A stretch of 34,781 nucleotides of DNA from Thermoprotei archaeon (GTDB lineage Archaea > Thermoproteota > Thermoprotei > Thermofilales > B69-G16): contig QMRG01000006.1 in NCBI GenBank assembly GCA_003649235.1, forward strand, positions 1-34,781, in the 5' to 3' direction. The position numbers and the translations under genes are program-made. The notes under the pieces were generated by a model. The model did not search any database. It was not told the DNA's origin and was given only the letters and a program-made list of their open reading frames with translations. Shown piece after piece: positions 1 to 34,781 of this stretch. Positions within the stretch are counted from its first letter, which is position 1; every line of letters starts with the position of its first letter.

Positions 1-1000
1 CTATTGTGAGAGCCTCTCCTTCGCAGTATAGAAAACTTAGATTAACGTTATCTGGAGCACGGCGTTCTCCGCTGGGTCCGTTAAGTATGACGTAAGGCAC
101 TCTATCCATTATGCCTTTAATCAGCATATCTCTCAGTTTTTTCATATGATTTATTTCTTCTTCAAAGTTTGCAAACCTAATCTCGGCCGCTTTAGCAAAA
201 CCTACTACTAAAGGAACGTTTTCAACTCCAGGCCAGTATTCTTGAGTACTCAGTTGTCCATAAATTATCTTCTCCAGCTTTACTCCCTCTTTTAGATATA
301 AGACGCCTACTCCTCTAGGTCCTTTAATTTTATGACTGCTGAGAGTTGCCATATCGAGATCCAGTTTTGTTAAATCTAGAGGTATTCTACCATATGCGTC
401 TACAACATCGCTATGGATTATAGTATCTGGGTTTTTATCACGAATTTTTTCTATGATCTCTCTTAGCTTTTGTATCGTTCCTATCTCATGGTTTACGTAT
501 CCAATACTTACTAGTACAGTATCGTTATCTACAAAACTCTCTAGAATATCCGAGTCTACGAAACCCTCATTATCTACTGGTACCTCTATTACTTTAAAAC
601 CTGCCTTCTCTAGTTCTTTTGCTGGAAATATTACGCTTAAGTGTTCTATTGCGGATACTATTATCTTCTTCCCTAGATGTTTATTTGCTCGAACCCCTCC
701 TAGAACGGCAAGATTGTTAGCCTCGGTGCCACTGTGCGTAAATATTAGATCTTGAGGACTTACGTTCAAAGTTTTGGCTATTAACTCCGAGGCTTTAGAA
801 AAAACCTCATATGCCTCCCATCCTGGTTTATTAGTTATAGATGGATGGCCGTATCCAATATCTCGGAAATAGGGTAGCATAGCCTCTATTACTTCTTTGA
901 GTACTCTCCCTGAATTTTCGCCGTCAAAATAGACTTCTCTCTTAGGCTTTCCATGGAATTTAATTAATTCTTCTACGCTTCTTAATGCACGTCCATCCAT
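1..1000 (-). CDS. Cysteine desulfurase (NifS/IscS-type, class V aminotransferase), C-terminus cut off by window edge
   Basis: Reverse-strand translation from ATG at 1000 (MDGRALRSVEELIKFHGKPKREVYFDGENSGRVLKEVIEAMLPYFRDIGYGHPS...THSGTEANNLAVLGG...SSHKIKGPRGVGVLYL) is open to position 1. It has the class V PLP fold pattern with the SSHKIKGPRGVG lysine motif. It is missing from the ORF track because no stop lies in the window. Confidence 0.9.
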   Translation of the reverse strand, partial: MDGRALRSVEELIKFHGKPKREVYFDGENSGRVLKEVIEAMLPYFRDIGYGHPSITNKPGWEAYEVFSKASELIAKTLNVSPQDLIFTHSGTEANNLAVLGGVRANKHLGKKIIVSAIEHLSVIFPAKELEKAGFKVIEVPVDNEGFVDSDILESFVDNDTVLVSIGYVNHEIGTIQKLREIIEKIRDKNPDTIIHSDVVDAYGRIPLDLTKLDLDMATLSSHKIKGPRGVGVLYLKEGVKLEKIIYGQLSTQEYWPGVENVPLVVGFAKAAEIRFANFEEEINHMKKLRDMLIKGIMDRVPYVILNGPSGERRAPDNVNLSFLYCEGEALTI

Positions 1001-1026
1001 GAATTTATCACACCATGTACTATATC

Positions 1027-1036
1027 ACAATGTTAT
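1027..1036. promoter_or_regulatory. Candidate operator ACAATGTTAT in the promoter of the first desulfurase
   Basis: Matches consensus ACAmTrTTAT seen in two other nearby promoters; overlaps a likely TATA box (TTTTATAA on the minus strand). Confidence 0.35.
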
Positions 1037-1121
1037 AAAAGGTTGCTGTTAGCTATTAACATACTGATTCTCAGGATTTAATTTTAAAATTGACATTAAA
1101 TTAAGAAAGCTATTTTAAAAT

Positions 1122-1391
1122 TTAGCTGAAAAGATCATCCAAGAATTCTTTTATCTTTTCTTCTTCAGGTCCTTTTATTATAGCTATTCTACCTTTAGGA
1201 GATAACATAAGAATACTACCCTTATATTCTCCGCGGATTAAAACTCCTTCTATGTTAACCAGAATTTTAATCTTTTTGAGTATTTTATCAAAAGCTTCGT
1301 CAATAACTTCTCTTCTAAGCTCTACTGTATAGCTTCTAAGAGAAGCACAGCTCACTTTCACTTTCCTAACGTATTTATCTGAAATCCCCAC
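1122..1391 (-). CDS. Small conserved-looking hypothetical protein (89 aa)
   Basis: Clean ORF between two desulfurase genes, with its own upstream region and no antisense competitor. Confidence 0.6.
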   Translation of the reverse strand: MGISDKYVRKVKVSCASLRSYTVELRREVIDEAFDKILKKIKILVNIEGVLIRGEYKGSILMLSPKGRIAIIKGPEEEKIKEFLDDLFS

Positions 1392-1406
1392 TTTCGCCCC
1401 GACATC

Positions 1407-1427
1407 ACACTATTATTACACTATTAT
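1407..1427. promoter_or_regulatory. Tandem 10-bp direct repeat ACACTATTAT-t-ACACTATTAT in divergent promoter
   Basis: Direct reading: 1407-1416 and 1418-1427, 11-bp period. Confidence 0.45.
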
Positions 1428-1440
1428 ATATTCATTATAG

Positions 1441-2694
1441 GTGGAGGATATGGCTTTAAACCCTTATAAGTTAAGGAAGGACTTCCCTATCTTAAATAGG
1501 AAAATTAACGGTTATCCTTTAATATATTTTGACAATGCCGCTACTTCTCAAAAACCGATTCAAGTCATTGAAGCCATCAAGAAATTCTACGAGACTCATA
1601 ATGCGAATATTCATAGAGGCATGCATACTCTTAGCCAAGAAGCTTCTGATATGTACGACGAATCCAGAAGTAAGATAGCCAAATTCATCAATGCCGAAGA
1701 AGAAGAAATAATATTTGTTAGAAGTACTACGGAAGCCATAAACTTCGTAGCCTGTACTTGGGCTCTAGAAAATATAGGCGAGGGAGAGGAGATAGTAATT
1801 AGCAGAATGGAACACCATAGCAATATACTGCCCTGGAGAATAGTTTCTAAGATCAAAAAAGCTAGGCTTAAAGTAGCGAATATATCCCCTGTTGGCAGTT
1901 TAGACTATGAAAATCTTCAAGAATTAATCACAGAAAAAACTAAGCTAATAGCAATAGTTCATGTATCCAATGTTCTAGGGACAATAAATGATTTAGAGAA
2001 AATAGTCAAGATGGCTCGTGAAGTCGATGCAAAGCTTCTAGTAGATGGCGCGCAAAGCGTACCGCATATGCCTGTAGATGTTAAGAAAATTGATGCGGAT
2101 TTTCTAGCTTTTAGCGGGCATAAGATGTTAGGTCCTACTGGCATTGGAGTTTTATATATGAAGAAAGAAATAGAGGAAGAGGTAGAACCCTTTTTTGGCG
2201 GTGGGGGAACAATAAGTGATGTAAACTGTAGAGAAGATGAATGTAGCGTTGAATGGGCCTCTATCCCTTTAAGATTTGAAGCTGGTACCCCAAATATAGC
2301 TGGCGTTATAGGCTTAGCAGCGGCAGTTGAATATCTTGATAAGGTAGGCATGGAGGCTATAAGAATTCATGAAGAAAAATTAACGAAAATAGCTCTTGAA
2401 AAACTAAGAGAGATGAAGAGAGTAAAAGTCTACGGGCTGAGAGAAGCTGAAAATAGAGCAGGAATAGTGACTTTTAACGTGGAAGGATTACATCCGCATG
2501 AAGTCGCATCGTTTCTTGATCAATACGGTATAGCCGTGAGAAGCGGACATCATTGCGCTTTGCCATTACATCGGGCTCTAGGAGCTTTCGATGGCACTGT
2601 ACGCGCTAGTTTCTATCTCTATAATACTATAGAGGAAGTAGAGTTTTTCATAGGGGAATTGAAAGAACTCATCTCCAAGTTTAGTATATCTTAA
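1441..2694 (+). CDS. sufS: Cysteine desulfurase, SufS/CsdA type
   Basis: YPLIYFDNAATSQKP, HRGMHTLSQEASDMYDESR, AFSGHKMLGPTGIGVLY and VRSGHHCALPLH (catalytic Cys) are hallmarks of SufS. GTG start at 1441 or ATG at 1450. Confidence 0.93.
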   Translation: MEDMALNPYKLRKDFPILNRKINGYPLIYFDNAATSQKPIQVIEAIKKFYETHNANIHRGMHTLSQEASDMYDESRSKIAKFINAEEEEIIFVRSTTEAINFVACTWALENIGEGEEIVISRMEHHSNILPWRIVSKIKKARLKVANISPVGSLDYENLQELITEKTKLIAIVHVSNVLGTINDLEKIVKMAREVDAKLLVDGAQSVPHMPVDVKKIDADFLAFSGHKMLGPTGIGVLYMKKEIEEEVEPFFGGGGTISDVNCREDECSVEWASIPLRFEAGTPNIAGVIGLAAAVEYLDKVGMEAIRIHEEKLTKIALEKLREMKRVKVYGLREAENRAGIVTFNVEGLHPHEVASFLDQYGIAVRSGHHCALPLHRALGAFDGTVRASFYLYNTIEEVEFFIGELKELISKFSIS

Positions 2695-3013
2695 ACTCGC
2701 TGATATCTCTTATCTTTCTACATATCCTACAGAGAGCTCCAGCTAATTCCTCCTCGCTTAAATTCTCTCTGTAAATAGCTTCTGTAAAGTCTTCTATATC
2801 TTTTAGAATTTCTCTATTTTTCTTTAGAATCGTTATAGCTTTAAAACCTCTCTTAGAATTTAGGTAATAGCTTATAGCGGCTTGAGTAGTCCCCATTTTT
2901 TTAGCTGCCTCTACTTGAGTTAAACCGTATTTTGATACCAATATGGAAGCTACGAGAGCTCTAACAGCTGGTATTACATACTTAGTGGCTAATTCACATC
3001 GCGTCCTTACCAT
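2681..3013 (-). CDS. Archaeal HTH transcriptional regulator (COG2522-like) with C-terminal CxxC
   Basis: Helix-turn-helix YGLTQVEAAKKMGTTQAAISYYLNSKRG; C-terminal LCRICRKI; N-terminal Cys6. Confidence 0.8.
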   Translation of the reverse strand: MVRTRCELATKYVIPAVRALVASILVSKYGLTQVEAAKKMGTTQAAISYYLNSKRGFKAITILKKNREILKDIEDFTEAIYRENLSEEELAGALCRICRKIRDISEFKIY

Positions 3014-3022
3014 ACCATCATT

Positions 3023-3038
3023 ATAACAACACTGTTAT
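3023..3038. promoter_or_regulatory. Perfect inverted repeat ATAACA-ACAC-TGTTAT upstream of HTH gene
   Basis: Located 10 bp upstream of the ATG of the HTH gene; contains ACACTGTTAT. Confidence 0.45.
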
Positions 3039-3146
3039 ATTAATCTATTCTAAACTAGAAATGTACTTACAAACTATGAGGTTATAACTTGTTGCAGTAT
3101 AGCCGGGTTTCCGTGCTACCAATCGGTATTACTTAGAACAGTAATG

Positions 3147-3155
3147 TATTTAAAT
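3147..3155 (+). promoter_or_regulatory. TATA box of ferredoxin-AOR operon
   Basis: TATTTAAAT centred about 26 nt upstream of the GTG start at 3177, consistent with a leaderless transcript. Confidence 0.55.
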
Positions 3156-3176
3156 GCTTTACAAATGTAGAAGTTT

Positions 3177-3590
3177 GTGGCGTCGAAAAATAAAAGATTG
3201 GATATAGTTGATGTTGATAGATGCGTTGGTTGTTTATCCTGTATGTTTGCTTGTGCTAGGAGGTTTGGAGAAGGAGGCTATGATAGGAGTGCTATAGCTA
3301 TTAGGAGTGCGGCAGGAGTGGAGAGAGGATTTGTAGTTATCGTATGCAGAGCTTGTAAAGATCCTCCTTGTGCTAAAGTATGCCCCGTTGGAGCTTTAAG
3401 CTTGAGGAAAGGAGGGGGAGTATATTTAAACCCGGCTAAGTGTATAGGATGCGGCTTCTGTAGAGAAGCTTGTCCTATAGGAGCTGTAATGTGGGACGAC
3501 GAATTGAACAAACCGATTATATGTACTCAGTGCGGATATTGCGTTAATTATTGCCCTCACGGAGTTATAGAATTAGTGGAGGTGGAATAA
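3177..3590 (+). CDS. Ferredoxin-like 4x[4Fe-4S] electron-transfer protein, AOR partner
   Basis: Four Cys clusters: CVGCLSCMFAC, CRACKDPPCAKVC, CIGCGFCREAC, CTQCGYCVNYC. Directly abuts the AOR gene. Confidence 0.9.
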   Translation: MASKNKRLDIVDVDRCVGCLSCMFACARRFGEGGYDRSAIAIRSAAGVERGFVVIVCRACKDPPCAKVCPVGALSLRKGGGVYLNPAKCIGCGFCREACPIGAVMWDDELNKPIICTQCGYCVNYCPHGVIELVEVE

Positions 3591-5345
3591 ATGCATCCTA
3601 AAGATACCCTTTCAAACGTGCTGTATATAGACTTAACGAGGAAGACTTACTGGGTAGAAAATAGAAAGGATTTGTTTGAGGAATATATAGGCGGAGCTGG
3701 TGTTGCGATAAATCTGCTAAGAGAAGAATGTCCTAGAGGAACCGACCCTCTGGGACCTGATAACCCAATAGTGTTCGCCGTGGGTCCCTTTACAGGTCTA
3801 TATCCTATAGCTTCTAAAACCGTAGCAATGTTTAAAAGTCCTTTAACCGGAAACCTGGGCGAAAGCCATGCTGGCGGTAGAAGCGCTATAGCCATCAGAA
3901 TGGCCGGCTACGGAGCTATAGTTATTAAAGGAGCTAGCGAAAAGCCTGTTTACATAGCCATTCATGGAGATAAAATATTTTTCAGAGATGCGTCCGCTCT
4001 CTGGGGCATTAAAAGCAGTCTAACTGTAGGTAGGATCATAAGGGAGAGAGAACTCGGAGCGGGAATAAGGACTATTATGAGGATAGGCAGAGCTGGAGAA
4101 AAATTAGTTAGATACGCGTGTGTAGTAACTGAGACTTATAGACATTTCGGCAGGTTAGGCTTGGGAGCTGTTTTTGGAAGCAAAAAGCTTAAAGCTTTAG
4201 TAGTTTCGGGGAGACGGACAATACCCGTTTCAGATAAGAAAGGATATAGAGAAGTGTATAAAGAGCTCTTCGATGCCATGGTTAAATCGCCTGCTATGAG
4301 GAAATATCATGACTTGGGAACCGCCGCTAATGTACTGCCTTTAAACGAACTCGGCGCGCTTCCAGTTAAAAATCTACAAGCTTCTAAATTTGAAAAGGCA
4401 AAAGAAATCTCTGGTGAAAATTTAGCAGAAAAATATCTAGGTCGCAGGCTTGCATGCGCTCATTGTCCGGTAGCTTGCATCCACCTAGCCGCTCTTAGAG
4501 AACCTTACGAAGATGAACCCTACTTCTATAAGACCACTTTCATTTCCTACGACTACGAGTTGATATATTCGCTGGGTAGCATGCTAGGTGTTGAAAACGC
4601 TGAAGATTTACTGAAAATCCTCGATGAAGTTGAGGTACTCGGCTTAGACGGTATAAGTAGCGGCGTTGCACTAGCTTGGGCTACTGAAGCGTTTGAGCGA
4701 GGATTGATAGGTGAAGAGGAAACCTTAGGTTTAAAACTAAGATGGGGAAACGTTGAAACCTATATCAAAGCATTGAGGTATATAGTCGCTCAACCCAATG
4801 AATTTTACCGTGTATTAGCTCGAGGAGTAGATTATGCCTCTAGAATTTATGGAGGTGAAGAATTCGCCTTAGCCTTTGGAGGTAATGAAATGGCGGGCTA
4901 TCATACAGGACCCACTGGCTACTTCGGGTTTTTAGCTGGTTCTAGGCATAGCCACTTGGACATGGGTGGATATAGTATCGATCAGAAAGTCCTTGGTAAG
5001 GAATTCACAATAGAAGAACTTGTAGATAGAGCTTTGAAAGAAGAAGAATGGAGACAAATACTGTCAAGTCTTGTAGTATGCTTCTTCGCTAGAGGTATAT
5101 ATAAGCCGGAGATGGTTGCTAAAGCCTTTAAACCTCTAGGATGGAAATTGAATGTAAAAGATTTAGAGGAGAAAGGGAAGATTATACATAGACTTAAGTA
5201 CGAGTTTAAGTATAGAGAAGGATTTTCGCTGGATAAATTGAAGATTCCAAAGAGAATATTTGAAGTTCCTACGCCTCATGGAATATTGAAAGAGGAAACT
5301 ATAAAAGAAATGATAGAGATATTTAAGAAAAAACTATCCACTTAA
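3591..5345 (+). CDS. aor: Aldehyde ferredoxin oxidoreductase family (tungstopterin) protein
   Basis: N-terminal YIGGAGVAINLL, GPFTGLYPIASKTVAMFKSPLTGNLGESHAGG, Fe-S ligands CAHCPVAC and a distal Cys in SSLVVCFFARG. Confidence 0.95.
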   Translation: MHPKDTLSNVLYIDLTRKTYWVENRKDLFEEYIGGAGVAINLLREECPRGTDPLGPDNPIVFAVGPFTGLYPIASKTVAMFKSPLTGNLGESHAGGRSAIAIRMAGYGAIVIKGASEKPVYIAIHGDKIFFRDASALWGIKSSLTVGRIIRERELGAGIRTIMRIGRAGEKLVRYACVVTETYRHFGRLGLGAVFGSKKLKALVVSGRRTIPVSDKKGYREVYKELFDAMVKSPAMRKYHDLGTAANVLPLNELGALPVKNLQASKFEKAKEISGENLAEKYLGRRLACAHCPVACIHLAALREPYEDEPYFYKTTFISYDYELIYSLGSMLGVENAEDLLKILDEVEVLGLDGISSGVALAWATEAFERGLIGEEETLGLKLRWGNVETYIKALRYIVAQPNEFYRVLARGVDYASRIYGGEEFALAFGGNEMAGYHTGPTGYFGFLAGSRHSHLDMGGYSIDQKVLGKEFTIEELVDRALKEEEWRQILSSLVVCFFARGIYKPEMVAKAFKPLGWKLNVKDLEEKGKIIHRLKYEFKYREGFSLDKLKIPKRIFEVPTPHGILKEETIKEMIEIFKKKLST

Positions 5346-5351
5346 TTTCTT

Positions 5352-6800
5352 TTATCCTTTTGTCACGCCTATAGGTCTGAGTCTAACCACTAAAGTTGCT
5401 ATACCTACTTCATGACTTACTTTGGCAACTCTATCCACATCTTTGTAAGCGTCAGGAGCCTCCTCGGCAACAACTCTCATACTGGCGGCTCTCACTACAA
5501 TACCATGCTTCTCCAAATCCCTCAATATCTGAGTAGCTCTAAAAGACCTAACCGCTGCCGCTCTGCTACGTAATCTCCCAGCTCCATGTGCTGTAGATCC
5601 AAACGTTATATCCATGGCGGAAGGTTTGCCTAGCAGTATATAAGATGCCGTACCCATGGAACCGGGTATTAGGACTGGTTGGCCTATATTCCTGTACTTC
5701 TTCGGTATTGCTGGATGCCCTGCTGGAAAAGCTCTTGTAGCGCCTTTTCTATGCACGTAGACTTTAGCTCTCCTCCCATCTACTTTATGTTCTTCTAGCT
5801 TTGCTATGTTGTGAGCAACATCATAAATTATATGCATATCTAGGTCATCTGCCATTTTTCTAAAAACGTGTTCAAAAGCTTGTCTCGTCCAATGCATTAT
5901 CATTTGCCTATTGGCCCATGCAAAGTTTGCGGCAGCAGACATTGCAGCAAAGTATTCTTCCGCTTCTTTGCTAGTTACTGGGACGCTCACTAACTCTCTA
6001 TCGGGTAGAGGCATTCTATAGCGTCTTACAGCGTGCTCCATAACTTTTAGATAGTCGCTGCAGACTTGATGGCCTAGTCCTCTACTGCCAGTATGTATCA
6101 TTACTGTTATCTGTCCTTCTTCGTATATTCCCATAAGCTTAGCGGCTTCTCTATTGTATATCTTATCTACGACTTGGATTTCGAGGAAGTGATTTCCGCT
6201 GCCGAGAGTGCCTAGCTGGTTTTTGCCTCTACTTTTCGCTCTATGGGATACCCTATCTGGATCTGCCGTCACCATATGTCCGTTTTCTTCTATATAGTCT
6301 CTATCCTCGGGCCATCCGTAGCCCTGGTCTATAGCCCAGTCTACTCCTTCGGCTAAAACTCTATCGAGCTCACTTATGCTTAAGCTGACCTTACCAGTTG
6401 ATCCTAAACCAGAAGGTACGTAGCGGAATAAGGTGTCTATGAGTTTTCTCAAATGTGGTTTAACATCTTCAAATGTTAAATTAGTTCTAAGTACTCTAAC
6501 TCCACAGTTTATATCGTAACCTACGCCTCCGGGACTTATCACTCCTTCTTCCGCATCGAAAGCTGCTACTCCACCTATCGGGAAACCGTATCCTTGATGA
6601 CCATCAGGTAGCACTATGGAATATTTATATATACCTGGCAAATGGGCAACATTTGCTGCTTGAACTAAGGTTAGATCACTTTTCATTTTGGCCAATAACT
6701 CTTCGTCAGCAAAAATGCGTGCTGGTACTTTCATTCCTCTTTTATATGATTGAGGAATTTCCCATATGTATTTGCCTATTCTTTTTAATGGCACATCCAT
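5352..6800 (-). CDS. rtcB: RNA-splicing ligase RtcB
   Basis: GGVGYDINCGVRVL, GSGNHFLEIQVV, HTGSRGLGHQVC, YDVAHNIAKLEEH, HRKGATRAFPAGHP and LIPGSMGTASYIL. No intein interruption. Confidence 0.97.
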   Translation of the reverse strand: MDVPLKRIGKYIWEIPQSYKRGMKVPARIFADEELLAKMKSDLTLVQAANVAHLPGIYKYSIVLPDGHQGYGFPIGGVAAFDAEEGVISPGGVGYDINCGVRVLRTNLTFEDVKPHLRKLIDTLFRYVPSGLGSTGKVSLSISELDRVLAEGVDWAIDQGYGWPEDRDYIEENGHMVTADPDRVSHRAKSRGKNQLGTLGSGNHFLEIQVVDKIYNREAAKLMGIYEEGQITVMIHTGSRGLGHQVCSDYLKVMEHAVRRYRMPLPDRELVSVPVTSKEAEEYFAAMSAAANFAWANRQMIMHWTRQAFEHVFRKMADDLDMHIIYDVAHNIAKLEEHKVDGRRAKVYVHRKGATRAFPAGHPAIPKKYRNIGQPVLIPGSMGTASYILLGKPSAMDITFGSTAHGAGRLRSRAAAVRSFRATQILRDLEKHGIVVRAASMRVVAEEAPDAYKDVDRVAKVSHEVGIATLVVRLRPIGVTKG

Positions 6801-6843
6801 TATACCACCAGTAGTGTAAGGTTTTATTGAGATATTAACATTT

Positions 6844-6860
6844 TTATACTTGAAGTATAA
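6844..6860. promoter_or_regulatory. 17-bp perfect palindrome TTATACTT-G-AAGTATAA in rtcB/mrp divergent region
   Basis: Direct reading. Confidence 0.4.
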
Positions 6861-7050
6861 TTTTATATTCTAAATATAATATATAGTTAAAAATATTATA
6901 TGAAAAATTTAAAAATCTCTTTATTATATTTAAAAATTTTAAGTTTATATCCTAACTGTTTTACATATTTTTAACGATTACTCGATTTTTGACGTATCTT
7001 AGAGTAATAAACAATTAAATTTAATACCTACCTTCAGGAATTAAGTTACC

Positions 7051-7887
7051 ATGTCAGAAAAAAGCATTGTATCTTTACAGAAAATTCGTGAAGTTATAAA
7101 GGAACGGATGAAGAACATTAAATACAAAATAATGGTTTTAAGCGGAAAAGGAGGAGTAGGTAAGAGCATGGTTACTGCAAATCTCGCTGTAGCGTTATCA
7201 TTGAAAGGCTATGATGTTGCTATTCTAGACGCTGATCTTCATGGTCCTACAATCCCGAAAATGTTTGGTATAGAAAATGAAACAATAACAGGTTTTTCTG
7301 CGGGAATAATTCCTGTTACTACTGGAAATAAGATAAGTATAGTTTCAATTGATTTTATGCTACCTAGTGAAGATACTCCAGTTGTTTGGCGTGGTCCTAT
7401 TAAAACTAAAGCTATAATGGAATTTCTCAGCTCAGTTGTATGGGGTTGTAAAGATTTTTTATTGATAGATCTACCTCCAGGTACTGGTGATGAAGCGTTA
7501 AGTATTGCTCAATTCATACCAAACGTAGATGGAGTTGTTATAGTAACTATTCCATCTCTAGTTTCTCAACACGTAGTTAGGAAAGCCATATCTTTCGCTC
7601 AAAAACTGGATATACCGATATTAGGCATTATTGAAAATATGTCGTATTTTCGATGCCCCCAATGTGGCCAAATTCATTACATATTTGGCGAGAAAGGAGG
7701 AGAAGCTATCGCAGAAGAAATGAACATCGATTTCCTAGGTGCTATTCCTATAGACCGTAGAATCGCCGAATGTTCTGATAGAGGAGAATCGTTTCTAGTT
7801 AAATACCCTGATTCCGAAATTGCTAAAAGTTTTATGAATATTGCTGAACAAATCATCAAGAAAGTAGAAAATAGAAAAAATGGATAA
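7051..7887 (+). CDS. Mrp/NBP35-type P-loop ATPase, Fe-S cluster carrier
   Basis: Deviant Walker A VLSGKGGVGKS, DLPPGTGDEALS and C-terminal CPQC motif. Confidence 0.94.
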   Translation: MSEKSIVSLQKIREVIKERMKNIKYKIMVLSGKGGVGKSMVTANLAVALSLKGYDVAILDADLHGPTIPKMFGIENETITGFSAGIIPVTTGNKISIVSIDFMLPSEDTPVVWRGPIKTKAIMEFLSSVVWGCKDFLLIDLPPGTGDEALSIAQFIPNVDGVVIVTIPSLVSQHVVRKAISFAQKLDIPILGIIENMSYFRCPQCGQIHYIFGEKGGEAIAEEMNIDFLGAIPIDRRIAECSDRGESFLVKYPDSEIAKSFMNIAEQIIKKVENRKNG

Positions 7888-7892
7888 ACGCG

Positions 7893-7968
7893 AATAGTAT
7901 AGTCGGCAAAGATATAAGTTTATATTTCTCTTTGCAGCTCTACGGCATTTCCCGTAATACTATTTTTT
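7893..7968 (+). ncRNA. Candidate structured RNA: three-way junction followed by T-run
   Basis: P1 AATAGTAT(7893-7900)/ATACTATT(7957-7964); P2 GCAAAG-ATATA(7906-7916)/TATAT(7921-7925)...CTTTGC(7930-7935); P3 TACGG(7941-7945)/CCGTA(7952-7956); then TTTT. Confidence 0.5.
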
Positions 7969-8022
7969 CAGAAGTACAGGCAAAAATCCCATATATACTG
8001 GAGCTCGCAGTTGATATTATAT

Positions 8023-8039
8023 TTTATACAATGTATAAA
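8023..8039. promoter_or_regulatory. 17-bp perfect palindrome TTTATAC-AAT-GTATAAA upstream of HTH gene
   Basis: Direct reading; it lies about 35 bp upstream of the start at 8075 and may overlap the promoter. Confidence 0.4.
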
Positions 8040-8074
8040 TTTATAGTATGACAATAATTATAGCGGTGATATAA

Positions 8075-8530
8075 TTGAGGATTAGAGTTAGGCGAAGAAT
8101 TACTATCGAGGAGTTGTGGAAGATTATTAATGAATATGAGTATTCTTTCGGTACTCCCGACAGGCTAAGACGCGAACTCTTAGTTTCACAAGATGAAAAA
8201 CTAAAGGGTAAGTTAGACGAATGGATCAATGCATTAAATGCTCTTAGAGAATATGAGGAAGATGGAGAGGAGAATTTTATTAAAGAAGAAGAAGTAGATC
8301 CTGCTGTAGTTAGAAGGCTATTGACCGATAATATGGTTAAGCTTTTGAAAGAGATTGAAAATGGAGTTGCTTCGATAAGCGAATTAGCTAGGAAAGTTAG
8401 ACGTTCAGTTCCCAATGTGTACAGTGATCTTCAGTTTCTGTATAGAAATGGATTTTTAGGTTTTCAGAAAAGAGGGAAGCATGTAGTACCCTATCTACTA
8501 TTAGAGGAGGTTATAATAGACTTTCGCTAA
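8075..8530 (+). CDS. Winged-helix/HTH domain protein (putative transcriptional regulator)
   Basis: ISELARKVRRSVPNVYSDLQFLYRNGFLGFQKRGKHVVPYL resembles an ArsR/MarR-like wHTH. TTG start. Confidence 0.75.
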   Translation: MRIRVRRRITIEELWKIINEYEYSFGTPDRLRRELLVSQDEKLKGKLDEWINALNALREYEEDGEENFIKEEEVDPAVVRRLLTDNMVKLLKEIENGVASISELARKVRRSVPNVYSDLQFLYRNGFLGFQKRGKHVVPYLLLEEVIIDFR

Positions 8531-8576
8531 TGAACGGCAAGCCGTTAGAATTATATGTGTGTTAATAGTTTAATCC

Positions 8577-9023
8577 GTGGTTGAAATTGTGAAAAAAGAA
8601 GAAGTTGCTCAAAAGATTAGCGATTTTCTGGGTAAAATGGATTTACGCTATGACTACGATGAAAAAAATAATAATTTCTCGATACATTTTGACGTAAAGT
8701 TTGGAGAGGAAGTTCTTCATTTTCAAGTTTTTGTCTTTTATAATGAAGATTGGATATCTATTGTAGCTCCTTTAATAAGAGAAAGTGATTTACCTAAAGA
8801 AGTAGATAAACTGGAGTTTTATAAGAAGCTACTTAGAGAAACATATTATTTGAATGAAGTTACCTATGGATTAACCGAAAACGACGATATTGTCGTTCAT
8901 GCAGAAAGTGCTACTCAAGCGTTAGATTTTGAGAATTTTAAAGTAGAATTTTACAGCGTGGTATACGGTATAGAACACTTCTTGAATGAAGTCATACCGA
9001 GTGTATTCGCGGCTAGTGAGTAA
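8577..9023 (+). CDS. Hypothetical protein, possibly YbjN/type III chaperone-like alpha-beta fold
   Basis: Clean 148-aa ORF in the same direction as its neighbours. The fold assignment is only a pattern impression. Confidence 0.65.
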   Translation: MVEIVKKEEVAQKISDFLGKMDLRYDYDEKNNNFSIHFDVKFGEEVLHFQVFVFYNEDWISIVAPLIRESDLPKEVDKLEFYKKLLRETYYLNEVTYGLTENDDIVVHAESATQALDFENFKVEFYSVVYGIEHFLNEVIPSVFAASE

Positions 9024-9084
9024 AGTCTAACCCTCTATTTTTTATACTATAATATTCAGTAGTAATTAATAAAGGAGTTGAATC

Positions 9085-9405
9085 ATGAAAAACTTTGAAT
9101 CGAGAAGAGAGAGAATAATTGACGTTTTGAAAAATAGCGATAGACCTTTAAACATAGATGAGATTGCTGCGTTAATAGGTTTAAATCCGCGAGAATCTAA
9201 GTCTCTATATGAAGATTTAAGACACGCCGCTAAAACTCTATACAGGAAGAGTAAAGGGAGAGAATACATAGCCATGATTCCTCCACGATGTATCAATTGT
9301 GGTTTTGTATTCAAAAATTTGAATAAGCTGAGAAAACCCTCTAAGTGTCCTAAATGTAAAAGCGAACGAATAATTCCTCCATCTTTTATGTATGTGGAAG
9401 AATAG
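9085..9405 (+). CDS. Predicted transcriptional regulator, HTH fused to Zn-ribbon (COG3357-like)
   Basis: N-terminal wHTH (RPLNIDEIAALIGLNPRESKSLYEDLRHAAKTL) and Zn ribbon CINCGFVFKN...CPKCKSERI. Confidence 0.85.
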   Translation: MKNFESRRERIIDVLKNSDRPLNIDEIAALIGLNPRESKSLYEDLRHAAKTLYRKSKGREYIAMIPPRCINCGFVFKNLNKLRKPSKCPKCKSERIIPPSFMYVEE

Positions 9406-9422
9406 TTAGCTGGGGGTCGATC

Positions 9423-10703
9423 TTGCCGGTAAAGATCGATCCTGTTCTCTGTGCTAAGTGTAAGAGTTCTAGGAAGCTATGTGGTAGATCTAGATGCCCC
9501 ATACTTGTTAGATTAACAGCTTCATACAGAATTGCAAGTAAGATTCCACGAAGAGAAGTTTATGGTTCTACACCTCCTTCTGTTCTCATAGGGGAATGGG
9601 GGTATCCTAGTATTAGACTTGGAGTTAATATCCCACTTGTAATTGGGCTTAAAGCTAAGGAGTACGATTTTCCGGAGAATTGGTGGGGAAGGAAGAGTTT
9701 AGAAGATATTATAATGCTTAGATCTTCTATGATCTACTCGAGTTTCCGTGCTAATGCTAAAGTAGATGCCAGACTTTTTAAAAATAAGCTAGTAGCGGAG
9801 CTCCAGAATATAGCTCTTTCACAGTTACCGGTTGATACCGAAGCTTTATTCAAAAAACCTCCAATACTAAGCCTTAAATTTGACGGCATTGTCGCACCTA
9901 TAGGGCCTAGAGCAGACGCGGTTAATATCAAAGTTGTAGGCAATCCCAAGGTGCCTAGAAAAGTCGATTATATAGTTTCTGACATTGATGTCGATGCTAG
10001 AACTGCTTCTGTTGAACTTTATGAATATGGAGTTTCGTTCTATCATATAGTGAGACTTTTTAGCTTAGGATTACTCGGTGAGCGTAGATTTCGGAGAATA
10101 GTTCCGACTCGTTGGGCCATTACGGCTATTGATAAGATTCTGGGTGATAGATTACTGGGCAAGATTAGAGGTTATAAGGAATATGAAAAATATGCTGTTT
10201 TCCATGTAGAATATGTAGGAAATAGATATTTTCTCCTTTTTGTTCCTGGAGGATGGAGTTTTGAAATGTTGGAGATTTGGCTTCCTAGAAGTGTTTGGGT
10301 GAAAAGAGGCGAGGCTTTGATAGTAAGCAATTACGAGTTTTTTGATGGTAGAGCCAGACTTTCGGATGTAGATGGAGGTTATTATGCTATAAGGTTTCCA
10401 GTACTTGAATATTTGTCAAGGATTAGACGTAAAGCCACTGTAGTGGCTTTTAGGGAAATCACGCCAAATTACTATGCGCCTATAGGTTCTTGGCAGATAA
10501 GGGAAAGTATCAGAAATGCTCTTAAATCAAAGCCAGTTCTATTCGATTCCTTAAAGAATGCTTTAAAACATATATCCTCGAGACTCTACGCTGATACCAG
10601 AAAAGTTTACAAGAAATCAACTTTGTTGAGGATGTTAATGGAGCAAGAGAAGATAACCAAGTATTTAAAGGAAAATTTTAAACAATCTAGGCAGACTAGC
10701 TAG
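9423..10703 (+). CDS. nreA: Archaeal DNA repair protein NreA family
   Basis: N-terminal Cys-rich CAKCKSSRKLCGRSRCPI, then STPPSVLIGEWGYPSIRLGVNIP and GPRADAVNIKVVGNPKVPRKVDYIVSDID, typical of Nre proteins. Confidence 0.9.
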   Translation: MPVKIDPVLCAKCKSSRKLCGRSRCPILVRLTASYRIASKIPRREVYGSTPPSVLIGEWGYPSIRLGVNIPLVIGLKAKEYDFPENWWGRKSLEDIIMLRSSMIYSSFRANAKVDARLFKNKLVAELQNIALSQLPVDTEALFKKPPILSLKFDGIVAPIGPRADAVNIKVVGNPKVPRKVDYIVSDIDVDARTASVELYEYGVSFYHIVRLFSLGLLGERRFRRIVPTRWAITAIDKILGDRLLGKIRGYKEYEKYAVFHVEYVGNRYFLLFVPGGWSFEMLEIWLPRSVWVKRGEALIVSNYEFFDGRARLSDVDGGYYAIRFPVLEYLSRIRRKATVVAFREITPNYYAPIGSWQIRESIRNALKSKPVLFDSLKNALKHISSRLYADTRKVYKKSTLLRMLMEQEKITKYLKENFKQSRQTS

Positions 10704-11819
10704 TACTAGCCTTTGTGTGTCCTCAACATCTAGATATAATTTGGCAATTATTTCTCTCATTTTAGGATCTCTAAGTAGTTTACCGGAGGTCATTTTCCCC
10801 TTTTTGAAAAACTTCAAGATGAGCTTCTCTAATCGGAATCTCCTATAGAAGCTCTTTCTAAGCATGGATAGATAATATTTTCCTACTTCATGAAGCGCTA
10901 TGTTTTTTCTTAAGTATGCGGATATGGCTTCAGCGGACATTTCTCCTGCTAGAAGTGCGAATTTTATACCTTCTCCAGTAAGAGGCGATACATGTCCAGC
11001 AGAATCTCCTGCCAGTATTATTCTATTCATAGCTATTCTATCTATAGGACCTGTGAGAGGTACTGGAGCATATCTAGCTTTGGATATTTCCTCTAAATTA
11101 TAGTAACTTAGTATTTTTCTTAGATATTTCCTTAAATCCAGGCCTTTGGTTCGAGAAGCTAAGGCTCCTAGGCCAGCATCTACGTACCCTTTCTTGGGGA
11201 AAATCCAAGCATAGCCGAAAGAAGAAAAGTCACTGCCTAGGAATATAATGTTAATTTTCAAAGATATTTCCATAAATAATTTTTTACTAGAATAAGCTTT
11301 CACTTGCGTTGTAAGGCCCAGCTCGCTGCTTTTGAATCTCCCTCTAACTATACTTCCTATTTTAGAATAAGCACCGTCTGCTGCCACTAGTATTTTAGCC
11401 TTAAAGCTGGCTTCATCTCTACCTGTATGCACTATTACCGTATTTTCCCTCGTTTCGACATTTATCACGGCAGTATTTGTTAAAATCTCTCCGCCCTCCT
11501 TCTCTACTTTATTAGCTAGATATTCAGCTAACTTTGTTCTATTGAGATTGTATCCTACTATATCTTCCAACTCTATCGTCCATTCGGATTCTCTAGTCAC
11601 AATTTTCAATCCTTTAACCGGGTAATCCGCAATAGAAGTCGAGATATTGAATCGATCGAATGCCGCAATTGGCAGGTAGCCAGCACAAAGTTTCTCGTAG
11701 TTAGGCTTTACCTCTTTCTCAAGAACAAGAACTCTAAACCCGTTTTCTGCCAGCTTTTTAGCACTTGAAAGACCAGCTGGGCCAGCTCCTATTATTATTA
11801 CGTCTAGAAGCTCGCCCAT
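10665..11819 (-). CDS. FAD-dependent oxidoreductase, geranylgeranyl reductase family
   Basis: DVIIIGAGPAGLSSAKKLAENGFRVLVLEK; YAWIFPKKGYVDAGLG; RIILAGDSAGHVSPLTGEGIKFAL. Confidence 0.93.
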   Translation of the reverse strand: MGELLDVIIIGAGPAGLSSAKKLAENGFRVLVLEKEVKPNYEKLCAGYLPIAAFDRFNISTSIADYPVKGLKIVTRESEWTIELEDIVGYNLNRTKLAEYLANKVEKEGGEILTNTAVINVETRENTVIVHTGRDEASFKAKILVAADGAYSKIGSIVRGRFKSSELGLTTQVKAYSSKKLFMEISLKINIIFLGSDFSSFGYAWIFPKKGYVDAGLGALASRTKGLDLRKYLRKILSYYNLEEISKARYAPVPLTGPIDRIAMNRIILAGDSAGHVSPLTGEGIKFALLAGEMSAEAISAYLRKNIALHEVGKYYLSMLRKSFYRRFRLEKLILKFFKKGKMTSGKLLRDPKMREIIAKLYLDVEDTQRLVLASLPRLFKIFL

Positions 11820-11820
11820 A

Positions 11821-12123
11821 TTATAATCCTTTTATTTCATAGTTTTTAGGACATATACGTCTAGATTCACGACATAGTTTTTCCGCTAACTCAATTTCTT
11901 TCCTCAGTCTGGCTTCCGCACTTGCTCTGCATAGTTCTGATTCCTTATGACAAATTGGGTTTGGACTTTTTATGCAAAGAGTAGATACATAGAGACATAT
12001 TTCTGCAGCTTTTTCATGATCTCCTTTAGCTACTAGTTCCCTAGCCGTTTTACACAATCTGAGAGCTCTATCGCAATAGAGCAAGGCTATTTTTAATATA
12101 GGTCTATTAGCCATTTGAATCAA
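11821..12123 (-). CDS. Small Cys-rich helical protein with four CX6C pairs
   Basis: CDRALRLC, CLYVSTLC, CHKESELC and CRESRRIC. Adjacent to and upstream of the flavoprotein gene. Start TTG 12123 or ATG 12114. Confidence 0.75.
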   Translation of the reverse strand: MIQMANRPILKIALLYCDRALRLCKTARELVAKGDHEKAAEICLYVSTLCIKSPNPICHKESELCRASAEARLRKEIELAEKLCRESRRICPKNYEIKGL

Positions 12124-12153
12124 TGAGTCTATATCAGTAGATATAAATAAGAA

Positions 12154-13053
12154 TTACTTGGGTTTAGCTTTTAAAACTCGTCTTTTATAGGTTTTATACG
12201 CGATATAAATTAGACCTCCTAGAACTATTAGCGGTATAAGAGCAAATACTATTACTACGAGAGCATATACGGCAGCGTACATAGCTGCTAATCCTTTAGC
12301 TACAGCATCTAAAATATTGAAAGACGGCCATTCAACTTCCACTTTCTCCGGCTCTATAAATTCTACAACTATAGTTGAGTACTCTATTCTGTTTTCTAGA
12401 TATCTAAGTCTGGCGGTAAGTCTTTCAATTTCCTCTCTAACCACTTTAAGCTGCGCTTCTACTTTCAGTATCTCTTCCACAGTAACTGCTTTATCTAATA
12501 ATGCTAATAGACGCTTCTCGACATTTTTCAAATTATTCAATCTAGCAGTTAAATCAATATACTCTTCGGTTACATCTATAGCTCTTACATTTTCATCTTC
12601 AAGCTCTCCAAGTTTTCTCAAATCATTAATTGCTAGATAGAAATTTTCCGTTGGAATTCTAAGCGTTACCACTGCTCTATCTTTGCCTATCTGTAAGTTG
12701 CCTACGTAGCCGTTATATTTTAAAGCTATGCTCTCCGCTTCTCGAGCTTTTTCCTCCGAATCTTCAACTTTTAACCTGAGATAAGCCTCATATACCATCT
12801 TCCTATAAGGCAATGTTTGAGCTTGAACTTCAAATTCTCCAGCAGTACTCTTCTCTTCCGTTTTTTCAGTCGAAGGCATGAAGACGGGCATTTCCGGCTT
12901 TTCAATATCTGAAACTATTAAAGGTTCTCTATGTGTGGGTTTATGCATATAGTAACTCATTACCAGATTTCCCAGAAAGGTTAAAAATACTAGAGAAAAT
13001 ATCCCTATAAGACACACAGCAATTAAGACTAGGATGGTTGATTTTCTTGTCAT
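12154..13053 (-). CDS. DUF4349-like membrane-anchored coiled-coil protein
   Basis: N-terminal TM, (Y)EAYLRLKVEDSEEKAREAESIALKYNGYVGNLQ...VTLRIPTENF...RLLALLDKAVTVEEILKVEAQLKVVREEIERLTARLRYLENRIEYSTIVVEF, then a C-terminal TM. ORF track start is 13110; ATG 13053 (MTRKSTILVL) is preferred. Confidence 0.8.
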   Translation of the reverse strand: MTRKSTILVLIAVCLIGIFSLVFLTFLGNLVMSYYMHKPTHREPLIVSDIEKPEMPVFMPSTEKTEEKSTAGEFEVQAQTLPYRKMVYEAYLRLKVEDSEEKAREAESIALKYNGYVGNLQIGKDRAVVTLRIPTENFYLAINDLRKLGELEDENVRAIDVTEEYIDLTARLNNLKNVEKRLLALLDKAVTVEEILKVEAQLKVVREEIERLTARLRYLENRIEYSTIVVEFIEPEKVEVEWPSFNILDAVAKGLAAMYAAVYALVVIVFALIPLIVLGGLIYIAYKTYKRRVLKAKPK

Positions 13054-13110
13054 AGGAGAGAATGCGTATATGTGGAATAAAATATTTCCTATGTTCAAAA
13101 TTTTTAACAA

Positions 13111-13695
13111 TTATGTTTTAAGTTGTCCTAAAATTTTTTTAACTATAAGCTCGTCAAACCCTAGGTTCACTATAGCCGTATAAACCTCGCTTTCCTCTAA
13201 TCCTTTTAATTTCATTTTCTTGACTAAGTAGCTTATAGTTTCCATTTGCTCATAGGGAAAGACTATCCACTTATCAGTCTCCCTAACATAATAGTCGACC
13301 TTAACTTTACACCAAGGCTTTACATATACTACCGCTATTTTTATCGAGTGAGGATTTTCCTTCGATACGTGTCTTCTGACCAACTCAATAGTTTCTCCTG
13401 TATCGGCAACATCATCTACTATTAAGACTTTTTGACTCTCTACATCTACGGATAAGGGTTGCACTATTTCTGGTTTTAGTTCTCGCACATCGATATCCTT
13501 ATAGAATTTCACTCCTACACTAGCTACCTTATCAACTTTTAGTAGATCTGAAATTATTCTCCCTACAACCCATCCTCCTCTGGCAATTGCAATAAGTATA
13601 TCTGGCTTATAGCTCTCTTCTATCTTTCTCCCTAAGTCGAAAATGTCCCAGTAAAACTCGTTCCATGATAATACTAGGAATTTATCTTTCTCCAT
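13111..13695 (-). CDS. Phosphoribosyltransferase (Gpt/xanthine-guanine PRT-like)
   Basis: PRPP-binding motif KVLIVDDVADTGETI; IAIARGGWVVGRIISDLL. Confidence 0.9.
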   Translation of the reverse strand: MEKDKFLVLSWNEFYWDIFDLGRKIEESYKPDILIAIARGGWVVGRIISDLLKVDKVASVGVKFYKDIDVRELKPEIVQPLSVDVESQKVLIVDDVADTGETIELVRRHVSKENPHSIKIAVVYVKPWCKVKVDYYVRETDKWIVFPYEQMETISYLVKKMKLKGLEESEVYTAIVNLGFDELIVKKILGQLKT

Positions 13696-13732
13696 ATTTA
13701 AGTGAATGAAGTGAGGGTTAAAAGCTTAACTC

Positions 13733-14854
13733 CTATCCGAGCAAATTAGAGATCTTGTCTATTGCTTTGAGTCCAAAGCCTGTAAGCGGGAGAAGTATTC
13801 TTTCTCCTCTTTCTATGATATTATTCTCTTTCAATTTTTCAAAGGCAGCTAGTGCTGTGGCAGACGTAGGTTCTACAAATAGCCCCCATCTAGCCAACCG
13901 GTATAGCGCTTCAATTATTTCCCTGTTATTTACTACGACTATATCTCCATGAGTCTCTTTTAATCTATAGGCTATCTGATATCTTCTAGGAGGATTGGGG
14001 ACTGCTATTCCATCTGCTAGAATTTTGCTCGGCTTCTCTCCTCTATAGCCTGGATGCAGGATCTCGTAGACTGTTGTGAAACCTTCTGCCTGAACTCCGT
14101 AAATTCGTGGCATTTGTTTAATAGCTCCTATTTCTAATAAGTCTCTAAATCCTTTGTATATGCCTAGAGCCAGTCCACCGCTACCTATGGGAACAATGAG
14201 AGAGTCCACGTCTCCGAATTGTTCGAATGATTCATAGGCTATGGTTTTTAAACCTTCTATAAAAAATGGACTCCATAAGTGGCCAGCATAGAAGCTTTTT
14301 TCAGCAGCTTTTAACGCTTCATTATGTACATGCGCTCTATCTCCACTCACTTGGATAACATCGGCGCCATAGCTTTTTATCTGTAGAACCTTTGGGTGAG
14401 GAGCTTTTTCAGGTACGTAGATACGGCACTTTATGCCCGCCGCTGCCGAGTAGGCAGCGATAGCTGCGCCAGCGTTGCCAGAAGAATCTTCGACTATATC
14501 CTTTATTCCAATACTAGCTAAGTGGGATATCAGTGTTGATGCTCCTCTATCTTTAAACGATCCGGTTGGGTTTAAATATTCTAGTTTAAGCAAGAGTACC
14601 GTGTTTCTGTAATTTTTCTTTATTATAGGCGTCCATCCTTCTCCTATAGAAATTAAGCATTTTCTACTTACTGGTAGTAATTCCCAGTATCTCCACATAG
14701 TATGAATACGGCTTTTTACCTGTTCAAAATAGTCTGTACTTTCCTCAATATGAATTGATATATCTAAGAAGTTTCCGCAGTAACACTTCCATATCTTAGA
14801 TTCTATAGGATATTCTCTTTTACATTTCGAACATAAGAGCTTGAAAGATGCCAT
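13733..14854 (-). CDS. thrC: Threonine synthase
   Basis: N-terminal Zn finger CSKCKREYP...CYCG, PLP Lys motif NPTGSFKDRGASTLIS, VPIGSGGLALGIYKG. ORF extends to 14932, but ATG 14854 avoids overlap with the upstream gene and precedes the Zn finger. Confidence 0.94.
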   Translation of the reverse strand: MASFKLLCSKCKREYPIESKIWKCYCGNFLDISIHIEESTDYFEQVKSRIHTMWRYWELLPVSRKCLISIGEGWTPIIKKNYRNTVLLLKLEYLNPTGSFKDRGASTLISHLASIGIKDIVEDSSGNAGAAIAAYSAAAGIKCRIYVPEKAPHPKVLQIKSYGADVIQVSGDRAHVHNEALKAAEKSFYAGHLWSPFFIEGLKTIAYESFEQFGDVDSLIVPIGSGGLALGIYKGFRDLLEIGAIKQMPRIYGVQAEGFTTVYEILHPGYRGEKPSKILADGIAVPNPPRRYQIAYRLKETHGDIVVVNNREIIEALYRLARWGLFVEPTSATALAAFEKLKENNIIERGERILLPLTGFGLKAIDKISNLLG

Positions 14855-14879
14855 AATTCTATACACGTATAGAAAGAAA

Positions 14880-15212
14880 TTAATGTTTACATCTTTTATA
14901 GGGGCACGTTTTGACGTATACGAGCGTGCCATTACTCAACAATCTATACGTATAGGCGCAACCATACGTTAGTTTTTCTTCACCTATGTTCCAAGTATTA
15001 ATCATTAAATTCCAAGAAAATGTTCTAATTTCGATTAATCCTATATCGTCGAGTTTTCTGCCTAACTTGAACTTATCAGCTTGAATTTCTGCGCATTTCC
15101 AAGCTTCTACGCTATATCTTAAAACTACAAATCTCGAATTCGTATACAAGAAGAGCATGGAAGATAGGGCAATAACAAATATTAGCACAGTCGCTACTAC
15201 GTCTAATCTCAA
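14880..15212 (-). CDS. Single-TM small exported protein, putative minor pilin-like component
   Basis: N-terminal hydrophobic segment VVATVLIFVIALSSMLFLY followed by a short Cys-containing beta-rich ectodomain. Starts at the 3' end of the TadC-like gene (4-bp overlap). Confidence 0.7.
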   Translation of the reverse strand: MRLDVVATVLIFVIALSSMLFLYTNSRFVVLRYSVEAWKCAEIQADKFKLGRKLDDIGLIEIRTFSWNLMINTWNIGEEKLTYGCAYTYRLLSNGTLVYVKTCPYKRCKH

Positions 15213-16444
15213 ATTCCCACACCGAGTAGATTTGGAGTTATTATAAGTGCTAGATCGAAAGCTATCAACATTAGCGAGGAAATGAACGGCAGGTAGAGAA
15301 ACGAGTATAGAGGATTTCCCTCTCTACTCGATGATGTAGAAATGGAGAGAGAAATTGCATTTAATGCTAGTACGATATCCAGACTTTCCTCTAGTCTCCA
15401 TATAATACTACTGCTGGGAATATAGACTCCAGCATATCCAAAGGTAGGCAGCGAAGAGAAATATCTGAGAATTACGAGTATTATCCCGTAGATCAACGCT
15501 ACTGCTCCAGCTTCGATAAAAGCGTAGACAAGCATTACCAGGGTCTTCGACCTAAGTTTTTTAAATGCCTCATAATACCTATTTACAAAATTTTCAAGCC
15601 TTCGAATATATTCTCCGACTTTACTCCCACTGTATAGAATTAAAAAATAAAGCGCCGTAGTAGAAGCAGCAGCTACACCATACCATTTTTCGCTCAAGAG
15701 ATAGTCCGGATCATCTATCCCTAGACATTTAAATATATTGAAAGGACATGAAGCTGCTTTTCTGACTAAAATTAAAGCTTCTTCCAGTACATCTTTTAAT
15801 TTCCTAATGTCTAAGTACAGTGATAGCGATAGAGGGAGAGAGAGTATTAGAGAAGCTAAAGCTGGCTTATCAAAACCTATGTACTTAAGTATAACATATC
15901 CGACCGGGAGTAGGAATGCTAGAAAAAATTTCTTCTTACAGCGCAAAGGTAAATGCATTTCTAGCGGATAGATAGTTAATCCTGCGAAGCTAACTGGCAA
16001 TGCCAGTAGAGCAAATGCTATAAGTGATACTAAAGCGGCTTCTCCATTGGTGAAAAAAAGCACACTGGCTATGATACTGGGCATTAATGTAGTAAAGACT
16101 GATATAAACTGATAGAATTGAGATATGTTGTAGTCAGCTAATTCAAGACTCACTTCTATATCTTTTAACTCTTGTTCAAAACTTCGTACAAGTATCTCTC
16201 TATCTCCGGAGATTTGAGATTCATAGGCAGCTCTTAAGACTTTTTTAAAGCGATTGCTATAATTATCGCTAGCCTCTTTTTCAAAAATAGAATCTAAGTT
16301 TTTCACGTAATCTAATCTGCCCATGTTTTTTAGCTTATACAGAGTGGTGAGAGGAGGAAGAGGTGAAGATGCTAAAAGTATATAGAGTGGAAGCGCCTCA
16401 TTTTCGCTTTTAATCCATTCAGAAATTTTTAAAAAAATAGGCAT
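15209..16444 (-). CDS. Type II secretion F / TadC-like polytopic membrane protein
   Basis: Multiple TM segments with a cytoplasmic T2SF-like domain; encoded 3' of a pilin and TadA-like ATPase. Confidence 0.78.
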   Translation of the reverse strand: MPIFLKISEWIKSENEALPLYILLASSPLPPLTTLYKLKNMGRLDYVKNLDSIFEKEASDNYSNRFKKVLRAAYESQISGDREILVRSFEQELKDIEVSLELADYNISQFYQFISVFTTLMPSIIASVLFFTNGEAALVSLIAFALLALPVSFAGLTIYPLEMHLPLRCKKKFFLAFLLPVGYVILKYIGFDKPALASLILSLPLSLSLYLDIRKLKDVLEEALILVRKAASCPFNIFKCLGIDDPDYLLSEKWYGVAAASTTALYFLILYSGSKVGEYIRRLENFVNRYYEAFKKLRSKTLVMLVYAFIEAGAVALIYGIILVILRYFSSLPTFGYAGVYIPSSSIIWRLEESLDIVLALNAISLSISTSSSREGNPLYSFLYLPFISSLMLIAFDLALIITPNLLGVGI

Positions 16445-16458
16445 TTAAAGACCACCGC

Positions 16459-16851
16459 TCAACCTAAAACTTCTACTGTAATTTTCTGTTCTCCATCAGG
16501 GGTTCTAACTATTCCTGGAATACTCTCGCCTATAGTAAAAACTCCACCTGTTAAATCGATTATTACATTTATTGCTTCTCCTTTAGCTATGGTTACACTC
16601 TGACTTCCAGTAGCGCCGTTAGCTAATACAACGCTAACAGTCCCGCTGAAATCTTCAGTCCCATCGTTGCGTAAAGTCATGTAAAGACTTGAGCCTACAA
16701 CGTATGCTCCGGGTTCCGCGTAGATAAGAGGTTTTTTCACCGCACTACTCGTTGTCGCTATAACATACCAAGACACGAGAGCCGCTGATACTAGGAAAGC
16801 GACTACCACCAGAACTACTACTATTGGCGGAACTCCTCCTTTCCTGTTCAT
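16459..16851 (-). CDS. Archaeal type IV pilin (class III signal peptide)
   Basis: MNRKGGVPPIVVVLVVVAFLVSAALVSWYVIA resembles the archaeal RG-x-x-P prepilin pattern; beta-rich body. ORF track start is 16896; ATG 16851 places RKGG at the N-terminus. Confidence 0.85.
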   Translation of the reverse strand: MNRKGGVPPIVVVLVVVAFLVSAALVSWYVIATTSSAVKKPLIYAEPGAYVVGSSLYMTLRNDGTEDFSGTVSVVLANGATGSQSVTIAKGEAINVIIDLTGGVFTIGESIPGIVRTPDGEQKITVEVLG

Positions 16852-16892
16852 TATTTCACCAAGAATCGAGTTCGGTAAATTATAAAAGCGGA

Positions 16893-18104
16893 TCAAAACT
16901 CAGAACTTTGGACTTTTCTCTTTAAAAGTGAATATGCGGAATCGAAATCTCCTATCATAATTCTTTCAGAGAAGAATCTCCTGAATCTTTCTTCAGACGC
17001 ATGAACTCCTCTTTTATATAATGCAACGAGTTTATCATCGTAGGTTAGGTAAACACCCTCTACTTCTCTATGGATAATGCCTCCCACCACAAACTTTTTC
17101 ATAACTACAATACAATCTACAAGTTGCATTACAGTTTCTACAGTTGCATCTTTGATACTCTGTCTCATTAGTTCGGCCATGCTAAAGATTGCCTTTTTAG
17201 CATTTGGAGAGTGATAAGTAGTAAGCGCAGCTATCCCCAATCTACCTGCTTCAATCCAACTCCAGATTTCTTCTCCTCTTAGCTCTCCTAGTACTAGAAT
17301 ATCCGGTCTCTCATAACGCATGCTTTGTCGAATAAGCATAGTAACTGACGTGTTTGGACCTGCTTTGCTGTAAGCAATATTGCTCATGTTTTTCAAGTAA
17401 ATCTCTTTCACCTGTTCGATTATTGAAATTCTTAGATGGGGAAATATAGAAGTTATTTCGTCTAGTAAGCTCGATAAAAGAGTGGTCTTTCCTGAACCAG
17501 CTGGACCTACAATTACAACGACGCTTGGTTTTAGTATTATCATAAGTAGTCTAGCGGCAAGGATAGGGTCTATAATTTTGCTAAGTCTAGGTATGTTTAC
17601 GACTTTTGTCGCAGTCATTTCGATGTCATCGCTTATTAGAGGAAGCTTGAAATAGAGCCTCCATCCGTCGATTTCAGCTTCAGATTGTGGTTTGGAGTAA
17701 TCTATCCGAGCCCCGGATTTTATAACTAATTTATTGATAGTTTTTTCCGGTTCGAAATTTTTTATGTAGACTTTGTATCTTCTCCCTCTAATAGTGGCCC
17801 ATACTCTGTTTCCTCTAACAAAGATTTCTTGAGTTTCAGGAAATTCTACTATTGGAGCTAAAGCTCCCCATATGGGATTTTTCTCTAGAGGATATATGTA
17901 GATAATATCTTCGTTTAAAATTATTTTTCCACTTTTACAGGTAATTACCTTCATATACTCCTTAATATCTAAGGCATCTCTTGAGAAAAACTCATTCTCA
18001 TCATTTATTCTAATACTCTGTCTTTTTAATTTCATTTTAACTTTTTCTCCTCTTTTTTCCATTTTATCCAATTTTTTCTTTAATAATTGAAAAGAACGTA
18101 ACAT
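16893..18104 (-). CDS. Type II/IV secretion system ATPase (TadA/VirB11/ArlI superfamily)
   Basis: Walker A VVIVGPAGSGKTTLLSSLL, Walker B-like ILVLGELRGEEIWSWIEAGRLG and His-box TTYHSPNAKKAI. Confidence 0.92.
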   Translation of the reverse strand: MLRSFQLLKKKLDKMEKRGEKVKMKLKRQSIRINDENEFFSRDALDIKEYMKVITCKSGKIILNEDIIYIYPLEKNPIWGALAPIVEFPETQEIFVRGNRVWATIRGRRYKVYIKNFEPEKTINKLVIKSGARIDYSKPQSEAEIDGWRLYFKLPLISDDIEMTATKVVNIPRLSKIIDPILAARLLMIILKPSVVVIVGPAGSGKTTLLSSLLDEITSIFPHLRISIIEQVKEIYLKNMSNIAYSKAGPNTSVTMLIRQSMRYERPDILVLGELRGEEIWSWIEAGRLGIAALTTYHSPNAKKAIFSMAELMRQSIKDATVETVMQLVDCIVVMKKFVVGGIIHREVEGVYLTYDDKLVALYKRGVHASEERFRRFFSERIMIGDFDSAYSLLKRKVQSSEF

Positions 18105-18106
18105 AT

Positions 18107-18859
18107 TTAACGCCTCAAAATGGTGCTTATTTTAAATAAATTTTTTAACGATTTAGTTTTCCTACCAGAGTCTTTAGGTTTAAGAATTTCAAGCGCTAGT
18201 ACGACTAAGCTCTCCTGCGTTTTACGGGAAAGGTTAAGAAGAACCATTGTCAAGTTTTCCGGAGATAGCAGTGGGAGGTAGGGATCGAAAGGTATTATGA
18301 AACATTTGTCGTGAAATTCTTCTATAAGAGTTTTATATTTTTCAACTCCTAAATCTCTGTTTAATACTGGTATCGTCCTACACTTTCCGACATAGGCTTT
18401 ACTTACAGAATGTATAACCACGCTGTTTGGATTATACACTAAAACTGCTACATCACATGCATCAATGAAAGGATCATATTCGCCGTTTTGATATGCTGGA
18501 ATATCAAGAATAGCGATATCGAAAAACGTCTCAATTCGCTTGAAAGAGCTTTCTATAGTTGAAAATGATACTTCAGGTAGGTATCCATTATTTGGTATTA
18601 GATAGAAGCTTAGATTTTTATCTCTAAGCGTTATTTCACACTTCAAAATAGCATCCGTTATAGATCTTTTATGTAAAACATCCCGTAAATATGGTGGAGG
18701 AGGAGTATTTAACACCATATGAGAGCTATTACCTTGAACACCTGTATCTATCAAAATTACTCTCTTTCCTACGCCAGCATAGAGTATGGTTAATAATATT
18801 GACATTGTAGATTTCCCAGTCCCGCCTTTGCATCCCGATGTTAAACAAACCTTTAGCAT
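18107..18859 (-). CDS. ParA/MinD-superfamily ATPase (possible TadZ-like)
   Basis: Deviant Walker A CKGGTGKST and switch FDIAILDIPA. First gene of the pilus ATPase/pilin operon. Confidence 0.85.
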   Translation of the reverse strand: MLKVCLTSGCKGGTGKSTMSILLTILYAGVGKRVILIDTGVQGNSSHMVLNTPPPPYLRDVLHKRSITDAILKCEITLRDKNLSFYLIPNNGYLPEVSFSTIESSFKRIETFFDIAILDIPAYQNGEYDPFIDACDVAVLVYNPNSVVIHSVSKAYVGKCRTIPVLNRDLGVEKYKTLIEEFHDKCFIIPFDPYLPLLSPENLTMVLLNLSRKTQESLVVLALEILKPKDSGRKTKSLKNLFKISTILRR

Positions 18860-18946
18860 TCTCCTCTTACGATATGTGAAGAAGAGTAAATAAGCTAGGC
18901 AACTCTGCTCGGCTTAAATCACCTATTTCACAAAATTAACGAGAAT
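18860..18946. promoter_or_regulatory. Compact bidirectional promoter of the pilus-like locus
   Basis: Only 87 bp separates the divergent genes. TATA-like CTTAAAT (18912-18918, + strand) and CTTATTTAC (minus strand, about 18889) each sit about 26-30 nt from their ATG. Flanking TGTGAA/TTCACA inverted arms. Confidence 0.5.
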
Positions 18947-19936
18947 ATGAGAAAGCTCAGCTTGTTAGTAATAACTTTGCTAGCTATTACATTGTCGTCG
19001 TTGCTGTGGAATGGAGTGAATAAACTAGATAGAGAAAAATCGAAAACTGCGACAATAGAAAATAGTTATAGATCTGACAATAAGTGTCGATTAAGACTAC
19101 GTTTTAAAGGAGAAGGAATTGTCAGCATTAATGACGTCAACTACACGAGTGATATAATTTTGAATTTTACAGCAAATAGTTATGTGAACTTGTTGGCATA
19201 CAATTCGGAAAATTCATCTCATAGATCGTTTTTTGAATATTGGAAGATTAATGATAAGAAAGTTGAAGAAAATCCTCTAACACTATACTGTGAGGATACT
19301 TTTGAGGTAATCTCTGTTTTTAGGGTGAATACCAAAGAGGAGGAAATCTATGGCAAGCCTCTTATCTCGCTCTTAGACTTCGAGAACATAGCCTTAATGA
19401 TCGAAAACGAAGATGATTACGTGTATTTAGAAGATGGATACTTGAAGTTTAAACGTGGGTGCGTGTTTATACCATTAAAAGAGCCTCTGCCGCTCTTTAA
19501 TAATAATTCTAGCTGTTGGATTAAACTCTCTCGAGTAAAAGCTAGAGTATTTTCCACTGCGCGAGGCGAAGAAGGTGTAATGGAAGATTTCATGCTGTTT
19601 CTAGTATTGGATAAGAGAGTTATTCTAGAAAACATTCTCGAAGGCCCCATAGTAGCTATTGGCTATTGGTATTCCGGAATAGGAGGAAAATGCTATGTTG
19701 TAAAGAGGTTCTTCTTCTATGACGGACAAGGAAAGCCCAGGCTAGAATACCTGGCTATTCTTCGTGAAAACAAGTTAAGAGATAATGTTGCGGTTGATGT
19801 ATCAGATATATTATCTCGGAATTTTCTTCCTCTTGAGTTATTCCGTGATAGGTACGTAGTAGGTATCTATATTTTTGGATATGATGAAGGATTTGTGGAT
19901 TTTAGAGATTCAATACTAGAATGCGGAGGTGGCTAG
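18947..19936 (+). CDS. Exported/membrane-anchored protein with InlB-repeat-like domain
   Basis: N-terminal signal/TM RKLSLLVITLLAITLSSLLW; VNLLAYNSENSSHRSFFEYWKINDKKVEENPLTLYCEDTFEVISVF. Confidence 0.75.
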   Translation: MRKLSLLVITLLAITLSSLLWNGVNKLDREKSKTATIENSYRSDNKCRLRLRFKGEGIVSINDVNYTSDIILNFTANSYVNLLAYNSENSSHRSFFEYWKINDKKVEENPLTLYCEDTFEVISVFRVNTKEEEIYGKPLISLLDFENIALMIENEDDYVYLEDGYLKFKRGCVFIPLKEPLPLFNNNSSCWIKLSRVKARVFSTARGEEGVMEDFMLFLVLDKRVILENILEGPIVAIGYWYSGIGGKCYVVKRFFFYDGQGKPRLEYLAILRENKLRDNVAVDVSDILSRNFLPLELFRDRYVVGIYIFGYDEGFVDFRDSILECGGG

Positions 19937-22551
19937 ATATTAGGAAACTCGTGTTTTTAATATTCTCTCTATATGTTCTCTTTATCTTTTCAAGTATTGT
20001 ATCATCCGTAACAAACTTTCATGTTCATGCATATACTCCTAATTACGAAGATCATACAGATATCACGGTTAAAAACATAAAGATAGAGGGGTTAGAGCCT
20101 AACTCAACTTATAAAGTTACTTTTAACTATATAGCACAGGTTCAGTACAGCGTATATAGCGAAAATGGCTATGTGGCAGCTGGATGGTTTAATACTAGAT
20201 TTTTACACCGTAATGGAGTACAGTTGGATAAACGAGAGACAGTAAGCGGCACATTCTCCATGACAGGGTATACTGGTGCTTCAAATTTCCTAATTTTCGA
20301 AGTAGAACTATGGGCCGAAGCTGATGGAGGGGAGCTCTATAGCTATGATGTCGCGGTTATAGATGTAATCGCCGAAGTTGAAATATCTTCTATTGAAAAA
20401 ATTAGTGATGATGGTGGAGATAATGGCGGTGGAGGAGGGGGAGGAGGAGGCAAAAAATCCAAGTATAGTGGCTTGACTGTTAAAGCTGCAGATCAGAAGG
20501 GCCATATTTTGTATCATGTTCCGATAAACGTCTCGGGTTACCGAGAAGGTGTCTACAAGACACCATTTACTATCTTCCGTAAAAGCGTTGTAGATAGCAG
20601 TTTTTCGGTAGTTCTAGTAGCTCCCCAGAAATTAGTTTTTGGAAGTAAAGTTAGATATTTCATAAATTGGAGTCTTAAACCAGCATGGACCTATAGGACT
20701 AAATGGTATCAAAATAATACTATTCGAGTATTCATCCCCGATAATGCTGAGTATATAGCAACTGCCTATTACGGTAAGCGGTATTACTGGTATTGTTTGG
20801 AAGTGAAGTCGAATATTCCTGTTTTGATAAGCTATGAGGGTAATATTGGTCTGGGGAGTAAATACACGAATTTTACGCTATATAGAGAATCTCCAATAGA
20901 TGATGGTTTAACGGTAATTTTAAAGGCTCCTGAGCAGGTTTCCTACAATGGATCTTTATGGTTTTTCGATAAGTGGGTTTATAAAATACCTATATATTCA
21001 AAAGAAAAAGAATTATATGATAATATTGGAGAATTCTCATGTCCGAGTCAAGTTGCGAATAAAGGCGTTGTTATAGCTATTTATAAGCGGACAGTTAAGC
21101 TTACTGTTGAATCTTATCCTATAAAAGGAATTCCTATACAGATCTGGCACGATGATTTGTTTATGGTGGACTACACTGATTTCGTTTTAAGGAATTTGAG
21201 CATAGGTGATATCGTCTCTCTGCGAGCTCCTGAGCATTTCGCTATTAATGATGAAGAATATTATTTTTCTCATTGGCTAGTAAACGGAAAGAGAGTGAGT
21301 AATGAATTAATTGAAGTATTCATGACAGGAGATAAGAGAGTTGTAGCCTATTACTATAAAAAGGAATGGGGAGGAAGGAGGGAAGCTAATTTAAAGGGTG
21401 AATGGCTTATACCAGGCGAATCGATCAATATAACGCTGCCCTATCCTGGAGTTTACACGATTAAAGTTACTCCTTACTATAATATTAGCAAGAGACTCAC
21501 AGCATTGGTGGTTGCTAATAATGCCAGCAAATACGCGTATATTGACCTGGATAATTTAACTTTAACTACTCGAGTCCCCTTTATCTCAAAGAAAGGGTCT
21601 ATGCATGTTTCAATTAGGGAATTGAAGAACTTTCCGGTGATCGCTAGCGGAGAGTATAAAGGTTGGTATTTTCTAGGAGCTTCGGCTTGGACCCCGAGTG
21701 TTGAAAGTTCAGGTATAAATTTAGATACTATAATTTTCGATGAGAAACATTGGGTAACTTACGCCGTTTATAATATAACTGTTACATGGCGTGACTTTGA
21801 TAGCTTTCCGATACGAAAACATTATTTGAAAGTAGAGTCTCTCAACGTTAAAACCTGGTCGAAAATTATAGTTATAACTAGCCTTAATTTTACGCTATGG
21901 TCTTTCTATGATAGAAACGGAGTATATATTGTATGGGAGGCCTACTATAGATATCTGCCTCCTCCCGAGTTGAACTTGTCATTAGAGCCTCCTCATCAAG
22001 ACGTTTGGTTTACGCTAGAGCATGGGAATGACATCGTTATCTCGCAACGTTTAGGTAAGGGACGTAAATACTATGGAGTAGGCAATGGAACCGTTTTTAG
22101 CGACGCTTACCTTCCCTACGATTATATTATCGAGGAATATGGTTTAAATCACTTAGTGTTTAAGGCTAGAGTTAGATGGTCCGGTCCTCTCGGTTCTCCA
22201 GTAAATATTGTTCCGTTTAGCAAAGAAAAGGATATTCATTTAGTCCCTCTATGCCTGAAGCTTCTCGAGATAAAGGAAAAACCGTTACACTTGGTTTTTA
22301 AGTGGACTCTCTTCAATAAAACGCCGTTGCCAGCGTATTCTCGTCTTTTCTGTCCGTGTGTGAGAATAGATGTCTTTACAGAGTGGGATGGCAAACTTTA
22401 CGAAAATGTTGGCGTTAAATCAAAGTACGATTATACAGTATACATTGTAGATTTAGATGTTGATATAACATGGCCTAGGCGTATAACGATATTCTTCATA
22501 CACTCTAGAACTAAAGACTTGGTTCTATTAGTTCCGAGCGTAAAACTATGA
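19921..22551 (+). CDS. Large secreted/surface beta-rich protein with poly-Gly linker and repeated domains
   Basis: N-terminal TM LVFLIFSLYVLFIFSSIV, GDNGGGGGGGGGKK linker, at least three internal repeat units and many N-x-S/T sequons. Confidence 0.8.
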   Translation: MRRWLDIRKLVFLIFSLYVLFIFSSIVSSVTNFHVHAYTPNYEDHTDITVKNIKIEGLEPNSTYKVTFNYIAQVQYSVYSENGYVAAGWFNTRFLHRNGVQLDKRETVSGTFSMTGYTGASNFLIFEVELWAEADGGELYSYDVAVIDVIAEVEISSIEKISDDGGDNGGGGGGGGGKKSKYSGLTVKAADQKGHILYHVPINVSGYREGVYKTPFTIFRKSVVDSSFSVVLVAPQKLVFGSKVRYFINWSLKPAWTYRTKWYQNNTIRVFIPDNAEYIATAYYGKRYYWYCLEVKSNIPVLISYEGNIGLGSKYTNFTLYRESPIDDGLTVILKAPEQVSYNGSLWFFDKWVYKIPIYSKEKELYDNIGEFSCPSQVANKGVVIAIYKRTVKLTVESYPIKGIPIQIWHDDLFMVDYTDFVLRNLSIGDIVSLRAPEHFAINDEEYYFSHWLVNGKRVSNELIEVFMTGDKRVVAYYYKKEWGGRREANLKGEWLIPGESINITLPYPGVYTIKVTPYYNISKRLTALVVANNASKYAYIDLDNLTLTTRVPFISKKGSMHVSIRELKNFPVIASGEYKGWYFLGASAWTPSVESSGINLDTIIFDEKHWVTYAVYNITVTWRDFDSFPIRKHYLKVESLNVKTWSKIIVITSLNFTLWSFYDRNGVYIVWEAYYRYLPPPELNLSLEPPHQDVWFTLEHGNDIVISQRLGKGRKYYGVGNGTVFSDAYLPYDYIIEEYGLNHLVFKARVRWSGPLGSPVNIVPFSKEKDIHLVPLCLKLLEIKEKPLHLVFKWTLFNKTPLPAYSRLFCPCVRIDVFTEWDGKLYENVGVKSKYDYTVYIVDLDVDITWPRRITIFFIHSRTKDLVLLVPSVKL
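20407..20451 (+). repeat. Low-complexity GGN codon run encoding poly-Gly linker
   Basis: gatgatggtggagataatggcggtggaggagggggaggaggaggc encodes DDGGDNGGGGGGGGG. Confidence 0.9.
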
Positions 22552-23120
22552 ATTCTCAAATGCTCGTAGTATTAGCGTTATTAATATCCTCCATGCTAGC
22601 TTTAGCGCTGGCTACAACTCGCCTAGCTTTTGAAACAGGGAAGATAGATTTCAGAGATGTTGTAGAATTGCGAGAAAGACTGTGCTTTGACAGGTCAGTA
22701 TTCGTTAATTTCAAAGTCTTCGTTTTCAAGGAGAAGCACGTATTGGAAATTTGTGTTGAAAATGGATGTAGAAGAATAACAATAGCCGAGGCGAGAATAA
22801 TTGCTCCCATCAGTTCTTCTCCTTTAATCGAACCGGTAGATTTTAGAGAACGGAGAGAACTTTTTGCTCTATATTCTAACGGGACTCATGCTGGTATCTA
22901 TACTGGAGTTCAGCTGGAATTCACGGATGGAGAATTGATTATAACATACATCGAGCCGGAACGTATAGGCAGTACGCAGAGACTTGTACTTTCGAGAGAA
23001 TTGATAGATGATATCGTTATCTACGTAGAGGATGCAACTATATTGATAGATGGAGAAAAGATTGCCGTGGTCAATGGATTTAAGAAAATAAGAATAAGGA
23101 AAGTTGTTTTGTCACTATAG
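22548..23120 (+). CDS. Single-TM small exported protein, pilin-like
   Basis: MNSQMLVVLALLISSMLALALATTRLAF at the N-terminus; ATGA overlap with the preceding gene. Confidence 0.75.
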   Translation: MNSQMLVVLALLISSMLALALATTRLAFETGKIDFRDVVELRERLCFDRSVFVNFKVFVFKEKHVLEICVENGCRRITIAEARIIAPISSSPLIEPVDFRERRELFALYSNGTHAGIYTGVQLEFTDGELIITYIEPERIGSTQRLVLSRELIDDIVIYVEDATILIDGEKIAVVNGFKKIRIRKVVLSL

Positions 23121-23154
23121 CTTCCTTAAATCTTTTATTTCACATTTTAGATTG

Positions 23155-23466
23155 ATGAATCTAGATGAAGTTTTGATAGTTGCAGCTTCTGTACTAGCCC
23201 TAGCTCTTACACTACAATTAGGATATTCTATGCTTAACGCTGAAGACTTAGTTTACAAAGAGGAAATATTGTATTTGGTAAATGTTTCTATGTTATCTCT
23301 TAGTCCCGGGTCTAGTTTAAAGTTATGTTTGCCTTATCCTATAGCCTTTAATAGCTCTGATTTAAAAGAATGTGGAGTCCCGGCTTATGGTCGAGTTGGC
23401 GGTTCTTGTTTGGAAATAACAAAGAGTTATGATGGAGTGGCAGAGGTGGGGATATGCGAGCCTTAG
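23155..23466 (+). CDS. Single-TM small exported protein, pilin-like, 4 Cys
   Basis: MNLDEVLIVAASVLALALTLQLGYSML, with C-terminal SCLEITKSYDGVAEVGICEP. ORF starts at 23104; ATG 23155 is preferred. Confidence 0.72.
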   Translation: MNLDEVLIVAASVLALALTLQLGYSMLNAEDLVYKEEILYLVNVSMLSLSPGSSLKLCLPYPIAFNSSDLKECGVPAYGRVGGSCLEITKSYDGVAEVGICEP

Positions 23467-23786
23467 AGGCGGTAGCTATTTCAGTGATATTTGTAATTTT
23501 TAGCGCATATTTTCACGTGATCGCTGTTTATAAGCCTCCTTCGCTACACGTGTATTCGGTAAATAGAGCTTTAGCGTGGCTTTTGTTACGTTCGGATTCT
23601 CTGCCGTATACTGGAAAATTGAAAGGGCTTATAGTCGAGTTGATCCCAAGTGTCGTATACTTCGACGATGGAGAATCTATCATTTATTTTAGAGACTCGG
23701 CTAGAGTTTACAGTTTTAGAATTGTTTGGCTCGGTTATAATGGAACGCTTTCACCCAGAGTAGTGGTGGTAGGCGTTGAACCGTAA
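23454..23786 (+). CDS. Single-TM small exported protein, pilin-like
   Basis: MRALEAVAISVIFVIFSAYFHVIAVYKPPS. Overlaps both neighbours by about 12 bp. Confidence 0.72.
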   Translation: MRALEAVAISVIFVIFSAYFHVIAVYKPPSLHVYSVNRALAWLLLRSDSLPYTGKLKGLIVELIPSVVYFDDGESIIYFRDSARVYSFRIVWLGYNGTLSPRVVVVGVEP

Positions 23787-24375
23787 AGGGCAGATTCTAC
23801 TCTTAGCCATAATTTTCTTAGCTTCTGTCTTATTATATTCGACGAGCCGTCTGAAGAAGCCAAGTCCAAATTTCCTAGAATACAATGGAGAATTACAATC
23901 AGCAGAACTTATTCACATAGCCAGGTTATACTGGAGTAGCGAAAATAGTACTATAGATCGTCTCTTAACTATTCTCTATAGTTTGTCTAATGAAAATAAA
24001 GTAAGCATGCCGATTGTATCTTATAAGTGCAATTTTACTCTGGTTCCAGGACAACGTGGTTATGCATGGTATTATACAGTATACAATAATTCCGTATCAT
24101 TTCGGGCTTATTGGAGTTGGGAGTTTAAAGGTTTTTACATTAAAAATCTTTATGGAGAAAAATTGCTGTATAAGAGTTATTTACTTATCTATTACCACAA
24201 TTATACAGCTCCGCAATGGGATTCTATGATAATCTATCCATCATTAGACGACGATATGCGAATAGCTGATTTAACCTATTTTGGAGAAGGAATTTGGAGT
24301 ATAGGTTTCCCTGCACGCTATACTGAGTATATTTTTGTTGATGAATACGGACTAAAGGTGGTGGTGAAGGAATGA
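23776..24375 (+). CDS. Pilin-like protein with class III-type signal (MNRKGQ)
   Basis: TTG start; MNRKGQILLLAIIFLASVLLYS resembles an archaeal prepilin peptidase substrate. Confidence 0.75.
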   Translation: MNRKGQILLLAIIFLASVLLYSTSRLKKPSPNFLEYNGELQSAELIHIARLYWSSENSTIDRLLTILYSLSNENKVSMPIVSYKCNFTLVPGQRGYAWYYTVYNNSVSFRAYWSWEFKGFYIKNLYGEKLLYKSYLLIYYHNYTAPQWDSMIIYPSLDDDMRIADLTYFGEGIWSIGFPARYTEYIFVDEYGLKVVVKE

Positions 24376-24767
24376 ATGTAGCCTATGCTATTTATCTCTC
24401 AAGTTTTCTATTTTCGCTAATAATAGCGTTTTCAACGATTAGTATTCTTAAACCTCCAACTCAGTATCGAGCTTCAATAGCTCAGCTTGTGTGCGATATA
24501 TGTACGGTATATCGAAACCCAGGCAGTCATGTATTCGGCTTCTATGATTTTAGAGGAGGTGAAGTCGCTATTGGCAATAATGTCATATTGTTGGAAAAGA
24601 GAGAATTATGGATTTTCCCATATTGCGGAAGACAGGAAGATAACATTATCTATCTTCCAATAGAAGTTGATTTTCCATTTAAAGTTAGTGGATTGTCGTG
24701 TCTAAAGCTTGAGAATATAGACGGTAAAGTTTACGTATCTCTCTGTGAGGTGGTGGGGAATGATTGA
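24372..24767 (+). CDS. Single-TM small exported protein, Cys-rich, pilin-like
   Basis: MNVAYAIYLSSFLFSLIIAFSTISILKPPT, with C-terminal SCLKLENIDGKVYVSLCEVV. Confidence 0.72.
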   Translation: MNVAYAIYLSSFLFSLIIAFSTISILKPPTQYRASIAQLVCDICTVYRNPGSHVFGFYDFRGGEVAIGNNVILLEKRELWIFPYCGRQEDNIIYLPIEVDFPFKVSGLSCLKLENIDGKVYVSLCEVVGND

Positions 24768-25008
24768 TTTCTTAAAAAAGATTTTTCTGAGGATGCTAAC
24801 TAAAGATGATAAGAAAAAAGAGATTTTACTGATAGCTAAAAGGACTAGAGAAATCATCAAAGTTGAAAAGCGTTTTTCTAAACCTTCAGTTAGAACAAGA
24901 TTTCCCGAGATGTTTAAAATGCTAGAACTTAGCCTAAAATATGGCGTACCAGTGAAAAGGATTGAGCAGAATGGGAGATACTTTTGGATAATAGAAGTAG
25001 AAGAGTAA
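24760..25008 (+). CDS. Small basic soluble protein, last gene of the operon
   Basis: MIDFLKKIFLRMLTKDDKKKEILLIAKRTREIIKVEKR...; no TM. ATG 24760 is preferred over 24745. Confidence 0.65.
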   Translation: MIDFLKKIFLRMLTKDDKKKEILLIAKRTREIIKVEKRFSKPSVRTRFPEMFKMLELSLKYGVPVKRIEQNGRYFWIIEVEE

Positions 25009-25036
25009 TGTAATATTTATTACTATTAGGATTCTT

Positions 25037-25567
25037 TTGATATATGTGACTGTAGAGGAGAGAAAACTGGTTTTTAAAGGTAGTAAAATATCGGTCATAG
25101 TGGAGAAAATTTCTGGAGAAAGAGGAGTATATGAAGCTGAAATAGTAAAGCATCCAGGCGCTGTTGTGATTTTACCTTTGAAAAAAGATAAAATTATTAT
25201 GGTCGAACAGTATAGGCCTGCTGTAGAGGAAAACTTGCTAGAACTACCAGCAGGGACTTTAGAGCCTGGAGAAGATCCTTTCTCTTGTGCAGCTAGAGAG
25301 TTGGAAGAGGAAACCGGTTATAAGCCTGGAAAATTGGAGATATTGGGTAGTTTCTATGCATCCCCTGGTTATAGTAACGAGAAGCTATACGCGTTTATAG
25401 CAGAAGATCTTATTCTTGGCGAAAGAAAGCCTGAAATCGACGAGGATATTAGAGTTTTGGAGATAGGAGAGGACGAGCTTCTACGGATGATTGAACGTGG
25501 TGAAATAAAAGATTCTAAGACTCTTTCAACTTTCTTCCTCTATTATATGAAGAAAATGCTTCCTTGA
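25037..25567 (+). CDS. NUDIX hydrolase (ADP-ribose pyrophosphatase-like)
   Basis: NUDIX box GTLEPGEDPFSCAARELEEETGY. Confidence 0.93.
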   Translation: MIYVTVEERKLVFKGSKISVIVEKISGERGVYEAEIVKHPGAVVILPLKKDKIIMVEQYRPAVEENLLELPAGTLEPGEDPFSCAARELEEETGYKPGKLEILGSFYASPGYSNEKLYAFIAEDLILGERKPEIDEDIRVLEIGEDELLRMIERGEIKDSKTLSTFFLYYMKKMLP

Positions 25568-26285
25568 ATTTTTCAAACTTTATCCGTCTCAAATCATAGT
25601 CGTTCTCGTATTTCTTAACTTCAAGCTCGGCTTTTTTCTTAGCTTCTTCAACTCTCTCTGAGGTACTTTTATACCATTCCTCTACTCTATTCTTTTCTAA
25701 TATCTTCGCCATTAGTGCCACAACTCTGCCAACGTTATAAGCGTCCATACAGGCATTAAGATCCTCTAATACATCACCGATCTTATGGAAATAGGCTAGA
25801 GACCATGGAGGTAAGACAAATCCCATCGAGTTTAATGTCGCTTGGATATTGGCTATAGCCTGTATACTCCCACTATCGTTTCCAACTGCTATTACTCCAG
25901 CGACTTTACCCTCGATCCAACTCCTCCCTGTGATGTAAATCATATTTTCGAAAACAGTCAATCTATCAATGAAATTTTTCACTAATCCACTTGGAGCATA
26001 CCAGTAGACCGGCGTGGCTAATATCAATCCCTCGCTCTCCAATACCATCTCGTAGATTTTCCGCATATCATCATCTATGATACAGGGATACCTACACGCT
26101 AGCTGATCGTCACTTACACAACCTATACAAGGTTTTATTTCAAAATCTACAAGGTATATTTTTACGGGTTCGGCGCCTACATCTCTTATTCCTTCAGCGG
26201 CTAGCTCAGCTAGTTTAGAGGTATTTCCGTATTTGCGGGGAGACCCCATGATTATTAGTATTTTTAACTTATGCATAGTCATCAC
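25515..26285 (-). CDS. NADPH-dependent FMN reductase / iron-sulfur flavoprotein family
   Basis: ILIIMGSPRKYGNTSKLAELAAEGI, compact CIGCVSDDQLACRYPC and ATPVYWYAPSGLVKNFIDR. Confidence 0.92.
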   Translation of the reverse strand: MMTMHKLKILIIMGSPRKYGNTSKLAELAAEGIRDVGAEPVKIYLVDFEIKPCIGCVSDDQLACRYPCIIDDDMRKIYEMVLESEGLILATPVYWYAPSGLVKNFIDRLTVFENMIYITGRSWIEGKVAGVIAVGNDSGSIQAIANIQATLNSMGFVLPPWSLAYFHKIGDVLEDLNACMDAYNVGRVVALMAKILEKNRVEEWYKSTSERVEEAKKKAELEVKKYENDYDLRRIKFEKFKEAFSSYNRGRKLKES

Positions 26286-26302
26286 CTCTAGATCAGTAGA
26301 AT

Positions 26303-27169
26303 TTAAGATATTGAAACTAGGTAAGTCGATAAGATAACTAGGAGTATTCCTATTAATTGTTTTCTCTGTACTCTTTCTCTTAATACTAGAGTAGCTAAGA
26401 TGAGAGAAAGTATTGGCGTACTTGATGCAAGTACAGAGGCTCTAGAAGCTCCGATGCTTATTATCGAGAGATAGAAGAGTAGAGGTCCTAAACCCATACC
26501 AAGAAAACCTCCAATAATCACGTATTTTAAGAATCTTCCTAATTCTACAACTTGCTCTCTTCTAGAAACAGTATAAGGCGTTGTTATTATGCTTAATATA
26601 GCCGTCCTAGCTAAGTTGAACGTTATTGGAGTAGAGTGGTAAAGCCCCGTCTTCGTAAATACCACGCTTGACCCCCAGAAAAAGGCAGTTAAAAGACTGT
26701 AGAGAACCCCTTTAACTTTAAAAGTTTCTCCATTAGATCCGCGATAGATTAGATATATCCCGGTTATTAAGACAATTATAGAAGTTAGTAAATACACGGT
26801 AACTGGTTCTTCTAAGAAAAATGTTGAGAAGATCGCGGCAAAAAGCGAGAATGAATATGATATAGGATATGCTATAGATAGAGGCGATTCTTTTAATGCT
26901 AAGAAAAAGAAAGTATCTCCAAGTATTAAATCAACGAAAAGAGATAAAAATGCATAAAATAGAATTTCGATCTTGTAGAGCTCATGTAGATTTCCTATAA
27001 TAAAACTGGCAGTGAGAAGTATACAAAAAGTTGGTATAGCTCTTAGTCCATTAGCCAGGAATACATCCATTTTCTTCTTCGAAAAACCTTTTTTATAAAA
27101 AAGTGCTGCTAACGAAAAGAAAAAAGCTGAACCTATACCGCAAAGTACTCCGAGGTATCTTTCAGACAT
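26303..27169 (-). CDS. EamA/DMT-family transporter
   Basis: Two 4-5 TM repeats; SIAYPISYSFSLFAAIFSTFFLEEPVT; SRASVLASSTPILSLILATLVLRER. Confidence 0.9.
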   Translation of the reverse strand: MSERYLGVLCGIGSAFFFSLAALFYKKGFSKKKMDVFLANGLRAIPTFCILLTASFIIGNLHELYKIEILFYAFLSLFVDLILGDTFFFLALKESPLSIAYPISYSFSLFAAIFSTFFLEEPVTVYLLTSIIVLITGIYLIYRGSNGETFKVKGVLYSLLTAFFWGSSVVFTKTGLYHSTPITFNLARTAILSIITTPYTVSRREQVVELGRFLKYVIIGGFLGMGLGPLLFYLSIISIGASRASVLASSTPILSLILATLVLRERVQRKQLIGILLVILSTYLVSIS

Positions 27170-27171
27170 GT

Positions 27172-29610
27172 TTAGCTAAAGATTTGTCCAGTATATAAGT
27201 TAACTAGTGGTTGATAATTCCCTTTATCAATTAAAAGGGGAATCCAGAGAATAGCAGAGTGCAGTATTTCAACCTCTCTCTTACTAGGTTTAATATCTAT
27301 TTTCTTGAATTTGTCAACATTAACCTCGTATTTTTCAATTACCTCGGCTAGTTCCCGCTTCATTTCAGCTTTTAAAAACTCGAATTCTCTCTCCAAGTTT
27401 CTAACTTCTTCCTCTAATTGTCGTAATTTCTTCTTTTTAATTCTAATTCTTTCTCTAATTCTCTCAGCTGTGGATAGTTTCGTTAGAGAAGAACGCCTCC
27501 TAAAAACTGAGAATATAACATCAGCTCCTTTTACAGCAAGAAGCTTCTTTAACTCTGCGATCTCCGCATTTAATAACTCTATTTTCTCTTTTTTATTATC
27601 GATCTTACTCTTCAATTTTTCTAGCTTTTTTGTATAAGAAGATTTCTTCTTTTCAAACTCTTTATCCATTAATTCTCTGAGAACTTTTCTGACCTTTAAC
27701 GCAAAAGAAGAAAGAGATTCTCCTGGCTCTGAGTATATTTTTAATCCTTCATAGGTAAATATCGATATTCTATAGTTTGTTACTATGAAATCTTTAGCCA
27801 TTCTTATCAATCTTTTACAGAAACTATTTTTAGAATAAGAATCCGAAAGTTCGAAAAATCTAAAATCTTTCTCCCAGTCAGAAGAGAAATCTGAAACATT
27901 AATGTCTTTTGCCGTTAAACCTAGAATCCTATTTCTTGCAAAATCTTTTAAAGATAGATTGTCTTTAGCTTCAACAAGCAGGATAATTCTATCTTCATGA
28001 CTAATCCGCGGTCTGCTCTTGTTCATAGATATCTTTGCTTCAAAGAATAAAAGTGGATAGTATGCTTTAACACCTTCTAACTCAATTTCTTTCTGAACTG
28101 GTAGGAAATAACTATCTAATACACTTCCTATTTTCGGTGGAAGTGCGAGTAACTCGCCGTGTTCCTCCCCGGCTTTTATCCCAACATGTGGGACTTCTAT
28201 TTTATCCTTAAAATCTTTCATGAAATTCTCTATTTGCATCAGCGTTAGAGGTCCACGCAAGTAGGTTAAAGCCCATCGCGTTTTAAAGAGTATATGTTTA
28301 TTTTCATGGACATTGTGTACTAGAAAAACTCTTTTAGCAAGCGAAGATATTATCCTCGATATCTCTCCTTCCTTAATACTCGTTCCGGCCGTTGAAGAAG
28401 CAAGCTTTAATCCTTCCATTACCCTAGCTTTATCATTTTCCGTCTGTAATCGTCCAATCATCCAGATTCCAGCATTTGTAAGAGCTTTATAGTCTATGTC
28501 TACAGGGTTCTGAGTGGATAAAACCACGCCTACACCGAAAGCTCTTGCCTGTTTAAGTAAAAGCATGAGAAGATGTTTGGAAGGAGGATTTCGAGGATAA
28601 GGTGGTATATATCCATAGACTTCGTCAAAATATACCAGTGTTCTTAATTTAGAAGAACCAGCTTTTCTAAACATCCAACCATAGAGATTTTGAAGCACTA
28701 ATGTTACAGCGAACATTTTCTGTTGCTCGTCTAAATGCGCTAAATAGAAAACTACGGCTCTTGGTTTACCATCGGAAGTCCATAACAACTTATCGAAGTC
28801 GAGAGGCATTCCTTTGATCCAATTTCTGAAAGTAGGTGAGGCTATAACTCTATTCAAAGCGATTACTAGCTCTCGCCTATCTTTTTCAGATATAAACATA
28901 TCTACATCAATAACTCCAATTCGATTGAAAGGAGGATCTAGCACGTACGCTAGAAGCCTGTTGAAATCTACATGCTCTCCTTTACGCCAACAATATTCCA
29001 GTATATGAGATAATAAAATATGCTCATTACTTTTTAGAGGATCCGACTCTCTCCCAGCGAGCTGCAGCAAAGCTGAAACGATATTCTTTATCTTTTCAAG
29101 CAGAACCTCTCCGTGCTCCTCCCAATTTAAATCCTCTGGCATATTGAGATCATGAATTACAGAAATAGGAATACCAGCATCACTTCCAGGAGTTAACACT
29201 ATTACCTCACTGTTCTCTGTAAGCTTCCTCGCCTTATCTATACTCTGCCCATAGCTCTCTATACCCTTGCGCCACATTTTCGCCAATCTTTCTGCATATT
29301 CTTCGGGAGTTAAGCCCTCTTTTCTGGCTTGGATAGGATCAATCCATTTTAAAAATTCCTTCATAGAATAGTTAGAAGGTCTCAGCATTACATTTACAGC
29401 ATCGCCTTTAGGGTCAATAATTACCACTGGTATCCCCTGTAGCAGTAGTTCTTCTATAAGAACCACTGCCGCTCCCGTCTTACCGGATCCTGTCATTCCT
29501 ATTATAATTCCATGCGTCGTCAAATCGTCGGGATCCAGCATATACGGTTTATCTAACTCTTCCAATTTTGAAGGATCTACTAGTCTCCCTACGTATAGTC
29601 CTTTACTCAA
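27172..29610 (-). CDS. HerA-like (DUF87) ATPase with C-terminal coiled coil
   Basis: Walker A GMTGSGKTGAAVVL, PVVIIDPKGDAVN, LVYFDEVYGYIPP, QARAFGVGVVLSTQNPVDIDYKALTNAGIWMIGRLQT and long Lys/Glu coiled coil. Confidence 0.9.
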   Translation of the reverse strand: MSKGLYVGRLVDPSKLEELDKPYMLDPDDLTTHGIIIGMTGSGKTGAAVVLIEELLLQGIPVVIIDPKGDAVNVMLRPSNYSMKEFLKWIDPIQARKEGLTPEEYAERLAKMWRKGIESYGQSIDKARKLTENSEVIVLTPGSDAGIPISVIHDLNMPEDLNWEEHGEVLLEKIKNIVSALLQLAGRESDPLKSNEHILLSHILEYCWRKGEHVDFNRLLAYVLDPPFNRIGVIDVDMFISEKDRRELVIALNRVIASPTFRNWIKGMPLDFDKLLWTSDGKPRAVVFYLAHLDEQQKMFAVTLVLQNLYGWMFRKAGSSKLRTLVYFDEVYGYIPPYPRNPPSKHLLMLLLKQARAFGVGVVLSTQNPVDIDYKALTNAGIWMIGRLQTENDKARVMEGLKLASSTAGTSIKEGEISRIISSLAKRVFLVHNVHENKHILFKTRWALTYLRGPLTLMQIENFMKDFKDKIEVPHVGIKAGEEHGELLALPPKIGSVLDSYFLPVQKEIELEGVKAYYPLLFFEAKISMNKSRPRISHEDRIILLVEAKDNLSLKDFARNRILGLTAKDINVSDFSSDWEKDFRFFELSDSYSKNSFCKRLIRMAKDFIVTNYRISIFTYEGLKIYSEPGESLSSFALKVRKVLRELMDKEFEKKKSSYTKKLEKLKSKIDNKKEKIELLNAEIAELKKLLAVKGADVIFSVFRRRSSLTKLSTAERIRERIRIKKKKLRQLEEEVRNLEREFEFLKAEMKRELAEVIEKYEVNVDKFKKIDIKPSKREVEILHSAILWIPLLIDKGNYQPLVNLYTGQIFS

Positions 29611-29674
29611 TAGACTACACCTTAAGAGTATAGATTCAGGAAGTTTATATTACTATTGAGTAAGAGAACATCAG

Positions 29675-29795
29675 CATAGGGTGGGACTGTCATCTTTGCT
29701 CCAATCGTCTCTCCTATCATCATATACGGCTTGGGTCGGGGGCCTAGCGCCGCTCATTTTCACGACAGGGGCGCAGTCTCTTCATCCCCTTACAA
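29675..29795 (+). ncRNA. Candidate structured ncRNA (GC-rich island in AT-rich intergenic region)
   Basis: GC-rich block 29679-29789 closed by a GGGTGGGACTG/CAGTCTCTTC long-range helix. Inner GCGCC/GGCGC stem. Upstream TATA-like TTTATATTA at 29644-29652 about 27 nt before the block; T-rich downstream. Confidence 0.45.
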
Positions 29796-29980
29796 ATAGA
29801 TAGAATTCTATTATTTAATTTTGTTTATCACAGAGAAAGCTATCAGTAACTCAAAATACTTATTATAGGAATAGTACCAGCTTTATGAGATGGCGAGAAC
29901 TTCAGCTAGCCATTTGTTGATCTATCAAAATTTATAGCTAATACTTATTAATAGCTATCTCAAAAAAAGCAAGAATTTAG

Positions 29981-30679
29981 GTGAATGCCGTGGTAGTTGA
30001 GATTGAAGAAGGGTTATTAGAGAAAGTTGGTGAAATATTTAGAAAACTTAAGAAAGATGTAAAGATATACTTCTTCGTAGATACCGAGAATGAATGCAAA
30101 TATTGTGAAGATATCCTTTATATTTTAAAAAGTTTAGCAGGTTTAAGCGATAAAATAACAATAATAGAGAGAGACCACAAGTCAGAAGAAGTAAAGAAAT
30201 ATAATATACCCATGTTTCCTGCAATACTAATTCATGGAGCAGAAGAGTACAACGTTAGGTTTTTTGGAATTCCGGCAGGTTATGAATTCGGAGCTCTAGT
30301 AGAAGATATAGTAGATATTTCTACCAGAGAGCCGGAAGTAGAGCCTAAAATAGCTAAAATAGTGCAAAACATAGAAAAACCCGTTTGGATTAAAGTTTTC
30401 GTCACACCGACCTGCCCCTACTGTCCTATAGCGGCGCGTACAGCGCATAAATTCGCAATACTTAACACTAACATTACTAGTGATGTGATAGAGGCTATGG
30501 AGTTTACCGAGTTAGCTGATAAATATGGAGTATATGCGGTTCCAAAAATTATTATAAATGATAAAGTTGAATTCGAGGGAGCTGTTCCGGATTCATTCTT
30601 TCTAGCTAAGATATTAGAAGCCTTGGATAAAGAGATACCGAAGATTTTAATAGATGAACACCATTCTCATGAAACATAA
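29981..30679 (+). CDS. Protein disulfide oxidoreductase (double thioredoxin/glutaredoxin fold)
   Basis: Two redox motifs, CKYC and CPYC, each in a thioredoxin-fold half; 232 aa. Confidence 0.93.
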   Translation: MNAVVVEIEEGLLEKVGEIFRKLKKDVKIYFFVDTENECKYCEDILYILKSLAGLSDKITIIERDHKSEEVKKYNIPMFPAILIHGAEEYNVRFFGIPAGYEFGALVEDIVDISTREPEVEPKIAKIVQNIEKPVWIKVFVTPTCPYCPIAARTAHKFAILNTNITSDVIEAMEFTELADKYGVYAVPKIIINDKVEFEGAVPDSFFLAKILEALDKEIPKILIDEHHSHET

Positions 30680-32022
30680 CTTCTTTCAAATAAAAGCAGT
30701 TTTACTTGCTCGCCTATCTCGGTCAACTTCTTCTTGCTTCTTATTTTTTCAGATTCTACGGCAAGTCTATTTTCGTCTAACATCTTCACCGTGAACCATT
30801 TATTAGCTACCTTAATTTTAGCCCCGAGAGGAGTAACTATTATATCGTCTATCTCCCTATTTCTAGCTAGTTCAAATACGGCATCGCGAGCCTTATTAGC
30901 TTCAAGTTCTATAGGCACAGAATATTTTTTAGGCTTCTTTAACTCCTTCCTAAGCTCTGACAATGGCTTCTCGGTCTTAGCTATAAGCTCTAAGATTCTA
31001 AGTAATGTTAGTAAACCATCGGGAGAGGGGGAGAATCCTGTGAAGATATATTCACCACAATCGGTTCCTCCCATAGATGCTCTTCTTCTACGGATAGTTC
31101 TAGGTACAGAGTCGGGCATGTATTCAACTCTATAAACTTTTAAACCTGATTGTTCAGCAGCATATTCGATTATCTGAGAAGAAGATGTTGTAGTCACTAT
31201 AGAACCGGTTGCATAGTACTTAATTAATAGAGCAAAAAGTTCATCAGGTTCTAGAGGCACGCCTTCGTCGTCAACTACGAATATTGAACTCGCATCAGCA
31301 CTGAATGTGACCCCTAGGTCTATGCCCATAGCTCTAACTGCAGCGGATAGATTCTTTATAGAATCTATCTTGGGCAGGTTGTAAACTCCTTTAAATACTG
31401 GTGGTTTATGAGCGTTAAGAGAGATAAGGTCTACTCCAAGCTGTGAGAGAAGTTCAGGTAGTACCATGTTTGTAGGTCCATAATTTAAGTCTGCTATTAC
31501 TCTAATGAAAGAGTCAAGTATAGGATCAGCATCGATATAGTTTATTAGAGAAGCTATGTAGATATCATGGATATACTCTGCGTAAGTTACCCATCCTATT
31601 CTCTCAGGACGTGTTCTAATAATTTTACCTTGTCTGACCTTCTCTCTCATATTATCTAATCTATCTGCTGAGTATTCTATTCCGTGAAAATCGAAGATTT
31701 TTAAATTAATATAATTCTCCTCAACATTCGAAACAGAAAACTGAACTCCTGCTTTTGCTCCAAATCTCTTTATAGCGTAGACAAGTTCGGGTGTCGTAGT
31801 GGCGTGAAAATCTATTACTGTAACTCCAGTAGACATTAGTCCAGCAGTAAAAGCTCTTTTAATCATACGAGATGGAGGATAGTAATCTCTAGCAGTTACG
31901 ACAATAGATCTTTCTCCTAAGAAAGTTCCCAATACTGCACCGAATTCTGCAGCTACTTCTGGAGTGAACTCTGTATTTACGTAGCCTCCTATTCTACCTC
32001 TCGAGAGACGTAGCGATGACAA
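30667..32022 (-). CDS. Alpha-D-phosphohexomutase superfamily protein with degenerate active site (predicted pseudoenzyme)
   Basis: Global PHM architecture (GVQFSVSNVEENYINLKIFD; DLGVTFSADASSIFVVDDEG; GGTDCGEYIF...SPDGLLTLLRILEL), but the SHNP, DGDxD, GExSGH and phosphate-loop motifs are lost. Confidence 0.85.
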   Translation of the reverse strand: MSSLRLSRGRIGGYVNTEFTPEVAAEFGAVLGTFLGERSIVVTARDYYPPSRMIKRAFTAGLMSTGVTVIDFHATTTPELVYAIKRFGAKAGVQFSVSNVEENYINLKIFDFHGIEYSADRLDNMREKVRQGKIIRTRPERIGWVTYAEYIHDIYIASLINYIDADPILDSFIRVIADLNYGPTNMVLPELLSQLGVDLISLNAHKPPVFKGVYNLPKIDSIKNLSAAVRAMGIDLGVTFSADASSIFVVDDEGVPLEPDELFALLIKYYATGSIVTTTSSSQIIEYAAEQSGLKVYRVEYMPDSVPRTIRRRRASMGGTDCGEYIFTGFSPSPDGLLTLLRILELIAKTEKPLSELRKELKKPKKYSVPIELEANKARDAVFELARNREIDDIIVTPLGAKIKVANKWFTVKMLDENRLAVESEKIRSKKKLTEIGEQVKLLLFERSYVS

Positions 32023-32147
32023 TTTAACCCCCGGGGATTGATATACTATCTAACATTTTAATTCTTATATAAATATTATGCAGATAAATATATATAATCA
32101 ATTATTTTCAAAATCTAGAGATTTTTGCTAAAAAAGACTGCTATATT

Positions 32148-33329
32148 CTAGTTAATAGACATCACTTCTTTAAGTTTTTCTTTTGCCAGTATTCTAGTTT
32201 TAGGTTCTATTGCTATATTATCTAAGGTTACTCCTTCTTCAATTACTACATTCTTCCCTATAATAGATTTAATAATCGAGACGTTCTTCCCGATGAGTAC
32301 ATTATCTGCTAAGATCGTAGATACTATTTTAGAGTTTTCACCAATCGAAGCTTCTTCCCAAACCACGCTTCTCTTAATAATTGCAGACTTTCCGACTTTA
32401 CAGTTGTCTCCTAAAACCGTATACGGTCCTACAGTAGCATAGGCTTCTATTATTACTCCATTCCCTATAGCAACTGGCGGTATAATTTTTGCATTAGAGC
32501 GTATTTCGATATCACCCATAGTCCATATACCGTGCAGATATCTTCCTATAGGTTTTATCGGGAAAGTAGAGCCTGAAAGTATATCAATATTAGCGCGAAG
32601 ATATTTAGATGGATTTCCAATGTCAAGCCAATATGACTTACCCATAATCCAACCATATACCGGGTAATTATTTTCGAGAAGATAGGGGAATACGTGTTTC
32701 CCCCAATCTAGCAGATGAGGGTTTTGAGTTATAATATCAAGTATTTCCTCCTTAAACGCGTAAACACCAGCGTTTACCAGATTTCCATGCAGAAATTTTA
32801 TACTGGACTTATGATATGCCAGACTCGTTAAATAAAGCTCATAACTCAACGGTTTCTCCAGGAATAAGACTATTCTATCGTTTCTATCTATCAGTGTAAC
32901 ACCATACTCAAGAGGATTTTCATATTCTTTTAGAGCTACAGTTGCTATTCCCTTATTTTTCCTATGGAATTTCATAAGATTTGAGAGGTTTATATTACTT
33001 AGAATATCGCCCATTGAAACTATAAAGTCGCCTTCAATCTCGTGTCTAGCTTTTCTAACTGCGTCTGCTGTATCTATTGAATTTAAATTTAACACTTTCA
33101 ATTCTATATCTTTGGGAAAATTTCTTTGAACTAAATAATTCCTGATAGATTCGCCTAAGTAGTTTACTAAAACTAGGATTTTAGTAATTCCATGTTTTAT
33201 GAAAACATCAATTACATAATCTATAATGGGTCTATTGCCTATAGGGACTAAAGGTTTAGGACGGAAATAAGTTAATGGTCTAAGTCTAGTGCCTTTCCCT
33301 CCGGCTAAGATAATGCCTACTGTCATCAT
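32148..33329 (-). CDS. Sugar-phosphate nucleotidyltransferase with left-handed beta-helix domain
   Basis: IILAGGKGTRLRPLTYFRPKPLVPIGNRPII, FLEKP, YWLDIGNPSKYLRAN and C-terminal hexapeptide repeats. Confidence 0.94.
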   Translation of the reverse strand: MMTVGIILAGGKGTRLRPLTYFRPKPLVPIGNRPIIDYVIDVFIKHGITKILVLVNYLGESIRNYLVQRNFPKDIELKVLNLNSIDTADAVRKARHEIEGDFIVSMGDILSNINLSNLMKFHRKNKGIATVALKEYENPLEYGVTLIDRNDRIVLFLEKPLSYELYLTSLAYHKSSIKFLHGNLVNAGVYAFKEEILDIITQNPHLLDWGKHVFPYLLENNYPVYGWIMGKSYWLDIGNPSKYLRANIDILSGSTFPIKPIGRYLHGIWTMGDIEIRSNAKIIPPVAIGNGVIIEAYATVGPYTVLGDNCKVGKSAIIKRSVVWEEASIGENSKIVSTILADNVLIGKNVSIIKSIIGKNVVIEEGVTLDNIAIEPKTRILAKEKLKEVMSIN

Positions 33330-33557
33330 CTACACTCTCTTTGGCCAATGGAAAATTGATACTGTTTCAGACTGGTAATTGATGTTAGCTTTTTGTAAAA
33401 AGAATGTTGCATCTGCGAATAGCAAGAGTATGAAACCATATTCTCTAAATACATTAGGTAATGTACTCTGATATATTTTCCCAATACGTTTTTCCAAAAT
33501 TCTATCCTCGCTATTTAAGCTACTGTTAATAATAGCCTCGTTATGCTTGAACCCCAA
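33330..33557 (-). CDS. Uncertain small ORF between JAMM and nucleotidyltransferase genes
   Basis: 75-aa ORF abutting the NTase start and overlapping the JAMM ORF by 43 bp. No recognisable domain. Confidence 0.35.
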   Translation of the reverse strand: MGFKHNEAIINSSLNSEDRILEKRIGKIYQSTLPNVFREYGFILLLFADATFFLQKANINYQSETVSIFHWPKRV

Positions 33558-33982
33558 TCGTCTATCCTCCAGGCAGCTATATTAATAGCGCTATCCGGTG
33601 TATAAGATACTATTATCCATATTTCTTCTGGACATTCCAGCATTCTATGTCTATCTGCTAAAGAAGGTATAGGGGAACCTTTAGGATGACTGTGGAATAA
33701 CCCTATATATTCTAAATTCCTCTTCTTAGCCTTTAATATGACATCCATCCACTCTATAACATCAAACCAGAACCTATAGCTAGATTCAAGCACGTTTTTA
33801 ATCTTAATAACCTCCGTTATAATAGCAGTCGATTCTTTGATTTTGCCGAACATTACCCCACAGGCTTCCTTAGGGTAGCAAGATTCTACTATACTTATAA
33901 TGTTTTTATAAGCACTCTTGGAAAGTATTACCTTTCTAACTTTTTCTTGTAAACCAATTACGCTATATGATGTTTTAAACAA
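33515..33982 (-). CDS. JAMM/MPN+ metalloprotease (Mov34 family)
   Basis: Conserved Glu in EACGVM and HSHPKGSPIPSLAD (H-x-H-x10-D Zn site). Confidence 0.93.
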   Translation of the reverse strand: MFKTSYSVIGLQEKVRKVILSKSAYKNIISIVESCYPKEACGVMFGKIKESTAIITEVIKIKNVLESSYRFWFDVIEWMDVILKAKKRNLEYIGLFHSHPKGSPIPSLADRHRMLECPEEIWIIVSYTPDSAINIAAWRIDDWGSSITRLLLTVA

Positions 33983-34037
33983 ACTTCCACCAATAGTAAA
34001 TATTATCTATAATGTTTATGAAATTCTTTACTAAGAC

Positions 34038-34781
34038 ATGTATACTATACTGGTACGCGCTAAAAAAGATGCTGATGCCGTTAAAGCAATGCTTAAAGTC
34101 TTTTATAGCAACTGGGATATTAGCGTAAAAACGCTTCGTGGAGTTCGGTCTCTCGACATGTTTTATGAGAAACTGTTAGAAAACATCGATAGAGACCGCT
34201 TTAATGTAATTCTAGTAGGTAGAGAGGATGTCGATAAGATAAAGCTTGAATCATCTTTACCATTAAATGTTTGTTTCTCTCTCGTACCTAAAGAGAAGAT
34301 ACGTAACGCCAGACTTCCCACTATTAGAGATGCATTTGAGAGAGGTAGAGCTAAATTTAGAAATACTGTTTACTGGAAAGATGCCTATATTTTTTCAAGG
34401 TCTAAAGGTGTGAAGTTAAAACTAGATCCTTTACCAGCTTATGATAATTTTATGATATTTGGAGAAAAAGGAGTCAAGATGCTTTCAAAGTTTCTCGGAA
34501 AATTGAAAGGCACGATTCTATTAGTAAGGAAACTTGGTGGAGAACATGAAGTTTACTCAGGACCAGATTTAATCGGGAAGCTGAAAATTCCAGACTTTGG
34601 GGAAGTTTCAGGCGATGTTATTAAAAGGCAAGAAGTATCCGTTCATATAGACGATGTTATAAGAGCCAACAGGCATGTACTTAAGTTATTCGAGAAAATT
34701 TCTTTAAATATTTTAACTTCTCTAAAGGATAAATACGACACTGTAATAGTTCCCTGGTCTGGTGGTCGAGATAGTACTGCA
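34038..34781 (+). CDS. PP-loop ATPase (PAPS reductase/adenine nucleotide alpha-hydrolase-like), truncated by window end
   Basis: ATG 34038, open frame of 248 codons to the window end, finishing DKYDTVIVPWSGGRDSTA (PP-loop SGGxDS). Missing from the ORF track because no stop is in the window. Confidence 0.8.
   Translation, partial: MYTILVRAKKDADAVKAMLKVFYSNWDISVKTLRGVRSLDMFYEKLLENIDRDRFNVILVGREDVDKIKLESSLPLNVCFSLVPKEKIRNARLPTIRDAFERGRAKFRNTVYWKDAYIFSRSKGVKLKLDPLPAYDNFMIFGEKGVKMLSKFLGKLKGTILLVRKLGGEHEVYSGPDLIGKLKIPDFGEVSGDVIKRQEVSVHIDDVIRANRHVLKLFEKISLNILTSLKDKYDTVIVPWSGGRDSTA

Follow-up and report, generated by a model that had tools for sequence, protein, structure and literature searches.

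Which pilus, if any, joins DNA-exchanging archaea without Ups pili was left unresolved in the 2025 Ced/Ups paper (PMC11868833). A type IV pilus (T4P) locus directly adjoining the Ted DNA-transfer module is an obvious candidate for a contact pilus in archaea without Ups, and the adjacency of T4P and Ted makes the contact-pilus question testable in Thermofilales. The locus analyzed here lies at positions 14880-25008 of a 34,781-nucleotide contig stretch from a Thermoprotei archaeon, which is referred to as the window. Do its genes encode one machine, and what would such a machine be used for?

Gene content of the two divergent operons

Two divergent operons with an 87-bp gap had been described in the initial annotation, and the coordinates, strand, and length of every listed open reading frame in the locus confirmed this arrangement and its gene set. 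The minus-strand operon encodes a ParA/MinD-family ATPase, a TadA-like ATPase, a pilin, a TadC-like protein, and a one-TM protein. The plus-strand operon consists of eight genes for proteins of 329, 876, 190, 120, 110, 199, 131, and 87 aa, and the gene ends overlap or are spaced by a few bases. The two operons are separated by an intergenic region of exactly 87 bp (18860-18946). Coding bias was found in all 13 genes by comparison with the sister genome G002, with 0.42-0.53 differences per codon at third positions and 0.02-0.26 at second positions. The window genus is represented by three genomes (G000-G002, one of them 95% complete), and both other genomes retain the gene set. Class III motifs were taken by eye from the alignments, and the start positions of the pilin and S120 were reset by comparison with homologues.

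The ParA/MinD-family ATPase (250 aa, 18107-18859, minus strand) matched Pfam PF01656 with 37.2 bits (E 3.2e-9), and its gene adjoins TadA in almost every relative. The TadA/VirB11-type secretion ATPase (T2SSE, 403 aa, 16893-18104, minus strand) matched PF00437 with 65.9 bits at a cut-off of 24.9, and is of the T2SSE/TadA type that assembles archaeal T4P. Walker A and further columns are invariant in the TadA alignment. In the TadA tree, the window ATPase was placed in a Thermofilales clade of 17 members of the order (support 98/97). When contigs were scanned with the Walker A motif as the pattern, mostly bacterial TadA proteins were returned. A TadA match at G000:C9 was rejected as a pilus paralogue, since this ATPase is soluble, carries additional domains, and has housekeeping genes as neighbours.

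The major pilin (PilA-like, 130 aa, 16459-16851, minus strand) carries the class III-type N-terminus MNRKGGVPPIVVV. The open reading frame had been listed as 16459-16896, and the homologues place the start at 16851 (MNRKGG...). The pilin profile matched solved archaeal filament proteins (8fk7, 2.4e-6; 8q30, 2.6e-5; 6w8u, 7.5e-5), the homologues gave weak PF01917/PF07790 matches, and the RKGG leader is visible in the alignment. The leader and the archaeal pilin family are those of T4P, in line with the class III pilin named in the initial annotation. A prepilin peptidase, also expected of a T4P, is encoded in the same genome (PF01478 and PF06847 at G000:C40).

The TadC-like platform protein (411 aa, 15209-16444, minus strand) shows five to seven TM segments in hydropathy. 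Its position and topology are as for TadC, and T2SSF was not matched in Pfam. The profile was linked over 370 columns (E 7e-15) to TadA-adjacent proteins of other families, and these in turn link weakly (about 1e-5) to short TadA-adjacent membrane proteins. The earlier label of a Tad-like system holds for the ATPase, and the TadC identity is suggested only by distant, transitive profile links. The viral contigs scanned with TadC gave zero matches. The last minus-strand gene encodes TMp110 (110 aa, 14880-15212, minus strand), a one-TM protein with the N-terminus M[RK]xD, in which D4 is invariant among 13 homologues. TMp110 is distantly similar to S110 over nearly the full length (hhalign E 1.3e-4).

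None of the plus-strand proteins had a match above the Pfam cut-off. An unrelated enzymatic identity, which had been raised as a possible objection to a shared machine, was looked for in these proteins, and no enzymatic family matched. S329 (18947-19936, plus strand) is secreted or anchored and begins with an N-terminal hydrophobic segment. It is related to S876, which its profile also picks up, and an S329 homologue (E 6e-15) from another family adjoins the pilus genes there. S876 (19921-22551, plus strand) is a large exported protein, also with an N-terminal hydrophobic segment, and is proposed to be an adhesin or a surface/tip protein. No credible match to S876 was obtained in the Pfam scan or the PDB profile search. 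Its AlphaFold model, built from three sequences and unreliable (pLDDT 31), has an N-terminal helix and predominating strands. The S876 relatives are about 830-1130 aa in length and are located upstream of S190.

S190, S120, S110, S199, and S131 form a conserved five-gene block, which is opened by S190 (22548-23120, plus strand), a small one-TM protein with no credible match in the PDB profile search. S120 (23155-23466, plus strand) is a small one-TM protein whose start was shifted to 23155 (MNLDEV...) from the homologues, most of which share an N-terminal DE motif in the alignments. Similarly, alignments of S110 (23454-23786, plus strand), another small one-TM protein, show the N-terminus MRxLEA with R2 and E5 conserved; S110 homologues were also found in three other families. 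S199 (23776-24375, plus strand) is a predicted minor pilin with the class III-type N-terminus RKGQILLLA. Q6 is invariant in eight homologues, and [KR]GQ occurs in most of 20. The Pfam scan and the PDB profile search gave no credible match for S199, and its AlphaFold model (three sequences, pLDDT 45) was unusable. S131 (24372-24767, plus strand) is a small one-TM protein with homologues and the final membrane protein of the block. The operon ends with S87 (24745-25008, plus strand), a small soluble protein whose position is occupied in some relatives by other soluble proteins of 67-79 aa.

Linkage of the two operons and the proposed machine

S199 is present in 19 of the 27 genomes of the order, which is presumably Thermofilales. 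The strong TadC family was found in 17 of these 19 genomes versus two of the remaining eight. The neighbourhood check suggested in the initial annotation placed the plus-strand families beside the ParA, TadA, pilin, and TadC genes throughout the order and in further lineages of the class. Gene order is rearranged in many genomes, yet the linkage of both sets is kept. The superlocus is conserved in many genera, and three further families of the class contain a diverged core set (G027, G030, G033, G061). Because the plus-strand families both co-occur with and adjoin the minus-strand genes, the two operons are read as one machine, and the earlier proposal to this effect survives the test. That two unrelated operons merely have a common promoter region, as the divergent orientation alone might suggest, is very improbable in view of the co-occurrence and of the linkage through rearranged gene orders.

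These data indicate that the locus very probably encodes a pilus machine. The prepilin peptidase would process the major pilin at its class III leader (MNRKGG), and probably S199 as well. Assembly via the TadC-like platform would be powered by the TadA-like ATPase, and the ParA/MinD protein may have a TadZ/FleN-like role in positioning the machine or in its regulation. The six small one-TM proteins (S190, S120, S110, S199, S131, and TMp110) are putative minor or tip pilin-like subunits, and S329 and S876 would form the exported surface/adhesin part.

The Ted module in relatives and competing explanations

A Ted/VirB-type DNA-transfer module adjoins the locus in 11 relatives from three families. 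TedC lies directly after the small-TM genes, at most about 1.2 kb past S199, in eight of the 11 (G003, G004, G016-G020, G023), and the remaining three (G010, G015, G025) have Ted-like genes beside other genes of the pilus. The module contains TedC-like (two-TM, VirB2-like), TedA-like (VirB6-like), and TedB-like (VirB4/HerA-like) genes together with ParA; TedC was identified through a chain of matches ending at PDB 8dft. The TedA and TedC profiles detect the module across the order, and the TedA profile works in other families as well, including Vulcanisaeta-like loci (E 5e-10). The Ted operon of two Vulcanisaeta-like genomes includes ParA, TadA, and pilin genes. Common descent of their TadA and the window TadA was not accepted, as the tree did not group them. 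TedA and TedC were not found by profile search in the window and G000-G002. An 812-aa HerA-like ATPase near the locus (27172-29610) was not accepted as TedB, the similarity being of the P-loop/HerA kind only.

The favored and moderately probable reading is that both operons form one chromosomal T4P, which many relatives pair with Ted and which stands alone here. Since only the pilus part was detected in the window genus, an adhesion/contact pilus alone is proposed for it. The adjacency of pilus and Ted genes in relatives suggests a pilus that holds cells for DNA swapping, and the likeliest job would be to bring cells into contact for DNA exchange, in the way that Ups serves Ced in Sulfolobales. 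A contact function for DNA exchange is a tentative proposal, with a probability slightly under even, and a DNA-exchange role in the window genus is indirect because Ted was undetected there. If true, the ParA of Ted loci would be tied to a TadA-type motor, and a T4P and a conjugation-type machine would be united within one gene cluster.

A general-purpose adhesion or biofilm pilus that is unconnected with DNA exchange, beside which Ted would lie through clustering of surface-machine genes, is a serious possibility but falls short of probable. It would account for the pilus set with Ted undetected in the window genus, G005, G006, and G021, for the lack of Ted beside the pilus set in the G061 stretch that was read, and for the separate Ted locus in G009 and G014. 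In the stretches covered of G027, G030, and G033, too, the pilus set stands without Ted, which counts against the favored reading. The direct adjacency in 11 genomes of three families and the mixed Vulcanisaeta-like operons speak against the general adhesion or biofilm pilus. The small TM proteins could instead build a short pseudopilus of a type II-like secretion machine that exports S329/S876 or other proteins. Large exported proteins are indeed encoded in the same operon, and only S199 of the six small one-TM subunits has a clear class III leader. However, the pilin falls in filament-forming archaeal pilin families, S329 and S876 carry their own N-terminal hydrophobic segments, and these archaea are not known to have an outer membrane that would require such a system. 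This explanation is improbable.

The TadA-like ATPase was also considered as a VirB11-type motor of a DNA-transfer apparatus to which the window locus would belong, with channel genes too diverged or too distant to be seen. In favor of this, ParA-TadA of the window family stands back to back with Ted, without TadC or pilins, in Thermofilum-type genomes, but the TedA and TedC profiles that work across the order match nothing in G000-G002, and the explanation is an improbable one too. A broader and rather unlikely view is that a Thermofilales ancestor used a single ParA-TadA (VirB11-like) motor for two structures, a T4P for cell contact and a DNA-transfer pilus of the VirB2 type, and that lineages retained different parts. 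The window genus would have retained the pilus, and Thermofilum-type loci ParA-TadA beside Ted. Some small subunits would then be leaderless pilins, with the MRxLE of S110, the xLDE of S120, and the MRxD of TMp110 providing a Glu5-like residue at the translated N-terminus.

Comparison with known systems

Tad pili of bacteria, which have an Flp pilin, both TadB and TadC, and a secretin, share the logic of MinD-like, TadA, and TadC proteins. However, the present locus has a single TadC-like gene and a PilA-type pilin instead of Flp, and no secretin match was obtained within the locus. Ups pili of Sulfolobales, which are induced by UV or DNA damage and make cells aggregate, share the pattern of a T4P that works together with a VirB-like DNA-exchange system. 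Ups pili have few subunits and are described as separate from Ced, whereas the window-type locus has many more subunits and adjoins Ted in relatives. Compared with Ted/Ced (PMC9905601, PMC11868833), the relatives have TedC-, TedA-, and TedB-like genes and ParA beside the locus, but neither the window nor its genus yielded any of the channel genes. VirB4/CedD has already been reported in Thermofilales. TadA is not mentioned in the main text of the Ted paper (PMC9905601).

The locus was initially put forward as the best candidate for an undescribed system. Calling it undescribed was too strong, because such pilus systems were described by Makarova et al. 2016 (PMC4858521). That paper presents Thermoproteales pilus systems of complex make-up, in which MinD and minor pilins occur together with large adhesin/S-layer-like proteins, and pilin loci from two Thermofilum species that are tentatively tied to a Thermofilum-specific ATPase clade. 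Like archaeal T4P clade 4 as given there (Thermoproteales 4E/4G, the Thermofilum-specific ATPase clade, Desulfurococcales 4A), the present locus combines a secretion ATPase with a TadC-like protein and a FleN/MinD ATPase. Both also have a PilA pilin, several minor pilins that cannot be traced, and large adhesin/S-layer-like proteins, of which there are one or two. The five-gene small-TM block and its continuation into Ted were not found in the sections of the paper that were covered, and no report of T4P-Ted linkage was found in the searchable literature. Here, the five-gene block was traced through several families and often runs into the Ted module.

Organization of the divergent pilus locus

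The pilus locus at positions 14880-25008 of the window consists of two back-to-back operons separated by 87 bp. TMp110 (a 110-aa one-TM protein), TadC, pilin, TadA and ParA are encoded on the minus strand (14880-18859), and S329, S876, S190, S120, S110, S199, S131 and S87, named by their lengths in amino acids, on the plus strand (18947-25008). The source assembly comprises 1.81 Mb in 220 contigs and is 84% complete. Relatives retrieved through TadA include Thermofilum sp. and Thermofilaceae MAGs, which makes Thermofilales the probable order. All of the genes listed in the initial annotation were confirmed to be present, and 13/13 locus genes had excess differences at the third codon position against the sister genome G002, as expected for real genes. 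Homologues place the start of the pilin at 16851 and that of S120 at 23155. The called start of a threonine synthase-like ORF (13733-14932) falls within TMp110, and its homologues suggest a true start at about residue 27 (about 14854).

The pilin profile matched solved archaeal filament proteins (8fk7, 2.4e-6; 8q30, 2.6e-5; 6w8u, 7.5e-5), and a prepilin peptidase is encoded in the same genome. The TadA is a T2SSE protein that falls in a well-supported clade of Thermofilales members in a tree built without G061. The TadC-like protein had no Pfam match. Its profile gave a 370-column match (7e-15) to membrane proteins encoded immediately after TadA in G030 and G027. These proteins matched short membrane proteins adjacent to TadA at about 1e-5; the putative TadC identity is the weaker assignment. 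Judged by the tests applied here, the locus is a type IV pilus (T4P), and it is real and coherent.

Most of 20 S199 homologues share a class III-type N-terminus in which a hydrophobic run follows [KR]GQ. Nearly every one of 20 S110 homologues has M-R-x-x-E, and the same holds for [RK]-x-D among 15 homologues of TMp110; among other ORFs with an N-terminal TM segment, 9/105 have E at position 5. S110 and TMp110 can be aligned along almost their whole length (hhalign E 1.3e-4), and S190-S120 and S120-S131 show a weaker near-full-length likeness; hydrophobic bias may add to these similarities. In sequence, S329 is related to S876; both carry a hydrophobic segment at the N-terminus, and neither matched a known family. 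Position, topology and analogy suggest minor-pilin and adhesin roles for the plus-strand proteins.

Conservation within and beyond Thermofilales

Iterative profiles built from the loci of relatives recovered this gene set at a single locus in many genera, with varying orientation. In G021, for example, TMp110-TadC-pilin-TadA-101 aa-ParA faces S876-S190-S120-S110-S199-S131. The locus is complete or limited by contig ends in G004, G010, G014, G019, G020 and G022, and its pieces are spread over several contigs in G003. The five-gene order S190-S120-S110-S199-S131 is unchanged even in other families (G005, G006, G008).

S199 was found in 19/27 genomes of the order and, at a convincing E-value, in 0/34 genomes outside it in the same profile search. 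A strong match to the window-family TadC was present in 17/19 S199-bearing genomes versus 2/8 of the remaining order genomes (one-sided Fisher about 0.002, calculated by hand with genomes counted as independent and kinship ignored). Both exceptions (G008 and G023) are fragmented assemblies. Relatives of the plus-strand genes are therefore not regularly found without the ATPase and TadC genes, and the initial proposal that both operons build a single machine stands.

More distant genomes carry parts of the set. In G030 and G027, which belong to other families of the class, TadA and TadC lie beside S110-like (1e-5), S199-like and pilin genes (2e-19 and 1.5e-13 for the pilin). G030 additionally has ParA, and G027 an S329-like gene (6e-15). 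G033 has ParA, TadA, TadC, S110-like and pilin genes, and its S199 position is taken by an RGQ-type protein. G061 has a window-family TadA (5e-94), ParA, TadC, S110, S190, S131, S199 (2.8e-19) and pilin. The core pilus set thus appears to predate the order.

Ted-like genes beside the pilus genes of relatives

Many relatives encode, downstream of S131/S87, a stretch resembling Ted, a VirB-type DNA-transfer module. It begins with a 120-150 aa two-TM protein, often with a signal-peptide-like start. A multi-TM protein of 260-290 aa and then a large membrane protein (780-1400 aa) follow, and several genomes add a HerA/VirB4-like ATPase, either of about 740 aa or as two proteins of 367 and 357 aa. 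The 260-290 aa protein is TedA-like (VirB6-like). In Vulcanisaeta-like genomes its profile detects membrane proteins of 290 aa (5e-10 to 1e-7), encoded in operons together with ParA, TadA and pilin genes; this and similar genome labels are guesses, partly from kinship. In two Vulcanisaeta-like Ted operons, L202 (G050, 2136-8723) and L203 (G045, 1625-8105), ParA, TadA, multi-TM protein and pilin genes directly adjoin TedC and TedA.

A chain of profile matches identifies the two-TM protein as TedC-like (VirB2-like). A G044 protein that adjoins a TedA matches the solved TedC pilin 8dft (5e-9), the Vulcanisaeta-type TedC profile finds this protein weakly (E 0.004), and the Thermoproteales and Thermofilales TedC profiles match at about 1e-5 to 1e-6. 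Ted may include the large membrane protein as an additional conserved component, given an 803-aa multi-TM protein after TedA in the Thermoproteus-like Ted locus L237 (G044, 1-2409).

The TedC start lies no more than about 1.2 kb from the S199 end in G003, G004, G016, G017, G018, G019, G020 and G023, and Ted genes adjoin TMp110, TadC or TadA in G010, G015 and G025. In a second arrangement, found in Thermofilum-type genomes (G004, G009, G011, G013, G015; loci L054-L058 and L158), ParA-115 aa-TadA is back to back with the Ted module. This side has the window-family TadA and a protein of about 470 aa with a helicase C-terminal domain, without TadC or pilins; the Ted side has TedC-like, TedA-like, large membrane protein and HerA-like TedB genes. 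The profiles that detect the module in relatives found neither TedA nor TedC in the three genomes of the window's genus. An 812-aa HerA-like ATPase whose C-terminal part is probably a coiled coil (window 27172-29610) lies near the pilus locus in all three.

A proposed contact pilus and its possible link to DNA exchange

In the simplest reading, the locus would encode a contact or adhesion pilus, coupled to Ted in many relatives as Ups pili of Sulfolobales are to Ced, and standing alone in the window's genus. The complementary gene arrangements suggest a stronger reading, a hybrid machine in which one TadA-type motor would serve both pili. In the TadA tree, the Ted-linked TadA of Vulcanisaeta-like genomes falls outside the window clade, so the T4P-Ted linkages of Thermofilales and Vulcanisaeta-like genomes may be independent. 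The pilus locus carries a testable link to DNA exchange.

Makarova et al. 2016 (PMC4858521) described Thermoproteales pili of high complexity, in which MinD and minor pilins occur with large secreted proteins. They reported additional minor pilins for Desulfurococcales 4A and tentatively tied the pilin loci of two Thermofilum species to a Thermofilum-specific ATPase clade. They also list two additional membrane proteins in the 4G loci of Vulcanisaeta/Caldivirga, which we guess to be TedC and TedA. Ted was defined in five Thermoproteales genera, with ParA noted in the loci, and the main text of that study mentions neither TadA nor Thermofilum (Beltran et al. 2023, PMC9905601). A 2025 Ced/Ups paper places VirB4 and CedD in Thermofilales and leaves open the contact pilus outside Sulfolobales (PMC11868833). 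Complex Thermoproteales and Thermofilum pilus loci are already known; no report of the T4P-Ted linkage was found in the main texts searched.

In G009, a diverged TadC-pilin-large protein-small TM-S131 block (L257, 7505-14572) has no TadA of its own adjoining it, which implies an ATPase supplied in trans. The sole window-type TadA of this genome sits in its Ted locus.
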